A DNA stretch of 64,000 nucleotides from Hyphomonadaceae bacterium (GTDB lineage: Bacteria > Pseudomonadota > Alphaproteobacteria > Caulobacterales > Hyphomonadaceae). Made by a program: the position numbers and the translations under genes. Positions 1 to 64,000 of the stretch are shown in pieces. The notes under the pieces were generated by a model. That model saw only the letters and a program-made list of their open reading frames with translations. It was not told the origin of the DNA and searched no databases. Position 1 is the first letter of the stretch, and every line of letters starts with the position of its first letter. Where the stretch lies: assembly GCA_022844345.1 (NCBI GenBank), contig JALHLU010000010.1:1-64000 (forward strand). Reading direction: 5' to 3'.

Positions 1-521
1 ACGACATCAGGGCCAGCAGCCCAGTCGCTGCATCAACAGGCCGAACACAAGACCGTACCCGACCGATCGTTCGCCCAATCCCCTTGCCAATCCAGCGCCG
101 TCCACACAAGACGAAGTAGCGTAGGTCTGACAGCGCCGTTGCCGGTTCTGAAGCGCCATCGCTTGCCTCTTAGTGTGCGGCTCACTGCCGTTGGCGCACC
201 CGTCAGCAACGCCAGCACATGCAATCATGAAAACCCGACGTAGCAACACGATTTTCCTCTGCACTGGATGTCGCGAAGTCAGCGAGGCCCAAGACGTCGC
301 ATCTGTATCGCGAAGATCGGTGGCGACAAGATTGACAAGGCTCAAGTAGCGGCTGCTCATTGCCATACTGCGAGGGCTGCGGGCTCCCTTCACGTCTGGA
401 TGGGGCGCAAGCCGAAACACTGGCCGCGTCGCTGCTTCACCGGGCAAGTTCCATTGAAAATGGTCAGACCAAGGTCCTGCGCGGGATGAAACGCGTGCTT
501 CGGTCCGCCATTCAGAGGGCA
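1..521. other. no recognised gene, left edge
   Basis: Open frames exist on both strands, the longest on the minus strand across nearly the whole stretch, but none has a product I recognise. Near 119-140, read on the minus strand, the bases GCGCTGTCAGACCTACGC faintly resemble the IS6-type ends found later in the window, which hints at another decayed insertion. That match is too short to call. Confidence 0.4.
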
Positions 522-1460
522 TCAGACAGGATGTAGTCTGACCTGGGGCGAGAGCCGGCGAACGTCCTCGGGTCTGCAGAGCTGAGTCCCCGGCGCGAGC
601 AAGGCAGCCGACCCTGCCGCCACGGCGTGGCGCAGCGCACCTGCGAGATCACTACCGGTGGAGAGTGACCATACCAGCGCACCGAGAAAGCTGTCGCCCG
701 CCCCAACAGAGCTCATCAGCTTCACTGGGAGGGGCTCGCTGAACCAGGCGGCGTCGCGTGTCACGATCAGGGCCCCTTCTGCCCCGAGTGTCAGGGCGAT
801 GATCTCAGCTCTACCCTGCTCGACCACACGCCGACACGCGCGAACCTGACTTTCTCGATCCTCAAGCGGTTCATCGAGGATCCCCTGCAACTCCCTCAGA
901 TTGGGTTTGGCGAGATATACGCCAGCCTCAAGCGCCCGTCTCAGCGGCGGGCCGGATGCATCCACAATGAAGCGGCATCCCGATGCCTTTGTCACAGTCG
1001 ACAGGCGGGCATAGAAATCATCGGGGACGCCAAGGGCGAGACTTCCACTCGCGATGACGTAGTCGTCCCTGCTCGCCAGGCGCTGCACTTCCTCAATGCA
1101 GGCGCCCCACTCAGGCTCGCTCAATTCTGGGCCGGGAAGCACGAACCGGTATTCATCCTGGGTCGTCTCATCAAGGACCGTGAAGCTCTCGCGGGTCATC
1201 CCGGCAACCGCAACTTGCCTCGCCGCAACGCCTTCCCGCTCGACGAGTCCGTGCAGCATCTGCCCCGTGACGCCGCCCGCCGCATACACGGCCATGACGT
1301 CCGCTCCGAAGCGGTTGATGACCCGGGCGACATTGATCCCTCCTCCGCCTGGCTCACGTCTTTCTGCGCGGCAGCGCAGCTTCCGGACTGGCTCGACGCG
1401 GTCAACCGTCGTCGATACATCGACGGCAGGGTTGATTGTGACCGTCACGATCCTTGCCAT
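522..1460 (-). CDS. pfkB: 6-phosphofructokinase II (PfkB family)
   Basis: Ribokinase-fold sugar kinase that would phosphorylate fructose 6-phosphate, or a related sugar phosphate such as tagatose 6-phosphate, with ATP in the cytoplasm. The protein is 312 residues, close to E. coli Pfk-2. Visible family marks are the N-terminal TxTxNPAVD strand, the EPGGGGINVAR substrate loop (about 36-46), KPNxxEL (185-191), TLGxxGAL (224-231) and the C-terminal GAGDS motif with catalytic Asp256. I start at the ATG of MARIVTVT; the open frame runs ten codons further upstream, but those residues are not family-like. It is divergent from the acyl-CoA synthetase/acetyltransferase gene. Family assignment is firm; the exact sugar is inferred from resemblance to Pfk-2. 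Confidence 0.9.
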   Translation of the reverse strand: MARIVTVTINPAVDVSTTVDRVEPVRKLRCRAERREPGGGGINVARVINRFGADVMAVYAAGGVTGQMLHGLVEREGVAARQVAVAGMTRESFTVLDETTQDEYRFVLPGPELSEPEWGACIEEVQRLASRDDYVIASGSLALGVPDDFYARLSTVTKASGCRFIVDASGPPLRRALEAGVYLAKPNLRELQGILDEPLEDRESQVRACRRVVEQGRAEIIALTLGAEGALIVTRDAAWFSEPLPVKLMSSVGAGDSFLGALVWSLSTGSDLAGALRHAVAAGSAALLAPGTQLCRPEDVRRLSPQVRLHPV

Positions 1461-1611
1461 GTCTGTCGTCCAGCGCTTCCATTCGTTCAATGGAGCATGC
1501 CTCGGACTGGGGAGCGTGTCAGCTTCGAGGGTGTGAAACAGTCAGAATGTGAGTGCGGCGCCAGAAAAGACCCTTTAGGGTGAAACTCTGCGACGAAGAC
1601 CCGGGAAGCCG

Positions 1612-4260
1612 ATGACCACACGCAATCTCGACGCCCTCTTCTCGCCACGTGCAATCGCGCTTGTGGGCGCCAGCGTGGAGCCGGGTTCGGTTGGCGAGAT
1701 CGTCGCGCGCAATCTCCTCACCGGTGGGTTCACCGGACGCATCATGTTCGTCAACCCACGCGCGACCGAAGTCTTGGGGCAGACGTGTTATCCCTCTGCT
1801 GCGGCACTTCCTGCAGTTCCCGATCTTGCCGTGATTGCCACGCCACCGCGCACCGTCGCTGGCATTGTCGCGGAGCTTGGAGCAGCCGGATGCCGGGCCG
1901 CCGTCGTGATCACGGCGGGTTTCACGACCGATCAGAAGCAGGCCATGCTGGATGCGGCTCGTCTGCACCTCATGCGTATCATCGGCCCCAACTGCCTGGG
2001 CTTCCTTTCGCCCGTCCGCGGTATCAATGGCAGCTTCTCGCATATGGCGCCGCTGAAGGGGCGGTTGGCGCTTCTCTCCCAGTCCGGAGCGATCGCGACA
2101 TCAATCATCGACTGGGCCAACGGGAACGGGATTGGCTTCTCGTACCTTGTCTCCATGGGGGATATGGCGGATGTGGACTTTGGAGATCTGCTGGACTTCC
2201 TCGCCATGGATGCCGACACAAGCGCCATCCTTCTCTACGCGGAGTCAATCACCGCAGCGCGGAAGTTCATGTCCGCAGGACGGATTGCGGCGCGCGCCAA
2301 ACCCGTCATCGTCCTCAAGGCTGGCCGCAGCACGGCGGGCGCCAAGGCGGCTGCTTCACACACAGGCGCGCTCGCAGGTGCGGATGCAGTGTATGACGCC
2401 GCCTTCCGACGCGCCGGCATGCTGCGGGTCGACACGTTGCGGGACCTGTTCGACGCAGCAGAAACCCTCGATAGCGGCCTTCGCGTGCACGGAGATCGGC
2501 TCGTCATACTGACAAACGGCGGCGGACTTGGCGTCATTGCCGCTGATGCACTCGAACGCCATGGCGGCGAGCTGGCACGCCTGTCCCCAGAGACGCTAGC
2601 CGCGCTTGATAAGGTACTGCCAGCCTCCTGGTCGCGTGGAAACCCGGTCGATATCATCGGAGACGCCAACGGCGCGCGCTACGCGGCTGCGCTACGCGAG
2701 CTGGCGACCGAGCCAGCAGCGGACGCAATCCTTGTTATGAACTGCCCGACCGGAGTCAGCGACAGCCAGGACGCCGCCGGCGCATTGCTAGGCTTTCGGT
2801 CACAACATCCGCGCCGGCCGATCCTTGGCTGCTGGATGGGCGAAGCATCTGCCGCAGCGCCGCGTCGCAGGCTGACCACCGCGGGGCTCCCGAACTACGA
2901 AACTCCCGACGAAGCCGTGCGCGCCTTCCTTCACTTGCGGGAGTACGACAGAAACCAGAAAGCTCTCTATGAAACGCCGGCTACGACAGGTGCGGGCCAG
3001 AGGTCTGCCGCAGCAGAAGCAATGCGCGCCATCTTTGCTCGCGCACTGTCGGAAAACCGCAGTATTCTTACCGAACTGGAAGCTAAGGCGGTCCTTGCGG
3101 CCTATGGCATACCCGTTGTGCTGACCTACACGGTGACGTCGGCGGCAGATGCGGAGGCTGCCGCAGCGAGGATCGGCCGGACAGTGGCGCTCAAGATTCT
3201 TTCCCGGCAGATCACGCACAAGAGCGATGTTGGCGGCGTACGCCTCGATCTTGAAACGCCAGGCGCCGTTCGTCGCGCTGCGGAAGATATGCTCGCGCGG
3301 GTCGCGCGCGAACGCGGAGACGCCATCATCGACGGGTTCACCATCCAGGAAATGGTGAAGCGTCCGCACGCGCGCGAACTGCTGCTTGGCGCCGTTGTCG
3401 ATCCGACATTCGGCCCCTGTATCCTGTTTGGCCATGGCGGGGTTGCGACGGAAGTGATTGCGGACCGAACGATCGGGCTGCCGCCACTGAATTCCATCCT
3501 GGCGCGCGACATGATCGGACGAACACGCATATCGCGATTGCTCGCCAGCTACCGGGACCGGGCGGCAGCCGATAATGACGCCATCTGCGCGACACTTGTT
3601 GCCCTCTCAGATATAATGATCGACCTGCCCGAGATTGGAGAACTGGATATCAACCCACTGCTAGCCGACGCAGACGGCGTAATTGCACTCGATGCGCGCA
3701 TAGTCGTTCGGGAGGCGCCAGAAACTCCGAACAGGTTGGCGATCCGACCGTGGCCGCGTGAGTTGGCTCGGAAGGCGAACGTTGGCGACATTAACCTGAT
3801 GGTGAGGCCGATCAGACCGGACGACTCCGCCGCTCTTGTGAGATTCGCTGAGAACACGAGCGCATCCGATCTGAGGCTGCGGTTCCACGGAGCCATAGGC
3901 CATATCACAGAGGCTACAGCCGCCCGTCTCTGCCAGATCGACTATGACCGCGAGATGGTGCTGGTCGCCGAAGAACCTGGGGGTGGACATGCTGGCATCG
4001 TGCGTCTGATCTTCGATCCGGACTTCCAGACCGCTGAAGTAGCCCTCATTGTAAAGTCGGACATGCAGCGGCGCGGTCTGGGCGCACTTTTGCTGGAACA
4101 CGCAATCGACTATGCGCGATCGCGTGGCGCTCATCGTTTGACGGGAGATGTACTGTCCGACAACCGCACGATGCTTGACCTTGCCCGAAGGTTGGGGGCC
4201 AACCTGCATCGCTACCCCGAGGATGCGACGGTTACTCGTGTGGTCGTGCCTCTCCAGTGA
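1612..4260 (+). CDS. ADP-forming acyl-CoA synthetase fused to GNAT acetyltransferase (Pat-like)
   Basis: 882 residues with a CoA-binding Rossmann domain (about 5-135), succinyl-CoA-synthetase-like domains (about 145-460), an ATP-grasp domain (about 480-690) and a C-terminal GNAT domain (about 715-880) with the acetyl-CoA loop RRGLGALL. Proteins of this layout include the protein lysine acetyltransferase Pat, which inactivates acetyl-CoA synthetase. The SHTGALAG motif is present with His250, the position that carries phosphate in active ADP-forming acetyl-CoA synthetases. The synthetase half may therefore still be catalytic, coupling an acyl-CoA to ATP formation, while the GNAT half modifies proteins. 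It is cytoplasmic. The start ATG follows a GGAAG. Which activity dominates cannot be told from sequence. Confidence 0.88.
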   Translation: MTTRNLDALFSPRAIALVGASVEPGSVGEIVARNLLTGGFTGRIMFVNPRATEVLGQTCYPSAAALPAVPDLAVIATPPRTVAGIVAELGAAGCRAAVVITAGFTTDQKQAMLDAARLHLMRIIGPNCLGFLSPVRGINGSFSHMAPLKGRLALLSQSGAIATSIIDWANGNGIGFSYLVSMGDMADVDFGDLLDFLAMDADTSAILLYAESITAARKFMSAGRIAARAKPVIVLKAGRSTAGAKAAASHTGALAGADAVYDAAFRRAGMLRVDTLRDLFDAAETLDSGLRVHGDRLVILTNGGGLGVIAADALERHGGELARLSPETLAALDKVLPASWSRGNPVDIIGDANGARYAAALRELATEPAADAILVMNCPTGVSDSQDAAGALLGFRSQHPRRPILGCWMGEASAAAPRRRLTTAGLPNYETPDEAVRAFLHLREYDRNQKALYETPATTGAGQRSAAAEAMRAIFARALSENRSILTELEAKAVLAAYGIPVVLTYTVTSAADAEAAAARIGRTVALKILSRQITHKSDVGGVRLDLETPGAVRRAAEDMLARVARERGDAIIDGFTIQEMVKRPHARELLLGAVVDPTFGPCILFGHGGVATEVIADRTIGLPPLNSILARDMIGRTRISRLLASYRDRAAADNDAICATLVALSDIMIDLPEIGELDINPLLADADGVIALDARIVVREAPETPNRLAIRPWPRELARKANVGDINLMVRPIRPDDSAALVRFAENTSASDLRLRFHGAIGHITEATAARLCQIDYDREMVLVAEEPGGGHAGIVRLIFDPDFQTAEVALIVKSDMQRRGLGALLLEHAIDYARSRGAHRLTGDVLSDNRTMLDLARRLGANLHRYPEDATVTRVVVPLQ

Positions 4261-4420
4261 CAACGGACGGGCAGTCCAATGCTGCCTGACCTTGGTCTTG
4301 GGCGGCGCTTCTGCATTGACGACCATCAATCGCTGCTTGAGGAGCGAGATGCGCCAACAGCGCGACCTGATTGTGCGTGCCAGTTCGTCCGTTGGCACTG
4401 CGGCAGGATTGCGCCTATAC

Positions 4421-5026
4421 TTAAAGCCGCAGAACGACATCACACTCAGTGTCGCTTGGGGAGCCTGGTCTCTGCGGCACGATTTCGACTGCTGCCGCTG
4501 CAAGCCTTTGATATATTTTTCGTCTGCGCAGGATCGGCCACCAATCGTAGAGAAAAATTTCTAGCGGTCGCCAGTTTGCGACCCACCCCACAATCATAAG
4601 TCCTTCGCCAATAATTTCGGAAGCGGCGCCTTGAGGCCACGCACTCAGCAGTAGCTGCCGCGCCACAATGCAGGCGCCCAAAACGCACAGGCCGATCAGG
4701 AGGGCCAGTCGACCTATTACCATCAACTCACGGAGATCGCCGTTTACACGGTCGGCCTTGTAGTCGAAGTGCCGTGATATGGCCGACCTCAAAGCTGCCT
4801 GAGCCGCGGACGACGCTTCCTCGTGTGCAACATGGAGCCGCAAACGGATCGCCGACTTCAGCGGCAACTCCCGCGCCCACCCGACGATGAAGTCTTCAGC
4901 GGCACGCGACAGGTCGCGGGTTGGCGTTGGAAAAGGATCAAAAGGGTCAAACAGTGACTTGAGGCGATCGATCTGAAGTTCGATCAAACCGGACTGGGAT
5001 ATGCTACTGTCAGGCTGGTCAGTCAT
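4421..5026 (-). CDS. conserved hypothetical membrane protein
   Basis: 201 residues. The N-terminal half is soluble and charged, with the family-like stretch LFDPFDPFPTPTRDLSRAAEDFIVGWARELPL. Two hydrophobic segments follow (about 105-125 and 138-155), then a basic stretch RRRKIYQR. I recognise the pattern of a widespread uncharacterised proteobacterial protein but know no function. It lies alone between the acyl-CoA synthetase gene and a broken MgtC-family gene, convergent with the former. The likely topology is an N-terminal cytoplasmic domain with a two-helix membrane hairpin. Confidence 0.65.
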   Translation of the reverse strand: MTDQPDSSISQSGLIELQIDRLKSLFDPFDPFPTPTRDLSRAAEDFIVGWARELPLKSAIRLRLHVAHEEASSAAQAALRSAISRHFDYKADRVNGDLRELMVIGRLALLIGLCVLGACIVARQLLLSAWPQGAASEIIGEGLMIVGWVANWRPLEIFLYDWWPILRRRKIYQRLAAAAVEIVPQRPGSPSDTECDVVLRL

Positions 5027-5164
5027 TCCTTGAAACCATTTCCCGCTTCAAGCGACCGGGGTGTGGAGCCGGGGTCTCACTTGTCGAAAGCCTCTTGCAT
5101 ATCGCTCATTCCGGAACTTCCACCTTGATCCTGCGCAGTCATTCGGGCCCTGCGTCGGGTATAG

Positions 5165-5618
5165 TTGATGCCGTCCTTGCCTGGGGAGCAGCCCGCGCTG
5201 GATGAGCCTGTCTGGCTTGGACCCCTGCAGCGGGTTGGTCTCGCACTGGCGATCGGATTTCTTGTTGGCGTCGAGCGCGGCTGGAAGCAGCGTGATTGCA
5301 GCGAAGGCCAACGCGTTGCTGGCATCAGAACATTTGCGCTGATCGGCCTTCTGGGAGGCGTTTGTGGATTGCTGCTCGCAGCTGTTGGGGGTAGCTCCAG
5401 TCGCGGCCATGGCGCTCGCGTTTGGCGCCGCCTTCGCCACTTTCCAGTTCCGCCAGCCGGTGAAGGACTGCGATAACTCGGTTACATCGACGGTGGCCGG
5501 GCGGCTCGTCTTCGCGCTCGGCTTTTATTCAGTCATCGGCGAGACCGTCGTGGCAGCCGCGGTGGCCGTAGCGGGCACTATCTTGCTAGCGTTCAAGGAA
5601 GTGATCCGCCCGCTTTTA
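5165..5618 (+). pseudogene. MgtC/SapB family membrane protein, frameshifted and truncated
   Basis: The first frame (from 5165) encodes LALAIGFLVGVERGWKQRD, then GIRTFALIGLLGGVCG, the hallmark start of MgtC/SapB-family proteins. Near 5395 the reading must shift by one base to continue in the frame that encodes ALAFGAAFATFQFRQ and GFYSVIGETVVAAAVAVAGTILLAFKEVIRP. The coding sense ends near 5618, where an IS3-type element begins, so the C-terminal domain is lost. It therefore carries one frameshift plus an insertion or deletion break. Intact relatives are inner-membrane proteins often linked to Mg2+ stress. Confidence 0.75.
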
Positions 5619-6199
5619 AGTGGTCCGCCCTTAGGTATGTTTTTGGACGGGATGGAGGATCACGATGGCAAGGAAGCGGAAGCCGGAAGAGATTGTCGCG
5701 AAGCTTTGGCAGGTTGATGTGCTGGTCTCGCAGGGTCAGTCGGTGAGCGATGCAGTGCGTTCGATCAGCGTCACGGATGTCACCTATCGCAGGTGGCGGT
5801 CGGAGTTCGGTGGCCTGAAGACGGACCGGGTCAAGCGGATGAGAGATCTGGAGTTGGAGAACCAGAGACTGCGCAAGGCGGTCTCGGATCTGACGCTGGA
5901 CAAGCTGATCCTCGCTGAGGCTGCTGCAAGGCTGCGCGATGAACTTCTCAACGGCGAGATATTCTACTCGCTCGCAGAAGCTCGCGTGACCATTGAGGCA
6001 TGGCGTCGGCACTTCAACACAGTGCGGCCTCATGCATCGCTCGGGTATCGTGCACCTGCTCCGGAGGTGTTCGTGTCGAGGCTAGCCGGGGCATGGCCGG
6101 CTCCGCGTCGCGCAAGCGCTCCGCCGGCCATGCCCCGGCTAGCGTCAGAGGTGATGATGAACTAAAAATCGACTTGGGCCACTCGGTGGGGGCCGATCA
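5619..6199 (+). mobile_element. internally deleted IS3-type element
   Basis: A short element of the IS3 family (IS407-like group). Its right end reads, on the minus strand, TGATCGGCCCCCACCGAGTGG from 6199 inward. The left boundary near 5619 begins AGTGGTCCGCCC, matching only the inner part of that end, so about 14 bases of the left terminal repeat appear lost. Nearly all of the catalytic orfB is missing (see the fused frame at 5665-6165). The element could at most be mobilised by a full-length relative elsewhere. Confidence 0.7.
5665..6165 (+). pseudogene. IS3-type transposase, OrfA fused to OrfB tail
   Basis: 166-residue open frame. Residues 1-88 are a nearly complete OrfA: MARKRKPEEIVAKL, the helix-turn-helix VTDVTYRRWRSEFGGL and the leucine-zipper-like region ending LTLDKLIL. 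From about residue 95 the sequence jumps to the last part of OrfB (LNGEIFYSLAEARVTIEAWRRHFNTVRPHASLGY). An in-frame deletion of roughly 230 codons removed the DDE catalytic core. The product cannot transpose, though it might still bind the element's ends. Confidence 0.8.
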
Positions 6200-6417
6200 G
6201 CGTTTAGGTCTGACACCACCCATCGATGCCCCGGTGCGCAAGCATTTCCTCGACATAGCGCCAGCTGAGCGTGAAACGGAAGTATAGCTACACCGCGTGC
6301 TGAACTACGGTTGCCGGGAAACGATGCCGTTTGTACGAGATTGGGGTCATTGGGGCCTCCCGAAGGCCCATGAACACGGCCTACCTGGAGACTGGTTAGC
6401 GTTAGTCTGACACCACC
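6200..6417 (-). pseudogene. IS6-type transposase, N-terminal fragment
   Basis: Reading on the minus strand from ATG at 6350 gives MTPISYKRHRFPATVVQHAV, an amber stop (6288-6290), then LYFRFTLSWRYVEEMLAHRGID, the N-terminus of IS6-family transposases. The stop stands where tryptophan (TGG) is expected. The match ends at 6222, where the bases GGTGGTGTCAGAC (6220-6208) repeat the element's own left end (6417-6405). The fragment thus appears cut at the end of a second copy, itself interrupted at 6199 by the IS3-type element. The sense, the stop codon and the repeated end are read directly; the order of events is inferred. Confidence 0.75.
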
Positions 6418-6469
6418 GCCCGAGCGTGTTACGGAGCCACAAACACATTATGACTTTTGCAAACCAACG

Positions 6470-7381
6470 TTAGCGACCGCGAAGCAACTTTGCTCCCCGC
6501 GCCCGGATGCGGTTGGCCACCTGAGCGCATGTGTCGTGGTACGGCGCCTCCTTACGCCACAGCAGCGCGATCTGCCGGCTCATTTCGTAGCCACGAACGT
6601 TCAACACGCGCACACCGCCAACTGCGCCGGCGCTTGATTTCAGATAAAGCTCAGGGAGGATCGCTAGTCCCAGGCCACTAGCGGCCATCTGGTACAGGCT
6701 ATCCAGGCTTGTCCCCTCATACTCCCGCAGCAGCTGCATTTTCAGTGTGTCGCATATGACGGTTAGTTGCCGGGACAGCTGGTGCCGCGAGTCCACATTC
6801 AACACGCCATGATTGGCAAGATCCGTAGTCTCCAGGCGCCTGCGTTTCGTCAGCGGATGATCAACTGAAGCGACGATCCGCAGCGGCTCCTCGAAGAGCT
6901 GTTCTGTGTGCGCGTCGGCAGACTGAAGAGGCAGCGGCGCAAGAAGGAGATCTATCACACCGTTTGCGAGCTCTCCGATCTGCTCGTCGGGTATTCCTTC
7001 ACGGATCTGAATCTTCAACCCCGGCATGTCGGCGTACATTTCGGCGACGATCTCAGGGAGCAGATATGGACCTATCGTTGGGCTGACGCCGAACCGGAGA
7101 ATTCCGACCTCGCCGCCCGTGCGCGCGGCAAATGCTGTACGCTTGAGATCGTCGACCTCCCTGATGATGCGCCTGGCGCGCTCGCATATGTCCCGACCGA
7201 TCGGGGTTAACTCGCCGCCAGAAAGGCTCCTGTCCAGGAGCATCACGCCCAATTCCTCTTCCAGCAGTTTGAGCTGCTGGCTGAGGGTCGGTTGCGAGAT
7301 GTGCGCTGCCATTGCCGCCCTGTGAAAATTCCGATGTTCAGCGATGGCGATCAGATACTCAAATCTTCGCAAGGTGGGCAT
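6470..7381 (-). CDS. LysR family transcriptional regulator (OxyR-like)
   Basis: 303 residues: an N-terminal winged helix-turn-helix (about 1-60, FHRAAMAAHISQPTLSQQLK) and a substrate-binding domain (about 90-295). The sequence resembles the OxyR/CysB-like branch (LPTLRRFEYLIAIAEHRNF type start). The OxyR redox cysteine pair is absent: around residue 210 only one Cys is seen, in RQLTVICDTLK. An oxidant-sensing disulphide is therefore unlikely. It is transcribed away from the SnoaL-like lipoprotein gene, with a short palindrome between them, the usual LysR arrangement in which the regulator controls its neighbour and itself. The inducer is unknown. Confidence 0.88.
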   Translation of the reverse strand: MPTLRRFEYLIAIAEHRNFHRAAMAAHISQPTLSQQLKLLEEELGVMLLDRSLSGGELTPIGRDICERARRIIREVDDLKRTAFAARTGGEVGILRFGVSPTIGPYLLPEIVAEMYADMPGLKIQIREGIPDEQIGELANGVIDLLLAPLPLQSADAHTEQLFEEPLRIVASVDHPLTKRRRLETTDLANHGVLNVDSRHQLSRQLTVICDTLKMQLLREYEGTSLDSLYQMAASGLGLAILPELYLKSSAGAVGGVRVLNVRGYEMSRQIALLWRKEAPYHDTCAQVANRIRARGAKLLRGR

Positions 7382-7420
7382 GCAGAGCTCCGTAGATCGC
7401 GGAAATGCGCCTAATCAGAT

Positions 7421-7437
7421 GATAGTTTTACACTATC
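7421..7437. promoter_or_regulatory. candidate LysR operator
   Basis: GATAGT-N5-ACTATC is a perfect 6-bp inverted repeat in the 141-base divergent promoter region between the LysR gene (start 7381) and the lipoprotein gene (start 7523). It fits the ATAG/CTAT-type T-N11-A boxes bound by LysR regulators. Binding is inferred. Confidence 0.55.
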
Positions 7438-7522
7438 GCTTGGACCATCAGAATCAATTGGACGCTATTGACGACCGTCAGTACGACATCGTCCAGTATT
7501 CACCTGATGAGAGATCGACCCC

Positions 7523-8122
7523 ATGAAACGCAACCTGATGGGCCAGCTCCCCGTACTTCTCCTGGCCTCTGCCATCGGTCTTGGCGCATGCGCTTCTACG
7601 TCTGCGACCTCGTCCCCCACCACGATCGCGCAGCAGACGTCAGAGACTGCAATTTCGCGCGACGAAGTGATCGCTGCACAAAACGCGTGGGGGACCGCGC
7701 TCGTCAGCATCTCGACGACCTATGACAGTCAGGGACTTGAAGCTGCGACCCGTATGGCTGCTACGGTTCTCGATTCCGCCTACGGCTACGCTTGGGGGCC
7801 GGTGCTCTTCAAGCCGACCCTTACCGAGGCGCCACAAACGTTCCGCACCACGCGAGAAGGCGCGCTCGCGTATTTTGTTGGGCACAATTCCCAATTCCCC
7901 AGCGACACTGGATTTGCTTTGAAGCATTGGCGATCATTCAAGATCGATAACGCGGCCATCTTCATCGATGACGACATCGCGATCTCGATGGGGAATGTCC
8001 ACATCACCGATCGCGATGGCAAAGTCACCACCGTGGACAAAACCTGGGGCTACAAGCGTGACGAGAATGGGACCCTACGCATCGTGCTCCATCACTCGTC
8101 ATTGCCTTACAACCCGGGGTGA
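7523..8122 (+). CDS. lipoprotein of SnoaL/NTF2-like family
   Basis: 199 residues. A signal peptide with lipobox (LASAIGLGAC) predicts a lipid-anchored envelope protein. The rest resembles a bacterial family often mislabelled phosphoribosyl-AMP cyclohydrolase, with marks LDSAYGYAWGPVLFKPTLTE, QTFRTTREGALAYFVG and FPSDTGFALKHW. The fold is probably a SnoaL-like cone; no catalytic role is known. It is divergent from the LysR regulator and is its most likely target. The family label is confident; the function is open. Confidence 0.75.
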   Translation: MKRNLMGQLPVLLLASAIGLGACASTSATSSPTTIAQQTSETAISRDEVIAAQNAWGTALVSISTTYDSQGLEAATRMAATVLDSAYGYAWGPVLFKPTLTEAPQTFRTTREGALAYFVGHNSQFPSDTGFALKHWRSFKIDNAAIFIDDDIAISMGNVHITDRDGKVTTVDKTWGYKRDENGTLRIVLHHSSLPYNPG

Positions 8123-8256
8123 GGCTGCCAAACTGCCATGACGAGGACATTCCGGTAGAAGCAGGAATTCTCTCGCCTTCCTTGAAATCGGCGTGAACGT
8201 CACAAGGCGGGAAGGCACCGGGGGCCGCAACCAGTGGTCACCAACCAGAGAGCCAG

Positions 8257-9003
8257 ATGCTCAAGACATGCTCGGACATCACGCTTCTTCTTGGACTGGC
8301 CGTGCTTGGCGCGCTACCTGCCAATGCCCAGTCACTAACCGGCAATGTCGGGTCGGCGAACATCTCAGCTGGCGAAAGCGGGGTCGAGTTTCGGACCGGC
8401 TTCAGTGACAACGGCGAAGCAGGCGCGCGAATCCAATACGAGCACGCGTTTTCGGATTCCTATAAGCTTAGGGTGATCGGTTCGTTCTCCCAGCCCGACT
8501 CAGCGGACTGGGATTTCACTGGACTGACATTCGAAAACTGGTTTCAGTGGGCCGAAGAAGCTGACGACGCCTCCGGCTTCAACGGCGGCATCCGGGTGGC
8601 CTATACATTCACAAACGGCGGCGACCCCGACGAAGCCCAGATTCGCTTCACCCTGACCGACAAGTTCGCAGATCGCTGGGAATGGCGCGCCAACCTGATT
8701 GGCGAGGTTGAAACTGGCGACGGCAGCGAGGGCGGGGTCAACCTCGAGTCGCGAGTTCAATTGACCCGAGCCCTAGATATCGCGGCCCTGAACTCGTCGG
8801 ACTGGCGATTCGGGGCGGAACTGTTCAGCGAGTTCGGCAACAGTCGCGACATACCTGGGCTCGAAAGACAAGCACACCAGATCGGTCCAGTCCTCAAGAT
8901 TGCCTGGGACAATGGTGTTTACCTCCAGAGCGCCGCTCGCTTCGGCCTGACTGACGGCTCGGACGATTCGATGTTCAAGCTTTTTGTCGGGCGGGAGTTC
9001 TGA
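8257..9003 (+). CDS. outer-membrane beta-barrel protein, uncharacterised
   Basis: 248 residues with a signal peptide (about 1-24, cleavage after PANA). The mature chain alternates polar and aromatic residues in strand-like segments (EFRTGFSDNGEAGARIQYEHAF, GGIRVAYTFTNGG) and ends in Phe (LFVGREF), the C-terminal signature of outer-membrane barrels recognised by BamA. About eight to ten strands could fit. It lies 134 bases after the SnoaL-like lipoprotein in the same direction and may be co-transcribed. No substrate can be named. Confidence 0.65.
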   Translation: MLKTCSDITLLLGLAVLGALPANAQSLTGNVGSANISAGESGVEFRTGFSDNGEAGARIQYEHAFSDSYKLRVIGSFSQPDSADWDFTGLTFENWFQWAEEADDASGFNGGIRVAYTFTNGGDPDEAQIRFTLTDKFADRWEWRANLIGEVETGDGSEGGVNLESRVQLTRALDIAALNSSDWRFGAELFSEFGNSRDIPGLERQAHQIGPVLKIAWDNGVYLQSAARFGLTDGSDDSMFKLFVGREF

Positions 9004-9517
9004 CCACGCAATGGGCCCAGGTCAGTCAGAGTGATCTGACCGATCGGCCGCAAGGCCTGGCTCAGTGAAGCACGCCCTCTTGTCGAGCGACGACTTCGAC
9101 CCAAACGACACGTTCGGCAAGACAGGCGCCGTCCGGGTACAGAGTATTCGCAGCGTCGGCTAACCGTTCAAGTCTCCGCAACTGGAGGACGTTATAGATC
9201 GCGGCGTGATCGAGACTGTCTGGCGTTGGGGCCGGCAGCACGCTCGGTAGCGCGCACTTAGCATCGTCCGTATTTTGATGCTGGCCTCATAGTCCTTGAG
9301 CTTCGCCACTTCGTGATGGGAAACTCACAAGTATGCAGTTGAAGACATACAGATCGATCCTCATTCTAATGTAGCGGACCGGGCCCCTCTGGCTGATGTG
9401 AAGCGATTGCCGATCATCTGCGATGTCGGACCGCATCGGGGAGCATCCCGATAGTGGCTCGGACGCTTTTTCCTGGACACCATCGCGCTCCTGCAGGTTT
9501 GACGAGAGGAGTCATGC
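9004..9517. other. 514-base stretch without a recognised gene
   Basis: Neither strand gives an open frame with family resemblance. No tRNA, obvious terminator or insertion-sequence end was seen. It may contain the promoter for the small genes at 9518 and 9774. Confidence 0.4.
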
Positions 9518-9763
9518 ATGTCTGGAAGGCTTTATCGCGCCCTATCTCAGCTGCACCAGCAGGTGCAGGAAAAGATCGAAGTAGCAGAGCGGTCGCCGGC
9601 GCCCGATTGGGTTCGCATCAGCGAGCTCAAACGCCGGAAGCTGTCGATCAAGGACAAAATGAAGAGAATTCTCGAAGATGGACGCGGGGCGTTATCGCCG
9701 AGGTCTTTAACGGGTGCCGTCCGGCGGCCAAGTCAGCGCATCCCGCTAAGCGGCGATATCTAA
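9518..9763 (+). CDS. DUF465 (YdcH-like) small protein
   Basis: 81 residues. Residues 5-55 form the short coiled helical hairpin typical of DUF465: LHQQVQEKIEVAERSPAPDWVRISELKRRKLSIKDKMKRIL. A good ribosome site (AGGAG) precedes the ATG. The tail after residue 56 is not family-like and may be an extension. The role of the family is unknown; members are small cytoplasmic proteins. It is followed 10 bases later by a zinc-ribbon gene in the same direction. Confidence 0.65.
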   Translation: MSGRLYRALSQLHQQVQEKIEVAERSPAPDWVRISELKRRKLSIKDKMKRILEDGRGALSPRSLTGAVRRPSQRIPLSGDI

Positions 9764-9773
9764 GGAGATCGTC

Positions 9774-10001
9774 ATGCCCCTTCTCACATCTCCGATTGAT
9801 GGGGCAGCGATACGCCAGATTCACCGCTATGGCATTGAGCTGGATTTCTGCCCGACGTCGGGTGGCGTCTGGCTCGACAAGAGCGAGCTGGAGAAGCTCA
9901 TCGCGCTCGTAGCCGATGAAGCCATGGAATCCGTGGAAGCCGACTTGGAGCGACCCCGAAAGGCTGGACAGCCTTATTGCGAAGAGGGACTGTCAGGATA
10001 A
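9774..10001 (+). CDS. TFIIB-type zinc-ribbon small protein
   Basis: 75 residues. MPLLTSPIDGAAIRQIHRYGIELDFCPTSGGVWLDKSELEKL matches the zf-TFIIB family, but the usual CxxC knuckles are degenerate: the first Cys is Ser and the second knuckle is CPTS, so zinc binding is doubtful. AAGGAG precedes the ATG. The last codons (from about 9987) lie inside what looks like the end of an IS6-type element (GGGACTGTCAGGATAAC), so the natural C-terminus was probably replaced by the insertion. Confidence 0.6.
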   Translation: MPLLTSPIDGAAIRQIHRYGIELDFCPTSGGVWLDKSELEKLIALVADEAMESVEADLERPRKAGQPYCEEGLSG

Positions 10002-10480
10002 CTGGACGCGGTTTTAGTGGGCTTTCGACGCGCCTTCGGCCATCGCGCCACCGCCCTGCTCGAGGCAGACTTCGAGCGTGCGCGGAGGATACGCATCGCG
10101 CCCTGGCTCAGTAGATGCCGTTGGCTGTTAAACGTGAAGTAGACTGCTGCATGCGTTTCAAGAATCCGCTGCGCGGATGATCGAATCTTAAACCACTGCA
10201 TCTTTCGCTCTCGTCGACGGATTGAGAGATGCGAGTTCTCCGCGCGGCTGTTCTCGCGCCGCCGGCCAGGCCTGTGACGATCGCCGAGGCCTAAACGCTG
10301 AAGCGCGGCTCCATACGAACGCAGTCCGTCAGTGACGATGAATTCCGGCTCGACACGCTGGTTCTTCAATAGGCGACGCAAGACTCGAAGGGCGGCTCCA
10401 GCAGCACGCCGCTTCTGCACGATAATGTCCATCACCTCCCCTTCATCGTCGACAGCGCACCATCGGGGCTTCTCCAAGGA
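9986..10480 (-). pseudogene. IS6-type transposase, C-terminal fragment
   Basis: On the minus strand the sequence encodes the last two thirds of an IS6-family DDE transposase. WCAVDDEGEVMDIIV holds the first catalytic Asp, FIVTDGLRSYGAAL the second and RAENSHLSIRRRERKMQWFK the Glu. The chain ends with HAAVYFTFNSQRHLLSQGAMRILRA. The N-terminal DNA-binding part is missing beyond 10477, where RhaT-derived sequence follows. The plus-strand end at 9987 (CTGTCAGGATAAC) resembles the IS6-type end seen at 6417. This is not the other half of the 6200-6417 fragment: the order on the strand is wrong for a simple split. Confidence 0.8.
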
Positions 10481-10559
10481 CCGAAACTCTCAGGCTTGCG
10501 AGAGACCGGGTTGCGTCGTTCTGACATCACCGACGCCGCTCATCAAACCGCGTTGAACA

Positions 10560-11348
10560 GATTGCCCATTCCGATTCGCGCCGCCTTGCTGGCGCCCTTC
10601 CACTCCTTCAGCAGGAATTCCCACAGGATCGAGAAGAAGAAGATGCTCGCCATGTGCAGCGTCCAGCTCGCGAAACCGAAGCGCCCCATCTGCACCTGCC
10701 CTGCGAGTAGAAGAAGAACTGCAGGCACCAGATCACCCCCGCCGCCGCGCACAACGCATAGTTCCGCACCAGCGGCGCCCGCGCGGGCCAGTCAGCGCCC
10801 CCTCCGGCGCCGGCGACGCCGCGCCGAAAACTGCCCCGCCGACCGGCTGCGCACGATCAGGATCACCGATCCAGATCACACTCGTCGTGAACCCGCCCAG
10901 CAGCACAACCACGAGCACGGGCAGGCTCTGCATCATCGGATCCGAGCCCGCTTCCAGGCTCAACGCACGGATCGGATCGCCCGCCTCCAGCCCATAGGCG
11001 AGGCACGAACTCATGATCCCGGAGAACACCGCCACCGCGAGCCCTTTGCGCAGCGCAAATTCCGGCACGGCCGCGCGCCCCGCCTTGCTCTCCTGCTCGC
11101 GCCTGCGCCCCGCGACGCCCACCATCACGATCCCGCCCATGCAGATCGCCACGCCCACCAGCGTCGCGATGCCGCTATTGGTCGAGGCAAACGCCACGAT
11201 CTCCCCGCTCACGATCGGCGGCAGCAGCGTTCCGAAAGCCGCCGAGCATCCCAGCGCGATCGCCATGCCCAGCGACATGCCGAGATAGCGCATCGTGAGT
11301 CCGAAAGTGAGCCCGCCAAATCCCCACAGCGCGCCAAAGAACCAACCT
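10560..11348 (-). pseudogene. RhaT-family rhamnose/H+ symporter, broken fragment
   Basis: The minus strand encodes FFGALWGFGGLTFGLTMRYLGMSLGMAIALG and later membrane segments of the L-rhamnose-proton symporter family. Near 10790 the frame shifts to ADWPARAPLVRNYALCAAAGVIWCLQFFFYSQG, then near 10700 it shifts again to GQVQMGRFGFASWTLHMASIFFFSILWEFLLKEWKG. The N-terminal third is absent past 11348 and the last helix is absent below about 10560. Two frameshifts and two end truncations make it a clear pseudogene. It is wedged between an IS6-type transposase fragment and a short IS6-like end. Confidence 0.8.
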
Positions 11349-11364
11349 GGTTAGCGTGAGTCTT
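11348..11364 (-). repeat. short match to the IS6-type left end
   Basis: Seventeen bases, CTGGTTAGCGTGAGTCT, differ by one base from 6392-6408, the inner part of the IS6-type left end. They lie exactly where the RhaT fragment stops and 16 bases before the last codon of the HlyD-like gene. They probably mark the scar of an IS6-mediated rearrangement. Confidence 0.45.
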
Positions 11365-11379
11365 CCAATAGACGCGGGA

Positions 11380-12720
11380 TCATTGCTCGCGCATGGAACG
11401 CCAGAGTACCTGGTTCAGCGGCTCCACGAGATAGTCTAGCGCGGTTCGCTTGCGGAGCACGATCATGACATCCACCGGAAGACCTGGACGGACCGCTTGG
11501 TCGACAGCATCGCTGCCCTGTTCGAAGGCGGGTACGCTGACTTGAATCGTGAACCACGACTCTCGCGTGCGCTCATCGAAATTCCTATCGGGTGATATGC
11601 TGATGATTTCTCCAGAATGACTGATCGCGGTCCGACCTCCAACGCCCGTGAGTCGCACCTCACTCGCCATCCCTGGCACAAGATCGTCCGCATCCTGCGG
11701 ATCAATCCTTGCCTCGACGACGAGCTGTCGTGAGGCTGGCGTGATTTCAACCACCGCCTCACCCGGCGCCACAACGTCACCAATGTTGCGCGTTGAGATC
11801 GACATCACGCGTCCGTCGGTGGAAGCCTTGATGTCCAGCGCGCTCACAGCGTCCTCGGCTGCGGCCAACTGTGGCGTCAGCTCGGACAGAAGGCGATCGA
11901 CTTCCGCGAGCTCCGACCGATCATGGACAGACGCTTCGGTCAGAAGGCGGGATTTCTGCAGCCTTGTCTCGATCTGCTTTTCCTTCAATGCAGCGGCGTC
12001 TGCATCAATGCCGGAGATGCGCTCGGAAAGTTGCGCGCGAGATCGCTCTTCCTGCCGAAGGCGAGGAGCAGTTGCGAGGCCCTTCTCGACGAGACCACGC
12101 ACTATTTCGATTTCCATATCCACCATGCGCACTTGTTCAACGACAGAGAGCCGCTGCGCCGCCAGTCCTGCTAGCTGCGCATCGATCTGCGCAGCTCTTT
12201 GCTCGAGAATGTCGAGATCGCTACGCAACGATGACTGCTTGGCCTCAAGCTCTGCCTGCCGCCGCCCCAGCGCGTCAGCATTGCCATTGCCGACAACAGC
12301 ACCCCATTCCTTGGGTGTTTCGATCGCTTTCAGTCCGAGATCATTCGCAGTCAGCTGGGCGCGATGCGCCTCGAGCTCTGCTTTGCGAACACGCATCGCG
12401 GCGATCTCGCCTGTCCGCTCTCCGGCGTCCAGCCGGATCAGAAGCTGGCCCGACCGTACCTCATCGCCCTCCTTGACCAGAGCCTCAATCACACGACCCC
12501 CAGCCTGCGAGGCGACAATCTCGCTGCGACCGGAGACGATCACAACGCCCTGGGCAATCACAGCGGCATCCAGGGGTACGACCGCAGCTGCACCGCCCAG
12601 TCCTCCGAAAAACATCAGAAGCGAGACTCCGGCTATACCGAATACGCTTCCCAGCCGGCGTCGCTCAGACCGAATGAGGGCGCTTCGCCGGTCTGCTGTC
12701 GTGATTGACGGCGGAATCAT
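11380..12720 (-). CDS. type I secretion periplasmic adaptor (HlyD family)
   Basis: 446 residues from the ATG at 12720, one base after the ABC-transporter stop; the open frame reaches further upstream but only through that gene. One N-terminal membrane helix (about 25-50) follows a basic cytoplasmic stretch. Then come a biotinyl-lipoyl-like strand (VVIVSGRSEIVASQAGGRVIEALVKEGDEVRSGQLLIRLD), a long coiled-coil hairpin (about 90-280) and the beta-barrel domain (VVEITPASRQLVVEARIDPQDADDLVPGMASEVRL). It would bridge the inner-membrane ABC exporter to a TolC-like channel and export the RTX protein encoded two genes upstream. It is the last gene of the operon; no tolC follows, and transposon debris begins 16 bases later. 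Confidence 0.9.
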   Translation of the reverse strand: MIPPSITTADRRSALIRSERRRLGSVFGIAGVSLLMFFGGLGGAAAVVPLDAAVIAQGVVIVSGRSEIVASQAGGRVIEALVKEGDEVRSGQLLIRLDAGERTGEIAAMRVRKAELEAHRAQLTANDLGLKAIETPKEWGAVVGNGNADALGRRQAELEAKQSSLRSDLDILEQRAAQIDAQLAGLAAQRLSVVEQVRMVDMEIEIVRGLVEKGLATAPRLRQEERSRAQLSERISGIDADAAALKEKQIETRLQKSRLLTEASVHDRSELAEVDRLLSELTPQLAAAEDAVSALDIKASTDGRVMSISTRNIGDVVAPGEAVVEITPASRQLVVEARIDPQDADDLVPGMASEVRLTGVGGRTAISHSGEIISISPDRNFDERTRESWFTIQVSVPAFEQGSDAVDQAVRPGLPVDVMIVLRKRTALDYLVEPLNQVLWRSMREQ

Positions 12721-12721
12721 T

Positions 12722-14476
12722 TCAGGCGCTCGCTTTCTGACCGGACAGCACGATGCGGCGCGCGAACATATGCTCTTTGGCCACCACATCGACGCGGCCA
12801 TCGCGGACGGCGAGAATCCGGTCTGCAATGCGCATGACTCCCATCCGGTGAGCCACAATTAGGCAGGCCGCCCCACGAGCTCTTGCGGCTTCGAGCGCAG
12901 CAATGAGCGCCGCTTCACCTTCGTCATCAAGGTGAGAGTTTGGCTCGTCCAGCACCAGCAACGAGGGATTGCGATACAAAGCGCGCGCGAGGGCGATGCG
13001 CTGCATTTGCCCGTGCGAAAGCCCGCGTCCACTTAGTGACAACCTGGTATCGTAACCAGCCGGCAAGCGCGAGATCAGATTGCTCGCTCCGGCAGCCGCC
13101 GTCGCTTCGACGACCCATCTCGATCTTTCGTCAGGATCCACTTCCTCGAAGCGTGAGATGTTTTCAGCGATCGTACCGGAGAAGAGCCCCACCTCCTGCG
13201 GCACGTAACCCACATGGCGCCCCAGCCATTCCGGATCCCACCGGCCAACGTCGATTCCGTCGATCCGCACAACACCTTCCATCGCCGCCAGAGCGCCGAT
13301 AGCGGCACGCGCCAGACTGGATTTTCCCGCCCCCGAATTGCCCACAATTCCAACGATCTCCCCAGGCGCAACCAGGAAGCGCGCTCGCTGGAATAGAGGT
13401 TTCACCTGCCCAGACGCCGCAACAGCAACGTTCTCGAACTCAAGATGCCCTTTCACCAGGGGCAGCCGCGTCGGCTGCTCTCTTTGTTCGAGATGATGCG
13501 CAGCGATACGTAGCGACTTGAGGGCGCGCAACGCCGCCGTAACCGGCCTCCATGACTGTGCCAGCTGCTCCACCGGGGCCAGCGCCCGGGAGCTCAATAT
13601 GGACGCAGCAATCAATGCGCCAGGTGAAATCTGCTTCTCGACCGCCAGGACTGCGCCAACTGCGAGCACGGCCATCTGGACTGCGATACGCAGTGCGCGG
13701 GACACCGAGGCAAGGGCAAATCCGTCGCCTCCTTTCGCTTCGCGTCGCTGCCCTGCAAGGATTTTGTGGCGCTCGTATCGCGTCGCCATCGCGCGGCCCA
13801 TGCCAAGCGCACGAACCAGTTCAGCGTTGGTCCATTCATGCTCCTGAATGCTCAGGTTGACATCGGCAGCGTTCGGTCCGGGCGATGGCTTCTGGAAAAA
13901 AGCCGGGATCAGAACGACTAGCAGGCCGACAATAACCATCAAAGCTATCAGCGGGTGGATCAGCGCGAGCGCGGCCACAAAGAGCGGCGTCCACGGAACA
14001 TCCATGACGGGGTTGATCTGCTGGGCGGCAATGACGTTTCGGCTTGCATCCAGTGCACGAACCGGCGGAACAGCGTCGGCGCCTCTTCGAGCCCACTCAC
14101 CATCAAGTTGAACAGCCGCGGCGATCCCGGTCATACGCACGTCAAAAAGCTTCGCTGTATGGCGCATGACCCGTCCGCGCAGCCAGTCGAGCAGACCGAT
14201 CATGATGACGGCCGTGAAGGCGACGGCTGAAAGCGCGGCTAGAGTTACAAGCCCACCGGTTGGCAGGACGCGGTCATAGACCTGCATCATGAAAAGGCTG
14301 GGAGCGAAATAGAGAAGGTTCAGTCCGCCCGAAATGAGGAAAGCCCAAACGAGCGATGCCCAGAGCGCCTTAAACGCTCTGGGCGACGACAATTGGTCGT
14401 GGCGAGTCACGTGATCATTCAACGTTTCGACTCTCACCTTTTGTGAGGACTCACGCAGGAAGGAGAGCCTCCTCAT
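12722..14476 (-). CDS. type I secretion ABC permease/ATPase (PrtD/HlyB-like)
   Basis: 584 residues. The membrane domain (about 35-310) has some six helices. The ATPase domain (about 345-570) has Walker A GNSGAGKSS (379-387), Q-loop YVPQEVGLF, signature LSGRGLSHGQ (481-490), Walker B LLVLDEP and the H-loop His in VAHRMG. There is no N-terminal C39 peptidase domain, consistent with export of an RTX protein by a C-terminal signal without cleavage. The ATG overlaps the RTX gene stop (ATGA), so the two are translationally coupled. It sits in the inner membrane with the HlyD-like adaptor. Confidence 0.92.
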   Translation of the reverse strand: MRRLSFLRESSQKVRVETLNDHVTRHDQLSSPRAFKALWASLVWAFLISGGLNLLYFAPSLFMMQVYDRVLPTGGLVTLAALSAVAFTAVIMIGLLDWLRGRVMRHTAKLFDVRMTGIAAAVQLDGEWARRGADAVPPVRALDASRNVIAAQQINPVMDVPWTPLFVAALALIHPLIALMVIVGLLVVLIPAFFQKPSPGPNAADVNLSIQEHEWTNAELVRALGMGRAMATRYERHKILAGQRREAKGGDGFALASVSRALRIAVQMAVLAVGAVLAVEKQISPGALIAASILSSRALAPVEQLAQSWRPVTAALRALKSLRIAAHHLEQREQPTRLPLVKGHLEFENVAVAASGQVKPLFQRARFLVAPGEIVGIVGNSGAGKSSLARAAIGALAAMEGVVRIDGIDVGRWDPEWLGRHVGYVPQEVGLFSGTIAENISRFEEVDPDERSRWVVEATAAAGASNLISRLPAGYDTRLSLSGRGLSHGQMQRIALARALYRNPSLLVLDEPNSHLDDEGEAALIAALEAARARGAACLIVAHRMGVMRIADRILAVRDGRVDVVAKEHMFARRIVLSGQKASA

Positions 14477-16263
14477 ACAACGAAGTCAGAGGGATCGATC
14501 TGAGCGATCGTGACGCCTTCGAGGGTGATGGCGAAATCTCCACCCTGAAAGTCGAAGAAGCGGAATACGGCCCACCCCTCCGGGGTTACTTCGAGCTGGC
14601 CATCCCAGCCAGACTGGAAGAGCTGCGAAAGATCGAGTTGGTCCAGACCATTCTCGAAGCCGACAATCGTGCGATCGCCGCCGACAGCCGTGATTTGCGT
14701 TAGGGTATAGAGACCGTCTCCGCCGTTGACCGGGTAGAGCGGCGCCGGCACGAGGCTGGAGCTCCCACCAATAAAATCGGTGATCGAAAGTCCACCGCTC
14801 TCCGGCACGCCCTGAAGGGTGATCGAGACGACCTCGTTGTTGAGACCTGTCAGCGTCAGAACTGTATCATTGGCATCCGCAGCGACCGCGCCTGTCCAAT
14901 AGGAGCTGATCCCGTTCTGGTCGAAGCCAAACGCGGTCAGGTCGAGCTTGTCGATGCCGACCCCGAAGTCCGATACAGTCACAGAACCGGCGTTCGTGCG
15001 GATCTCGAAAATATCCGCAGCGTAATCCCCAAATCCGCCCTGTCGGTCGTAGTTTCCAACCAGGAGGTCATCGCCACCGTCTGCCACCAGCCGGTCGGCG
15101 CCCGCCCCTCCCCACAATTCGTCGTTGCCAAGCCCCCCGGCAATCACGTCGTTGCCCGCCCCCCCAATGAGATAGTTCCGCGCGCCATCACCCGTGAGCG
15201 TGTCGTTCGACGCACCACCTATCAGATGGTCGATATTGGCGAGCGTTCCATGGTTGTTTGCGTTGATTGTGTAGGACCCGGTCGCCAAGCTGGCAGTCAC
15301 CGGACCAACACCTGAAAACTCCACTGTGTCATCGTTGCCGGTATCGCCGTCCAGATGGTCGATCCCCATGCTGGCGACCAACAGGTCTGACGACCCGCCA
15401 CCGTGAATCACGTTGTTGCCGGCATTGCCGCGAATTTCGTCGTAGTTGTCGCCGCCGGTCACGTTCTCGAAATTCGAGACCGTATCCTGGCCCACCGACT
15501 GGCTCTGCCATTGTTGCGTCACCACGCCTGTCGCCAGATTGATGAAATTGTGCGACTGCACGCCCGCGTAACTGAGCGTGTCGACGCCCCCGCCGCCATT
15601 GAGCACATCGCTTCCGAGACCGCCGTTCAGCACGTTGGCGGCACCGTTGCCGGTGAGCGAGTCGTTATAAGCTGTGCCTGTCAGGGCCTCGATACCGATC
15701 AGCTGGCCAGAACCCGATGTCGATGAATAGGATCCGGAGGCAAGACTGGCGTTCACGCCAGATGCGAAGCCGCTGAAATTGACCGTGTCGAAATCGGCGC
15801 CGCCGTTGAGTATGTCGCTGCCCGCCGTTGCTGTAAGCAGATCATTGCCGGCGCCGCCCTGGAGCGTGTTGTTGCCAGAGCTGCCCTTGAGTGAATCCGC
15901 AAAGCTTGAGCCCTTCAGGCGCTCGATACCGGTCATCGTGTCATTGCCCTGGCCGGTAGCCAGGCCGCTCGTGAGGTCCGCTGTCACTGCGGCCCCGCCC
16001 TCGAAGCTGGCCCAGTCGATCCCGGAGCCCCCGTCCAGTATGTCGTCGCCTTCGCCGCCGACCAGTTCGTCGTTGCCGCCGCCTCCGAAAAGTTGATCGT
16101 TGCCGCCACCGCCACGGAGGAGATCACTGCCATTGCCGCCATCGACAATGTCGTCTCCATCCCCGGCATCCACGACATCGCTGCCGCCCAGTGCATTGAT
16201 GACGTCGGCGAACGCCGTGCCCGTCAGGATGTTTGCGGAATTGGTGCCATTGATGAGTGCCAC
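14473..16263 (-). CDS. RTX calcium-binding secreted protein
   Basis: 596 residues, GTG start preceded by AGGG. Several blocks of RTX nonapeptides (GGxGxDxLx) are visible: about 26-80 (GGSDVVDAGDGDDIVDGG and so on), 135-160, 205-230, 280-310 and 360-410. There is no N-terminal signal peptide. The C-terminal 150 residues are non-repetitive, and the chain ends DPSDFVV, as expected for a type I secretion signal. Only RTX and spacer sequence is seen, with no lipase or protease motif, so a surface-layer or adhesin-like structural role is likelier than an enzyme. First gene of the operon with its own exporter; a GCCATA/TATGGC palindrome lies 71 bases upstream. Confidence 0.88.
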   Translation of the reverse strand: MALINGTNSANILTGTAFADVINALGGSDVVDAGDGDDIVDGGNGSDLLRGGGGNDQLFGGGGNDELVGGEGDDILDGGSGIDWASFEGGAAVTADLTSGLATGQGNDTMTGIERLKGSSFADSLKGSSGNNTLQGGAGNDLLTATAGSDILNGGADFDTVNFSGFASGVNASLASGSYSSTSGSGQLIGIEALTGTAYNDSLTGNGAANVLNGGLGSDVLNGGGGVDTLSYAGVQSHNFINLATGVVTQQWQSQSVGQDTVSNFENVTGGDNYDEIRGNAGNNVIHGGGSSDLLVASMGIDHLDGDTGNDDTVEFSGVGPVTASLATGSYTINANNHGTLANIDHLIGGASNDTLTGDGARNYLIGGAGNDVIAGGLGNDELWGGAGADRLVADGGDDLLVGNYDRQGGFGDYAADIFEIRTNAGSVTVSDFGVGIDKLDLTAFGFDQNGISSYWTGAVAADANDTVLTLTGLNNEVVSITLQGVPESGGLSITDFIGGSSSLVPAPLYPVNGGDGLYTLTQITAVGGDRTIVGFENGLDQLDLSQLFQSGWDGQLEVTPEGWAVFRFFDFQGGDFAITLEGVTIAQIDPSDFVV

Positions 16264-16333
16264 TTATCGACCCTTTTTTATGCTACTGCGTGTTGCAGTT
16301 CAAAGGTCTGCGATTGCGACTAGCTATTCAACC

Positions 16334-16347
16334 GCCATAGATATGGC
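16334..16347. promoter_or_regulatory. palindrome GCCATA-N2-TATGGC before RTX operon
   Basis: Perfect 6-2-6 inverted repeat 71 bases upstream of the RTX start codon. The same pattern with one base changed (CATGGC) occurs twice before the adjacent kinase/regulator operon, at 19172 and 19207. A 6-2-6 or 7-2-7 palindrome is the usual form of site for NarL/FixJ-type regulators, so the regulator encoded at 16428 is the natural candidate to bind it. Confidence 0.65.
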
Positions 16348-16427
16348 ATCGCGTTGTATTAATTAGTTTTTTGTACTCTACGGTTAACGCCAGATAGGAT
16401 CTGCGGCGATCAACGCCAATGCGTCTC

Positions 16428-17144
16428 TCAGACCTTGAGCTGTCCCGATTTCATAGCGGAGTAGACCGCCTCTCCGCGCGAGTTGACAGCCAGCTTGCGA
16501 TAGATCGACTTCACATGGTTGCCGACCGTGAAGGGAGAAATATCCAGCGTCTTTGCGGCCTCCTTGTAGGAGGCTCCCCTTGCGAACAGCTTCAGCAAAT
16601 CAATCTCGCGCGCGGTTAGAAATGACGTGCCTGGCCGAATGGCGTCAGGCTCCGCCGGCGCGGGGCCGCGCAACGACTCCAGCAGATATACGGCCGCTGC
16701 CGGACTTATCGGAGAGCCGCCCGCAAGAGTCGCTTCTATTCCCGCCAGCACCGTTGCTGCGTTTGAGTCCTTCAGAAGATATCCGTCTGCACCGGCGCGA
16801 AGAGCGGCGACAACCGTTTCGCGGTCTCCGAAAGTCGTGACCACGAGCACGCATACGTTTGGTCGCGACTTGATATCCGCGATGATACTCAGTCCGCTTC
16901 CGTCGGGCAGTCCGATATCGAGCAGCACGAGATCTGGCGCCTTGGACAGCTCAGCTCTGGCGCACGACAGACTCCCGGCGACGGCAACAAGCTCGAGCCG
17001 CGCGCAAAGCCTGACGATCTCGCAGAAATGGTTGCTGACGACAGGATCGTCATCGACAATCATGATGCGACTGGGTGGACTCGCACCCGCAGGCTGTTCA
17101 GCCATCGGGTCGCTGGTATCGTTGCTTTCGTAAGCAGTGGTCAT
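16428..17144 (-). CDS. NarL/FixJ-type response regulator (module 1)
   Basis: 238 residues from the ATG at 17144, which overlaps the kinase stop codon (ATGA); the frame extends 12 codons further but coupling favours this start. Receiver domain about 25-140 with acidic pocket DDD (31-33), phosphoacceptor Asp76 in DLVLLDIGLPDGSG, Thr in VVTTFG and Lys in YLLKDS. LuxR-type helix-turn-helix about 170-235 (LTAREIDLLKLFARGASYKEAAKTL, recognition helix TVGNHVKSIYRKL). It would be phosphorylated by the kinase encoded just upstream and bind a palindromic site, probably GCCATA-N2-yATGGC. A paralogue is at 37547-38236. Confidence 0.92.
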   Translation of the reverse strand: MTTAYESNDTSDPMAEQPAGASPPSRIMIVDDDPVVSNHFCEIVRLCARLELVAVAGSLSCARAELSKAPDLVLLDIGLPDGSGLSIIADIKSRPNVCVLVVTTFGDRETVVAALRAGADGYLLKDSNAATVLAGIEATLAGGSPISPAAAVYLLESLRGPAPAEPDAIRPGTSFLTAREIDLLKLFARGASYKEAAKTLDISPFTVGNHVKSIYRKLAVNSRGEAVYSAMKSGQLKV

Positions 17145-19129
17145 TGTGGTGAGACCATCTTCCCGTCCCCGCTCTGCCATGAACCTTTGGCCGCTGTATC
17201 GTGGCCCGGCATCGGCAAGTCGAGCATTACATACATTCCCTTGTCGTCACGTCCCATGTCGAGCACCGCGCCGATCGCCGTTGCACGCGTACGCATATTG
17301 GCAACGCCACGGCCCGTTCCGGCCCCATCACCAGCTGTCCCACTACTGATGGCGCCGTCGTCGCGGACCGTGATCCGGACCCGCTCAGCCTCAGTTGGCT
17401 TCGGCTCGATGACAATCCAGATCGTCTTCCCGCCCGAGTGTTTCAGCGCATTGGTGACCGCCTCTTGAAGGATGCGGAACACATGTAACGTTGGACGCGG
17501 CCCGTACTCTGGAAACTCCGTCCCATAGGAGTTTGACCAGTCCAGCCGGAAGCCCGCGCCTTCAATTCTGGGCGCTACGCGGTCATGAAAAAGGGAAAGC
17601 GCGGCGAACAAGGATTCCCCCACAGAATCCATCGATGCTATCATCAAACGCATTTCGTCGATCACCGACTGAAGGCCTTCAGCCATGCGTTCGGGTCTCG
17701 CTTCACCGCGCCGCGCCGCCAGCAGCATCGACATCAACTGGCTGCCCAGTCCATCGTGCATGTCCCTGAGGATACGCTGCCGCTCATCATCATGCGCCTG
17801 CCGCTTGATGAGTTCCCTCTCCCGATCGTGCGCGTTCAGCAGTTCCTGTTCACGCAGTGCGAGACGTTGCGATAGGACCTGATTGATCTGATCGGCCGAC
17901 CGGAACAGCCTTATGCTGCGCGCGAACACGGCAATGGCCAACGACAGGATCAAAAGTGGATTCGTACGGGTAAAGTAGCCCGTTGTCTCCTGCCACAGAT
18001 ACTCGTTAGCGAACTCAAGCACCGCCAACAGCAGTATGAGAACAAAAATGGCCACTTCCCAGTGGCGGTCATCGCCATGCCTGATCATGTGCCAGGCAAG
18101 GATGCCAAGGGTCAGCGCCATGAAGGCCGTACCGACTATGTTGGTGACTTCGCTGATGAAATCGAAGCCTTCGCCAGGGGGCATGCCCCAGAGACTATAC
18201 GCCGTGAGGACAGCAACTAGTCCGAAGGTTGCGAGGCATCCTGCACCAACCCACCGGATTGGCCTTCCGGTCCAGCAATTCGCAAAATTCAGCCATGCGA
18301 GGGGAACCATCGCAGTGACCATGAAGTAGTAGAAGAGCCGTAGCTCACCGCCCATCGGCGGATCAGACCATGAATAGTGATGCGCCTTCAGAGTCCATGC
18401 CAAGATCAGCAGGAATAGCGCAAAGGCAAAACCCTTCGCCTCAGATTGGACGAATAGGATGAAAGCAAACCCCGCCAAGACAAAGCCTGCAACGATGCAG
18501 CTCATCTCGAACGGCCCCAGCAGGAAGGCCTGCCACGCATAGGCTGTCTCGATCTCGTGGCGCGGGCCGAGCACCGGTTTCATTAGATCGAAATACGGCA
18601 TGGCATTACGGACCATGATGTACTCGACTTGATTTACGCCCGCGCGAACGGCGCTCGCGGGTACAAACTCGATGCGCCTCTCGTTACCATGATAGGTGTT
18701 GTTGGGCAGCGTGATCTTCCCGTGCTGCAACACGATCGATCCGTTGATCCGTACCTGGAAGTTATCGACCGACACCTGGGGGAGAAATCCAAGCCCCTCC
18801 TCCGGCACTTCTGGCAGGGTGAACTGAAACCGGAGACCACGGTAGCCGGGGCCACAGCAGTCCCACCAGCCCGGCCCCTCGATAGGTTTGAAGTCAGCTC
18901 CTGCAAGACCTGCAGCATCTGGGGTCGCAAGTTCCGCAGCCTCATAATTGCTGAGTTCGAAACTCGTGTGAGGACCATGCCCCGGGCCGAACAGGATTGG
19001 ATTCAGCAGCAACCAGAACACCGCCTGCACAACGACGATGGCTAGCAGGAGCCTTGCGACAGCCGGAATCCGGTCAGTCGAAAAGGCCTTGCCCTTCTCC
19101 GCTTCGGCTTTGACGTCTCCCCTCGGCAT
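17141..19129 (-). CDS. sensor histidine kinase with 7TM domain (module 1)
   Basis: 662 residues. A first membrane helix (about 22-44) is followed by a periplasmic domain (about 50-195, beta-rich, with a CC pair at 91-92). Seven or so helices (about 205-405), as in 7TMR-DISM sensors, lead into a coiled linker. The HisKA_3 domain carries phospho-acceptor His458 in ILRDMHDGLGSQL, and a HATPase domain follows (about 545-645, N-box EAVTNALKHSGG, G-box TGRGVANMRTRA). It autophosphorylates and passes phosphate to the coupled NarL-type regulator. The signal is unknown; the periplasmic fold could bind a carbohydrate or envelope ligand. The layout is the same as in the kinase at 38233-40173. Confidence 0.9.
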   Translation of the reverse strand: MPRGDVKAEAEKGKAFSTDRIPAVARLLLAIVVVQAVFWLLLNPILFGPGHGPHTSFELSNYEAAELATPDAAGLAGADFKPIEGPGWWDCCGPGYRGLRFQFTLPEVPEEGLGFLPQVSVDNFQVRINGSIVLQHGKITLPNNTYHGNERRIEFVPASAVRAGVNQVEYIMVRNAMPYFDLMKPVLGPRHEIETAYAWQAFLLGPFEMSCIVAGFVLAGFAFILFVQSEAKGFAFALFLLILAWTLKAHHYSWSDPPMGGELRLFYYFMVTAMVPLAWLNFANCWTGRPIRWVGAGCLATFGLVAVLTAYSLWGMPPGEGFDFISEVTNIVGTAFMALTLGILAWHMIRHGDDRHWEVAIFVLILLLAVLEFANEYLWQETTGYFTRTNPLLILSLAIAVFARSIRLFRSADQINQVLSQRLALREQELLNAHDRERELIKRQAHDDERQRILRDMHDGLGSQLMSMLLAARRGEARPERMAEGLQSVIDEMRLMIASMDSVGESLFAALSLFHDRVAPRIEGAGFRLDWSNSYGTEFPEYGPRPTLHVFRILQEAVTNALKHSGGKTIWIVIEPKPTEAERVRITVRDDGAISSGTAGDGAGTGRGVANMRTRATAIGAVLDMGRDDKGMYVMLDLPMPGHDTAAKGSWQSGDGKMVSPQ

Positions 19130-19171
19130 TCCCAGTCGGGACCTCTAAGCGACAGCCTCCCCCCGGCGGGA

Positions 19172-19185
19172 GCCATATTCATGGC
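19172..19185. promoter_or_regulatory. module-1 palindrome, kinase-proximal copy
   Basis: GCCATA-TT-CATGGC, 43 bases upstream of the kinase start codon. It has one mismatch from perfect symmetry and is flanked by ATT. It shares its pattern with the sites at 16334 and 19207, which suggests autoregulation of the two-component operon. Confidence 0.6.
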
Positions 19186-19206
19186 ATTATCAGGCTGCCG
19201 CCAATA

Positions 19207-19220
19207 GCCATATACATGGC
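19207..19220. promoter_or_regulatory. module-1 palindrome, distal copy
   Basis: GCCATA-TA-CATGGC, centred 35 bases from the copy at 19172. The two half-site arrays make a tandem pair. From here the autotransporter start is 350 bases away, so control of that gene by this copy is possible but not shown. Confidence 0.6.
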
Positions 19221-19506
19221 ATACAAGCCAACCGATCATCTACGAAGCGCTGTCGCTTCGGAACGCTCAGGGCCGACTTAAATTGACGCAAGAGGTTCCG
19301 GCCAACCGCGACTTCCAGATGCTGGTTCGCATGCGTCTGGCGCCACAGTCGGCGCAGCATCAGGTCGAATTCAGGCAGCAGATGCCCCCCGGCCAGAGCC
19401 TTGAGGCAGCCTGCCGCTAGCGCAACGGGGCTCAACAGCCCTGATCGTGTGTGTCCTGCAGCACATACTGCCTTGGACGCTCGCCGAACCATACCTGTGG
19501 CATGCC

Positions 19507-19524
19507 GCGACCGAATTCGGTCGC
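19507..19524. promoter_or_regulatory. 18-bp palindrome before autotransporter 1
   Basis: GCGACCGAATTCGGTCGC is a perfect 18-base palindrome ending 45 bases before the autotransporter start codon. It could be an operator or a hairpin in the 5' leader. It does not match the GCCATA palindromes of the same module. Confidence 0.5.
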
Positions 19525-19569
19525 CTACGCTCCCTTTGATCGCAACGTAGCGCCATCAAGGGGACTCGC

Positions 19570-22500
19570 ATGACAGCCAAGATACACAACAAGTTTGGAC
19601 TTCGCCTGCTTGGGGCGGGTGTGTCGATGATTGCGGTCAGCGCTGGAGCCGAGGCGAATGCGACATGCGTTCTGACCGGCAACGGAACGCTCGCCAGCAT
19701 CGGGCCGAGCTCCGCAGTGAACTGCACAGCCACCACCACGGGGGCGACGCTATCCACGACCTCCAACGCCCAGAGCAATGTCTTCGTCATCATTCAAGCT
19801 GACTCGTTGCTCGACAGCAGCAGCTTAACGATGCAGGGCGGGGGCGATCAGATCATCCTGGCCGGGGCGCCAGCGAATACAGCTGGCCCGGGCGTGATCA
19901 CCGATTCCAACATCACTCTCTCCGGCGCGAACTCCGTACTTTCCCTTCGTTCAAGCGCCTTCCCCGGGGTCGGCGGACAAGTGTCAAATAGCGGATCCCA
20001 AGTCCTCCTGATTTCCGGCGCCAATACACTTGTCGATATCCAGCAGAACGCCCGGATGACTGTAGCTCAGCCGATGCAGTTTACAGGAACCGGCAGTGAG
20101 TTGCGCATCACGGGCGGATCATTGGGCGCTGGCGGAACATATACGGGCTTTCTCGCCGAAGGCGGCGCCGGTGCAAACATATTTGCCCTGCGTGGCGAAC
20201 TCTTGGGCCGGCAGACGGCCGGCATCGTGCAAGCCATTGATGGCGGCGGCGGCGCAGATATCTTCATTTTCGACGGAGCGACGTTGTTTTCCGAGGTCAA
20301 CAACGCCGCCAACACAACATTTTTCTTCAATGGTGGGGCCGGAGCAGACATCCTGGATCTGACGGGCGAAAACACCACTCTCACTAACTTCAACACAACC
20401 GGAATCGAAACCCTCAACAAAACCGGGGCCGGCCGGTTCGATCTCAGGGGAACTCACGACTTTACCGCAATCAACGTCACAGGATCCGGAGCAATCCTCG
20501 GCGTTACAGGAGGAGTTGCTTCGCTCGGAACATCGAACGCAGCAATTGACATCGATGCGGGGGCATTTCTTATCCTCAATCAGAATGCCCCTGGCGCACT
20601 GACACAGAGTCTTTCCGGCGCCGGAACACTCGTCAAGGAAGGGGTTGGAAACCTGACTCTGGGGCAGGCGAACAACGGATTTAGCGGTCGCCTAGACGTC
20701 TCAAGTGGCGCCGCAACCATTATACACTCCGACGCGCTCGGCACCGGATCCATTACTCTCAACGGAATCCTGAATGTCGGCGACATCGAGCTCACAAACA
20801 ACATTACGGGCGGCAGCGGCACGGTCGTCAAATCGGGCGCAGGCGTAACCACCCTCGGGGGCGTAAACCTTCATGGCGACACCGAGATCAATGACGGTCG
20901 CCTGATCGCCACCGGGATCACTGCCCTTGGCCGTGGAAGCGTCACTCTCGCGGCGGGCTCAATCCTCGAGATCGACCAGGCGACCAACGCATCCGGGAAT
21001 GGAATTATCGTCGGCGCAGGTTCGCTTGTGAAATCGGGCTTGGGCGATCTCACGCTCATCAACGCCGGGTGCTGTAACCTCACCGCTTTCAGCGGCGGCA
21101 CATCGATTACTGGCGGGCGTCTGATCCTGGGCGCGTCTTCAAGCGGCGCAGGACTCGGCGCCGGCAACATCGACATCAGCGCCGGGGCCGCATTCCAGCT
21201 CAGCGCGCACACCGTCGCCAACTCGATTACCGGTGCAGGCGCTGTCGAAAAAGGATCGACCGGCGTGGGCGTACTGACCGGAACCAACACGCACACGGGG
21301 GGCACCAATGTGCTCGCCGGCACGCTGCAGGTTGCATCAGCCGCGCCGCTTGGCGCCGGCGTAATCAACATATCGAGCGGGGCCACATTCGATATCGCGA
21401 ACGGATCCTCCATGGTCCTCGCCAACGCAGTCGCGGGCGCGGGAACCTTCGACAAAACCGGCGCTGGCGACCTCATCCTGTCGTCGGCCAACTCGGGACT
21501 TACTGGCACAACGCGCATTTCGGCCGGTCGGATAATCCTCAACGACGGAGGTGCGCTTGGGACCAGCGTCGTCATCAACAATGCGCAGCTGCGATTGGGC
21601 GACATCGCGTTGGCCAATGTCATTTCGGGATCCGGCACCGTTGAGAAGACATCTTCCGGCATCGGCACGATGTCTGGCGCCAACACCTATACTGGCGGGA
21701 CAAGTGTCGCCAATGGCACGCTTCGCGTGACCGGGACAACATCACTTGGAACTGGTGCAGTTAGTGTGGCCGGCGGCGCCTCGTTGAATTTCGACCATGC
21801 CCTCAGTGGCGCCGTCTCTGGCGCAATCACGGGCGCAGGAAACGTCACCAAGACTGGCGCAGGAACAACAACACTTTCGGGCGCGAATACCTTCTCGGGC
21901 GGCCTCAGTATCCAGCAGGGCGTGCTCGAAGTCACCACTGGCGCAGCGCTCAGTACTGGAACGGTTTCCGTCTCCAGCGGAGCAAGCTTGCGCTTCAACA
22001 ACGCGACCGACACACAACTTGCCAATGTGATCAGCGGCGCCGGAGCCATCGTGAAGACGGGCGCAGGAACGACTGAATTCCTCACCACCAACACCTACGC
22101 GGGCGGAACCGATATTCAGCAAGGCGCGATCCGCATCACTGATATCGCCCAACTGGGAACCGGCGCCATCAGCGTTCAGTCGGGTGCGGCGATTGATTTT
22201 TCGGTCTCAGGTACTGCCACGCTGAACCAAACAATTTCCGGCGCGGGACTCATGCGCAAGTCCAACACCGGAGAACTGACCCTGCTCGGAAACACCTTGA
22301 CCGGAGGTGTCGATATCACTCAGGGCCAAGTGCGCGTTACGGAATCAACCGCTCTCGGCTCCGGCGCCGTAACCGCCTCGTCAGGTGCGACGCTTGTCAT
22401 CGACAACACTTCTACCGACTTATTCTCGACGTCGCTGTCTGGCGGAGGCGCGTTCGCCAAGAACGGCGCTGGCGATCTCATCCTGAGCAACCAGAACGAC

Positions 22501-24669
22501 TATTCAGGCGGCACGACCATTTCAGCCGGGCGGATCATCCTCAACAATGGCAGCGCGCTGGGCTCAGGCGCTGTTGTGAACGACGCCGCGCTTCGGATCG
22601 GCAACGTAACTGTGGCCAATGCGATCCTGGGCGCTGGAACGCTGGAGAAAACGTCTTCTGGCCTGGGTGTTGTGTCGGGCGTAAACACCTTTACGGGTGG
22701 AACGACGGTCGCCGACGGCACTCTCCGCGCCGACGGGTCTTCTGCGCTTGGGACTGGCAGCGTCGCAATTGCGTCAGGCGCCACACTCAATCTCAACATC
22801 GCGGGCGCAGGCCAGATGGCAAATATGGTATCAGGCGCCGGCGCACTGGTGAAGTCGGGGACGGGCGATCTTGCACTCAATGGCTCGGCGGCGGCGCGCA
22901 CGGGGCTCACCACCATCTCGGCGGGACGCCTGATTGTAAATCGCAGCGATGCCCTGGGCAGTGGCGCAGTCGCAAACAACGCCTCACTCCGCCTGGGCGA
23001 TATCGTATTTGCAAACGCCGTCAGTGGCGCCGGGTCTGTGGAGAAGACTTCTTCGGGCGTTGGCACGCTGTCTGGCATCAACACACATACGGGAGGCACG
23101 ATCGTATCCGCAGGAACCTTGCGTACCACCGCCTTGTCGGCTCTTGGAACCGGCGCACTGAGTGTCGCAAGCGGCGCGACGTTCGAGTTCGACACGGCGA
23201 CGGATGTAGCCTTTGGCCTCGGTGTCTCTGGCCCAGGTACGTTTCGCAAGCTTGGCCTCGGCGCGTTGACATTCTCAAACCCGGTTTCCATCGGGATGCT
23301 GGACGTCAACAGCGGGCGCGTACGCGTCAGCGCGGCTCTCACTGGAAACGCTGCGGTCGCTTCAGGCGCAACGCTGAATGGCGGCGGGTCTATAAGCGGG
23401 TCACTCGCCAATAGTGGCATTGTGGCTCCCGGCAACTCCATCGGAGTCCTCAGTGTCGGCGGCGACTTCACTCAAACCGCGAGCGGCGTTCTCGAGATCG
23501 AGTTCGACACCGCTGGCGGCCGAATGGACCTCCTGCAGGTGGGTGGACGCGCGACACTCGATGGCACAGTAAGATTTATTTCAACCGACGCGACCGAAGC
23601 ATTCGGCGGCACGTTCCTGAACGCCACTGGCGGAATTTCCGGGCAATTCGACAGCGTCGAAGTTCACGGGGCCACACTGCCAGTAACCGTACTCTATGGA
23701 CCATCGACGAGCACCATCGCGCCCACAGTGCTGTCGGCCCGACCATCGACTTTCAACAGCCAACTTCTTGCCGCCAGCGACACGTCTTTCGCCTTCATCG
23801 AAGGCGTTGCGGGCCGTCGCGATGAAGCTGTCGTCAGGAACGGCCTTTGGTTCGATACCTTCGCCGCCGAGGCGGCGCGAGACGCGCATGGAAGCACGCT
23901 CGGCTATGATCACTCCAGCAACGGATTTGCTATAGGCGGGGCAGCCGAAACCAACGCAGTCGGGTTATCGCTCGGCGGAGCGATCAGCTGGTCCACCTCT
24001 GACATCGATCTCGAAGAGCGGGCCGGCGGCGGCACGCAGGAGAGCCTGATGCTGGCGGCATACCTCTCCTACGAGGCGGGCGCCACGCGCTGGACCGGCG
24101 GACTTTTTTTTGGAGAAACGGACCAGCAAACGGTTCGGAATGTGTCCTTCAACTCCGTCACGACGTCGATTGGCGGAGAGACAAATTCCGGGCTGTTTGG
24201 CGCCTTTGCTTCGCTTGACCAGGAGCTAGGTGGATGGGCGGACTGGACATTGTCGGGACAGCTGAACGTGGACTACCTTCAGCAGACGCAGGATGCGTAT
24301 GTCGAGAGCGGATCGAGCCCGTTGCGTCTGGCGGTTAAGGAGCGTGGGTTCGATAGCTACCAGGTAGAGGCGCTTGTCGAGAGCGAGCGCTCCTTTGCTC
24401 TCGGCAATGGCCAGACAATAACGCCCCGCTTCGGCGTGGGCGTGGGACAGACGATCGCGGGTGGAAGCCGGGTCATTCCCGTCCAGTTCGCAGCCAGCGG
24501 CGCCAGCGTTGCGTTGCAGGGTGATACGCGTGAAGTCACTCAGGCGCTCGCGAGCGCAAGTGTTGCCTGGCAAATGTCGGGGAACGCCGCTTTGACGCTC
24601 GACTACAATGGCCGGTTCGGGGATGCATCGAGCCATCTGGCGCGCCTCGGCGTCGCGTTCCAGTTCTAG
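19570..24669 (+). CDS. autotransporter with beta-strand repeats (module 1)
   Basis: 1699 residues. A signal peptide (about 1-32, ending AEANA) is followed at once by a Cys pair about 23 residues apart (ATCVLTG... AVNCTA). The passenger (about 60-1400) contains some fifteen autotransporter-associated repeats of the form GAGxLxKxGxGxxTLSGxNTxTGGTxVxxGTLxV, predicting a long beta-helix. A C-terminal autotransporter barrel (about 1430-1699) ends in Phe (LGVAFQF). It is exported to the cell surface by type V secretion; adhesin or surface matrix are the usual roles. AGGGG precedes the ATG. The barrel and the linker VLSARPSTFNSQLLAASD are near-identical in style to the 32516-37411 protein, so the two are paralogues. 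Confidence 0.9.
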   Translation: MTAKIHNKFGLRLLGAGVSMIAVSAGAEANATCVLTGNGTLASIGPSSAVNCTATTTGATLSTTSNAQSNVFVIIQADSLLDSSSLTMQGGGDQIILAGAPANTAGPGVITDSNITLSGANSVLSLRSSAFPGVGGQVSNSGSQVLLISGANTLVDIQQNARMTVAQPMQFTGTGSELRITGGSLGAGGTYTGFLAEGGAGANIFALRGELLGRQTAGIVQAIDGGGGADIFIFDGATLFSEVNNAANTTFFFNGGAGADILDLTGENTTLTNFNTTGIETLNKTGAGRFDLRGTHDFTAINVTGSGAILGVTGGVASLGTSNAAIDIDAGAFLILNQNAPGALTQSLSGAGTLVKEGVGNLTLGQANNGFSGRLDVSSGAATIIHSDALGTGSITLNGILNVGDIELTNNITGGSGTVVKSGAGVTTLGGVNLHGDTEINDGRLIATGITALGRGSVTLAAGSILEIDQATNASGNGIIVGAGSLVKSGLGDLTLINAGCCNLTAFSGGTSITGGRLILGASSSGAGLGAGNIDISAGAAFQLSAHTVANSITGAGAVEKGSTGVGVLTGTNTHTGGTNVLAGTLQVASAAPLGAGVINISSGATFDIANGSSMVLANAVAGAGTFDKTGAGDLILSSANSGLTGTTRISAGRIILNDGGALGTSVVINNAQLRLGDIALANVISGSGTVEKTSSGIGTMSGANTYTGGTSVANGTLRVTGTTSLGTGAVSVAGGASLNFDHALSGAVSGAITGAGNVTKTGAGTTTLSGANTFSGGLSIQQGVLEVTTGAALSTGTVSVSSGASLRFNNATDTQLANVISGAGAIVKTGAGTTEFLTTNTYAGGTDIQQGAIRITDIAQLGTGAISVQSGAAIDFSVSGTATLNQTISGAGLMRKSNTGELTLLGNTLTGGVDITQGQVRVTESTALGSGAVTASSGATLVIDNTSTDLFSTSLSGGGAFAKNGAGDLILSNQNDYSGGTTISAGRIILNNGSALGSGAVVNDAALRIGNVTVANAILGAGTLEKTSSGLGVVSGVNTFTGGTTVADGTLRADGSSALGTGSVAIASGATLNLNIAGAGQMANMVSGAGALVKSGTGDLALNGSAAARTGLTTISAGRLIVNRSDALGSGAVANNASLRLGDIVFANAVSGAGSVEKTSSGVGTLSGINTHTGGTIVSAGTLRTTALSALGTGALSVASGATFEFDTATDVAFGLGVSGPGTFRKLGLGALTFSNPVSIGMLDVNSGRVRVSAALTGNAAVASGATLNGGGSISGSLANSGIVAPGNSIGVLSVGGDFTQTASGVLEIEFDTAGGRMDLLQVGGRATLDGTVRFISTDATEAFGGTFLNATGGISGQFDSVEVHGATLPVTVLYGPSTSTIAPTVLSARPSTFNSQLLAASDTSFAFIEGVAGRRDEAVVRNGLWFDTFAAEAARDAHGSTLGYDHSSNGFAIGGAAETNAVGLSLGGAISWSTSDIDLEERAGGGTQESLMLAAYLSYEAGATRWTGGLFFGETDQQTVRNVSFNSVTTSIGGETNSGLFGAFASLDQELGGWADWTLSGQLNVDYLQQTQDAYVESGSSPLRLAVKERGFDSYQVEALVESERSFALGNGQTITPRFGVGVGQTIAGGSRVIPVQFAASGASVALQGDTREVTQALASASVAWQMSGNAALTLDYNGRFGDASSHLARLGVAFQF

Positions 24670-24714
24670 GTCCAATCGGTATTCAGGTTGATCTGTCTAC
24701 GACGCGTGATAGGC

Positions 24715-24744
24715 GGGGCTCCAGATTCCTCAATCTGGAGCCCC
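24715..24744 (+). terminator. hairpin after autotransporter 1
   Basis: Perfect 13-bp stem (GGGGCTCCAGATT with AATCTGGAGCCCC) and a four-base loop, 46 bases after the stop codon. No run of T follows, so it is a strong hairpin but not a textbook intrinsic terminator. Confidence 0.65.
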
Positions 24745-24791
24745 GTGAGAACCGCCAGATTAGCTCGGCGCAGGTTTGCTTGAGTTCGAGA

Positions 24792-25165
24792 TCAACAAAC
24801 CACCAGGCAGGTTCGCGCGCTGCGTTGAACAGGGCCTTCGCTTTTCAGTTCGGACACGACAGCCTGGATACTCTGCCGCGTGACGCCGAAGCAGGCGGCG
24901 ATGTCCGACTGCGTGAGTGGTATCGTGATGGCCCGCCATCCCTCATCAGCAGGGGCCGAACTGGTGTACGCGAGGTTCTGGAGCGCCATTTGCACCAGCT
25001 GCCGCAATGGGAGACTTTCCCTGAGCTCGCGATTGCGCACGGTTCGGGACAGTGAAAGCGCGAATTTTCTGCACAGAGCCTCTGGGATCTCGCTGTAACG
25101 GGGATAGAGCTCCCAGAAGTCGGAGCGTTGTCCGGCGTCAGCGGCCGCATGGAGGAGACAATATG
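24792..25165 (-). pseudogene. Crp/Fnr-family regulator, C-terminal remnant
   Basis: On the minus strand one frame reads YCLLHAADAGQRSDFWELYPRYSEIPEALCRKFALSLSRTV onward to a clear Crp-type helix-turn-helix, PLTQSDIAACFGVTRQSIQAVVSELKSEG. An in-frame TAA stands just upstream near 25167, and the cyclic-nucleotide-binding N-terminal half is not found. The C-terminus stops early (CLVVC). A GTG-initiated 82-residue helix-turn-helix peptide could still be made, but decay of a full-length regulator is likelier. Confidence 0.7.
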
Positions 25166-25167
25166 TT

Positions 25168-25651
25168 TAGCTGTCGTTCGGATCAGATCTAGTCCCTTGC
25201 GGCACCAATTCACACGCACTGCCCTTAATCCGGGAGCCAGGCTGGCGGAGCCCGCATGACGCTCAGAGCACAAAACTCGTCCCTTGCGGTCGCAATCGCG
25301 CAACCCGCCCTCAACTTGAGAGACCAGCTAGCAGGACAAAGCCTGCCGTTGAGATCGCCGACCAAAACAGACCCTCTTGCCGGCTCCGGAAAATCACTGG
25401 TAGGGCGCGCATGCACTGCCGGTATCCTTCCTTCCACGCCGACAAGCAAAGCTGCTTGATCAAATGATCCGGGCAGCTCCCAAGTTCGTAGCACCATGCA
25501 TTGTCTCAGGAACGGGACTGCGCGCAACGGCACGCGCGGATGTCCCTGCCCTAACGACATGGACACGCTCCGATTGAATCGGTTCAACGACCGTGACCTT
25601 GTTGGACATAGCTGATGACTCACTCGCTCAACTGTTGCCTTGAGGCCGCCA
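25168..25651. other. intergenic stretch, nothing recognised
   Basis: About 480 bases with only short, non-family open frames on either strand. It presumably carries the lost 5' part of the Crp-like gene beyond recognition and the promoter of the hydrolase at 25652. Confidence 0.4.
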
Positions 25652-26815
25652 ATGATCGCCAAGTCCGTCTCTGATTTTGTTTGCCTGGGCATTGTCGCAG
25701 TTGGGCTCGTGCTCCCTGGTTGCGCAACATCCGCAAGTGAGGACAAGCCGAGCGCCAACACAGCACAGATCTATACTGACAGAGGTTCGTTCGAGGTCGG
25801 GGTGACCACGCTAAGCCTCAACGACCGAAAGATTGAAGTATACTACCCCGCCGCACCGGGTGCGGCGATCGGCAGGGCGAACGAAGTTTATCTTCAGACC
25901 GACCCATTGCCGCCGATGCTGAAGGGCCTGTCCGCGAGAATCCCGGCCGAGGTCGATCTCAAGGTCTCTGTGCCCGCCTTCCGTGATGCTCCCTCTGCCA
26001 GCGGCCGAAGCTACCCCTTGGTGATTTTCTCTCATGGAGCCGGAGGCTGGCGCAGCGGCCATGGCACGCTGCTGTCGGGCATCGCTTCGTGGGGCTTTGT
26101 GGTGGCCTCAGTGGATTTCCCTGAGTATGGATTCTCCTCGTTCGCTGGCGGCGGCGGCCGCGATATGGCGACCCGCCGCGCCACCAGCGCCGCGGCAGTC
26201 GAGGCTGCGCTCGACCTTCTAGACAGCGCGACTCGGTCGCCAGCAGGGCCGCTGACCGATATGATCGACATGTCCAGAATAGCGGCAATGGGACATTCCG
26301 CCGGCGGAGGAACGATGTTCGCACAGATCGACAATCCGCGGATCGATACCATTATCGGTTGGGCGCCCGTGCCACCGCAGGGACCTGGAACAACAAGCAA
26401 GCCTACGTTCATCATCGCGGCCGAGACAGATTCTGGAATTCCCGTCTCAACGCTTGTATCGGCCTACGACTCCCTGAAAGCACCCAAACGCTTGGCGATT
26501 GTTTCAGGCATGGGCCACAACGCCTTCAGCGACTCCTGCCTCGCGATCCACAGCGGCAACGACCTTATTTCTGCAGCGAAGGAGATCGGGCTTCCTGTGC
26601 CTGCTCCTCTTCTGGACCTGGCGCTGAACGGCTGCCGACCGGAGGACCTCGACACGGAAACGGGATGGGCCATCATTCAGCACCTGACCGTGGCTCAGCT
26701 CACCTTCAGCCTCGGTCTTCCGGGCGCATCTCCGACGATCGAAAAAGAGCTTGGCCCACGCTTTGGCAGGACGACATTTGAGCTACGCGACACCCAAAGT
26801 GATCTCAAGCCATAG
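25652..26815 (+). CDS. lipoprotein alpha/beta hydrolase
   Basis: 387 residues from the ATG at 25652, preceded by TTGAGG; a TTG 12 bases earlier is an alternative. A signal peptide with lipobox (GLVLPGC) predicts anchoring in the envelope. The alpha/beta-hydrolase fold shows oxyanion HGAGG (FSHGAGGWRSGH), nucleophile Ser in GHSAGGG and catalytic His in SGMGHNAFSD. The sequence is of the dienelactone hydrolase/PAF-acetylhydrolase-like group, which also includes polyester hydrolases. The substrate is likely an ester but is unknown. It is monocistronic, flanked by about 480 and 510 bases without genes. Confidence 0.78.
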   Translation: MIAKSVSDFVCLGIVAVGLVLPGCATSASEDKPSANTAQIYTDRGSFEVGVTTLSLNDRKIEVYYPAAPGAAIGRANEVYLQTDPLPPMLKGLSARIPAEVDLKVSVPAFRDAPSASGRSYPLVIFSHGAGGWRSGHGTLLSGIASWGFVVASVDFPEYGFSSFAGGGGRDMATRRATSAAAVEAALDLLDSATRSPAGPLTDMIDMSRIAAMGHSAGGGTMFAQIDNPRIDTIIGWAPVPPQGPGTTSKPTFIIAAETDSGIPVSTLVSAYDSLKAPKRLAIVSGMGHNAFSDSCLAIHSGNDLISAAKEIGLPVPAPLLDLALNGCRPEDLDTETGWAIIQHLTVAQLTFSLGLPGASPTIEKELGPRFGRTTFELRDTQSDLKP

Positions 26816-27325
26816 GGAGGGTCGGGATCGCCACCGCCGGCAGCGACCGTGATATCATCGGGGTACCCGTAGTATCTGACCATGGCGCTGCGGCGCTCAG
26901 CTTTTGTAGCCAGTCAGTCCGGATCGCAAAGCAATTCGCGTGTCGGCATCACTACATACGCCTTGGGCGGAGTTCGCTGCCAGCAAGCTGACTGCCGTGC
27001 ATGCATGCTTACAATTTACGCCGAAGCGAACCGCTTCAGACCTCCGCCGCGTGGACCGCCATCTAAAATTGCAGGTACTTGTCGATCGGCCATCGGGTGA
27101 AGTGGACAGAAAGAGCTTAACTTGTCGGCCCCGGCGAGACTTTCAAAATGACTGGTCGAGGTTGTTTGGAGAGTGGCAAGTCAAGTCCAAGACGATCCCT
27201 TTTTGGGCTTCCGTGGCCCACGGCGCCATCTGACATCGACAATGATTTTTTGAGAGCACCCCTGCCAATCGGGATCAAAAAGCACATAACCTGCTGACTC
27301 AGATCGAGCAAAGGCAGATCCTCGC
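26816..27325. other. 510-base stretch without a recognised gene
   Basis: Only short frames without family features occur on either strand. The right part must hold the promoter of the acyl-CoA operon that starts at 27326. I saw no copy of the 27-bp site or of either palindrome class here. Confidence 0.4.
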
Positions 27326-28378
27326 ATGGCGCAACGACCAAGCACCACCAGGCGCATCGTCCTAGCCGCACAGGCTGTCGGACTGCCGACGCGGGACACA
27401 TTTCGGGTCGAAGAGGCTGCGTTGCCTGCCCTTACCGTCGGGCAGGTCCTGACCCGCACACTGTATTGTTCGGCAGACCCGGGCACTCGCTCACGACTCT
27501 CCCCGGGCGCCAGCTACGCCCCCCCGTTGCGAATTGGCGATCCAATCGATGGCTTCGCGATCGGTGAAGTGATCGAGAGCGCCAATTCCCGATTCTCGGT
27601 CGGGGACATCGTAGCCACAGGCGGCGGCTGGGCCGAGCACGCGATATTCCCCGGACGCGGCTACATTCAGAAGGTTCCACATCGGCGACTGCCACTGTCT
27701 TACTGGATCGGCGTGCTCGGCGTCCCAGGCATGACCGCATGGTTTGGCCTGAAACGCGTCGCCATGCTGAAGCCAGGCGATCGCGTTCTGGTCACATCGG
27801 CAGCCGGCCCGGTCGGCGCGACCGCAGCGCAGGTCGCCCGCAGCCTGGGCGCCTCCCGCGTGGTCGGCACGGCAAGCGGCGGCGACAAGGCCGCCTGGTT
27901 ACACGATGTCGCAAGGCTTGATGCTGTCATCGACTACAAGACGACGCCGGACCTTGTCGCGGATCTAAAGGGAGCGTGTCCTGACGGATACGACGTGCTT
28001 TTCGACAATGTCGGGAACGCCATGATCGATAGCGTGATCCCGCTATTGCGGCCGGGAGGACGAATCGTGATCTCAGGTCAGCTGGCGGAATACAACGCCG
28101 CAGCGGGCCGTGTGCCGGGGATTGTAAATACGCGCTACTTCATTGCCAGCCGGCTTCGCATGGAGGGCCTTGTCGTCTTCGACGACCTCAAAGGCTTCCC
28201 TGCTGCGCAGGAAGAACTGGGCGGGATGATCGAGTCAGGCCACGTGAACGTGCGGGAGCACCGCTATCGCGGACTAGAGGCGGCGCCGCAGGCCTTCATC
28301 GATCTTTTCACGGACAGCGCCTTCGGTCGTCGCATTGTTGAAGTTTCCGCCGAGGCGGGGTTAGGGCAAGCACAATGA
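27326..28378 (+). CDS. NADPH-dependent MDR-family oxidoreductase
   Basis: 350 residues of the zinc-free medium-chain dehydrogenase/reductase family (prostaglandin reductase or CurA-like). The N-terminal GroES-like domain contains YCSADPGTRSRL and IGDPIDGFAIGEVIESANSRFSVGDIV. The Rossmann domain (about 130-290) has the dinucleotide motif TSAAGPVGATAAQVARSLGA and the typical FDNVGN and GGRIVISGQLAEYN. No zinc-binding cysteines are seen. It would reduce an alpha,beta-unsaturated carbonyl with NADPH. First gene of a four-gene operon: its stop overlaps the next start (ATGA), so it probably acts on the same acyl-CoA or ketone intermediate. Confidence 0.86.
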   Translation: MAQRPSTTRRIVLAAQAVGLPTRDTFRVEEAALPALTVGQVLTRTLYCSADPGTRSRLSPGASYAPPLRIGDPIDGFAIGEVIESANSRFSVGDIVATGGGWAEHAIFPGRGYIQKVPHRRLPLSYWIGVLGVPGMTAWFGLKRVAMLKPGDRVLVTSAAGPVGATAAQVARSLGASRVVGTASGGDKAAWLHDVARLDAVIDYKTTPDLVADLKGACPDGYDVLFDNVGNAMIDSVIPLLRPGGRIVISGQLAEYNAAAGRVPGIVNTRYFIASRLRMEGLVVFDDLKGFPAAQEELGGMIESGHVNVREHRYRGLEAAPQAFIDLFTDSAFGRRIVEVSAEAGLGQAQ

Positions 28379-29175
28379 CACCCGACTTCTCCCGGTATGA
28401 ACGGATCAAGGCAACGCGAAACGGACGAGTTCTTACGCTGACGTTGACCGCGCCAAATCCGGTCAACGCAGTTGATGGGCAAATGCACCACGAACTTTCG
28501 CGGGTATTTCTGGACGCCCAGGATGATCCGGCAAGCGACCTTGTTGTTCTGACCGGTGCCGGTCGCGCTTTCTGCGCCGGCGGCGACACAGCCTGGTTCA
28601 AGACGCATATCGACGACCCGGCTTCCTTCCGTGCCCTCGGCCCGGAGGCCAAGCGGATCATCACCTCGCTGCTCGACCTGGAGAAACCAATCTTGTGCCG
28701 GCTGAACGGCGCCGCCGCAGGTCTCGGCGCGACAATCGCCCTGATGTGCGACGTCATCATCGCGTCTGAAAGCGCCGTTGTGGGCGATCCGCACGTCAAA
28801 GTCGGGCTGGTTGCGGGTGATGGGGGAGCCATCATCTGGCCACAGCTGATCGGCTTCGCTCGAGCCAAGGAATTGCTGATGACCGGCGAAATGCTCACGG
28901 CAGAACGGGCGCTCGCGCTCGGGCTCATCAATCATGTCGTCGCGCCAGATCAGCTTGATGCAAAGGTAGCTGAAGTCGCGGACAGAATTCTCGCCAATCC
29001 CAAATGGGCGGTGCGATGGACGAAGACCACCGCCAACATTCCGCTGCGTGCGCTGGCCGCGCAACTGCTGGATGCGGCCATGGCCTACGAACTTCTGTCG
29101 AACTCGCTTTCCGATCGACGCGAGGCAGTCGCCGCCTTCGTCGAGAAGCGGCTGCCAAACCTCTCGGGTGAATGA
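28375..29175 (+). CDS. enoyl-CoA hydratase/isomerase family protein
   Basis: 266-residue crotonase-fold enzyme. The oxyanion-hole regions are visible: GAGRAFCAGGDTAWF (about 62-76) and LNGAAAGLGATIALMCDVIIASESAVVGDPHVKVGLVAGDGG (about 107-150). The latter holds Asp at the second catalytic position region; a Glu pair as in classical hydratases is not obvious, so isomerase or hydrolase chemistry is possible. It is translationally coupled on both sides (ATGA) with the MDR reductase and an acyl-CoA dehydrogenase, pointing to beta-oxidation of an unusual carboxylic acid. Confidence 0.88.
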   Translation: MTPDFSRYERIKATRNGRVLTLTLTAPNPVNAVDGQMHHELSRVFLDAQDDPASDLVVLTGAGRAFCAGGDTAWFKTHIDDPASFRALGPEAKRIITSLLDLEKPILCRLNGAAAGLGATIALMCDVIIASESAVVGDPHVKVGLVAGDGGAIIWPQLIGFARAKELLMTGEMLTAERALALGLINHVVAPDQLDAKVAEVADRILANPKWAVRWTKTTANIPLRALAAQLLDAAMAYELLSNSLSDRREAVAAFVEKRLPNLSGE

Positions 29176-30344
29176 TGATCCAGAACACACTTCCTGAACC
29201 CGAGCATGTCACCGCGCTGAGAAACCAGATTCGGCGATTCGTGGTGGAAAAGGCGCCGCGCCATAGGCGCCGCGCCTGGGACAAATCCCATGACTGGCCC
29301 CGCGACCTGTTTCGCGAACTCTGCGACCTTGGTGTGTGCGGCCTCACCATCGCAGAGGAACATGGTGGCCTTGGCCAAGATATCGTTGCCGCTGTCGCGG
29401 TCATCGAGGAGCTGTCGCGCGCCGGACCGTTCCTCGCCGGACCATTTATCCACTGCGCCTTCTATGGTGGCATGAACATATCGGAGAACGGCTCACCCAC
29501 GCAGAAGGCAGAGCTTCTGCCAAGACTTGCGCGCGGCGAGCTTCTTTTTGCCTATGGCCTCTCCGAACCCGACGTTGGTGGCGATCTTTCCAGCGTGAAA
29601 ACGCGGGGCCGCGTCGAAGGTAACGAACTGGTCGTCAATGGCGCCAAACGTTGGTGTACTGGCGCCGACTGGGCCGACTACATCTATTGTCTAATCAACA
29701 CTGCCCCGGACTCCCCACGCCGTGAGGCCCTGACATTTGTGCTGATTCCAGGAAATGCAAAGGGCGTCACGACTTCGCCAATCGAGCACGTAAATTTGCG
29801 CTACACCGCCTCCAGCGACGTTCATTTCGACAACGTTTGCGTCCCCCTGGACGCCATCGTCGGCGGCCCCGCCAAGCTCAACAAGGCCTGGGGCATGCTC
29901 GCTGGCCGTGCGCTAGACGTCGAAAAGCTCGAGGTCGCTGCATGTACGTTCGGCTTCGCGCAAGCGGCGCTGGATGAAGCATGGACATACGCACAGGAGC
30001 GAGTTCAGTTCGGAAAGGCCATTGCTGGCCACCAAGCTGTGGCGCATCGTCTGGTCACCGCGCGCACAAAGCTCGAAGCCTGCCGGCACATGCTCTATCA
30101 CGCTGCCCATCTCGCGAATGACGAAAAGGCCTGCGGCGTTGAAACGTCGATGGCCAAACTTTTCATCGCTGATACGGGTGTCGAGATCGCACTGGCCTGC
30201 CAGCAGGTCATGGGCGCCTACGCCCTATCCGATGCCTACGACATAGACCGCAATGTGCGCGATCTGCTTGGCATGCCTATCGTTGGCGGATCGTCGGACA
30301 TGCAGCGCAACAACCTCGCAGGCCTTTGGAGACTGAGGGGATGA
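29172..30344 (+). CDS. acyl-CoA dehydrogenase
   Basis: 390 residues, FAD-dependent. N-terminal helical domain (LCDLGVCGLTIAEEHGGLGQD), middle beta domain (YGLSEPDVGGDLSSVKTRGRVEGNELVVNGAKRWCTGADWADY) and C-terminal helical domain with QERVQFGKAIAGHQAVAHRL and VMGAYALSDAYDIDRNVRDLLGMPIVGGSSDMQRNNLAG. The last of these is the flavin and CoA end typical of the family. It oxidises an acyl-CoA to enoyl-CoA and feeds electrons to ETF. Start and stop both overlap neighbours (ATGA). The natural substrate cannot be read from sequence. Confidence 0.9.
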   Translation: MMIQNTLPEPEHVTALRNQIRRFVVEKAPRHRRRAWDKSHDWPRDLFRELCDLGVCGLTIAEEHGGLGQDIVAAVAVIEELSRAGPFLAGPFIHCAFYGGMNISENGSPTQKAELLPRLARGELLFAYGLSEPDVGGDLSSVKTRGRVEGNELVVNGAKRWCTGADWADYIYCLINTAPDSPRREALTFVLIPGNAKGVTTSPIEHVNLRYTASSDVHFDNVCVPLDAIVGGPAKLNKAWGMLAGRALDVEKLEVAACTFGFAQAALDEAWTYAQERVQFGKAIAGHQAVAHRLVTARTKLEACRHMLYHAAHLANDEKACGVETSMAKLFIADTGVEIALACQQVMGAYALSDAYDIDRNVRDLLGMPIVGGSSDMQRNNLAGLWRLRG

Positions 30345-31489
30345 TTGATCCGGTCAGCCGCGCTCGGGCACTGTCAGGAGACATCATTGCCGCCCGTCCG
30401 GAAATGGACGACCTGCGTCGGCTGCCTGACTCACTGGCCACGCGCTTTCGCGACGCACAACTCTATCGCCTATGTGTTCCCCGCGAGTATGGCGGCCTCG
30501 AGGCGGCGCCTCGCGTCACCGCCGAGACACTCGAGGCGCTGGCAGAAGTGGATGCATCCGCCGCCTGGTGTGTAATGATCAGCGCGACCACCGGTGTATT
30601 TGGCGCCTACCTCAACAGTGACGTCGCAGGTTCGCTCTTCCGCGATCCGGATCTGGTATTTGCCGGCGTCTATGCTCCGATGGGCCACGCCACCGTTGAG
30701 GGCGACAGCTATCGCGTGACCGGCCAGTGGAAGTGGAACAGCGGCGGACAAAACGCTACATGGCTTTGCGGAGGATGCGTGATCTACGAAAACGGCGCCC
30801 CGCGCATGCTCGCCGAGAAGACCCCGGACCATCGCATGATGCTGTTCCCAGCTGGCGATGTCACCTTCCTGGACACCTGGCACACAGCCGGCCTACGTGG
30901 CACCGGCAGTTGCGACATTATCGTCCATGATCTGGCTGTGCCAAGGTCCCGCTCGATCTCCCTCATCACGGACAAGCCTCGGATCAAGACACCGCTGTAC
31001 GCCTTTCCGATTTTCGGACTTCTGGCAATCGGGATCGCCGCTGTCGCCAGCGGCAATGCACATGCCGCGTTACGAGAGTTTGCCGCACTCGCTTCCACCA
31101 AACGAGCGCCTAACGGCCGCACTCTCAACGAGCGTGGCGTAGTTCAGTCAGTCTACGCGGAAGCTAGCGCCCAATTGCAGGCTGCGCGCGCTTTCCTGTT
31201 CTCCGAGATCGATGCGGCTTGGGCGCAGGCTCAAGGCAACTGTGAGATTTCTCTCGAGCAGCGCGCCAAACTGAGGTTGGCGGCAACACACATGACCCGG
31301 ACCGCAGCCGAAGTAGTCAGGACTGTTCAGGATCTTGCGGGCGGTGCAAGCGTATTTGTCACGGGCCCGCTGTATCGCCGTCTGGCCGACTCGCAGACCA
31401 TGACTGCCCACATCATGATAGCATCGGCGACTTATGAGCTAACTGGCCGCGCGCTGCTCGGCGTTCCGGTATCCGCAGCGGAACTCTAG
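30341..31489 (+). CDS. acyl-CoA dehydrogenase-like flavoprotein (HsaA/HpaB-like group)
   Basis: 382 residues from the ATG at 30341, which overlaps the previous stop. The protein has the acyl-CoA dehydrogenase fold but with features of the flavin-dependent monooxygenase branch: LPDSLATRFRDAQLYRLCVPREYGGLEA, DASAAWCVMISATTGVFGAYLN, GQWKWNSGGQNATWLCGGCV and a type-2 C-terminal domain. Such proteins hydroxylate phenols or act on thioesters with reduced FMN/FAD supplied by a reductase; no flavin reductase gene is adjacent. Its stop overlaps by four bases the convergent SnoaL-like gene. Confidence 0.8.
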   Translation: MIDPVSRARALSGDIIAARPEMDDLRRLPDSLATRFRDAQLYRLCVPREYGGLEAAPRVTAETLEALAEVDASAAWCVMISATTGVFGAYLNSDVAGSLFRDPDLVFAGVYAPMGHATVEGDSYRVTGQWKWNSGGQNATWLCGGCVIYENGAPRMLAEKTPDHRMMLFPAGDVTFLDTWHTAGLRGTGSCDIIVHDLAVPRSRSISLITDKPRIKTPLYAFPIFGLLAIGIAAVASGNAHAALREFAALASTKRAPNGRTLNERGVVQSVYAEASAQLQAARAFLFSEIDAAWAQAQGNCEISLEQRAKLRLAATHMTRTAAEVVRTVQDLAGGASVFVTGPLYRRLADSQTMTAHIMIASATYELTGRALLGVPVSAAEL

Positions 31490-31914
31490 CTGATCGGCTC
31501 CCGAGCAATCAGAACTCGCACGTGCTCCTTCATGGGCTCGCCCGACTTAAGCGCATCGACCCCGCCCATATCAAAATACTCGCGTAGCCCGATGATCTTT
31601 TCATCGCGAAACTCTACCACGCCGGCATAGGGCGCGGAGATTAGGCGTCCATTCACAGACACGTACTCGTCCACTCCTTCCACGAACAGACGATCACCCT
31701 TCTCCGCGTAGTCGAAGATTCTCCAGGTCACATCGTGCACCTGCGGCGCCAACCCTTCGAGAAGCTTTCGAGCCTTCATCTTGCCTTTTAAAGGTGGCGC
31801 GATCACCGCTGCATAGTGCCAGACGATGTCTTCATGCATGCGCGCCAAAACGCCATCAATGTCTTTGGCCTTCCAGGCGCCAATCAAGCTGAGTAACACC
31901 TGAATGTGCGACAT
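31486..31914 (-). CDS. SnoaL/limonene-epoxide hydrolase-like protein
   Basis: 142-residue NTF2-fold protein: LLSLIGAWKAKDIDGVLARMHEDIVWHYAAVIAPPLKGKMKARKLLEGLA and a C-terminal strand region VVEFRDEKIIGLREYFDMGG. Members bind small hydrophobic ligands and include epoxide hydrolases and ketosteroid isomerases. The placement of Asp/Tyr/Trp is compatible with limonene-1,2-epoxide-hydrolase-like proteins, but no full catalytic set can be assigned. It is convergent with the acyl-CoA operon, overlapping by 4 bases, so it is not co-transcribed but may belong to the same pathway. Confidence 0.75.
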   Translation of the reverse strand: MSHIQVLLSLIGAWKAKDIDGVLARMHEDIVWHYAAVIAPPLKGKMKARKLLEGLAPQVHDVTWRIFDYAEKGDRLFVEGVDEYVSVNGRLISAPYAGVVEFRDEKIIGLREYFDMGGVDALKSGEPMKEHVRVLIAREPIS

Positions 31915-32515
31915 GCGGCAGACCTCGTTGAGCTAGTGTGTTGCGATCCTGCGTCACGCGTGAGGATCGATCAAGAACTGTTGAACTGCCGCAATGGTCA
32001 AATTGAGTCTGCGATAGACTTCTGGACCTTCGAAGAGCCTGCGGCAGTCACGCCACGACCTTGCGCCAAGTCAGAATGCAAGCGTGGGCGCTCGACAAGC
32101 ATCTTCGTATTCCCACGAGTACGTTCTCGCCGGACAGCCTACCAAGTAGCCCGTGAGCCCCACCGAACGGAGCACCCCTCCAGAGGGTTGTCCGATTGAC
32201 TGGTTGTACCTTGTCTCGACCTTCGACAAGGTGCGGCAGTTACACCACCACCCTGCTCAAGACAGATCCCAGGTGCATTTGCAGGATGCGCATGGCGCGG
32301 CAGATCAGCAACCAATCTGCGCATCCCTTGGGTCCACGTTCCAGAGATGTTTCGCAAGCACCGCATCCCGCACAGCCAGGCGAAGGCGCCCTGGTTCGCG
32401 CGCTTGTTTCTCGAAACCGGGAACTCGTTCGCGTCGTTTCGGTCTCCGGGAGATCGATGAATTCGTCCTCCCGGAGACGAGATAGAAAAATGACGTGACG
32501 GCGATTTTATCTGGT
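31915..32515. other. 600-base stretch, no recognised gene
   Basis: Only short overlapping frames without family resemblance. The right end carries a hairpin downstream of autotransporter 2; the left end should contain the promoter of the SnoaL-like gene. Confidence 0.4.
32442..32478 (-). terminator. hairpin after autotransporter 2
   Basis: Eleven-base perfect stem (GTCTCCGGGAG with CTCCCGGAGAC) and a 15-base loop, 38 bases beyond the autotransporter stop codon. No T-run follows in the leftward direction, so it may end the transcript or protect its 3' end. Confidence 0.55.
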
Positions 32516-35500
32516 CTAGAAGGCAACCTGCACTCCGACGCGGGCTTCGTGGCGTTCGTCGTCGCCGAAGCGTCCTTCATAGCCAGCTGTCAGGCTGGTC
32601 ATTCCGCCCAGCGCCCATTCGAAGCTGGCGCCAGCGAAGGGCGAGGTGTGCTCACTGGCGTCACCCTGCAGGTTTACCGTGGCGTTGCTGGCTGCGAAAC
32701 GCACCGGCAGCACGCGGTCATCCAGCGCTGCGGTGTGACGCACACCAGCTTCTAACTGCAGGCTGGCGGTTGTTGCGCCCAGGGCGAACGACGTGCCGGC
32801 TGTGACCGCCGCCTCAACCCCCATCGTCTCGAAGGTCAGTTCAGGCAACTCCAGGCGCAGCGGGCTGGCGCCGGATTCGGCGTACGCGTCCTGTTTCTGC
32901 GACAGGTAGTTTGCCTGCGCCGCACCGCCGAACGTCCAGAGTCCCGCCTGACCAAACACGGCGTCGCCCGACAAGAATGCCCCGGTGACTACCGAGTCGG
33001 TGTCGCCCGCAACGCTGGTCGAGAAGGAGCTGAAGCTGACATTGCGAACCGTCGACTGATCGATCAAGCCATACAGGATGCCGCCGCCTATCGACGCGCC
33101 ATCGAAGCGATAGCTGGCGAAAGCCGAAGCCAGCATGCCGTCTTGCTGTCCGCCGCCGCCATTGCTGCCAAGCGTGATATCGCCCTGCGACCAGCCCAGC
33201 GAAACCCCTGCGTCGATGCCATCCGTGATCGGCCCGCGCACGCCAACGGAAACGCCGGAGCTGTCATGATCATGTGCCAGCGTCTGTCCCGCTGCATCGC
33301 GTGACCCACTCGCGGTGAACACGTCCACCCAGGCGCCATAGCCCTTACCCGGGCGCAGGGCCTGACGCGCCGCTGCGCCGGCGAACCCCATCATCGCATC
33401 GGACGCGGCGAGCGCCTGGCTGTTGAACGTCGATGGGCGCGCTGTAAGAACCGAAGGCGCCATGATCGAGGCGTTCGGCTGATAGATCACGGACAATGGC
33501 AGTTGCGCGCCGACGGTCTCGATGTTGGCAAACGTACCCGTAACGCCGCCATTTGCGACAAGGAATGTGCCGCCGGAACCTTCAGCGTTGCCCAACGAGA
33601 CAAAGCGCAGCGTGCCGCCGTTTAGCTGAGCCGTGCCCGACACGTTCAGCAGGTCGATCCCACCGGCTGCGTCGAACTCGATCTCGAGGATCGAGTTGGC
33701 GTTGTGCACATAATTGCCTTGAACATTGAGCGTGCCGACCGAGTTACCGGGCGCCACCGTGCCGTTGTTGGTCAGCGTGCCGGTCACCTGCCCCACGCCG
33801 TTCAGGATGCCGCCCGCGCCAACGGTGGCGTTGCCGGTCATCGCTGCGTTCAGCCGCACGCGGCCGGCATCAACCAGCAACGATCCGATCGAGAATGCGC
33901 TGGAGAATGTCAGGTCGCCCGCGCCCGTCTTGCGGAACGTACCCGGACCCGAGAGTGCGTTGCTGAAGGTGAGATTTGCCGTGTTCGCCATTTCGAACGT
34001 GGCGCCCGAAGCAATGCTGACCCCTCCCGTTCCGATCGCCGAGGTGTTCGCCACACGCAGCGTTCCCGCAGAAACAGCCGTGCCGCCTGTGTAGGTGTTC
34101 GCGCCAGTCAGTACGCCGACGCCCGTGCCGGTCTTCGTAACCCCGCCCGCGCCAGTGACGGTGTTAGCCAGCGTGACGTCACCGAGGCCGAGCAACGCGC
34201 CGGAATTGACTGTGACGCCGCCGGTTCCAAGCGCCTGACCATGCATCGCGATGACGGCGCCACCATTGATTGTCGTGCCGCCAGTGTAAGTGTTCGCGGA
34301 TCCGATGGTCACACCGCCCGCACCGGTCTTTAGCAACGCGCCATCCCCCTGGATCAGGTTGGCCAGCGCCGTGTTGGTCGTATTCGACACGTCAAGCACT
34401 GTGCCAGCTGCAAGCGATACCGCGCCCGTGCCCAGCGACTGGCCGCTGGTGACGCGAAGCGTGCCGCCCTGAACCGTCGTCCCGCCCGAATACGTGTTTG
34501 CGCCCGTCAGAGTGCCCATGTTGTTGGAGGTTTTCAGAACTGTTCCAGCGCCCGAGATGTTGTTGGCTACGGTTACGCCGCCAAGGCCCAGGATGCCGGC
34601 CGCGTTGACCAGAATGTCACCCGTGCCAAGACCCTGGCCATTGTTGAGGCCGACACGGCCCTCATTGATCACCGTTCCCCCCGTGTAAGTGTTGGCGTTC
34701 TGGATGATAAGGTCGCCCGCCCCCTCCTTGATCAACTGGCCGTCTCCGGTGATCAGAACCGAACTGACCTCCATGGCAGTGTTGTCAACCGTGAACGAAG
34801 CGCCCTGCGCTGTCGCCACCGGACCTGCGCCGAGCGCTGCGATGGTGTTGACGGTGACATTGCCCCCAACGATGTCGAGACCGCCCGAGAGCGTATTCGC
34901 CAACAGCAGAAGATTGCCTGCGGCCGACTTCCGCAGCATGCCGGCGCCCGAAAGCGCCTGGCTGAAAGTGGCATCCCCCGCAATGCTGAGATCGAGCGCA
35001 GCGTTGAAATCGACGACGATGCCGCCAGAACCAAGACGCGACAGGTCCGACACCCGAAGGGCGCCCCCCATGATGTGGGTGCCCCCGGTGTAGGAGTTGG
35101 CGCCGTCAATGGTGACCGTGGACGTGCCGGTCTTGATGAGACGCCCGTCCCCCACAATGTTGTTGCTGAAAGACGCATCGCCGACGCTGCGCGCAATCTC
35201 CAGCGTGGCTCCGGCGGCGACCTGCAGGCCTGCCGCGGTCCCGATGTTGTCCGTGCCGCCAACGGCGAGTGTGCCGCCATTGATGGCAACAACACCGGCC
35301 AGGCTGTTGTCGCCTGTGAGTTCCGCGCGGCCTGTGCCGTTCTTCACGAAGGCGCCAGCGCCCTGAAGTTGAGCGGCAATGGTCGTGTCCGCGTTGTTGA
35401 CCACCAGAAGAGAGCCGCCAGCCAGAATGTCGACCGGCCCCGAGCCGAGCGCTGTGCCAGCGGCGACCTCGATGGCGCCATCCTCGATGACAATGCCGCC

Positions 35501-37411
35501 CGTATGCGTGTTGACACCTGACAGGGTGGCCGTGTTGTTGGCGGTCTTGATGATCTGGCCAGCGCCAGTGACGCTGTTCGCCAGCGTTACGCCGCCAATG
35601 CCGAGGATGGCGCCCTGCGCGACATTGATGTTGCCCGTGCCGAGACCCTGGCCGTCATTCAGCCCGATGCGACCCGCGAGAATCTGCGTGCCCCCGGTCC
35701 AGGTGTTGGGGCTGGACATGACAATCGTGCCGGAGCCGTTCTTGATGAACTGGCCGGCGCCCGTCATGAGCGGTGTCGAGAAATTCTGGTTGCCGGGGCC
35801 TGAGTAGTCGTACATCAGCGCGCCGCCGGCATTGGCGACCACACCACCGGTTCCCAGTGCATCCAGGTCGGTTACACGCAGGATGCCGCCATTTATCTGC
35901 GTGCCGCCTGTGTAGTCATTGGCCACATTGGCCAGCGTGAGAAGGCCGCTGCCGACCTTCCGAACGGCGCCGTCGCCGGTAACGAGGTTTGCAAAGTCGC
36001 CACCCGCCGCGCCGAAGTCGAGTTCGAGGAAGGCGTCGCTGCCGACATCAACGGCGCCGGTGCCGGCGGCGCCGGCGTTCGTCAGCAGGAGCATGCTGCC
36101 AGAGTTTGTGACGAAGGTGCCACCCGAATAGGTGTTCACGCCGGACAGGGTCGCGCGCGACGTGCTGCCGCCGCCACGGGCGTAGATCTGGCCAGAGCCG
36201 CTGATCTGGTTGCCGATGGTGGAACTGGACAGGAGGATCGTACCGTTCTGGTTTATGACCTGTCCGACGCCGAACGCACTGTCGTTCTCGACTATTGCGG
36301 TGCCGGTCAGCAGGAACGTGCCGCTGAACCCGGAGTTGTCCGCCGTGATCTCAACGGGCGACCCATCCAGCTGAAATTCACCGGTTCCCTGGAGTGTCTG
36401 GCTCAGGGCCGGCGCAAACTGCGATGCGCCGTAACGCAGGGAAGCGCCGTTCGCGATGTTGATCACCGCGTCGGCGGTCATCAGTGAGCCCAGCTCGAAC
36501 TGGCTGACCCGTCCGCTGTTGAGGTCAAAGCGCGTGAACTCTCCTGTGCCGCGGAATTCCAGCGTATCGGTGGCGCCGCCAGAATAGGACAGGCGCTCGA
36601 TTCCCTCGACAGAGAGCGTGAGGTTCTGGGTGCCGAAAATCACCATCGAATCGCTAACGCCGCCGGAATCGATGATCCGGCCCACAGCTCCGCCGGCGGC
36701 GCTGAAGCTCGCGCCGGTATTGACATAGTAGATGTCGTTCCCGCCAGTGTCGGTGACCAGCAGGCCGTCATTGCGGGCGCTCAGCGCCCCACCAAACGCG
36801 TATTGATTGTCTTCAAGGCCGCCGGCGATAATGCCGTTTCCTGTGGTTGCGCCGAAAGCGGAAACCGTCGACCCGTTGGAACTTTCGAACCGCGCACCAT
36901 CGCCGGACAACGAGATCTGCTGTGTCGTCAGCGAGCCGCCAAGGACCGCAATCAGGGAGTTCTGGCCCGAAACGCCCAGGCTGAGGTTAGAACCCGTACC
37001 GTTCGAGAAGAGGACCACACTGCCGTCGCCTGTGCTTCCGAGACTGGAGTTGCTGAGGCTTGCATTGCCAAAAATGTTGATCTGGTTGTTGGTGCTGTCG
37101 AACGAAGTGATTAGCCCCGACGCATTGGCGTTGATGTTGACGACAATGTTGTCCGCGCCTGGGGCATCAACCAGAATCTCGTTGATGCTCGTCCCCGAAC
37201 AGGAAACAGTGGAATTTGAGGTGATCGCGTTCAACGGTACCGGCTGGTTGGCTCCGTCAACTGCAACGCACTGCGCGTTTGCCGCCGGCGCCGCAAGGAT
37301 CGGAAGCAGTGAGCCTGCCGCAAGCAAGCCAAGCTTGGTCGAGAGGCTGAGGCCTTCGCGGGCCGGCTTGCGGGTTTGGGATTTCGGTTGGACGCCACGA
37401 ACGATCGACAT
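32516..37411 (-). CDS. autotransporter with beta-strand repeats (module 2)
   Basis: 1631 residues. An extended signal peptide (about 1-46, ending PAANA) is followed at once by a Cys pair (AQCVAVDG... TVSCSGTS), as in the module-1 protein. The passenger (about 80-1330) has some fifteen repeats of the GAGxLIKxGxGTxTLSGxNTYTGGTxIxxGTLRV type, predicting a beta-helix. The barrel (about 1370-1631) ends VQVAF. AGGGG precedes the ATG. A CCCCTC/GAGGGG palindrome lies 60 bases upstream, shared with the adjacent kinase/regulator operon. It is a surface protein exported by type V secretion; adhesion or biofilm roles are inferred from the family only. Confidence 0.9.
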   Translation of the reverse strand: MSIVRGVQPKSQTRKPAREGLSLSTKLGLLAAGSLLPILAAPAANAQCVAVDGANQPVPLNAITSNSTVSCSGTSINEILVDAPGADNIVVNINANASGLITSFDSTNNQINIFGNASLSNSSLGSTGDGSVVLFSNGTGSNLSLGVSGQNSLIAVLGGSLTTQQISLSGDGARFESSNGSTVSAFGATTGNGIIAGGLEDNQYAFGGALSARNDGLLVTDTGGNDIYYVNTGASFSAAGGAVGRIIDSGGVSDSMVIFGTQNLTLSVEGIERLSYSGGATDTLEFRGTGEFTRFDLNSGRVSQFELGSLMTADAVINIANGASLRYGASQFAPALSQTLQGTGEFQLDGSPVEITADNSGFSGTFLLTGTAIVENDSAFGVGQVINQNGTILLSSSTIGNQISGSGQIYARGGGSTSRATLSGVNTYSGGTFVTNSGSMLLLTNAGAAGTGAVDVGSDAFLELDFGAAGGDFANLVTGDGAVRKVGSGLLTLANVANDYTGGTQINGGILRVTDLDALGTGGVVANAGGALMYDYSGPGNQNFSTPLMTGAGQFIKNGSGTIVMSSPNTWTGGTQILAGRIGLNDGQGLGTGNINVAQGAILGIGGVTLANSVTGAGQIIKTANNTATLSGVNTHTGGIVIEDGAIEVAAGTALGSGPVDILAGGSLLVVNNADTTIAAQLQGAGAFVKNGTGRAELTGDNSLAGVVAINGGTLAVGGTDNIGTAAGLQVAAGATLEIARSVGDASFSNNIVGDGRLIKTGTSTVTIDGANSYTGGTHIMGGALRVSDLSRLGSGGIVVDFNAALDLSIAGDATFSQALSGAGMLRKSAAGNLLLLANTLSGGLDIVGGNVTVNTIAALGAGPVATAQGASFTVDNTAMEVSSVLITGDGQLIKEGAGDLIIQNANTYTGGTVINEGRVGLNNGQGLGTGDILVNAAGILGLGGVTVANNISGAGTVLKTSNNMGTLTGANTYSGGTTVQGGTLRVTSGQSLGTGAVSLAAGTVLDVSNTTNTALANLIQGDGALLKTGAGGVTIGSANTYTGGTTINGGAVIAMHGQALGTGGVTVNSGALLGLGDVTLANTVTGAGGVTKTGTGVGVLTGANTYTGGTAVSAGTLRVANTSAIGTGGVSIASGATFEMANTANLTFSNALSGPGTFRKTGAGDLTFSSAFSIGSLLVDAGRVRLNAAMTGNATVGAGGILNGVGQVTGTLTNNGTVAPGNSVGTLNVQGNYVHNANSILEIEFDAAGGIDLLNVSGTAQLNGGTLRFVSLGNAEGSGGTFLVANGGVTGTFANIETVGAQLPLSVIYQPNASIMAPSVLTARPSTFNSQALAASDAMMGFAGAAARQALRPGKGYGAWVDVFTASGSRDAAGQTLAHDHDSSGVSVGVRGPITDGIDAGVSLGWSQGDITLGSNGGGGQQDGMLASAFASYRFDGASIGGGILYGLIDQSTVRNVSFSSFSTSVAGDTDSVVTGAFLSGDAVFGQAGLWTFGGAAQANYLSQKQDAYAESGASPLRLELPELTFETMGVEAAVTAGTSFALGATTASLQLEAGVRHTAALDDRVLPVRFAASNATVNLQGDASEHTSPFAGASFEWALGGMTSLTAGYEGRFGDDERHEARVGVQVAF

Positions 37412-37471
37412 GCATACCCCTGCGTTGATGCGATGGGGGTTGGCTTGTCACCGCTGCTGGGGGCGACCCAT

Positions 37472-37487
37472 CCCCTCATGCGAGGGG
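37472..37487. promoter_or_regulatory. module-2 palindrome before autotransporter 2
   Basis: CCCCTC-ATGC-GAGGGG, a perfect 6-bp inverted repeat (7 bp counting flanking T and A), 61 bases upstream of the autotransporter start and between it and the regulator gene. It matches the two copies before the kinase operon (40234, 40288). Confidence 0.65.
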
Positions 37488-37546
37488 AGGCGCGCAGGCC
37501 TTGTCAGCAGCGCCTTGATGTCGCGCAAGAATCGGCGAAGGGCCGG

Positions 37547-38236
37547 TCAGCCGCCAGGAGTTTTTCCCAGGTCGATGAGGCGCGCGCGCAACGCTTCATA
37601 GACCGCCTCGCCGCGCGAGTTGACCGAGAGCTTGCGATAGATGCTCTGCAGGTACTCGCCGACTGTAAAATGCGAGATGCCCATCTCCCGCGCGACTTCC
37701 TTCCGCGCCAGCCCGCGCGCTAGGTGCTGCAGCAACTCCTTTTCCCGTGGGCTAAGCGATGGTGCATCCGCCGTCGGCTGCTGGCGCTGCTCTGCGCGGA
37801 CGAAACTGAGAAGGTGGCCTGCGGCCCGCGCGCTGATCGGCGTCTCTCCAGCCAGCGTTTCCCGCACATGCGCGAGCACCTGGTCATCGGGCGTGTCCTT
37901 GAGAAGATAGCCGTCAGCGCCCGCACGAAACGCGCCAAGAACGCTGGCGCGGTCCTCGAACACGCTTATCACCAGCGCCTTTGCCTCGGGGACGCGCACT
38001 CTCAGCGCCGCGATCACTTCAATGCCATGCCCGTCCGGCAGGCCTAGATCGACGAGCGCCAGCTGTGGTGATCGCTCCGCCAGGCGCAGACCCTCGGCAA
38101 CCGAACCTGCTTCGCCCAGAACATCGAAATCGCCCGCCCCAGCCAGAATGCAACTGAGCCGGCGGCGCAGGATCACGTCGTCATCAACGACGATGGCGCT
38201 GAATCGCTGGCGCGCGGAAGCAGAATCCGGGTTCAT
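37547..38236 (-). CDS. NarL/FixJ-type response regulator (module 2)
   Basis: 229 residues. Receiver domain about 12-128 with acidic pocket DDD (18-20), phosphoacceptor Asp63 in LALVDLGLPDGHG, Ser in VISVFE and Lys in YLLKDT. LuxR helix-turn-helix about 160-222 (LSPREKELLQHLARGLARKEVAREM, recognition helix TVGEYLQSIYRKL). Its ATG overlaps the kinase stop (ATGA). It is a paralogue of the regulator at 16428; the segment SIYRKLxVNSRGEAVY is almost identical, while the residues expected to read DNA differ, in line with a different palindrome (CCCCTC-N4-GAGGGG). Confidence 0.92.
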   Translation of the reverse strand: MNPDSASARQRFSAIVVDDDVILRRRLSCILAGAGDFDVLGEAGSVAEGLRLAERSPQLALVDLGLPDGHGIEVIAALRVRVPEAKALVISVFEDRASVLGAFRAGADGYLLKDTPDDQVLAHVRETLAGETPISARAAGHLLSFVRAEQRQQPTADAPSLSPREKELLQHLARGLARKEVAREMGISHFTVGEYLQSIYRKLSVNSRGEAVYEALRARLIDLGKTPGG

Positions 38237-40173
38237 GCGACCTCGCGCCTGATTCCGGCTAGCGATTTTAGCGTCAGCTTCACCACCGTTCCGCCCGCGT
38301 CGCTTGAAATGTCGAGCCGCGCCCCTATCGAGGCGGCGCGCGCCTTCATGTTGGCCAATCCGCGTCCCGTGCTTGCTGCATCCGAAATGCCTGGCCCATT
38401 ATCTCTGACGAGTATCTCGATCTCGCCATCCGCGCCACAGCGGGCCAGCAGCCCCATGCGGCTCGGGCGCGCATGCCGGATCGCGTTTGCAACTGCTTCC
38501 TGTAGTATACGCAGGATCTGCAGCGTTCCACGCGGCCCCAGCACGGGGTCCTCCTCCAGGTCGACGCGAGCATGCAGCTCGGCCTTGATGGCGTTGGTCT
38601 GCGCACGCATGCGATGCTCGAAACCGCGCAGGGCGTCCGCCAGTCCTTCTTCGGCAGAATCAAGCGAATCGACGATCAGGCGGAGATCCGAAATGCTGCT
38701 CTGAAGCGCCGTTTCGAGGCTGTCTGAATCCAGCTGGCGCGCTTTCACCTGTACCGCGAGCCCGAGCAGTTGACCGCCGATGCCGTCATGCATGTCGCGC
38801 ACAATACGCTGGCGCTCCTCCATCAACACGGCGCGCTTGAGCGCATCCTGCTCGCGGCCATGGCTTTCGCGCAGGGCGGCTTCGCGTTCGGCCAGGCGAG
38901 CCGCAAGAATGTGATTGGCGCTGGCGACCGTACGACGCGCCGCGCTTGCCTGCGAGGCCAGTGACAGAACCATCGACAGGCCGAGCAGCAATCCAAACAG
39001 CGGCGCAGCATAGAAGGTCAGCGGCAAGGCGGGATCGAGCGGGGAGATTAGCTTGAGATTGCTGTCCACAGTGTCGATCATGGTCGCCGTCAGGCAGATG
39101 GCGAGGATCAGGCGCTCCATCCACCTTTCGCCGCGATTCCGGGCGGTCGCTGCCGCTAGTGCGATCATCGCGCCGATCAGCAGCACGGGTGCGACCAGCA
39201 GCTCCACCTCCTCCAAGAAGGCAAACCAGCCGCGTGGTCCGGAATCGAACAGCCCCTGGGTGAGCGGCATGACGATGCAGAGCACTTGCACCGCGCCCCA
39301 GCCGGTCCATAGCCAGCGATACATGGCGCGTGGCGCGCCCACGTCACGCATCACGAACCAGACGGAGGCGAAGACCACGCCGAAAGTGAGCGTCCAGTAC
39401 ATCATGAAGTTGACGAGCCGCGATACCGGAAACGGCGGCATGAACGCCACCCAGTAGGTCTTCAGCGCCAGCAGCACGAGCATGACCACCAGCGCACGCA
39501 TGCGCGGGCGATCCTCCCTCGGCCAGTTGACAACAAGGCACAGCAGCGCGGTGAACAAGAGGATCGCGACGCCAGCCAGCGGCAAATCGATGTTGAACAC
39601 ATTCCCCCACCTGTAGGCCGCCGCGAGCTGCTCGGCAGGGCCGACGGCGAACTCCGGGAAGACGTGATTGAACCCCTCATTCTCGACCAGCGCCGTGATC
39701 TCGTTGGCGCCCCGCTGGATGGCCGCTTTCGGCAGCACGTAGAACACCGGCTCCCATCCCGCGCCGCCGCTGAAGCTGTCGAGGGGCACATTGGGCTGGA
39801 CGATCACGTCATTGACTCGGATCTCCTGGATCGACCGGCTGACTGCGAGATAGAGCGCAAGCTCCTGCGACGGATCATCGATGTCGAAGGGAATCCTGAA
39901 ATTGGCGCGCGCGGAGTCTTCGCGGATGCTGGTCTTGTAGTTGGGGTCGGGCTGGTAGGGCGCCTGGAATGTCCGGCCATCGGCCAGCGCTAGACCCTGC
40001 TCGTCCACGACCGTAAATTCGACAAATGGCCGTGCGTCCATGCCAGGCGGTCGCGCCGCACGCTCGGCCAGGGTCAAGGCGATCCAGAAAACCGCCTGCG
40101 CCATCAGCAGCAACAGGATAACCTGCGCCAAGATTTTCCAGCCCCATCGTCCGCGGGCGCGTTCCGGCTGCAT
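38233..40173 (-). CDS. sensor histidine kinase with 7TM domain (module 2)
   Basis: 646 residues: first membrane helix (about 13-36), periplasmic domain (about 45-195, beta-rich with IQEIRVNDVIVQPNVPLD), about seven helices (195-410) and a coiled linker. The HisKA_3 domain has phospho-acceptor His462 (RIVRDMHDGIGGQLLGL). The HATPase domain (about 535-640) has EAVANAIRHARP, DNGPGISD and GRGLANMKARA. It has the same plan as the kinase at 17141-19129. It is transcribed first, then the regulator by ATGA overlap. It likely senses an envelope signal and controls the neighbouring autotransporter. Confidence 0.9.
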   Translation of the reverse strand: MQPERARGRWGWKILAQVILLLLMAQAVFWIALTLAERAARPPGMDARPFVEFTVVDEQGLALADGRTFQAPYQPDPNYKTSIREDSARANFRIPFDIDDPSQELALYLAVSRSIQEIRVNDVIVQPNVPLDSFSGGAGWEPVFYVLPKAAIQRGANEITALVENEGFNHVFPEFAVGPAEQLAAAYRWGNVFNIDLPLAGVAILLFTALLCLVVNWPREDRPRMRALVVMLVLLALKTYWVAFMPPFPVSRLVNFMMYWTLTFGVVFASVWFVMRDVGAPRAMYRWLWTGWGAVQVLCIVMPLTQGLFDSGPRGWFAFLEEVELLVAPVLLIGAMIALAAATARNRGERWMERLILAICLTATMIDTVDSNLKLISPLDPALPLTFYAAPLFGLLLGLSMVLSLASQASAARRTVASANHILAARLAEREAALRESHGREQDALKRAVLMEERQRIVRDMHDGIGGQLLGLAVQVKARQLDSDSLETALQSSISDLRLIVDSLDSAEEGLADALRGFEHRMRAQTNAIKAELHARVDLEEDPVLGPRGTLQILRILQEAVANAIRHARPSRMGLLARCGADGEIEILVRDNGPGISDAASTGRGLANMKARAASIGARLDISSDAGGTVVKLTLKSLAGIRREVA

Positions 40174-40233
40174 GCGATTTGTCCCCGGCGTCCGAGATGT
40201 CTGCGCGCGCCGCCGCGCAAAACAGACCCCTCC

Positions 40234-40249
40234 CCCCTCTTACAAGGGG
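40234..40249. promoter_or_regulatory. module-2 palindrome, kinase-proximal copy
   Basis: CCCCTC-TTAC-AAGGGG, one mismatch from perfect symmetry, 61 bases upstream of the kinase start. That is the same distance as the copy before autotransporter 2. Confidence 0.6.
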
Positions 40250-40287
40250 TTCCCCAGCGATTCTAGGAGCCCAATGCGCCTGACGAC

Positions 40288-40303
40288 CCCCTCGTTCGAG
40301 GGG
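40288..40303. promoter_or_regulatory. module-2 palindrome, distal copy
   Basis: CCCCTCGTTCGAGGGG is a perfect 7-2-7 palindrome, centred 54 bases (about five helical turns) from the copy at 40234. This is the best match of the three and gives the consensus CCCCTCn-N2-nGAGGGG. Confidence 0.65.
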
Positions 40304-40447
40304 ATGGACCAGCGCGAGAGGGAGCTGCCGGTCGGACGCGGCGCCGTGTGTGGAAAATTCGTATCATTGGCTTCTTCGGCAGTCCAACGAACGCCGCCTA
40401 CACGGATACCCGTTCGTCCAGGTCAAGGAGCACCTCCCCAAACGATT

Positions 40448-40474
40448 TATATTGACACTCGTTATGTCAATATA
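40448..40474. promoter_or_regulatory. 27-bp operator, copy A (dehalogenase)
   Basis: TATATTGACA-N7-TGTCAATATA: perfect 10-bp arms. Core TTGACACTC-N4-TGTCA. It lies 65 bases upstream of the dehalogenase start codon. Three further copies occur at 42684, 46513 and 54389. Size and symmetry fit a TetR-family operator, and the cluster encodes one TetR protein. Confidence 0.75.
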
Positions 40475-40538
40475 TACGCGGAGGCCAGTCTTGACGCTCG
40501 CAGCAATCCTGCGAGGGAAAAATGGCGGGAGAGGCTGG

Positions 40539-41438
40539 ATGAAAGTGTTGCGTACGCCCGACGACCGATTCGCAAACCTGCCGGGGTATCCTTGGGCGCC
40601 TAACTACCTGACCATCAAGGACGAGGACGGCGCCGAACTCCGCGTCCACTATATTGATGAGGGCCCGCGCGATGCCGAGCCGATCCTGCTGCTGCATGGC
40701 AACCCCACCTGGTCCTATCTCTATCGCAAGATGATCCCTGGCCTGCTCAAGACCGGGCGGCGCGTGATTGCCGTCGATCTTCCAGGCACCGGCAAGTCCG
40801 ACAAGCCAGCAGATCGCACCGACTACACGCTTGCCCGCCATTATGACTGGGCGTCGAAATGGTTCACCACGCTGAGCCTCACGAACGTCACCCTGTTCTG
40901 TCAGGACTGGGGCGGCACGATAGGCCTCTATCTCGTCTCGAAATACCCGGAACGTTTCGCGCGCGTTGTCGCATCAAACACCGGCGTGCCCACCGGCGAG
41001 GGCGAAAGCGACTTCATGAAGATGTGGGTCGGGATGATGGCCGTCGCCACGGAGTTTCCGTGGCCCGTGCTGGAATCCGGCATGGTCACGAAGTTGAGCG
41101 CAGACGAAATCGCCGCCTATCGGGCGCCCTATCCCACCAGCGCGTATGAAAACTGCCTGATCACCTGGCCGAGCCTGATCACCGTCCAGCCGACGAATCC
41201 CGGCCTGCCGCTGAACCTCGCCGCATGGGAGAGGCTCCAGACGTTCGAGAAGCCCTTCCTCACGCTGTTTGCGGAACTCGATCCTGTCGGCCGTGGGTGG
41301 GAGGCGCGAGCGCAGGCGAACATCCCGGGCGCCAAGGGGCAGGATCACGCCATCATCCCAAACGCCCACCACTTTATCCAGGAAGACGCAGCCGACGACC
41401 TCGTCGCCCGCATCACCCGATTCCTCGACGTGAAATAG
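40539..41438 (+). CDS. haloalkane dehalogenase (HLD-I type)
   Basis: 299 residues from the ATG at 40539, after GGGAGAGG and starting MKVLRTPDDRFANLPGYPWAPNYL as in family members. It hydrolyses a carbon-halogen bond, releasing halide and alcohol. Alpha/beta-hydrolase core: oxyanion HGNPTWSY (53-60), nucleophile Asp123 followed by Trp124 in FCQDWGG, a second candidate halide-binding Trp175, acid Asp248 (FAELDPVG) and His278 (NAHHFIQED). The D-W and late Asp fit subfamily I (DhlA/DmbB-like). There is no signal peptide, so it is cytoplasmic. It is controlled by its own 27-bp site. Other serine-type hydrolases of the fold are excluded by the Asp nucleophile. Confidence 0.85.
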   Translation: MKVLRTPDDRFANLPGYPWAPNYLTIKDEDGAELRVHYIDEGPRDAEPILLLHGNPTWSYLYRKMIPGLLKTGRRVIAVDLPGTGKSDKPADRTDYTLARHYDWASKWFTTLSLTNVTLFCQDWGGTIGLYLVSKYPERFARVVASNTGVPTGEGESDFMKMWVGMMAVATEFPWPVLESGMVTKLSADEIAAYRAPYPTSAYENCLITWPSLITVQPTNPGLPLNLAAWERLQTFEKPFLTLFAELDPVGRGWEARAQANIPGAKGQDHAIIPNAHHFIQEDAADDLVARITRFLDVK

Positions 41439-41458
41439 CCAGGAAAGCTGCCGCGCGC

Positions 41459-41833
41459 TCAGCGTGGCAGCCACTTCCATCCCGCCGCGAACAGCACCAG
41501 CAGAACCGCTTCGATCGCCATCGGCGGCCCCACCTCGGGCGCGAAGCCGTTCACCGCCACCGTGACCAGACGTCCCGTTAGTGCGAGCCCGATCAGCACG
41601 ACCGGCGGGAGCAGCATCCCGCCGTGTCCCTTGACCGCCGCCATCAACGCAAACAGGCCGCCGGCTCCGAAGAAGCCGCCCATGTCCGCGCGGATCGTCG
41701 CCAGGCCCAGAGGCCCGGACGCGGCGACCCCCAGTTGCGCGGCCGCCTCCGCCGGCGCCATCCACATCCGCGCCGCAACCAACAGGGCCAGCAGGCCAGC
41801 CACGCCCACAAGCACACGCAACACCAGCTTCAT
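41459..41833 (-). CDS. small four-helix membrane protein (DUF4345-like)
   Basis: 124 residues, almost entirely hydrophobic, with four predicted helices (about 5-24, 40-65, 72-92 and 100-120). The stretch WMAPAEAAAQLGVAASGPLGLATIRADMGGFFGAGGLFALMAAV resembles DUF4345-type proteins. The stop is 20 bases from the convergent dehalogenase stop; the start is five bases after the DJ-1-like gene, with which it forms a two-gene operon under the 27-bp site at 42684. No function is known. Confidence 0.65.
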   Translation of the reverse strand: MKLVLRVLVGVAGLLALLVAARMWMAPAEAAAQLGVAASGPLGLATIRADMGGFFGAGGLFALMAAVKGHGGMLLPPVVLIGLALTGRLVTVAVNGFAPEVGPPMAIEAVLLVLFAAGWKWLPR

Positions 41834-41838
41834 GTCTC

Positions 41839-42672
41839 TCAGCCTCCCTTGAAAGGCGTCTCGAGGATGACCTGCATCATCCGGTCCGCCGTCTCCGCTC
41901 CGTCATTCTGGTTCTGGCCCGTCACCAGCCGTCCATCCGTGGTCACATGGCTTGCAAAGATGTCCCTGAACCGTGTCGCGGACTCGAACTTCGCGCCTGC
42001 CGCGCGCAAGTCCCGCTCCGGATGCCTCGGCGTGTGCGTGATGCCAAGCTCCTTCACCTGCTTGTCGGTCACCGCCGTCAGCTTGCGGCCATTCACAAGA
42101 GGTTGGCCATTGCCGCGCTTTGCCGCCAGCAAGCCCAGCGGACCGTGGCAAACGCCGCCGATCACCGCGCCTGCGTCCTCGGCCTGCAGAAGCAAACGGC
42201 CCAGCTCGGGCGACTGCTCGAAATCGAAGGCCGCGCCCCAGCCGCCCGCCAGGAACACGGCATCATACTGTCCGCCATCCAGCAGGCTGATGGCGCTAGC
42301 CGCATCGACCTTGCGGCGCAACTCCCTATCCTTCAGAAACCGGTCGTCATGCGCCGATTTCAGCGGCCACTTCACGGACATGGGCTCGACGGGAATCTTA
42401 CCGCCCGTGATGCTGGCTACATCCACATCCATCCCAGCGTCGAGAAAGGTATAGTACGGCGCGGTCATCTCGGAGGCGAAAACGCCGGTCTTCTTGCCCG
42501 TGTCGCCAAGTGTGTCGTGACTAGTTGCAATCACCAGGGCCCGTTTGCCCTTCAGGTTGCGCTTCGGGGCAGCAAAATGCCGGTGCAGCCCCATCGCCCT
42601 CAACAGCGCCGGAAGGCCGCGCCATATGATCAGGACCGACACGACCGCGGCCGACAGAACGATCCACTCCAT
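41839..42672 (-). CDS. DJ-1/PfpI-family protein, membrane-anchored
   Basis: 277 residues. The N-terminal helix (about 3-20) anchors a DJ-1/PfpI (class I glutamine amidotransferase-like) domain: ALVIATSHDTLGDTGKKTGVFASEMTAPYYTFLDAG, DAVFLAGGWGAAFDF, and the nucleophile elbow with Cys175-His176 (GGVCHGPLGLL). It resembles Hsp31-like glyoxalase III or chaperone-type members. The membrane helix is unusual for the family. It is divergent from the first sulfatase gene; the 27-bp site begins 12 bases upstream of its start codon. Confidence 0.8.
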   Translation of the reverse strand: MEWIVLSAAVVSVLIIWRGLPALLRAMGLHRHFAAPKRNLKGKRALVIATSHDTLGDTGKKTGVFASEMTAPYYTFLDAGMDVDVASITGGKIPVEPMSVKWPLKSAHDDRFLKDRELRRKVDAASAISLLDGGQYDAVFLAGGWGAAFDFEQSPELGRLLLQAEDAGAVIGGVCHGPLGLLAAKRGNGQPLVNGRKLTAVTDKQVKELGITHTPRHPERDLRAAGAKFESATRFRDIFASHVTTDGRLVTGQNQNDGAETADRMMQVILETPFKGG

Positions 42673-42683
42673 CCCCGGCTCCC

Positions 42684-42710
42684 TAAATTGACATTCCAGG
42701 TGTCATAATA
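42684..42710. promoter_or_regulatory. 27-bp operator, copy B (DJ-1 / sulfatase 1)
   Basis: Core TTGACATTC-N4-TGTCA with arms TAAATTGACA and TGTCATAATA. It sits in the 74-base divergent gap, 12 bases from the DJ-1-like start and 37 from the sulfatase start, and so can control both directions. Confidence 0.7.
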
Positions 42711-42746
42711 TCCCATGACCTCCTTGTACAGCGCCGGGGTCGAGTC

Positions 42747-44546
42747 ATGCGCCACGTCTTCCGCAATGGTCTCACAGCAGCCATCCTGTCTATGGCCAGC
42801 CTCCTGCCCGCAGCGGCGCAGCAGGAGGCGGAGCCCGCCGCAAAACGCCCCAACATCATTCTGATTCTTGTAGATGACGCCGCCTTCATGGACTTCGGCG
42901 CATATGGCGGCGAGGCGCGCACCCCCAACATCGACCGTCTGGCGGCCTCCGGCGCGATGATGACGAACTACCACACCTCCCCATTGTGCTCGCCCTCGCG
43001 CGCCATGTTGCTGACCGGCATGGACAGCCACCGCACAGGCGTCTCGACCATTGAGGAAGTCCTCCCGCCGGAACTGAAGGGCAAGCCAGGCTATACCCTC
43101 CGCCTCGAGCCGGGCGTTCTCACCATCGCGGACCGCCTCAAGGCTGCAGGCTATCGCACGCTGATGTCGGGCAAGTGGCATCTCGGCCATGGCGATGGCG
43201 ACCTGCCCAACCATCATGGGTTCGACCGGTCGCTGGCGCTCGATGCTTCCGGTGCCGACAACTGGGCGGCCAAGGCCTACATGCCCTACTACAAGGACGC
43301 CCCATGGTTCGAGGATGGCGCGCCCGCGAAGCTGCCTGATGCGTTCTATTCTTCCGAGCTGCTGGTCGACCGCCTGATCCAGTATATCGATGAGAGCGAC
43401 AGCAGCGCGCCCTATTTCGGCTACCTGGCCTTTCAGGCCGTGCACATTCCAGTTCAGGCCCCCAAGGAGTTTTCCGACCGCTATGCCGGCCAGTTCGACG
43501 CCGGCTGGGAAGCCACTCGCCGCGCGCGTTGGGACCGGGCCGTAGCCTCAGGCATCGTTCCAGCGGGCGCGCCCTTCGCCGCCTTACCGGATGACTCGCG
43601 CACGTGGCTCTCGCTCACGGCTCAAGATCGCGCCAAGTACGCCCGCGCCATGGAAGTCTATTCCGGCATGATCGAGGCGATGGACCACCATATCGGGCGC
43701 CTGATGCAGCATATCTCGGCCCGGGGAGAGCTCAACAACACCATCTTCGTCATCACGTCCGACAACGGCCCCGAACCCAGCGACCCGGTTCACGAACCGT
43801 GGATGGATATCTGGATGGCGCTCAACGGCTATAACTGGAACCTCGACGGTATGGGGGAGGCCGGCAGCCTTGGCTTCATCGGCCCCGAATGGGCCTCAGC
43901 CGTTTCGGCGCCTGGGTCCTTCTACAAGTTCTACGCTTCCAGCGGCGGCCTGCGCGTGCCCATGGTAATTGCGGGTCCAGGAGTACCAGCTGGCCAGCGT
44001 CATGCCGGCCTGTCGTTTGTCACAGATGTCACGCCGACCTTGCTGGACCTTGCGGGCGCCGGCGCCGCCACGCCCGAGGGGGCCCGCCCCCTGACGGGCC
44101 GCAGCCTCCTGCCTATGCTTTCCGGCGAAGTGGACCGCGCCTACGGCCCCGGCGACGCGATTGGCGTCGAAGTCTCAGGCAATTCTGCGCTCTTCCGTGA
44201 CACCTGGAAGATCGTCCGCAATATGCCGCCGGTGGGCGACGGCAAGTGGCGTCTCTACGATCATGTGAAGGACCCGGCCGAGGTGAACGATCTCTCAGAG
44301 GCCATGCCGGACGTCTTCAAGTCGATGCTGGCGGGCTACGACGCATACGCGGCCGGCTCCGGCGTCCTTGCCCTGCCGGACGGGTACCAGGTTGAGCGCC
44401 AGGTTCGCCGCAACGCCATCGCCCGGCAGCTCTCCTTTCATGCCGGCGCTCTGGTCGCGATTGGTACCGTCTTCGTGGCTATGGTTGGCCTGCTGGCCTT
44501 CTGGCTCCTGCGCCGCCGCAAGCGGAAGCACCCAGCACGGGCATGA
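42747..44546 (+). CDS. exported type I sulfatase, membrane-anchored
   Basis: 599 residues, alkaline-phosphatase-superfamily sulfatase. Signal peptide about 1-25 (LLPAAAQ). Metal site IILILVDDAAFMDFGAYGG; Cys-type maturation motif LCSPSRAMLLTG with Cys81 to be oxidised to formylglycine; SGKWHLGH; and FVITSDNGPEPSD. The C-terminal helix (about 568-590) followed by RRRKRKH anchors it in the inner membrane, facing the periplasm. It hydrolyses a sulfate ester; the substrate is unknown. The next gene starts within its stop (ATGA). A formylglycine-generating enzyme is encoded nearby (49318-50241). Confidence 0.9.
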   Translation: MRHVFRNGLTAAILSMASLLPAAAQQEAEPAAKRPNIILILVDDAAFMDFGAYGGEARTPNIDRLAASGAMMTNYHTSPLCSPSRAMLLTGMDSHRTGVSTIEEVLPPELKGKPGYTLRLEPGVLTIADRLKAAGYRTLMSGKWHLGHGDGDLPNHHGFDRSLALDASGADNWAAKAYMPYYKDAPWFEDGAPAKLPDAFYSSELLVDRLIQYIDESDSSAPYFGYLAFQAVHIPVQAPKEFSDRYAGQFDAGWEATRRARWDRAVASGIVPAGAPFAALPDDSRTWLSLTAQDRAKYARAMEVYSGMIEAMDHHIGRLMQHISARGELNNTIFVITSDNGPEPSDPVHEPWMDIWMALNGYNWNLDGMGEAGSLGFIGPEWASAVSAPGSFYKFYASSGGLRVPMVIAGPGVPAGQRHAGLSFVTDVTPTLLDLAGAGAATPEGARPLTGRSLLPMLSGEVDRAYGPGDAIGVEVSGNSALFRDTWKIVRNMPPVGDGKWRLYDHVKDPAEVNDLSEAMPDVFKSMLAGYDAYAAGSGVLALPDGYQVERQVRRNAIARQLSFHAGALVAIGTVFVAMVGLLAFWLLRRRKRKHPARA

Positions 44547-45619
44547 CCACAAGAAAGCGGCATACGCTGCACGGACTCAGACTTTCCTATTTTACAGGGA
44601 AGCTGGAGGCATATTTCCACGCCAAGGGCATCCCGTTTGACTATGTTGAAATGGACCTCGCGGATTTTCGCCGTTGCGCCCGAGCGACAGGGATCGCCCA
44701 GATGCCGCAGGTCGAGGCGCCCGATGGCGGCTGGCTGACGGACACCACCGGCATGATCGCACATTTCGAAGCCGCGATGTCCGAACCTGCCTTCATGCCC
44801 GCAGATCCGGCCGCCGCATTCATCAGCCTCCTGCTTGAAGACCTGTTTGACGAGTGGCTCTGGCGTCCTGCGCTCTACTATCGGTGGGCCTTTGCCGAGG
44901 ACGCAAGGCTGATGAGCTCGCAACTTGCGCGCACCATGCTCCGCGATGCGCCAGGACCGCTCTTCCTCCGACGGCAGGTGATCTTGCATCGGCAACGGCG
45001 CGTCTTCCTGAAAGAGGACGGCGTCACAAGAACGACCGCCCCGCAGATCGAAGACCTGTATCTGCGCACCCTCGCCATTCTCGAACCAATCTTTGCTGTC
45101 CGCCCCTACCTTTTTGGCGCACGCCCCTGCGAGGCGGACTTTGGACTCTTCGGTCCCTTCTTCCGCCATTTCTCATCGGACCCAACGCCCGCAGGCATTC
45201 TCCGCGATCGGGCGCCCCACACGCTAGCCTGGGTGTCTCGCCTGTGGGCCGCCACGCCCGCACAGTTCGCATCCACAGCTCCGACAACCGAGGCGCCCGC
45301 GGACCTTGCTTCGCTTCTCGCCATGGCGTGCGACGAGTACCTGCCTTACCTCGCTGCCAACAGCGATGCCGTACGCGCGGGCTATAGAAATGTCGTCTGG
45401 ACGCATCTGGGCGTCCGCTGGCAGACGCCCGCCTCGCCCTATCGCGCCAACTGTCTCGTCAGTCTGCAGGACGAGTATCAGATGCTTGATGCTGCCACAC
45501 GCGCGGTTGTCGACTCACGCCTGACCACGGCGGGATCGACCCTGCTGGCAACGCCGACTGCGGCTGCCCCAAAACCATCGACGACCGAGGCGAAACCGCT
45601 TGATCGCAACTGGCGCTGA
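44543..45619 (+). CDS. GST-like protein, long form (copy 1)
   Basis: 358 residues. The N-terminal thioredoxin-fold domain (about 8-85) is of glutathione S-transferase type: LRLSYFTGKLEAYFHAKGIPFDYVEMD, QMPQVEAPDGGWLTDTTGMIAHFE. A helical C-terminal domain (RPYLFGARPCEADFGLFGPFFRHF) is longer than in classical GSTs by some 120 residues, with WTHLGVRWQTPASPYRANCLVSLQDEY near the end. It is coupled to sulfatase 1 by ATGA overlap. A paralogue of the same length class is at 46589. A glutathione-dependent step such as dehalogenation or ring-product handling is plausible but not shown. Confidence 0.75.
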   Translation: MTTRKRHTLHGLRLSYFTGKLEAYFHAKGIPFDYVEMDLADFRRCARATGIAQMPQVEAPDGGWLTDTTGMIAHFEAAMSEPAFMPADPAAAFISLLLEDLFDEWLWRPALYYRWAFAEDARLMSSQLARTMLRDAPGPLFLRRQVILHRQRRVFLKEDGVTRTTAPQIEDLYLRTLAILEPIFAVRPYLFGARPCEADFGLFGPFFRHFSSDPTPAGILRDRAPHTLAWVSRLWAATPAQFASTAPTTEAPADLASLLAMACDEYLPYLAANSDAVRAGYRNVVWTHLGVRWQTPASPYRANCLVSLQDEYQMLDAATRAVVDSRLTTAGSTLLATPTAAAPKPSTTEAKPLDRNWR

Positions 45620-45681
45620 CCGCCGCGACAGGGCAAATCCAATCATGCAAATGCAGGCCAAGACCCGGGATGGAGGATGCG

Positions 45682-46476
45682 ATGACTGACCTGGTGAAAA
45701 TCTCCGACCGCGGCCATGTCCGAACCGTGGCGCTCAACCGGCCGAAGGTAAAGAATGCGCTGTCCGATGATCTCGCCTGGTCCGTCATCAACGCAATTGA
45801 TGACGCGGCCAAGGATGACAATGTCTGGGTTATCGCTGTCACTGGAACGGGCGACGCATTCTGTGCGGGACTCGACCTGACGATGAAGGAGCGCACCTCA
45901 CCTCTGAGCCCGCAGAGTGCGCAACTCGATGATCTTGGCTGGGTGGGACACTTCCTCCTGTCGATCCGAAAGCGCTGCGACAAGCCGGTGGTCGGCGGGG
46001 TCAATGGCGTAGCCGTCGGCGCCGGGCTGGGCCTCGCCATGGCCTGCGACGTGCGTCTCGTCGCAAGAAGCGCGCGCCTCATGGCTGGATATACCCGCAT
46101 TGGCGGATCGCCCGATGGCGGCCTCACCATTACCCTGCCACAGGCCATGGGATATGAGCGCGCAATGCGCTTCATGATGGAAAACCGCACGGTGACCGGA
46201 GAGGAAGCCGTCGCCATCGGCATGGCGGGCGAGATGGTGGCTGATGCGCAATTCACCGATCGTCTTGCCGAATACTGCGAAGAACTCTGCCGCTGGTCGC
46301 CAATCACGTTGCGACTGCTCAAACGCGGCATGGTGAAATCGATGGAATCCAACGACATGGAGCAGCAGCTCCGCTTCGAACTCGCCAATATCCGTCGCGC
46401 CTTCGCAAGTGAGGACGCCACGGAAGCCCGGCAAGCTCTCATCGAGAAGCGGCAACCCGTATTCAAGGGCAAGTAG
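45682..46476 (+). CDS. enoyl-CoA hydratase/isomerase family protein
   Basis: 264 residues from the ATG at 45682, which has GGAGG seven bases upstream; an ATG 12 bases earlier is in frame. Crotonase fold: GTGDAFCAGLDLTMKE (oxyanion hole), GGVNGVAVGAGLGLAMACDVRLVARSARLMAGYTRIGGSPDGG (second half). The residues expected as Glu pair in hydratases are replaced by Gly and Asp, so an isomerase or hydrolase activity is as likely. It lies within the rightward cluster, 62 bases after the GST-like gene. Confidence 0.85.
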   Translation: MTDLVKISDRGHVRTVALNRPKVKNALSDDLAWSVINAIDDAAKDDNVWVIAVTGTGDAFCAGLDLTMKERTSPLSPQSAQLDDLGWVGHFLLSIRKRCDKPVVGGVNGVAVGAGLGLAMACDVRLVARSARLMAGYTRIGGSPDGGLTITLPQAMGYERAMRFMMENRTVTGEEAVAIGMAGEMVADAQFTDRLAEYCEELCRWSPITLRLLKRGMVKSMESNDMEQQLRFELANIRRAFASEDATEARQALIEKRQPVFKGK

Positions 46477-46512
46477 GAGCCTGTCGTGAGCCTGTTCCGG
46501 TTGACGAACGCC

Positions 46513-46539
46513 GCTTTTGACACTCTAACTGCCATTTGA
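46513..46539. promoter_or_regulatory. 27-bp operator, copy C (GST-like / sulfatase 2)
   Basis: Core TTGACACTC-N4-TGCCA, with flanks GCTT before and TTTGA after. It lies between the enoyl-CoA hydratase stop (46476) and the GST-like start (46589), implying an internal promoter. It matches copy D at 54389 in 22 of 27 positions. Confidence 0.7.
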
Positions 46540-46588
46540 ATGCGCGGGCCGGAAAACGCCTGCGTGCCTGCGTTCGGGAGGTCGTCGC

Positions 46589-47629
46589 ATGAGCCAGTCA
46601 TCCGGACCACTTGAGCTGATGGGCGCGCCGGGGTCGCCCTACACGCGCAAGATGCTCGCCCTGCTTCGCTATCGTCGCATTCCACACGCCATCATCTGGG
46701 CCAGCCACCGCAACCCGCCGGCAGGGTATCCCGAACCGGCCGTAAAGCTGTTGCCCACATTCTACTTTCCGAAGGCTGGCGGCGGCCTCGACGCCGTGGT
46801 CGACTCCACGCCGATCATTCGCCGCCTCGAAAAAGAACACTTTGGTCGTTCGACACTGCCGTCAGATTCAGTACTCGCCTTTCTCAACTTCCTGATAGAG
46901 GACTACGCGGACGAGTGGCTCACCAAGTGCATGTTCCACTTTCGCTGGGCCCACAAGGCGGACGCAGACAACGCTGGCCCGATGCTGATCTTCTGGAACC
47001 AGCCCACCATTTCCGACGCGGAGGCTGGCCCGGCATCAGACTTCATCGCGAAGCGCCAGATCGACCGCCTCTATGTTGTTGGCTCCAATCGCACCACCGC
47101 TGAGACCATCGAAAGCAGCTACGCCCGTCTCGTCGTCGCGCTTGACGCCCTGATCCGGCGTCATGGCTATGTGCTTGGTGCGCGGCCTTCCGCGGCGGAC
47201 TTCGCACTCTATGGTCAGCTGACCCAACTGGCCATCGTCGAGCCAACCTCCGCCGCCATCACCGCAGCCACTTCCCGCCGCGTGCGCGGCTGGCTTGATC
47301 GCGTGGAGGATCTCTCCGGTCTCTCCCCCCAAGACGCCGACTGGCTTTCACGCGACGCCATGCGCGCCAGCATTGGGCCGCTGCTGCAGGAAATCGGCCG
47401 CGTTTATGCGCCCTTCCTGCTTGCCAACGCTCAGGCCGTCATGGCCGGAGCACAGAGCTTCGAGACCACCATCGATGGCCGTCCCTGGACACAGCCAACA
47501 TTCCCCTACCAGGCCAAGTGCCTGAAGTGGATCCGGGACGAATTCAGCGCGCTTGCGCCCGGCGATCAGGCCGAAATCAAGAACCTCTTCACCGGCACGG
47601 GCTGCGACGCCTTGCTCGCCGGCCTCTGA
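46589..47629 (+). CDS. GST-like protein, long form (copy 2)
   Basis: 346 residues with a good ribosome site (GGGAGG). N-terminal thioredoxin-fold: GAPGSPYTRKMLALLRYRRIPHAIIWAS, LLPTFYFPKAGGGLDAVVDSTPIIRRLE; the SPYTRK motif is GST-like with a possible catalytic Ser. C-terminal helical domain LGARPSAADFALYGQLTQLAIVEP, then an extra segment ending RPWTQPTFPYQAKCLKWIRDEFSAL, matching in position the extra segment of copy 1. The two therefore belong to one uncommon family of long GST-like proteins. It is followed by sulfatase 2 14 bases later. Confidence 0.78.
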   Translation: MSQSSGPLELMGAPGSPYTRKMLALLRYRRIPHAIIWASHRNPPAGYPEPAVKLLPTFYFPKAGGGLDAVVDSTPIIRRLEKEHFGRSTLPSDSVLAFLNFLIEDYADEWLTKCMFHFRWAHKADADNAGPMLIFWNQPTISDAEAGPASDFIAKRQIDRLYVVGSNRTTAETIESSYARLVVALDALIRRHGYVLGARPSAADFALYGQLTQLAIVEPTSAAITAATSRRVRGWLDRVEDLSGLSPQDADWLSRDAMRASIGPLLQEIGRVYAPFLLANAQAVMAGAQSFETTIDGRPWTQPTFPYQAKCLKWIRDEFSALAPGDQAEIKNLFTGTGCDALLAGL

Positions 47630-47643
47630 TACAGGAAGCGCGC

Positions 47644-49308
47644 ATGCTGAAGAAGATTCTGATCGGCCTGCTCGTCGTCGTCCTCGTGGGCGGCGGCGTG
47701 GCCTGGCTCAACCGAAAGGCCATCGTCCTTTTTGTCGTGGGCAACACAGGCAAGCGGGACGTCGGACCCAACATCCCCGTTCCATGGGCGGATGGCCCTG
47801 CCGAAGCCGCAGGCCCGCCGGGCGGACGCAAGCCGAACATCATCTTCATCCTGGCCGACGATCTCGGCTTCAATGACATCTCGACCTTCGGCGGCGGCGT
47901 TGCTGGCGGGCGAGTTCCAACGCCGAACATTGATCGCCTGGCTGCGCGCGGCGCCGTCTTCACCCAGGCCTATGCTGGCACAGCGACCTGCGCGCCTTCG
48001 CGCGCCATGATCATGACGGGCCGCTACCCAACACGCACGGGTTTCGAATTCACGCCCACACCCGACGGCATGGGCGGCATCATCTCCATGCTGGACGACC
48101 CCAGCGCCACCGGCCTGCCTGCTGTCGTCTACAACAAGGAACAGGCAGAACAGGCGCCCACCTATACGCTGCAGGGACTGCCCGGTTCGGAGGTCACCGT
48201 GGCTGAAGTGCTGCGGGATGCAGGCTATCACACCGTACACATCGGCAAATGGCACACCGGCACAGGCCCGGAGTTCGGACCCAACGCGCAGGGCTTCGAT
48301 GAAGCTCTGCTTATGGCTTCCGGCCTCCACCTGCCGGAGAACGATCCCAACGTAATCAACGCCAAACTGCCGTTTGACCCTATCGACGCCTTCCTGTGGG
48401 CGCGCATGCAGTATGCTGCCTCCTTCAATGGAGGCCCCTGGTTCGAGCCGGGCGGCTATCTTGCTGACTACTGGACCGATGAAGCTGTCAATGTGATCAG
48501 GAAGAATCGGAACCAACCCTTTTTCCTGAAACTCGCACACTGGGGCGTCCACACGCCGTTGCAGGCGACCAGGACGGACTATGACGCTGTTGGCGACATC
48601 GAACCGGAACGCCTGCGTGTTTACGCAGCCATGGTGCGCTCGATCGATCGCAGCGTCGGCCGTATCTTGGATACCCTGGAAACAGAAGGCCTCGCCGAGA
48701 ACACCATCATCGCCTTCACCAGCGACAATGGCGGGGCCGGCTATATCGGCCTGCCCGACGTAAACCAGCCCTATCGCGGCTGGAAAATGACGCTGTTCGA
48801 GGGCGGCATCCATGTTCCCATGTTCATCAGCTGGCCCGGCCGCATTGCGCCGCAGTCACAGGTCGCGCTGCCCGTCGCGCACATAGACCTGATGCCGACT
48901 TTTGCTGCCGCCGGTGGCGGCACAATTCCCGCTGGCGTCGAGATCGATGGCGTCGATCTGTTGCCATTCGCAACCGGAACAGCCGCGGCCGGCGCGAAGC
49001 CCCACGATGTCATCTTCTGGCAGAGCGCCTACTACAAGGCTGTCCGCCAGGGCGACTGGAAGCTGCAGGTGACCGACAAACCGGCAAAGACCTGGCTGTT
49101 CAATCTTGCCATGGACCCCACCGAGAAGGCGAACGTGGCCGATCAGAACCCTCAGAAGGTGGCGGAGCTGAAGAAACTGTTGGCGGACCACCAGGCCACC
49201 GCCCGCCCGCCGCTCTATCCGCACACGACTGAAGGCGCGATCTCGGTCGACAAGACGGCGGCGGACAAGGCGACTGCAGAAGACGAATACGTTGTCTGGC
49301 CAAACTGA
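47644..49308 (+). CDS. exported type I sulfatase, N-terminally anchored
   Basis: 554 residues from the ATG at 47644 (AGGAAG seven bases upstream); the frame is open further left, inside the GST-like gene. The N-terminal helix (about 4-22) without a clear cleavage site suggests a membrane anchor. Motifs: NIIFILADDLGFNDISTFGGG, TCAPSRAMIMTGRYPT with Cys116 for formylglycine, HIGKWHTG, LAHWGVHTP and IAFTSDNGGAG. The layout is that of arylsulfatases. It is convergent with the formylglycine-generating-enzyme gene, 9 bases apart. The substrate is unknown. Confidence 0.9.
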   Translation: MLKKILIGLLVVVLVGGGVAWLNRKAIVLFVVGNTGKRDVGPNIPVPWADGPAEAAGPPGGRKPNIIFILADDLGFNDISTFGGGVAGGRVPTPNIDRLAARGAVFTQAYAGTATCAPSRAMIMTGRYPTRTGFEFTPTPDGMGGIISMLDDPSATGLPAVVYNKEQAEQAPTYTLQGLPGSEVTVAEVLRDAGYHTVHIGKWHTGTGPEFGPNAQGFDEALLMASGLHLPENDPNVINAKLPFDPIDAFLWARMQYAASFNGGPWFEPGGYLADYWTDEAVNVIRKNRNQPFFLKLAHWGVHTPLQATRTDYDAVGDIEPERLRVYAAMVRSIDRSVGRILDTLETEGLAENTIIAFTSDNGGAGYIGLPDVNQPYRGWKMTLFEGGIHVPMFISWPGRIAPQSQVALPVAHIDLMPTFAAAGGGTIPAGVEIDGVDLLPFATGTAAAGAKPHDVIFWQSAYYKAVRQGDWKLQVTDKPAKTWLFNLAMDPTEKANVADQNPQKVAELKKLLADHQATARPPLYPHTTEGAISVDKTAADKATAEDEYVVWPN

Positions 49309-49317
49309 AGGCGCTGT

Positions 49318-50241
49318 CTAGTCTGCAACGTCCCGCACGATGCGGAAGCCGATGTGGTTGGATGAAAAATCCACGTCCTGCCACTGCCGGGCAGCCCCGC
49401 GATAGCGTTTGCAGAAATTCTCGGCGCAGAGGAACGAGCCGCCCTTGATCAGGTTCTGCCGATCGCCAAGGGCCGTCGCGGTCCACTCCCACACATTGCC
49501 GATCATGTCGTAGAGCCCGATGCGGCTCGCCGGAAAGCATCCCGCTGGCGCGCCCTCTGCGAAACCATCCGCCGCCTCGTTGATCAAGGGGAAAATGCCT
49601 TGCCACGTATTGGCGACGGGACGCCCGTCCGAGTCGTACGCGCCCGATGTGGATGTGGCGGGATCGGGCATGCCAAGCATGGCGGCGTATTCCCATTCCT
49701 CCTCGGTTGGCAGCCGTCCGTCGGCCCATGCTGCGTAGGCCCGCACATCGTTGAACGACACATGCACAACCGGATGGTCCATCTTGCCCGCCAGGCCGCT
49801 GCCGGGCCCCTGGGGCGTCCGCCACGTCGCGCCGCGCACCAACAGCCACCCGCCGGGCTCGCTGGACGACGCCCCCTGCACGAACAAGCCCGATCCGCCG
49901 CCCGGATCAGTTGAGGCGGAGGTCCGCTCGGCATCGGTAAAGTAACCTGTATCTGCAACGAAGCGCTCGAACTGGCGATTGGTCACTTCGTGAATCTGGA
50001 TGGCGAAGCTGGCCACGTGCACTGTCTGCGGCGGCCCCTCCTCGGGATAGATGCCGTTGGCGCCCATCTCGAAGCGGCCTGCGGGCACAGTGACGAACTG
50101 GCCCGCCAGATCTGCCGCAAGGCCGCACGTCGGCGCTTCTACAACTTGCGCCTCCGAAGGCGATGCACTCCCGGATGCTGACTCGCCTGAACAGGCCGCC
50201 AGGCACACTCCCGCAGTGAGCAGACAGGCTGCTAGTCTCAT
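49318..50241 (-). CDS. formylglycine-generating enzyme, lipoprotein
   Basis: 307 residues. The signal peptide has a lipobox (LLTAGVCLAAC), so the enzyme is lipid-anchored outside the cytoplasm. FGE-sulfatase domain about 45-305: FVTVPAGRFEMGANGIYPEEGPP, HEVTNRQFERFV, HPVVHVSFNDVRAYAAWADGRLPTEEEWEYAA, GNVWEWTATAL. Near the C-terminus, GGSFLCAENFCKRYRGAARQ keeps both active-site cysteines (C-x4-C) of true FGE. It converts the Cys of CxPxR motifs to formylglycine, activating the two sulfatases encoded next to it. The start overlaps the TetR stop (ATGA). It is last in the leftward operon from the 27-bp site at 54389. Confidence 0.88.
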   Translation of the reverse strand: MRLAACLLTAGVCLAACSGESASGSASPSEAQVVEAPTCGLAADLAGQFVTVPAGRFEMGANGIYPEEGPPQTVHVASFAIQIHEVTNRQFERFVADTGYFTDAERTSASTDPGGGSGLFVQGASSSEPGGWLLVRGATWRTPQGPGSGLAGKMDHPVVHVSFNDVRAYAAWADGRLPTEEEWEYAAMLGMPDPATSTSGAYDSDGRPVANTWQGIFPLINEAADGFAEGAPAGCFPASRIGLYDMIGNVWEWTATALGDRQNLIKGGSFLCAENFCKRYRGAARQWQDVDFSSNHIGFRIVRDVAD

Positions 50242-50870
50242 TTTCCGGCCACCAGGCGCTCCACCGTGAAGCGCAACACCTTCAGCGCATCAGCAACCGA
50301 GAGTCGCTGGTCCTGCCGAAGCCTGCGCCAGGCCTGGAACCCCGTCGCCATCTCGATCGCCGAAAAAAGTATGTAATCGCTCACGATCTTGGGCGGCAAT
50401 ACGCGCTTGAGGCCCTGGCGCTCCATTCGCAGGAAGCGGTTGTAGTCATCCATCAGGAAGTGCGAGCGGAAACGTTGTAGACTGCCTGCTATCTTCAGCG
50501 GCATCACTCGCTCATAGATGTGCGCCCGCCGCTCCAACAACTCGTCCATCTGCAGGCGCCAGGTCTTGCCTTCAAACGGCTTCTCGACCAGCGGCAGGAT
50601 TTCGGCCTCGACGATGGCGCTGATTTCACGGTTGAGCGTATCCATTTCCTCGAAATGGCGAAACACGGTGCGCAGGCCGACATTGGCCTTCTCCGCGACG
50701 CGGGCAGCTGCAGGCTGCATCTCGCCTGCGCGGATCAACTCGATCATCGCGCGCACGATCTGCTCGCGGCTGCGACTGGAACGTTGGCGGCGACCATCGG
50801 CCTCGTCGGCGGCCGCTGCGCCCTGCGCCGCGTGGGAGGCAATCGCCTTGGTCTGTACGCGATCAGTCAA
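50238..50870 (-). CDS. TetR family transcriptional regulator
   Basis: 210 residues from a TTG at 50870; an in-frame stop lies two codons upstream, and the first ATG would cut the DNA-binding domain. Helix-turn-helix about 28-75 (RSREQIVRAMIELIRAGEMQPAAARVAEKANVGLRTVFRHFEEMDTL). The C-terminal ligand domain is diverged. It sits inside the leftward operon, coupled to the FGE gene. As the only TetR gene in the cluster it is the natural binder of the four 27-bp sites (40448, 42684, 46513, 54389), including the one at the head of its own operon. Binding is inferred from size, symmetry and position. Confidence 0.85.
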   Translation of the reverse strand: MTDRVQTKAIASHAAQGAAAADEADGRRQRSSRSREQIVRAMIELIRAGEMQPAAARVAEKANVGLRTVFRHFEEMDTLNREISAIVEAEILPLVEKPFEGKTWRLQMDELLERRAHIYERVMPLKIAGSLQRFRSHFLMDDYNRFLRMERQGLKRVLPPKIVSDYILFSAIEMATGFQAWRRLRQDQRLSVADALKVLRFTVERLVAGK

Positions 50871-50959
50871 CCGTTAGTCCCTGTATTTGCAACATCGACA
50901 GGTAGCACGAAACAGGCCCGGACGAAGCGGGATTTCCAGCGACGCCGGACTGCTTGCCC

Positions 50960-52042
50960 TCAGCGAATGACAGACTGTTTGATCGCCGCGCCTCCCGCGG
51001 GCAGTGAGATCAGAAGCCCGTCCTCCGCGACACGGATCGGTCCCCTGTAGTTCGCCGGGGCGTCGCCAAGGAAAGCCGCATCCAGAAGCGAGGACGGCAG
51101 GGGCGGCACGATGTGATAGAGCACCAGAGCCTTTGCGTTGGCGGCAGCCGCCGCCCGCGCGGCGTCTTCAGGCGAGGCGTGATAGTCCAGAATATCGCCC
51201 ATGACTTTCGCGATATGAGGCTGCCCCTTGGCCGCAGCCGCATCACGCATCTGCGCCACCATCACCGGCTGCAACGCCTCGTGCAGCAGCACGTCCGTGT
51301 CCTTCGCTGCGGCCACCAGTTCCGGGGAATACGTCGTGTCGCCGCTGATCACGACGCTTCGGCCCCTGTAATCGATGCGATATCCGAAGGCAGGTTCAAC
51401 TGGCGCATGATCAACCCCGATCACAGTGATCTTCACGCCGTCCCGGTCATGGATCACAGCTGTCATGGCCGGCGCCGCGGGTGCAGGGATTACTTCGGCC
51501 ACACCCCCAAACCCCGCCGGATCAGCAATCTCCGCACCATGGTGCGCCGTGCGATAGGAGCTGTCGATGCGATAGGCGGCATTGAAGCCGGTCACCACAT
51601 CTTCCACACCCATCGGACCCGCGATTGGCAGAGGTTGCCTCCGGGTCCCGCCAACCCAGGCCTGCAGCATCAACTCGCCCAGCGCATCGATGTGATCTGA
51701 ATGGAGATGCGTGAGATACACCTTCTCGATCCGTCCCACGGGAAAGCCCATGCGTGCGAGCCGCCTTGGACCACCGGATCCTGCATCGACCACCATGACG
51801 TGGCGACCTGCAACCACACCCAGGCACGGCCCCGCACGCGATGGGTCAGGCATTGGCGAGCCCGAACCGCACACAAACACGTGCAGCCCATCCGGCAACT
51901 CTGCCGCGCGATCGCGCCCGATATTCTCATCCACGGCCTGACGGAACATGGCGTCGCCAATCTGCCGCTGGAATAGAAAGGCGCCCGCCGCCACGACCGC
52001 AAGCAGACCAACCGCCCCCAGCGCCATGTACCGCCATTTCAT
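50960..52042 (-). CDS. metallo-beta-lactamase-fold hydrolase, membrane-anchored
   Basis: 360 residues. N-terminal helix (about 5-22) then an MBL domain with VYLTHLHSDHIDALGELMLQ (HxHxDH metal motif), a later metal Asp region (VVISGDTTYSPELV) and a terminal His (LVLYHIVPP). The order resembles RNase Z/AtsA-like arylsulfatase MBL proteins, so an alkyl or aryl sulfatase or esterase role is possible in this context. It likely faces the periplasm. It lies in the leftward operon, 3 bases after the DUF1330 gene and 89 bases before the TetR gene. Confidence 0.82.
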   Translation of the reverse strand: MKWRYMALGAVGLLAVVAAGAFLFQRQIGDAMFRQAVDENIGRDRAAELPDGLHVFVCGSGSPMPDPSRAGPCLGVVAGRHVMVVDAGSGGPRRLARMGFPVGRIEKVYLTHLHSDHIDALGELMLQAWVGGTRRQPLPIAGPMGVEDVVTGFNAAYRIDSSYRTAHHGAEIADPAGFGGVAEVIPAPAAPAMTAVIHDRDGVKITVIGVDHAPVEPAFGYRIDYRGRSVVISGDTTYSPELVAAAKDTDVLLHEALQPVMVAQMRDAAAAKGQPHIAKVMGDILDYHASPEDAARAAAAANAKALVLYHIVPPLPSSLLDAAFLGDAPANYRGPIRVAEDGLLISLPAGGAAIKQSVIR

Positions 52043-52045
52043 ACG

Positions 52046-52510
52046 TCAGGCCTTCATGCTTTGGGCCAACGCCGACAGCCAGTCCGGCAGGAAATCGACC
52101 TGCGCCAGCTTCGTCTCGATGTTCAACTGGCCCTTGAGCCCTGCCGTGCGATGCACGGAAGCCTCGCGCCATTCTGGCGAGAAAGACATCCGCACCATGT
52201 CTCCGCGCTGCGGATAGGCGGCGATGGCGATCTCGTCCCATAGCTCTTCCACGCGCCCCAGCGACAGGAAGGTCACGTCTGCCGCGAACACCGCGCGGCC
52301 GCCAAACTTCGGCAGGATATCGGTCACTGCCCGCCCATAGATCTGATACGCCTCGCGGCCTGTCAGCGTGGTTGCGCGCCCATCCTCATACTCCGCCTTG
52401 TCCTTAAACTTCAGCAGGTTCACCATGAAGATTGGGCCATCCGGTCCCTTCTCGCGCAGCGCCTCGATCTGCGCGGGATCACTCGGGTAGACGTCATTGG
52501 TGACTTGCAT
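52046..52510 (-). CDS. DUF1330-like protein
   Basis: 154 residues. A ferredoxin-like alpha/beta barrel family is suggested by PIFMVNLLKFKDKAEYEDGRATTLTGREAYQIYGRAVTDILPKFGGRAVFAADVTFLSLG, the usual DUF1330 core, though at 154 residues it is longer than the common 95-residue form and has a C-terminal extension. Cytoplasmic; activity unknown. It lies in the middle of the leftward operon between the tandem DsbA-like gene (22-base gap) and the MBL gene (3-base gap). Confidence 0.75.
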   Translation of the reverse strand: MQVTNDVYPSDPAQIEALREKGPDGPIFMVNLLKFKDKAEYEDGRATTLTGREAYQIYGRAVTDILPKFGGRAVFAADVTFLSLGRVEELWDEIAIAAYPQRGDMVRMSFSPEWREASVHRTAGLKGQLNIETKLAQVDFLPDWLSALAQSMKA

Positions 52511-52531
52511 CGCATTGCTCCCTTTGTTGTC

Positions 52532-53806
52532 TCATGTGCGGCTGGCGCGAATGGCTTCCTCGATCACCCAGAGGCGATCCTGCCCCCAGGCTGAAACGGC
52601 GTTGAACCGGAAGCTCGGCACGCCCCACAATCCCAGAGATGTTAGCTCTACGCGGTTGGCTTCCGCCTGCGCGCGCCATCCATAGCCGCCGACCAGCGGC
52701 CGCGCCGCCTGCCAGCTCAGCCCTGCGGCGTCCACGATACGGCGCATGCCGCTGTCGCTGCCTGCATCAATCCCCTGAGACCACACGCCTCGCATGAAGG
52801 CCAGGCAATACTCAAAACCACGCCCTTGCTCGATCGCCCATGGCAACAGCGAATACCCGCGCTCGACCGGCCGCCCCAACGGGTCCGCGACCCGTCCGAA
52901 AGGCACGCCCACGCGGCGGGCCTCCCGCGCCGCATCCAGTGTGATGTAGGTCCGCTTGGCAGGCGGCACCGGCAGTCCCCGCATGACCATGGGCAGTACG
53001 AACCGCAGTTTCAGTTCGAGCCCATAGGCGTCGGCCAGCGCCTTGGCGCGCTCAGCGGCGATGTAGGTGTAGGGACTGCGAAACGACAGGTAGAAGTGGA
53101 TCGCCCCCCCCGCGACGGGCCCTGCATCCGCACGCGGCGAAAGCGGCTGAGCGTAGATCGCGACTCCTGGCGCTCTGTCTCGACGCGCTCCGAGACCGGC
53201 CAGCCTTTCTTCAAGGAAGTGCAGCCGATCGAGCCCCCAATACCATTCGCCGCCATAGTGCAGCATGCCGCTCAGATAATGTCCGCGCTTCCGGCGCAGG
53301 GAATCACCCTCGCGCTTTGCGACAACCGCATCATCTCGAACGTCCGGTATCGACGCGCCCGACCATAGCTCTTCGCATATGCGGGCAAGACCCTGCACAG
53401 GCTGTGCCTCTTTGAGGCAGGCTGCCGAGGCAGCCTCGGCCATGGCGACACGCAGGGCGTCAGGCCAACCCACGCCCTCAGCGAAGACCAGTCCTGCCTT
53501 CTGCGCCAGGCGTTGCGCGTCGATACGCGACCAGGCCTCAAGCATGGCGCGTTCGGGAGCAGCCCAGTCCTGTGGAGCAGAAACGAGGTGACATCGAAGA
53601 TCAATCTCGTAGCGCAACGTCAGAAGCGGCAGCGCCTGCGCCAACAGCCACGAATACGGATCATCCACCTGATGGAAATAGTCGACATGATGTGGCTCGC
53701 CTGCGACGCGCCGCCGCCGCTCTTCACGCGTGCGGCGGGCCTGCAGCCGCTTGACGCCCGTGATCAATTCGGCCGCGCGAGACACGAGAAGGGTGCGAAG
53801 CGACAT
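52532..53806 (-). CDS. tandem DsbA/kappa-GST-like protein
   Basis: 424 residues. Two thioredoxin-like halves of the 2-hydroxychromene-2-carboxylate isomerase/kappa-GST type. The first (about 40-215) starts HHVDYFHQVDDPYSWLLAQALPLL. The second (about 245-420) starts AIHFYLSFRSPYTYIAAERAKALADAYGLELKLRFVLPMVMRGLPVP, has the typical AREARRVGVPFGRVADPLG and ends GVPSFRFN. The second half has the expected SPY motif; the first has DPY. Glutathione-dependent isomerase or oxidoreductase chemistry is inferred. There is no signal peptide. It lies second in the leftward operon, two bases after the small membrane-protein gene. Confidence 0.78.
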   Translation of the reverse strand: MSLRTLLVSRAAELITGVKRLQARRTREERRRRVAGEPHHVDYFHQVDDPYSWLLAQALPLLTLRYEIDLRCHLVSAPQDWAAPERAMLEAWSRIDAQRLAQKAGLVFAEGVGWPDALRVAMAEAASAACLKEAQPVQGLARICEELWSGASIPDVRDDAVVAKREGDSLRRKRGHYLSGMLHYGGEWYWGLDRLHFLEERLAGLGARRDRAPGVAIYAQPLSPRADAGPVAGGAIHFYLSFRSPYTYIAAERAKALADAYGLELKLRFVLPMVMRGLPVPPAKRTYITLDAAREARRVGVPFGRVADPLGRPVERGYSLLPWAIEQGRGFEYCLAFMRGVWSQGIDAGSDSGMRRIVDAAGLSWQAARPLVGGYGWRAQAEANRVELTSLGLWGVPSFRFNAVSAWGQDRLWVIEEAIRASRT

Positions 53807-53808
53807 TG

Positions 53809-54258
53809 TCAGCGCGTGGCCACAGGCTGCTCGCGCAGCGACATTGCGAGAAACGCCAGCGCAAGAATCGTCGCGACGGGACTAGCGAAATGTTCCGGCG
53901 GGTGATGATCACTGCCGGCACCCTTGAGCAGCCACGCATCAACCGACATGAGTCCACGGGATGCCGCAACTACAAGCAGGCCGATCGGCACGAGATTGCG
54001 ATAGCGAAGGCCGATCAGGAACAACAGCGCGCCAAACGGCATCTGCAGGGCTCCCATCCAGGCGAAGACGCGAACAATCGTCTTCGCATCCCCCGAGAGA
54101 TCAAGACCTGCGATTACCCCTGCTCCACCATCCGGGAGAAAATAGTGAATACATCCTGGGGCGAACTCAAACGCGCCAGCGGCCATCAAAAACCAAGCAG
54201 ACACAATGGCGCCGCGATAGTGCTCGTTCGTGCTGGGAGGCAGCAACGTCATCGTCAT
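53809..54258 (-). CDS. small membrane protein, unknown
   Basis: 149 residues with about four hydrophobic segments (about 15-35, 65-85, 88-105 and 125-142). The composition and the stretch GAFEFAPGCIHYFLPDGGAGVIAGLDL are not ones I can tie to a named family. First gene of the leftward operon; the 27-bp site D lies about 130 bases upstream. The operon order (membrane protein, tandem DsbA, DUF1330, MBL, TetR, FGE) suggests a role in handling the sulfatase products or substrates. Confidence 0.6.
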   Translation of the reverse strand: MTMTLLPPSTNEHYRGAIVSAWFLMAAGAFEFAPGCIHYFLPDGGAGVIAGLDLSGDAKTIVRVFAWMGALQMPFGALLFLIGLRYRNLVPIGLLVVAASRGLMSVDAWLLKGAGSDHHPPEHFASPVATILALAFLAMSLREQPVATR

Positions 54259-54388
54259 ATCCTGCCCGCAAACAACATTTCACCGTCTTGCTTCCGGTGG
54301 CGATTCCCAACGATCAGCGCTTGCGTCAGTTCGAGCCGAAACCGGACGCCTCGACATAGACGCCCGGTCATCTGCGCGATTGCCGGTC

Positions 54389-54415
54389 GCTATTGGCACT
54401 CCTACTGCCATTTCA
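54389..54415. promoter_or_regulatory. 27-bp operator, copy D (leftward operon)
   Basis: Core TTGGCACTC-N4-TGCCA, flanked by GCTA and TTTCA. It lies about 131 bases upstream of the first gene of the operon that includes the TetR gene. It is a close match to copy C (22 of 27). Confidence 0.7.
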
Positions 54416-54861
54416 TTGACGGGTCAATGAACCGGCCTCCCAACCGTTCCGGAAATCGACGAGAACAGTCAGAGCCATCAACGCAGCCATATGCCCGTTT
54501 GCGGGGGGTCAGGATAGCGCACCGGGTCACGCTAGCGCCCTGCTCCATGTAGATTTCGAGCTTGCACTGAGCACACGCATCGCGACGCAGCTCAACAGGC
54601 GCCACCGGATGTTGAAGGTGCTGCAAGCTGCCGCATCCGTCGCGAGGACACCCCTGCGCCAAGGTCGGCTTTGGTGCTCTGAATCTTTGAGGCGCCTTCG
54701 AATGATGAAACGCGACGCGACGTGCCGGCACCCTAATGACACCCAAAATGATTGCTGAATGACGACTGGCGATAAGCCGAGCACATTGGCCTGGCAGCGC
54801 GCATCTGACCGTTAAGCCGGTCTTTGCTGCCCGGGCTTCCCTTCGATCGAAACTCCCCATA

Positions 54862-54871
54862 TTGTCGACAA
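54862..54871. promoter_or_regulatory. GntR/FadR-type operator at start codon
   Basis: TTGTCGACAA, a perfect palindrome ending one base before the ATG of the GntR gene. A second TTGTCGAC lies just after the gene (55639). The position implies a very short or absent leader and autorepression. Confidence 0.55.
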
Positions 54872-54872
54872 A

Positions 54873-55595
54873 ATGACGACCTCGAAAAGATCAACAGCTC
54901 CCCGGCGCCCAACAGAGACGGGATCAAGGAAACAGCTCAACAGCGATCTTCCGCTTGATGTGGAGATCGCCAACCGGCTGATCCGCGAAATAATTGAACT
55001 GCAGGTGCAGCCCGGTTCGTGGTTGCGCGAGCAGGAGATTGCCGCGCGGTTCGGTGTGTCGCGCTCGCCAGTCCGCGAGGCGCTGCGTCATATCGCGAAG
55101 CAGGGTTTCGTAGAGATGCACCCGTGGCGCGGCGCCCAGCTTGTCGAGCTGTCCGGCGAAACAACCGTGCATGTTTTCGACATGCTTGAGGCTATATACG
55201 GCGTGGTCGCCAAGCATGCCGCCCAGTCCATGCCGGCGGACAAATTGACCAAACTGCGAAGCTATCTGAAGCTTGTAGATCAGGCGGCAAAGTCCGGCGT
55301 GACAATGCAGGAGCGGGTTCGCCTGTCATTTGAAATTGGCCGTTACATTGGCAAATGGGGCACCACAGCCAAGACGTATGAGGTCTTCACCCACGTCGGG
55401 AACCTCGCCATGTGGCAGCACCGTTTCATGCTGACCGAGGACGTGTTCGCCCGTCGCTCAAAGGAAGTTCACTACGTTCTGGTCTCGGCGATCAAGAGCC
55501 GGGACGCTATCCGCGCCGAATGGGCCGCGCGCGCAATTGTGGACCTGAGCCGCGACCGCATCCTGCCGCACATCCCCGACCTTGCAAAAACCTAG
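54873..55595 (+). CDS. GntR family regulator, FadR/FCD group
   Basis: 240 residues: winged helix-turn-helix (about 28-95, LDVEIANRLIREIIELQVQPGSWLREQEIAARFGVSRSPVREALRHIAKQGFV) and a C-terminal helical FCD-type ligand domain (about 110-230). FCD members sense organic acids or acyl-CoAs and repress neighbouring catabolic genes. No ribosome site precedes the ATG; the palindrome TTGTCGACAA occupies that place, so a leaderless transcript is likely. An in-frame GTG at 54960 is an alternative start but would truncate the N-terminal arm. Transcribed alone; its targets are not evident in the window. Confidence 0.85.
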   Translation: MTTSKRSTAPRRPTETGSRKQLNSDLPLDVEIANRLIREIIELQVQPGSWLREQEIAARFGVSRSPVREALRHIAKQGFVEMHPWRGAQLVELSGETTVHVFDMLEAIYGVVAKHAAQSMPADKLTKLRSYLKLVDQAAKSGVTMQERVRLSFEIGRYIGKWGTTAKTYEVFTHVGNLAMWQHRFMLTEDVFARRSKEVHYVLVSAIKSRDAIRAEWAARAIVDLSRDRILPHIPDLAKT

Positions 55596-55931
55596 GCGAT
55601 ACCAACTAGTAGCTTTCACTTGACAACGCATCGTCGAATTGTCGACTATTCTCGTAGATTGACCTGATCGACACTCACCCGCGCAGATGTTCTGGACTAC
55701 GCCCGCTCAGTTATCGACATCGTGATTCAATTGTCCCGGGCCGACGGGCGCCGCTCAATTTCGGCCATCCGCATTTCCAAATGCGCCGGAGTTCTCAAGA
55801 GAGTGAGCACGTGGCGGCTAATCCGCGACCCGCTCTCTGACAACAATCACGAGCGCTGTTGGCCGCGTCGTAGGCGCGACCATCTAGCCTCGGGCTTGCA
55901 TCTGCATTTATATTTCGATATTTCTCGAATC
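55596..55931. other. 336-base intergenic region
   Basis: Contains TTGTCGACTA (55639-55648), a second near-match to the GntR palindrome, and the ArsR site at its right end. The open frame that extends the arsR reading frame to 55722 is not family-like. Confidence 0.45.
55914..55929. promoter_or_regulatory. ArsR operator
   Basis: TTCGA-N6-TCGAA inverted repeat in AT-rich sequence ending two bases before the arsR start codon, similar to sites bound by arsenic-responsive ArsR proteins. Confidence 0.6.
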
Positions 55932-56279
55932 ATGAGAGCCAAACAAGCGGTATCCGCTCTGTCCGCACTTGCGCATGATGGACGGTTGGCGGCCTTGCGC
56001 CTCCTGGTGAAGGCCGGGCCGGAGGGGCTGCCTGCAGGCGAGATCGCACAGCGGTTGAGGATGCCTTCGTCCTCGCTCTCCACGAACCTGATGCTGCTTT
56101 CAAATGCGGGTTTGGTCACCTCCGAACGTGACGGACGGTCCATCATTTACCGTGCCGATTTCGGCGCAATGGGCCGGCTTCTGGCCTTTCTGGTCGAGGA
56201 TTGCTGCAATGGCGCGCCCGAAGTTTGTGACCCGCTTGCCGCGACACTTGCAACGTGCACTTCAGAGAGGTGCCGATGA
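55932..56279 (+). CDS. arsR: ArsR family arsenic-responsive repressor
   Basis: 115 residues from the ATG at 55932. Winged helix-turn-helix: VSALSALAHDGRLAALRLLVKAGPEGLPAGEIAQRLRMPSSSLSTNLMLLSNAGLVTSERDGRSIIYRADF. The C-terminal DCCNGAPEVC supplies three cysteines suited to bind As(III), as in the proteobacterial ArsR branch with C-terminal thiols. It represses the operon; arsenite binding would release it. The TTCGA/TCGAA palindrome ends two bases from the start and no ribosome site is seen, so the mRNA is probably leaderless. Its stop overlaps arsC. Confidence 0.88.
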   Translation: MRAKQAVSALSALAHDGRLAALRLLVKAGPEGLPAGEIAQRLRMPSSSLSTNLMLLSNAGLVTSERDGRSIIYRADFGAMGRLLAFLVEDCCNGAPEVCDPLAATLATCTSERCR

Positions 56280-56803
56280 TGACGACCGAGCGAGTCTACC
56301 ACGTTCTATTTCTGTGCACCGGCAATTCGGCCAGGTCAGTGATTGCTGAGGCGCTGCTGAACAAGGATGGAAGGGGTCGGTTTAAAGCCTTTTCTGCCGG
56401 CTCATTTCCCAAGGGTGAGGTCAATTCAAATTCTCTCCGCCTCCTATCGTCTTTGGGCCTGCCAACTGAGGACCTCCGCTCAAAATCTTGGGATGAGTTT
56501 GCCGAGCCGGGCGCGCCTCCGCTCGATTTCATCATAACGGTTTGCGACAACGCCGCTGGGGAGGTGTGTCCGGTCTGGCCAGGCAAACCGGTGACAGCCC
56601 ACTGGGGAATTCCTGACCCGGCATCAGTCGAGGGAACGGACGCTGAAGTCGCCGCGGCCTTTGCGACAGCTGCACGTCAACTCCGCACGCGTATTGACCT
56701 GTTCCTTGGTCTCCCGCTGGCCTCCATCGACCGCATGACGATTCAGAATCGACTGTGGGAGATTCAAGCAACGTCGAACAAGTCCGAGGCCGCGAATGAC
56801 TGA
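56276..56803 (+). CDS. arsC: arsenate reductase, LMW-PTP family
   Basis: 175 residues from the ATG at 56276, which overlaps the arsR stop; the ATG three bases later is equally possible, and AGAGAGG lies just upstream. Low-molecular-weight phosphatase P-loop FLCTGNSARSVIAEALL (Cys-x5-Arg), further Cys in CDNAAGEVCPVWPG, and WGIPDPASVEG with the general acid Asp. It reduces arsenate to arsenite in the cytoplasm for export by the next gene product. The C-terminal end overlaps the Acr3 gene by 8 bases. Confidence 0.9.
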   Translation: MMTTERVYHVLFLCTGNSARSVIAEALLNKDGRGRFKAFSAGSFPKGEVNSNSLRLLSSLGLPTEDLRSKSWDEFAEPGAPPLDFIITVCDNAAGEVCPVWPGKPVTAHWGIPDPASVEGTDAEVAAAFATAARQLRTRIDLFLGLPLASIDRMTIQNRLWEIQATSNKSEAAND

Positions 56804-57896
56804 TGCAGCGAAGCCAGCAATGTCCGTGTTCGAGCGGTATCTGACGCTATGGGTTACACTCGCAATCATCGCTGGCATAGCGCTCGGCCAATTGGTCCCA
56901 GACGTGTTTGCCGCCATAGCCTCGGCGGAGTTGGCTAAGGTCAACCTGCCAGTCGCCGGCCTGATCTGGCTGATGATCATCCCGATGCTCATGAAAATCG
57001 ATTTCCGCGCGCTCGGCGGTGTCGCGAAGCACTGGCGCGGCATCGGTGTCACCTTGTTCGTGAACTGGGCCGTTAAGCCGTTCACGATGGCGCTGCTTGG
57101 CTGGTTGTTCATCGGCTGGCTTTTCCGTGACATGCTGCCTGAGGCGCAGATTGACAGCTACATCGCCGGCCTCATCCTGCTGGGAGCCGCGCCGTGCACA
57201 GCGATGGTATTCGTGTGGAGTAACCTTACACGCGGCGAGCCACATTTCACGCTGAGCCAGGTAGCGCTCAATGACGCGGTGATGATTGTCGCATTCGCGC
57301 CGATTGTGGGCCTGCTGCTCGGAATATCAGCCATCATCGTTCCATGGGATACGCTGCTGATCTCAGTCGGCCTCTACATTGTTGTCCCGGTCATTATCTC
57401 ACAACTGGCGCGGATGGCGCTTCTCAAAGCGGGGCCGCTGGCGCTGGAACGGGCCCTTGCTCTCATCCAGCCTCTCTCGATCTTTGCGCTGCTCGCGACG
57501 CTCGTCCTTCTGTTTGCCTTCCAGGGAGAACAGATACTCGCGCAGCCACTGATCATCGGGCTGCTGGCTGTGCCAATCGCCCTCCAGACCTACTTCATCT
57601 TCGGCCTCGGATATCTCTTGAACCGCGTCACTGGCGAGGCGCATTGCATCGCTGGGCCGTCGGCTCTAATCGGCGCAAGCAATTTCTTCGAGCTCGCTGT
57701 GGCCGCCGCCATCAGTTTGTTCGGCCTGACATCTGGAGCCGCACTTGCGACGGTGGTGGGCGTACTGATCGAAGTTCCGGTTATGCTGACACTCGTGGCC
57801 ATCGTGAACCGTTCCAAGGATTGGTACGAATCCGGTCGCAGTGTGCAACGGCAGACCGAAGCGCTCAATCGTTCGTCGACACCGGGCCAATCATGA
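56796..57896 (+). CDS. ACR3-type arsenite efflux transporter
   Basis: 366 residues with about ten membrane helices. Family marks: LWVTLAIIAGIALGQLVPD, LPVAGLIWLMIIPMLMKIDF, FVNWAVKPFTMALLGWLF, LLGAAPCTAMVFVWSNLTRGEP with the conserved Cys of ACR3 exporters, and SNFFELAVAAAISLFG. It exports arsenite by the proton motive force. The start overlaps arsC by 8 bases (last gene of arsR-arsC-acr3). The symbol is often arsB or acr3; I leave it blank because arsB also names an unrelated family. Confidence 0.92.
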   Translation: MTDAAKPAMSVFERYLTLWVTLAIIAGIALGQLVPDVFAAIASAELAKVNLPVAGLIWLMIIPMLMKIDFRALGGVAKHWRGIGVTLFVNWAVKPFTMALLGWLFIGWLFRDMLPEAQIDSYIAGLILLGAAPCTAMVFVWSNLTRGEPHFTLSQVALNDAVMIVAFAPIVGLLLGISAIIVPWDTLLISVGLYIVVPVIISQLARMALLKAGPLALERALALIQPLSIFALLATLVLLFAFQGEQILAQPLIIGLLAVPIALQTYFIFGLGYLLNRVTGEAHCIAGPSALIGASNFFELAVAAAISLFGLTSGAALATVVGVLIEVPVMLTLVAIVNRSKDWYESGRSVQRQTEALNRSSTPGQS

Positions 57897-58032
57897 CGCC
57901 TGCCATTCCGCTGTGTTGTGAACTCGGCCCGCTGCCAGGCAGAACAGCGAAAGGCCCGCTGGAGCGCGCGAAAGCGTACGCTGGACAGCCTCCAGGAACG
58001 CTTTGCGTAAGGCTCCTCACCTGAAGCGCAAG

Positions 58033-58896
58033 CTACAGTGCGTTCAGGGGGATTTTGAGGTATCTGGTTCCATTGTCCTCGGGCGGCGGGAACTCTCCCG
58101 CGCGCATGTTCACCTGGATCGATGGCAGGATAAGGCGCGGCATCCCAAGTTGCGCGTCGCGCGCCACTCGCATGGCGACAAACGCGTCTTCCGTTATGCC
58201 ATCCCTGACGTGGATGTTACCGGCCCGCTCTGCGGCAACAGTCGTCTCCCAGACAAACTCCTCGCGGCCTGGCCCCTGGTAATCATGGCAGAGAAAGAGA
58301 CGCGTCTCAGGCGGAAGCGAGAGGACCTTGCGGATCGACTGAAACAGAACGCGCGCATCGCCACCAGGGAAATCAGCACGAGCAGTCCCATAGTCCGGCA
58401 TGAAGAGGGTATCGCCTACGAAGGCGGCGTCCCCCACGATGTACGTCACACATGCAGGCGTATGGCCTGGGGTGTGCATCACCCGGACCTTCAGTTCGCC
58501 GATCGCAAACACCTCGCCATCCGTGAACTGGTGGTCGAATTGCGAACCATCAAGCGCAAACTCGGCACCCTCATTGAACACCTTGCCGAAGACAGCCTGG
58601 ACTGTCCGGATGTGCTCTCCAATACCGACCTTCCCGCCCAACCGCTCCTTGAGGTAAGGAGCGGCAGACAGATGATCGGCATGTGCGTGAGTTTCAAGAA
58701 CCCACTGCACCTTGAGGCCCCGTTCGCGAACGAGGGCGACGACATCATCGGCATTCTTCGTGGACGTACGCCCAGCTGCGGGGTCGAAATCGAGGACCGG
58801 ATCGACAATTGCACACTGCAGCGTGGCGGGGTCGATCACGACGTGGGTCGCGGTGAAGGTTTCACGATCAAAAAAAGTCTTGATTTCGGGCTTCAT
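58033..58896 (-). CDS. MBL-fold hydrolase, persulfide dioxygenase-like (Blh/ETHE1 group)
   Basis: 287 residues from the ATG at 58896 (GGAGAG upstream). The frame is open 47 codons further, but these lie in the preceding gene and are not MBL-like. Motifs: THVVIDPATLQCAIVDPVLDFD, VLETHAHADHLSAAPYLKERLGGKVGIG (HxHxDH), VMHTPGHTPACVTYIVGDAAFVGDTLF, and CHDYQG. The pattern is that of Blh and ETHE1-like persulfide dioxygenases, which oxidise glutathione persulfide with one iron. It is translationally coupled to the secreted-protein gene upstream, which in turn follows a DsrE lipoprotein gene. Confidence 0.85.
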   Translation of the reverse strand: MKPEIKTFFDRETFTATHVVIDPATLQCAIVDPVLDFDPAAGRTSTKNADDVVALVRERGLKVQWVLETHAHADHLSAAPYLKERLGGKVGIGEHIRTVQAVFGKVFNEGAEFALDGSQFDHQFTDGEVFAIGELKVRVMHTPGHTPACVTYIVGDAAFVGDTLFMPDYGTARADFPGGDARVLFQSIRKVLSLPPETRLFLCHDYQGPGREEFVWETTVAAERAGNIHVRDGITEDAFVAMRVARDAQLGMPRLILPSIQVNMRAGEFPPPEDNGTRYLKIPLNAL

Positions 58897-59891
58897 CGCA
58901 AGTCTCTCCAAATCTTGTCTGCCCCGTCCAGGCCCAAGCGCTGCTGTTGGTTGCGTTCGCCGTTCCAAGTTTCGCGCCCCTCCTGAACGCGCGCGCCAAG
59001 AAGCGTATTCGCAAGACTCATGTTTCCCTCGTGGCACGCGCTTTCGAACAGTGACTGCCCGGTGCGCACAAGCGGTAGCTCGACAAACAAGGGCTCGAGG
59101 AAAAGCACCGGATCATCGACCCGATAGCGATAGAGGATGACATCAGGCGAGACCGGCACGAGCCATTCAGTGATTCTCGTATCCGGTGCGAGCGGAAAGC
59201 CGGCAGCACCAGGACCTGAAATTCGCCGGTTCGGGTCATCCGTCCGGAATCCGCTCGTCTCGATCACGAAAACGTCGCCCTCCCAACGCGAGACAGAATT
59301 GCCCGCCCACGAGCCAGACCCTCTGCCAGGCTTGTGATTGACGTGCGGCAGGATCCTCGGGGGATCCATACCTTCCTTGTGGATCACCGTGTGGTCGGAC
59401 GTCTGGATGATCTGGAAGAACATCTCCCCCGACATCACGCGATAAGGCGCCCTGCCTGCGTCTGCGATGCATCGTTCATTCACGGGACGCGCCTCGGGAC
59501 CGTCAAACCCATCTGGACGCTGTTGCAATCTCGCCTCGCCCGCTGGCGTCAGAGCAAGTCGCCCGTCTCGCGGGGCCACAATCGCGGATGTGCGCCGCTC
59601 GCCATTGACCACAGCGAGACTTTCGCCGTCGGGCTGGGACGTGCCCGGATCAAAGCGCTCCGCAGCAAGACGCTGCTGCATGACCATTTCGATCAAAGCC
59701 TGTTCTTCCTCAGCGCTTACGTAAGGCGCAGTGACGCCGAGAGGCCTCGCAAAGGGGGTCAGCGTCCGCATGGTCCATCGTCCCTGCAGATCTGGATGGC
59801 CGCTCGCCGTGCGCGGCATGACATCTTGAGCGGCGCTGTATGGCGCGCCAAAAGCCGCGCAGACGGCCAGCAGGATGATTTTCCTAGGCAT
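58893..59891 (-). CDS. exported protein of unknown function
   Basis: 332 residues from the ATG at 59891, which opens a clear signal peptide (MPRKIILLAVCAAFGAPYSAAQ); a GTG at 59936 overlapping the DsrE stop is an alternative coupled start. The mature start GHPDLQGRWTMRTLTPF and the later SRWEGDVFVIETSGFRTDD resemble a widespread family of secreted bacterial proteins with a PDLxGxW strand, of unknown function. Its stop overlaps the MBL start (ATGA). It is likely periplasmic. Confidence 0.68.
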   Translation of the reverse strand: MPRKIILLAVCAAFGAPYSAAQDVMPRTASGHPDLQGRWTMRTLTPFARPLGVTAPYVSAEEEQALIEMVMQQRLAAERFDPGTSQPDGESLAVVNGERRTSAIVAPRDGRLALTPAGEARLQQRPDGFDGPEARPVNERCIADAGRAPYRVMSGEMFFQIIQTSDHTVIHKEGMDPPRILPHVNHKPGRGSGSWAGNSVSRWEGDVFVIETSGFRTDDPNRRISGPGAAGFPLAPDTRITEWLVPVSPDVILYRYRVDDPVLFLEPLFVELPLVRTGQSLFESACHEGNMSLANTLLGARVQEGRETWNGERNQQQRLGLDGADKIWRDLR

Positions 59892-59932
59892 GACAGCCGC
59901 GCTCCGGGCGTTGCAACAGACCAATCGCTCCA

Positions 59933-60430
59933 TCACGGATGAATGTAGGCAAACCCCATCCCCTGCAACCGGGCGAGCTCAGCCACACCGCTGGGCACAA
60001 TGTCATCTTGCGTGATCCCGTGAACGTCATCGATCGTGAGATTCAACGCACGCATCGTGTTGCTGCACACAAGCAGGCGTACACCTTTGGCGAGCGCTGC
60101 ATCGATTGCCTTTGCCAGTTCCGGGTCGGCTTTGGCCAGCTGGAACACCTTCACACCGCCGGAAAAACTCACAAGCCGGATTTCGACTTCTCCCTCGGTC
60201 GCGGTTAGGTGCGCGCCGATATTGCGGAGCACACGAAGGAAATAGGCACGATCATCCGGAAGGCCGCCCGAGTTCTGGTAAACGACCTTCTGGAACTGAT
60301 AGTAGCTGTCACTTGCGGGTGCAGCTGCGGTGGCGGCCCTGCTATCTGTCTCGCTCACTACATGAACGCAACCCGGGGCCAGAACCGCCACGGCGGCGAC
60401 AGACACGAGCAGACGCGAGAATGGCGGCAT
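59933..60430 (-). CDS. DsrE-family lipoprotein
   Basis: 165 residues with a lipoprotein signal (VAVLAPGC). The DsrE/DsrF-like domain (about 45-165) shows KVVYQNSGGLPDDRAYFLRVLRNIGAHLTATEGEVEIRLVSFSGGVKVFQLA and VRLLVCSNTMRALNLTIDDVHG, with one Cys at the family's reactive position (LLVCSNT). Such proteins carry or handle sulfane sulfur. It is upstream of the exported protein and the persulfide-dioxygenase-like gene in one leftward operon, supporting sulfur trafficking outside the cytoplasm. Confidence 0.75.
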   Translation of the reverse strand: MPPFSRLLVSVAAVAVLAPGCVHVVSETDSRAATAAAPASDSYYQFQKVVYQNSGGLPDDRAYFLRVLRNIGAHLTATEGEVEIRLVSFSGGVKVFQLAKADPELAKAIDAALAKGVRLLVCSNTMRALNLTIDDVHGITQDDIVPSGVAELARLQGMGFAYIHP

Positions 60431-60632
60431 CGGCGGTTATCCTTCCAGGCCTGCGGCGCTAGATGCGCTGTGGACAAGGCTGCAGCCTACGCCGCGCACA
60501 CCAGATTTGTGAAGCGGCCCTTCAGACGTCAAACGACGCTGGCGGGTGCGCGCGACACAAAACACGACCAACCTTTACACGCGCACCAGAACAGCTTCTA
60601 TTTGTTTTCGCTAATATTCGAAAGGGTGCCTG

Positions 60633-61451
60633 ATGATCGCAAGGCTGGCCGACCTCGGGCGCAGGCTTATCCAGAGGCCCCTGATCAAATTCCCGCTATT
60701 CATCCTCCTGGCCGGCAGCCTTTTGGCGACTGCTCCCGCTCAGGCGGAGCCGACCGAGATCGTGATCCGCGCGATCAGTCGCGACGCAAAGTTCATTGGC
60801 GACAGCATGGGAGGGGTCAGGATCATCCTGCGTGACGCAGAAAGTGGCGAGGTTCTGGCCGAGGGCGCAACTGCTGGCGGTACAGGCGACACCAAGCGTC
60901 TTATGGAAACGGCCAAGCGCCGGGAACCGCTCACAACACCAGACGCTGCCGCATTTCGTGCGACCATCGACATAGACCAACCGAGACTGGTGGAGCTGGA
61001 GGCATATGGCCCGCTCGGCCAGCTGCAGTCCGCCATTAGGGTCACCTCGCAGCAGTGGGTCCTGCCGGGGCGGCACATTCGCGAAGGCAATGGCTGGATG
61101 GTCGAGATGCCTGGATTCGCAGTCGATATCCTCGAACCTGCAGCCGCAAGCACGGCGAGGTTGGCCAATGGTCCGGTAAAGCTGAAGGCAAATGTCGTGA
61201 TGATGTGTGGCTGCCCCACGAGTCCGAACGGCATGTGGGATGCCAATCGCTACCAGATAACAGCCGACATTTACCGCGCCGGCCAACGCATCGCCGAGCT
61301 GCCCTTGGCCTACAGCGGAACCACAAGTCAGTACGAGCTTTCCTTCACACCAGACAGCGCCGGCCTCTACACAGTCACGCTGCAAGCCTTTGATGCCAGC
61401 ACGGGCAATACCGGCGTCGACAAGACCTCATTCACAGTAACGGCGAACTAG
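60633..61451 (+). CDS. exported protein with MMCGCP motif, unknown
   Basis: 272 residues. The N-terminal hydrophobic segment (about 18-38, ending AQAEP) is a signal peptide. The mature protein is beta-rich, with two Ig-like parts. In the middle VVMMCGCPTSPNGMWDANRYQITADIYRAGQRI carries two close cysteines (MCGCP), a motif I associate with a conserved but unnamed bacterial family; the end (YTVTLQAFDASTGNTGVDKTSFTV) is Ig-like. It is divergent from the DsrE operon and 54 bases before the haem lipoprotein, so probably in an operon with it. A metal or sulfur-binding role is a guess. Confidence 0.6.
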   Translation: MIARLADLGRRLIQRPLIKFPLFILLAGSLLATAPAQAEPTEIVIRAISRDAKFIGDSMGGVRIILRDAESGEVLAEGATAGGTGDTKRLMETAKRREPLTTPDAAAFRATIDIDQPRLVELEAYGPLGQLQSAIRVTSQQWVLPGRHIREGNGWMVEMPGFAVDILEPAAASTARLANGPVKLKANVVMMCGCPTSPNGMWDANRYQITADIYRAGQRIAELPLAYSGTTSQYELSFTPDSAGLYTVTLQAFDASTGNTGVDKTSFTVTAN

Positions 61452-61505
61452 GGCGCTGAACCCTATCGCTGGCGTCGCACGCACCCCTTTTGAGACGGCA
61501 TCAAG

Positions 61506-62075
61506 ATGATCAGGCTCGTTATATGCGCGGTCTTCCTGGCGTCACTCGCCGGGTGCACGACGCCAGAATTCGATCAGGACGAGATTGATCTTGCCTCGCA
61601 GAAGGCCAGTGCAGCAGCAGACCTGCTTCTTCAGAAGCTTACCGGAGAACTTGCCAACGCAATGGCGAATGGCGGACCGGCCGCTGCCGTTCTCGTTTGC
61701 AAGGACCGGGCTCCGGCAATTGCCGCAGAGATCGAGGCAACGTCAGGCGTGGACATCGAACGTACGGCGCTCCGCATACGAAATCCCGACAATGCCGCTG
61801 ACGAGTGGGAAACAGAAGTAATGGAGTCTTTTGCAGCGCGGCGAAAAGCCGGCGAAGAATGGAGCACCATGTCTGCCACCGTCGTGGACGGCAGGCGACT
61901 TCGCTGGATGCGGCCGATCCCGCTTGCCCCCCTGTGCGCGACCTGCCATGGCGAAGCTTCGGCCATCGCGCCCGAAACCCGCAAAGCGCTTCTAGATTTC
62001 TATCCTGCCGATCAGGCGGTGGGCTTCAGTCCAGGCGACCTTCGCGGCGCCTTCACGGCACGCGCGCCAATGTGA
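61506..62075 (+). CDS. haem-binding lipoprotein (DUF3365-like)
   Basis: 189 residues with a lipoprotein signal (FLASLAGCTT). The DUF3365/Tll0287-like domain has LANAMANGGPAAAVLVCKDRAPAIAAEIEATSGVDIERTALRIRNPDNAADEWE and a CATCHG c-type haem motif near residue 155. It would bind one haem covalently in the periplasm and act in redox or signalling. Its position after the MMCGCP protein and near an Fnr-type regulator fits a respiratory or redox-stress set. Confidence 0.82.
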   Translation: MIRLVICAVFLASLAGCTTPEFDQDEIDLASQKASAAADLLLQKLTGELANAMANGGPAAAVLVCKDRAPAIAAEIEATSGVDIERTALRIRNPDNAADEWETEVMESFAARRKAGEEWSTMSATVVDGRRLRWMRPIPLAPLCATCHGEASAIAPETRKALLDFYPADQAVGFSPGDLRGAFTARAPM

Positions 62076-62255
62076 AGGACATCAGACTGCGTCAGGCCGC
62101 CAACCAGGCCACACCTCACAACAAGCGCTGACTCTCGAGCCGCAGCGACCGCTGCCCTGTTATTAGATAATGCACTGTCGAGCACCTGACGTTCAGCTCG
62201 GCTCATCTGGTGAGCCGGATATCGCACGGCCATTGCGCCGTAGTGGCGTGAGTGC

Positions 62256-62606
62256 ATGGGATTGAGAAACGAAAGATGGTCTCCGGCCGTCCTCTTGCAC
62301 CATCATGATGAGGGCATTGCGATGCTCGAACGGGTATACGCACGCCACAAGCACTACACATTGGTCCGTTCACTGATGATTGCGTTTTTCCACGGAGGGT
62401 CCCAGACCCACGGGCTATGGAACGCCGACTTCCGGCCGATGCAATCGCCCATGCCAGTGATCGCGCTACGTTACCTGATCGAGCAGGACGCCGCTTTCGC
62501 TTTCAAACACAAATTGATGACGGGGCCTTACTTGCTTCGCTTTGGTCCGGCCGGCGCAAGGCGGCTCGCGGACCATTGGCGGCGGCGAAAGCTTGAAGCC
62601 GTTTGA
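62256..62606 (+). CDS. small conserved protein, unknown
   Basis: 116 residues. The central part HYTLVRSLMIAFFHGGSQTHGLWNADFRPMQSPMPVIALRYLIEQDAAFAFKHKLMTGPYLLRFGPAGARRLA looks conserved and rich in His and aromatic residues, but I do not recognise a named family. The ATG at 62322 (MLERVYARHK) is an alternative start that keeps this part. It lies upstream of the Fnr-type gene in the same direction (33-base gap). Confidence 0.5.
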   Translation: MGLRNERWSPAVLLHHHDEGIAMLERVYARHKHYTLVRSLMIAFFHGGSQTHGLWNADFRPMQSPMPVIALRYLIEQDAAFAFKHKLMTGPYLLRFGPAGARRLADHWRRRKLEAV

Positions 62607-62639
62607 AAGTCGCAGAAGCCAGCCAACCTCATCGTAGCT

Positions 62640-63338
62640 ATGTCCGCCCAGACTGCCAATTGTTCGGCCTGCCCGGTGCGTGGGACGTGCCTTCCCTTCA
62701 ACCTCGGCCTTGCCGGTGACACTAATCCATTGGCGCCGCGCCGCACGATCGAGCGGTCGTCTTGCGAACTAGTACTTGAAAATGGCGGGCTTGCAGGCAT
62801 TGTCGTCGTCAGAGTGGGTTGGTCTGCTCGCTACGTTATGTTTCCCGACGGACGCCGGCAAATCGTCGATATCGCCCTGCCCGGCGGGTTCATCGGATGC
62901 AGCGAGATCGCGGGGATGCCCGAATCCCTGCCGATGGTTGCACTGTCAGAGGTCGAGGCCTGCGTATTCGACCGGGCATCGTTCATGTCGGCCGTGATGA
63001 CCTCGCCACAAATTATCATGGAGGTCATGTCGGCGTGTGGCGCCAAGAGTGTGCGACTCAGGAATCTCCTCGCCGCGATGGGCCAGCAGTCCGGCGCTCC
63101 ACGAGTGGCCGCCTTTCTCGCGGACCTGCACCGCCGACTCGACGCCATAGGCCAAGTGAACAACCTGGAGATGCCCTATCCTCTTCGTCAACAGGATCTG
63201 GCTGACACGCTCGGAATGACACAGGTTCACGTGAGCCGCACCTTGCGTGGGCTGGCCGAAGACAAGGTGCTTGCGATCCAGGGCAAAACGCTCCGTATCC
63301 TGAACCTCGAGAAACTCGAACGTCTCGCCAAGGCTTGA
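62640..63338 (+). CDS. Crp/Fnr family regulator (Fnr-like Cys motif)
   Basis: 232 residues. N-terminal CSACPVRGTC (three cysteines) with a further Cys in SSCELVL or FIGCSEI could hold an Fe-S cluster as in Fnr. The cyclic-nucleotide-type beta-roll spans about 45-130. The helix-turn-helix about 175-225 (YPLRQQDLADTLGMTQVHVSRTLRGLAEDKVLAI) has an HVSRTL recognition helix. It would respond to oxygen, NO or redox state. No strong ribosome site is seen. No TTGAT-N4-ATCAA box was noticed in the nearby promoters, so targets are unknown. Confidence 0.85.
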   Translation: MSAQTANCSACPVRGTCLPFNLGLAGDTNPLAPRRTIERSSCELVLENGGLAGIVVVRVGWSARYVMFPDGRRQIVDIALPGGFIGCSEIAGMPESLPMVALSEVEACVFDRASFMSAVMTSPQIIMEVMSACGAKSVRLRNLLAAMGQQSGAPRVAAFLADLHRRLDAIGQVNNLEMPYPLRQQDLADTLGMTQVHVSRTLRGLAEDKVLAIQGKTLRILNLEKLERLAKA

Positions 63339-63425
63339 TCCATCGAACCAGCGGCGGGCAATTGCCACCCGCCCTCTCAGAGTACAGCCTCGGCGCTCAA
63401 CGCCGTCTAGCAGACTTGTCGCTCA

Positions 63426-64000
63426 TCAATCATGTGCCGCAGCGACCGTCGCCGAGAGCTCGGCCTGAGGCGAAGCCTTATCCTTAATGACTATGTAGAT
63501 TGCCGGGATGACCAGCACGGTCAGCAGTGTCGAAGACGCCAGGCCAAACAGCAGAGAAATTGCCAGCCCCTGGAAGATGGGGTCGGACAGGATAACCGCC
63601 GCGCCGATCATGGCGGCGAGCGCCGTGAGCAGGATTGGCTTGAAGCGGATAGCGCCCGCTTCCAGCAGGATATCGCGCAGTGGCCGGGTGTCGTCCTTGG
63701 CATGCCGAATGAAGTCGACCAGCAGGATAGAGTTGCGGACGATGATGCCCGCGAGCGCGATGAAGCCAATCATTGATGTGGCTGTGAACGGCGCATTGAA
63801 CAGGATGTGTCCGATAACGATGCCGATCAGCGTTAACGGGATAGGGGTCAAGATAACCAGCGGCAGCTTGAACGATTTGAACTGCGCAACCACGAGAATG
63901 TAGATGCCGAAGATGGCGACGGCAAAGGCGGCGCCCATGTCGCGGAAGGTGACATAGGTGATTTCCCACTCGCCGTCCCACAGCAGCGTGGCATGCGTCT
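63426..64000 (-). CDS. RND efflux pump inner-membrane protein, C-terminal part
   Basis: The window cuts off the N-terminal part; about 190 residues are present and the frame is open to the edge (HATLLWDGEWEITYVTFRDMGAAFAVAIF). The last membrane domain of an AcrB/HAE-type RND transporter is seen: GIYILVVAQFKSFKLPLVILTPIPLTLIGIVIGH, GFIALAGIIVRNSILLVDFIRHA, LLEAGAIRFKPILLTALAAMIGAAVIL and GLASSTLLTVLVIPAIY. It extrudes drugs or hydrophobic compounds with an adaptor and outer-membrane channel not in the window. It is convergent with the Fnr-type gene. Confidence 0.88.
   Translation of the reverse strand, partial: THATLLWDGEWEITYVTFRDMGAAFAVAIFGIYILVVAQFKSFKLPLVILTPIPLTLIGIVIGHILFNAPFTATSMIGFIALAGIIVRNSILLVDFIRHAKDDTRPLRDILLEAGAIRFKPILLTALAAMIGAAVILSDPIFQGLAISLLFGLASSTLLTVLVIPAIYIVIKDKASPQAELSATVAAAHD

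Follow-up and report, generated by a model that had tools for sequence, protein, structure and literature searches.

A conserved palindrome set as the predicted operators of a NarL/FixJ-type two-component system, apparently not described before, in a Hyphomonadaceae bacterium

The NarX-NarL, DesK-DesR, and VraS-VraR systems each combine a HisKA_3/HATPase_c kinase with a response regulator that carries a receiver and a GerE output domain, and their DNA sites are dyad-symmetric. The NarL operator proper consists of inverted heptamers (TACYYMT) with 2 bp between them, and ComA, which belongs to the NarL/FixJ family and is paired with a HisKA_3 kinase, has a wide regulon. Described sites include the NarL 7-2-7 site TACCCCT-AA-AGGGGTA (PMC4549865), the ComA box, for which the consensus TTGCGG-N4-CCGCAA is quoted in PMC3793909, and the DosR/DevR box TTSGGGACTWWAGTCCCSAA (PMC2275270). 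The DNA analyzed here, referred to as the window, comprises 64,000 nucleotides of a Hyphomonadaceae bacterium (GCA_022844345.1, contig JALHLU010000010.1, positions 1 to 64,000) and harbors a two-component system, HK2-RR2, that shares the domain construction of the three systems named above and for which the predicted sites are likewise dyad-symmetric. HK2 differs from the NarX/DesK/VraS-type kinases in having its own predicted β-sandwich sensor and a putative multi-span region, and the regulon of RR2 appears to be local. No published report of this two-component system was found in literature searches, and the palindrome pattern occurred in none of the searched papers. The palindromes of this locus form a real, conserved set of predicted operators of this system, which appears not to have been described before.

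The genes HK2, RR2, and AT2 lie in this order on the minus strand, and HK2 and RR2 overlap by ATGA (gene starts are our own readings of the open reading frames). RR2 (37547..38236, 229 aa) contained a receiver (Response_reg, 15-124) and a GerE/LuxR helix-turn-helix (GerE, 160-213), both above the Pfam cut-offs, with the recognition helix SHFTVGEYLQSIYRK. A profile built from RR2 and related regulators matched NarL (1a04) over its full length (positions 10-214, E 5.5e-45), and the best solved relatives were NarL, DevR, VraR, and DesR. The phospho-acceptor aspartate D62 was invariant across a nine-member alignment. On the basis of its domain order, the conserved D62, and the full-length NarL match, RR2 is classified as a NarL/FixJ response regulator, and it is the predicted operator binder. 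AT2 (32516..37411, 1631 aa), the predicted target gene, encodes a large surface protein with eight PATR repeats (PF12951, E 3.5e-60), which would place it among the PATR-repeat autotransporters. The C-terminal β-barrel PF03797 was not reported in AT2 at E 1e-3, and was detected in its homologue in G213 (E 1.2e-34).

HK2 (38233..40173, minus strand, 646 aa) is a membrane sensor kinase of the HisKA_3 (DesK) type. It contained a HisKA_3 dimerization domain with its histidine and a HATPase_c domain with an N box, H462 and N563 were invariant in 19 homologues, and its kinase core matched DesK and VraS structurally. The structural model (mean pLDDT 81.5) consisted of an N-terminal helix, an all-β periplasmic domain (residues 40-182), another six long helices preceding the DHp region, which are predicted to be membrane spans, and the DesK/VraS-like core. 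The β domain and the six helices of the model would be compatible with a 7TMR-DISM layout; DISM models in Pfam gave no match to HK2 up to E 0.1. When folded alone, the β domain reached a pLDDT of 88, and it resembled the accessory domains of GH2 glycosidases with modest scores (E ~2e-4, TM ~0.55). This modeled GH2-accessory-like β-sandwich gives a weak hint of a sugar-like ligand.

Palindromes of the form CCCCTC-N4-GAGGGG were found on the minus strand at the three positions given by a sequence-only reading of this DNA (37472, 40234, and 40288), although the copy at 40234 carries one mismatch. Palindrome 1 (37472..37487, CCCCTCATGCGAGGGG, no mismatches), which reads CCCCTCGCATGAGGGG on the coding strand and lies in an extended 20-bp dyad at 37470-37489, is the predicted operator of AT2. 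Palindrome 2 (40234..40249, CCCCTCTTACAAGGGG; coding-strand reading CCCCTTGTAAGAGGGG, one mismatch to the dyad) and palindrome 3 (40288..40303, CCCCTCGTTCGAGGGG, no mismatches) lie 54 bp apart before HK2, and are the predicted proximal and distal operators, respectively, of the HK2-RR2 operon. Palindrome 3 is a perfect CCCCTCGAACGAGGGG (CCCCTCG-TT-CGAGGGG; extended dyad 40286-40305). The CCCCT half-sites of the window palindromes are similar to those of the NarL site, but CCCC and GGGG are 4 bp apart in TACCCCTAAAGGGGTA and 8 bp apart here, so that the register differs; the window palindromes were therefore rejected as NarL 7-2-7 operators proper. The 6-4-6 layout and the length of 16 bp are those of the ComA box, whereas the half-site sequence, organism, targets, and input differ. 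The DosR/DevR box, which is bound by a regulator of the same family, is a 20-bp dyad with a 2-bp center like the aligned consensus AYCCCCTCRNNYGAGGGGRT, and differs from it in sequence, targets, and signal.

The nearest relative, G005, belongs to the same genus and has the gene order of this module, with RR2 86% and HK2 78% identical. All three sites recur there at matching places, as a pair in front of the kinase gene and a single copy in front of the autotransporter gene. The autotransporter palindrome is identical in both genomes, the equivalent of the proximal kinase operator is CCCCTTGTATGAGGGG, and the kinase-promoter pair is exactly 54 bp apart, as in the window. In alignments of the two genomes, 42/48 palindrome columns were identical vs. 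284/462 of the other aligned columns; the three sites were thus retained although most of the flanking sequence had diverged.

A survey set of 82 distinct response regulator homologues, drawn from the order and from named genomes, was used to build a tree. RR2 fell into a clade of ten members (SH-aLRT 99) with the helix EYxQ, which spans Caulobacterales and Erythrobacteraceae and includes the window, G005, G181, G213, two G407 modules, Asticcacaulis sp. AC460, Erythrobacter ramosus, and two Porphyrobacter genomes. A palindrome of this kind was present upstream of an adjacent gene in all ten members, whether this gene encoded a PATR/autotransporter, an RTX, or a DUF1176 protein. By one set rule (no more than one mismatch, inside 7 kb), and with the loci L109, L115, and L228 set aside by judgement of their sequence context, the palindrome lay beside 9/10 clade members vs. 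2/72 other homologues (Fisher P 2e-9, in a test that ignores shared descent). The chance of 9/10 arising from background density is ~1e-12. In AC460, the remaining member, CCCCCCAATCCGGGGG takes the place of the CCCCTCAATCTAGGGG of G407; this double change preserves the palindrome. Alignment of 19 sites (16 from the RR2 clade and three from G270 and G021) yielded the 20-bp dyad AYCCCCTCRNNYGAGGGGRT, in which the flank preferences continue the symmetry outside the palindrome itself, as a protein that binds as a dimer would be expected to require.

The two homologues outside the clade that passed the rule, G270 (L108, helix AEYLS) and G021 (L028, helix ADHMR), bear the same palindrome; the link between helix and operator is therefore not one of a single residue. 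A rule by which the helix glutamate specifies the site was rejected, since the corresponding residue of G021 is an aspartate and the site is probably not used by the AEH regulators. The palindromes of the three AEH-helix loci were not counted as operators, since their position between convergent genes and their A and T flanks suggest terminators. At these loci of three related genomes (L109 9583-9598, L115 11437-11452, and L228 2807-2822), AAAAAAATACCCCCTCACATGAGGGGGTATT between convergent genes resembles a two-way terminator, and the regulator-kinase pair follows genes that resemble, judged by sequence alone, Tad pilus genes.

The distance from the palindrome to the start of the adjacent gene, which usually encodes a secreted repeat protein, was 56-66 bp in the survey. 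It was 58-60 bp at the autotransporter genes of the window, G005, G181, and G213 (58 bp in G005), 61-66 bp at the RTX protein genes of G407 and AC460, and 56 bp at the DUF1176 gene of Erythrobacteraceae, counted from a GTG start. In G270 and G021, the palindrome lies 59 and 66 bp, respectively, before the regulator gene itself. In the window, the coordinate differences (37472-37411 and 40234-40173) are both 61, which corresponds to 60 bases between palindrome and start codon at AT2 and HK2 alike. The equality of these two distances had been taken as an argument for function. This argument holds at the surface-protein genes, where about 56-66 bp is kept in relatives, but not at the kinase genes, where the distances in relatives vary (32, 46, and 35 bp). 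The conserved feature at the kinase promoter in the nearest relative is instead the 54-bp distance between the two sites, and the G005 proximal site lies 32 bp from the kinase start vs. 60 bp in the window. Second sites in G181 (14913) and G213 (15294) were rejected, as they overlap the ribosome-binding region and may be just Shine-Dalgarno sequence.

Chance GC-rich palindromes in a GC-rich genome have a negligible probability of accounting for these sites. CCCCT-N6-AGGGG occurs six times in the 4,185,665-base genome, and three of these copies lie in a 2.8-kb stretch of this module, a clustering with P ~1e-9 against the density of the other three copies as background. The place, spacing, and sequence of the palindromes are also conserved in relatives. 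A loose scan of the window (at most three mismatches) showed no excess, with 38 palindromes found vs. 46 expected from shuffled sequence, which would fit coincidence, and degenerate matches were for this reason discarded as evidence; lone exact copies also exist elsewhere, such as that on contig C11 at position 172082, which is absent from the locus of the G005 orthologue. Coincidence is thus refuted for the set of three, while any single site could still be idle. It is highly improbable that the palindromes act in RNA, as leader or intergenic terminator or attenuator hairpins, rather than as protein-binding DNA. A GC-rich stem of 6 bp could form, the leader region with the two kinase sites folded better than shuffles (z -2.96), and the palindrome of L109, L115, and L228 does resemble a terminator in its position between convergent genes and its A/T flanks. 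However, none of the three window sites precedes a T run and no terminator-like site was found, the autotransporter leader folded no better than shuffles (z -0.16), and the stem is broken in several conserved sites (C.A in G181 and G407, A.A in G270). The tracking of the palindrome with the regulator clade and the symmetric flanks outside the stem suit a protein dimer.

A protein dimer could in principle be that of a different transcription factor encoded elsewhere, given that binding by RR2 is itself a prediction; this alternative is very unlikely. The palindrome accompanies the RR2-type module between genomes, across orders and target genes, no exact copy lies outside the module in most of these genomes, and the change in the helix of the paralogue RR1 is accompanied by a change in the operator. 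The regulator at 37547 had been named as the binder in the sequence-only reading, and it is supported as the predicted binder by the joint presence of palindrome and regulator in different genomes and families and in a further order, and by the tracking of the palindrome with the recognition helix.

We therefore hold it to be very probable that the palindromes are operators of RR2, through which a dimer of phosphorylated RR2 would control AT2 and autoregulate HK2-RR2. Phosphorylated RR2 would bind the AYCCCCTCRNNYGAGGGGRT dyad before AT2 and also the pair of dyads, 54 bp apart, before the HK2-RR2 operon, and HK2 would thereby set both AT2 output and its own level. The proposed link between the surface protein and the kinase signal would follow if RR2 binds the palindromes. 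The binding, its dependence on phosphorylation, its sign, and the stimulus are the parts of this model that we infer. Activation of AT2 appears somewhat likelier than repression, since a leader of ~25-30 nt would put the dyad center, located ~68 bp ahead of the start codon, near -40. A scan for sigma-70-like promoters at AT2 and HK2 found nothing, so that the choice between activation and repression is a guess. A less probable variant of this model is that RR2 represses, and that the surface protein is released from repression, or placed under it, by the kinase signal. In G005, only 32 bp separate the end of the proximal kinase site from the start codon, and with a leader of usual length this site would overlap a promoter. 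NarL acts as a repressor at sites near the start and as an activator at upstream ones (PMC4549865). On the other hand, provided that leaders are short, the near-constant 56-66 bp in front of surface-protein genes agrees with a position near -40, as is typical of activators.

The RR2 regulon looks local because no conserved distal target was found. Further targets in the genome had been expected to define the stimulus, and the genome scan, made by pattern searches, revealed no more conserved ones. The near-exact sites C5:67121, C7:148272, and C11:172082 were not supported as a distal regulon, and no site like the exact one at C11:172082 (G000) was present upstream of the orthologous gene in G005. 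Both exact palindromes of the G213 genome lie in the module and none elsewhere, the only exact palindrome of G181 is in the module, and 2/3 near-exact palindromes of G407 lie inside the module. The G270 genome (L108) contained many copies of CCCCTCGGGGGAGGGC, which make up most of its 26 matches at one mismatch or fewer and apparently represent an unrelated dispersed repeat.

The window also contained a sister module (module 1, 11380-24669), in which the pair RR1/HK1 is accompanied by genes for an RTX protein and a PATR protein and by secretion genes of the ABC and HlyD types. On the minus strand, it harbored a 596-aa RTX calcium-binding repeat protein (14473..16263, Pfam HemolysinCabind), the palindrome CGCCATAGATATGGCA (16333..16348) 69 bp before the RTX gene, RR1 (16428..17180), a response regulator paralogous to RR2 with the helix SPFTVGNHVKSIYRK (GNHVK), HK1 (17141..19129), a sensor kinase paralogous to HK2, and the palindromes AGCCATATTCATGGCA (19171..19186) and AGCCATATACATGGCA (19206..19221), 41 and 76 bp before HK1, respectively. 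AT1 (19570..24669, 1699 aa, Pfam PATR) is encoded on the plus strand. The module-1 palindromes have the form GCCAT-N4-ATGGC and occupy places equivalent to those of module 2. Since module 1 has its own palindrome together with another helix, the operator seems to diversify along with the recognition helix.

In L246, from a Hellea genome (one mismatch), and in L247, the kinase is preceded by variants of GCCAT-N4-ATGGC. Different palindromes adjoin regulators with other helices, namely CCACAT-N4-ATGTGG in L250 and L252 (REYTK) and CCCCAT-N4-ATGGGG in L131 and L249 (PSYIK/GDHVK); these last cases stem from a search for repeated palindromes and comprise few sequences, and the pattern is offered for testing. 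Azospirillum sp. B506 (L131 3231-3274) contained two CCCCAT-N4-ATGGGG palindromes, 28 bp apart, which precede the regulator gene by 140 and 112 bp. In the two modules of the window, EYxQ goes with CCCCTC-N4-GAGGGG and GNHVK with GCCAT-N4-ATGGC. We tentatively propose, at slightly short of even confidence, that these modules are part of a broad family in Alphaproteobacteria, made up of paralogous kinase-regulator modules that are insulated from one another and of which each controls a single giant secreted protein next to it, and in which the helix and a fixed-layout palindrome of 16-20 bp diversify together. If true, such a family would be a natural record of specificity change in NarL-type regulators after duplication, with two modules side by side here.

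The RR2/HK2 system is ordinary in kind, well supported, and useful because two sister modules with different palindromes lie in one window. The analysis provides a testable DNA site, regulator, and target for this system, and suggests that each giant secreted repeat protein in these bacteria is under the control of its own adjacent sensor. The two modules, with related regulators and different palindromes, offer a ready comparison of how paralogous NarL-type regulators separate their targets. An unrelated inverted repeat, TTGACA-N-TC-N4-TGTCA, was also found in the window, with exact copies at 40452-40469 before a hydrolase gene (40539) and at 42688-42705 before a sulfatase gene (42747), a near match at 46517-46534 (one mismatch), and a weaker one at 54393-54410 (two mismatches). 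This repeat resembles the operator of another regulator, perhaps of the TetR type.

Follow-up and report, generated by a model that had tools for sequence, protein, structure and literature searches.

Four palindromic sites point to a probable TetR-family regulon around a sulfatase and dehalogenase gene cluster in a Hyphomonadaceae bacterium

Why does one and the same 27-bp site stand four times within about 14 kb of a Hyphomonadaceae genome, next to genes for sulfatases and a dehalogenase, and which protein would bind it? The stretch of DNA analysed here (hereafter the window) comprises 64,000 nucleotides, and its block from 40,448 to 54,415 had been read in the initial annotation as one probable TetR regulon. 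The comparative evidence set out below suggests that the four sites are very probably the operators of a local regulon under the TetR-family protein at 50238–50870, which would act as a ligand-released repressor. The features of the cluster are as follows.

40448..40474, no strand: candidate operator A, TATATTGACACTCGTTATGTCAATATA, with perfect 10-bp arms, 61 bp 5′ of the dehalogenase start
40536..41438, + strand: haloalkane dehalogenase, HLD-I subfamily (NCBIfam NF002043, 367 bits against a cut-off of 265; alignments with PDB 6f9o and 5esr)
41459..41833, − strand: 124-aa membrane ORF (orf124), 3′ of the DJ-1-like gene (orthologues, 54–82%, in syntenic loci)
41839..42672, − strand: DJ-1/PfpI-like protein (PF01965)
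42684..42710, no strand: candidate operator B, in the promoter region between the divergent DJ-1 (leftward) and sulfatase 1 (rightward) units
42747..44546, + strand: sulfatase 1, formylglycine type (CSPSR), with signal peptide and C-terminal membrane helix (PF00884, 2e-59; sequence)
44543..45619, + strand: GST-like protein 1 (PF13417)
45670..46476, + strand: enoyl-CoA hydratase/isomerase family protein (PF00378, 4e-48)
46513..46539, no strand: candidate operator C, 5′ of GST-like protein 2 and sulfatase 2
46589..47629, + strand: GST-like protein 2 (PF13417, PF13410)
47644..49308, + strand: sulfatase 2, formylglycine type (CAPSR), with N-terminal membrane anchor (PF00884, 6e-55; sequence)
49318..50241, − strand: formylglycine-generating enzyme (FGE), carrying a lipoprotein signal and the active-site pair C-x4-C (PF03781, 5e-65)
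50238..50870, − strand: TetR-family regulator, the proposed binder (AlphaFold and Foldseek; orthologues in genomes of the family)
50960..52042, − strand: membrane-anchored metallo-beta-lactamase-fold (MBL) hydrolase (PF12706; PDB 8gyg, E 9e-19)
52046..52510, − strand: DUF1330-family protein (PF07045)
52532..53806, − strand: DsbA-like protein, 424 aa (PF01323 at residues 236–419; N-terminal half by eye only)
53809..54258, − strand: 149-aa membrane ORF (orf149), first gene of the leftward operon (orthologues at the same place in L038, L040 and L041)
54389..54415, no strand: candidate operator D, 5′ of the leftward operon orf149-DsbA-DUF1330-MBL-TetR-FGE

When checked in the sequence, the four 27-mers were found where the initial annotation had placed them, and the arms of copy A are indeed perfect over 10 bp. 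It had also been stated that each copy stands before a transcription unit, and all four do precede units; however, copy B sits between two divergent ones, DJ-1/orf124 running to the left and sulfatase 1-GST-enoyl-CoA hydratase to the right, and therefore four sites serve five units. As for the leftward operon, the DsbA, DUF1330, MBL, TetR and FGE genes listed earlier are all present, but the 149-aa membrane ORF at its head, whose start lies 131 bp from site D, had been left out. The arrangement is kept in relatives: operator B is found in L038, L072 and L076, operator C stands 5′ of GST2 in many of them, and operator D 5′ of the dsbA/DUF1330 operon, likewise in many.

The core described initially, TTGRCAYTC-N4-TGYCA, has four exact matches in the window and the remaining matches there need two mismatches, in agreement with the initial annotation, in which no further copy had been noticed; none of 100 shuffled windows reached this total. 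In the whole 4.19-Mb genome the exact matches are again only these four, with three more places at one mismatch, and the reversed pattern used as a control gave one match. The looser half-site pair TGRCA-N7-TGYCA occurs at 10 places in the genome (8 for its reversed-pattern control), 4 of which are the window sites, and a given 14-kb stretch would hold at least 4 of the 10 with a probability of 2.6e-8, or ~8e-6 when corrected for ~300 stretches.

The motif itself is a symmetric palindrome of ~29 bp, AT-n-WWW-TGRCA-YT-N3-AR-TGYCA-WWW-n-AT. The asymmetric core of the earlier description, with yTC on one side, is not kept in the relatives' sites. Column conservation ends sharply beyond positions −15 to +15; the conserved stretch measures only 27–31 bp between unrelated flanks, and a fixed −10 element 3′ of the sites, considered as proof of promoter overlap, was rejected because no conserved column lies outside these positions. 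As regards spacing, in 659 kb of loci the N7 arrangement occurs 63 times, the N5, N6, N8 and N9 decoys 1–4 times each (background), and the complement decoy not at all. The distance from site to start codon ranges from 12 to ~130 bp; many sites lie 5–40 bp away, and some end ~5–15 bp from the start codon, a position which would be suited to repression.

A matrix was built from 61 sites of relatives, with the own genome left out; these training sites had been picked by the half-site pattern derived from the window, so that its core columns are invariant by construction. Such a scan had been proposed in the initial annotation, with hundreds of unrelated matches as the unfavourable outcome, and what was obtained in the own whole genome at E<=10 was only the four window sites (150 of the 287 first-look candidates being scored), with operator A as the top score. 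Among 105 Hyphomonadaceae genomes, 67 contain TetR orthologues, and matrix matches are present in 55 of these 67 against 1 of the 38 genomes lacking tetR (Fisher p 9e-17, with no phylogenetic correction). Of the genomes with tetR which miss the E<=0.05 threshold, most have weaker sites, many of them in the tetR region. At this threshold the family scan gave 110 places, 77 of which have a tetR orthologue no more than 15 kb away, against ~1 expected. Around TetR orthologues from other families of the order, 369 kb of DNA gave 24 sites, and the reversed DNA none. The pairing of predicted site and putative repressor recurs in relatives across the whole order. In addition, relatives carry sites at genes outside the cluster, among them dehalogenase paralogues, DUF2855, NADP-dependent oxidoreductases and MBL hydrolases, and therefore the regulon appears to be wider than strictly local. 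The second TetR copy L068 has no site nearby, and a search for the TetR in viral contigs gave no match.

At E<=0.001 neither Pfam nor NCBIfam has a model matching the protein at 50238–50870, although such a match is usual, if not obligatory, for TetR regulators, and among PDB sequences it matches a TetR only at E 0.003. Its AlphaFold model (pLDDT 90.6) has a predicted all-helical fold with an N-terminal helix-turn-helix, and the best Foldseek matches in the PDB are TetR-family structures (TM ~0.4–0.6); as judged by this modelled fold, which carries the assignment, it is a divergent TetR-family member. The recognition helix V[GS][LQ]RTVFRHF is conserved in all intact orthologues aligned. The inverted repeat also lies near the gene's own promoter: site D is 5′ of the operon bearing tetR, and a site stands directly 5′ of tetR in L064, where tetR is first in its unit, and in L125, where tetR is apart from sulfatase genes, these being absent there. 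The TetR is the only regulator common to the relatives' clusters, being present in 20 of 20 loci. The earlier proposal of one regulon with this protein as binder is thus strongly supported by comparative genomics, through the unique genome match, the co-occurrence with tetR, the sites in other families and 5′ of tetR, and the absence of any other shared regulator.

It might be argued that the sites belong to another regulator, encoded elsewhere or represented by the GntR/FCD protein at 54873–55595, with the TetR being merely a member of the regulon. The GntR gene lies only 458 bp from site D, off-cluster sites are known in relatives, G041 has a TetR 62% identical with the same recognition helix, adjoining an RND efflux operon, with no cluster and no matrix match at E<=2, and G064 has a site 5′ of a dehalogenase with no TetR orthologue found in its 90% complete assembly. 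However, the GntR occurs in none of the 20 relatives' loci, motif presence tracks TetR presence over the 105 genomes, and L125 keeps the motif 5′ of tetR even without sulfatase genes, which makes this reading quite improbable; as binders, the GntR at 54873 and the adjoining two-component pair were both rejected, being absent from the relatives' clusters. That the TetR activates at some of the sites, or has a dual role there, is likewise unlikely. The range of 12 to ~130 bp to the start codons, with site D 131 bp away, would leave room for it, but an activator could hardly work from the many sites at 5–40 bp, and the TetR proteins characterised so far are mostly repressors.

Two further readings take the sites as something other than operators. 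Site D (TTGGCACTCCTACTGCCA), in which GG and GC are 12 bp apart in sigma-54 style, suggests promoters for an alternative sigma factor of the sigma-54-like kind (TTGGCAC-N5-TTGC). In sigma-54 promoters the GG at −24 and the GC at −12 hardly vary, whereas at 40 of the 61 sites the second G of the former is replaced by A and at 24 of 61 the latter reads GT; moreover, the motif keeps its symmetry over ~29 bp and serves units that diverge. This highly improbable reading was rejected on the conserved positions. A chance or mobile repeat, for which nothing speaks beyond the repetition itself, has a practically negligible probability and is refuted by conservation across families, the motif being confined to its 27–31 bp, unique in the genome and kept in position.

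Under the preferred reading, TetR dimers would bind at the palindrome WWWTGRCAYT-N3-ARTGYCAWWW. At each unit this palindrome probably adjoins the promoter or leader or shares part of it, and bound TetR would block transcription. Release of the TetR would come from a small ligand, which is probably either the substrate or an intermediate, so that five units would be derepressed: the dehalogenase; DJ-1 and orf124; sulfatase 1-GST1-enoyl-CoA hydratase; GST2-sulfatase 2; and orf149-DsbA-DUF1330-MBL-TetR-FGE. Since tetR lies in the operator-D operon, the repressor is proposed to regulate itself, and since the sulfatase-activating FGE is in the same operon, sulfatase output would be matched with the maturation enzyme.

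Judged by the enzyme content, the cluster may form a single inducible system that degrades a sulfated or halogenated compound, as the initial annotation had proposed. The catalytic Asp-Trp, cap Trp, Asp and His of the dehalogenase are intact when aligned with 6f9o and 5esr. Both sulfatases have the C-x-P-S-R motif and the FGE has its cysteine pair (GGSFLCAENFCKRYRGAAR), as in type I (formylglycine) sulfatase systems; the FGE lipobox is conserved in relatives. The closest solved relative of the MBL hydrolase, 8gyg, is named an arylsulfatase, and the second domain of the DsbA-like protein is by appearance of the HCCA-isomerase/GST-kappa type. A plausible substrate would be a natural product that is sulfated, halogenated or both. 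In algal chlorosulfolipids, for example, alkyl C-Cl bonds occur together with sulfate esters. As a speculation of distinctly low probability, the regulon might be dedicated throughout the order to the catabolism or detoxification of natural organohalide sulfate esters such as these. Sulfatases activated in situ by the lipoprotein FGE would then strip off sulfate in the periplasm, halogen would be removed by the HLD-I dehalogenase and by GST-type enzymes, and acyl-CoA enzymes would follow.

Among known systems, KstR regulons show how one TetR governs several catabolic units through one palindrome. KstR and EthR, regulators of lipid or xenobiotic metabolism, are among the Foldseek matches (identity in such fold matches is <20%), but their operator sequence and regulated genes differ from those of the window. 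BetI1 of Ruegeria pomeroyi is a TetR-family repressor of the choline/choline-O-sulfate operon and controls the sulfatase gene betC; its operator is a palindrome with ATTGAC half-sites and a 29-bp footprint overlapping the −35, where it represses, which also argues against activation here (PMC12442346). The likeness consists in a TetR-family regulator inside its own regulon with a sulfatase gene and a palindromic operator, binding being predicted in the present case. However, the BetI box ATTGACG*CGTCAAT has no spacer (PMC12442346) while the ATTGRCA half-sites of the window are 7 bp apart. A BetI-type regulator with choline sulfatase was rejected on this spacing, on the missing NCBIfam match of the TetR, and on the scores of the sulfatases with the choline sulfatase model TIGR03417 (112.8 and 142.1 bits against a cut-off of 433). 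The dehalogenase resembles the HLD-I enzymes 6f9o, 5esr and 4mj3 over its full length, with the Asp-Trp nucleophile pair and the other catalytic residues aligned; unlike these solved enzymes, its gene appears to be co-controlled with sulfatases.

In the literature on sulfatase, dehalogenase and TetR combinations, on the operator sequence and on chlorosulfolipid degradation, no description of this system was found, and this well-conserved new regulon is apparently undescribed. For a multi-gene system kept throughout an order of environmental bacteria, the operator is now exactly defined and a regulator is proposed. With this operator all co-regulated genes can be gathered, including the off-cluster ones in relatives, and a site-A reporter would allow direct screening for the inducing compound, showing what the co-regulated sulfatases and dehalogenases act on.

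Four 27-mers, the putative operators of a 14-kb cluster, were found exactly where the initial annotation had placed them, together with the following genes.

40448-40474: site A, leading into an HLD-I haloalkane dehalogenase whose catalytic residues are intact
42684-42710: site B, between the divergent units DJ-1/orf124 and sulfatase 1-GST-enoyl-CoA hydratase
46513-46539: site C, leading into GST2-sulfatase 2
54389-54415: site D, leading into orf149-DsbA-like-DUF1330-MBL-TetR-FGE
50238-50870 (-): TetR, the proposed binder of sites A-D

The pattern TTGRCAYTC-N4-TGYCA has only these four exact matches in the window, as had been noticed before, and a pattern scan of the whole 4,185,665-base genome gives the same four, all in the cluster. 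The looser half-site pair TGRCA-N7-TGYCA occurs 10 times in the genome, close to the 8 of the reversed-pattern control. Because four of these 10 copies sit within this 14-kb stretch and the exact pattern occurs only here, the recurrence of the sites is correct and far from chance, that is to say, the original site observation is confirmed.

Loci around the TetR orthologue were gathered from Hyphomonadaceae relatives, and every TGRCA-N7-TGYCA a short way upstream of cluster-gene homologues was aligned (n = 61). The consensus is a symmetric palindrome, approximately AT-n-WWW-TGRCA-YT-NNN-AR-TGYCA-WWW-n-AT, with conservation dropping to background directly beyond positions -15 to +15; the asymmetric core first described does not hold, its one-sided 'yTC' being peculiar to the copies of this genome and not general among the sites. 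Across the relatives' loci (659 kb), a 7-base spacing is found in 63 copies, the spacings of 5, 6, 8 and 9 bases in 4, 3, 1 and 4 copies, respectively, and the complement decoy in none. The genome-wide matrix scan proposed in the initial annotation, carried out with a sequence-only matrix from the relatives' sites (own genome left out), came out in support of its regulon: at E<=10 the own genome gives eight rows, which are sites A-D on both strands, and no match beyond them (150 of 287 first-look candidates scored).

The TetR assignment is not trivial, given that the protein is unrecognised by Pfam and NCBIfam; its best solved relative by sequence is reached only at E 0.003. The AlphaFold model built from 23 orthologues has a pLDDT of 90.6, Foldseek matches it best to TetR-family structures, and the recognition helix V[GS][LQ]RTVFRHF is kept in all intact orthologues aligned.

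TetR orthologues are present in 67 of 105 Hyphomonadaceae genomes, and matrix matches at E<=0.05 occur in 55 of these 67 versus 1 of the 38 others (Fisher p ~1e-16, shared ancestry uncorrected); the other TetR-positive genomes have mostly weaker sites, many in the same region. Among 110 distinct matches, 77 lie <=15 kb from a TetR orthologue, with about one expected. In other families of the order, 20 loci with TetR orthologues of ~35-60% identity (369 kb) contain 24 sites, and their reversed sequence contains none. At locus L064, tetR is first in its unit with the site directly ahead of it; at L125, which lacks the sulfatase genes, tetR and a divergent membrane gene share a promoter region that still holds the site, and the membrane gene resembles site-bearing genes of other loci. 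The GntR protein and the adjacent histidine kinase/response regulator were also considered as binders and rejected, both being absent from the relatives' loci. The TetR-site link is strong, yet not absolute, because of three exceptions: genome G064 has a site and no TetR orthologue, locus L068 has a second TetR copy with no site nearby, and genome G041 lacks any site as well as the sulfatase cluster. The TetR orthologue of G041 (L045, 6973-7563) is 62% identical and keeps the recognition helix; it has an RND efflux operon on one side and a MarR gene on the other, and a change of its target is possible. One regulon with TetR as the predicted binder is very likely.

TetR would repress the site-bearing units and its own operon (autoregulation), and a ligand would relieve this repression. 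Repression is the likely mode, since many sites end 5-40 bp ahead of the start codon and since BetI1 offers an analogy: this TetR repressor of a choline-sulfatase operon has a 29-bp footprint across the -35 box, with ATTGAC half-sites (PMC12442346). However, the BetI box is without a spacer, whereas the half-sites in the window are 7 bases apart, so the window TetR is not identified as BetI. Sulfatases 1 and 2 score far below the choline-sulfatase cut-off.

Both sulfatases contain the CxPSR motif, FGE has its cysteine pair, and the closest solved structure to the MBL hydrolase is 8gyg, deposited as an arylsulfatase. FGE (49318-50241, -) has an N-terminal lipoprotein signal with an LAAC lipobox, and a lipobox-like signal is seen in most relatives whose N-termini were read (L038-L130), which suggests that sulfatases may be activated in the periplasm, not the cytosol. 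Elsewhere in the genome, a second sulfatase adjoins a second FGE-domain protein without an operator (C9:177204-179401), and four further FGE-domain proteins lie at other places. Divergent from site D, ORF translations and domain matches (GntR, HTH) give a GntR/FCD regulator, an ArsR-type regulator, an arsenate-reductase-like phosphatase and an arsenite-transporter-like gene (54873-57896), which together look like an arsenic resistance unit.

Relatives carry additional copies of the site away from the cluster, where the neighbouring genes encode paralogues of the dehalogenase, MBL and GST, DUF2855, an NADP-dependent oxidoreductase, a TPP enzyme, a thiolase-like protein, a MaoC protein and others; as regulon members, these individual genes have weaker support than the main cluster. 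The off-cluster operators of L096, L107, L108, L109, L100, L104, L105 and L072, at dehalogenase paralogues, DUF2855, a CurA-like NADP-dependent oxidoreductase and a small DUF1330-like membrane protein, would form an extended regulon. In L100, an SdsA1-type alkyl sulfatase with MBL, dimerisation and SCP2 domains (3130-5193, +) lies directly 5' of a site-bearing dehalogenase-DUF1330-DUF2855-DsbA-MBL operon, and on the 4-kb contig G073:C63 (L105), two operators (1070 and 2193) lie around a DUF1330-like membrane gene and a gene resembling DUF2855.

The gene content suggests that the enzyme set would strip an organic compound of its sulfate and possibly of halogen, with steps linked to glutathione or CoA coming afterwards. 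One candidate substrate that matches these enzymes, though of low probability, is the chlorosulfolipids, whose chlorinated alkyl chains bear sulfate esters and which have now been reported in coastal waters (PMC13413282); Caulobacterales have been tied to organohalide metabolism by metagenomics (PMC10919026). A published description of this regulon was not found in the literature searched. The system is a predicted TetR-controlled local regulon, kept across an order that, going by the family name of the sampled genomes, we take to be Caulobacterales.
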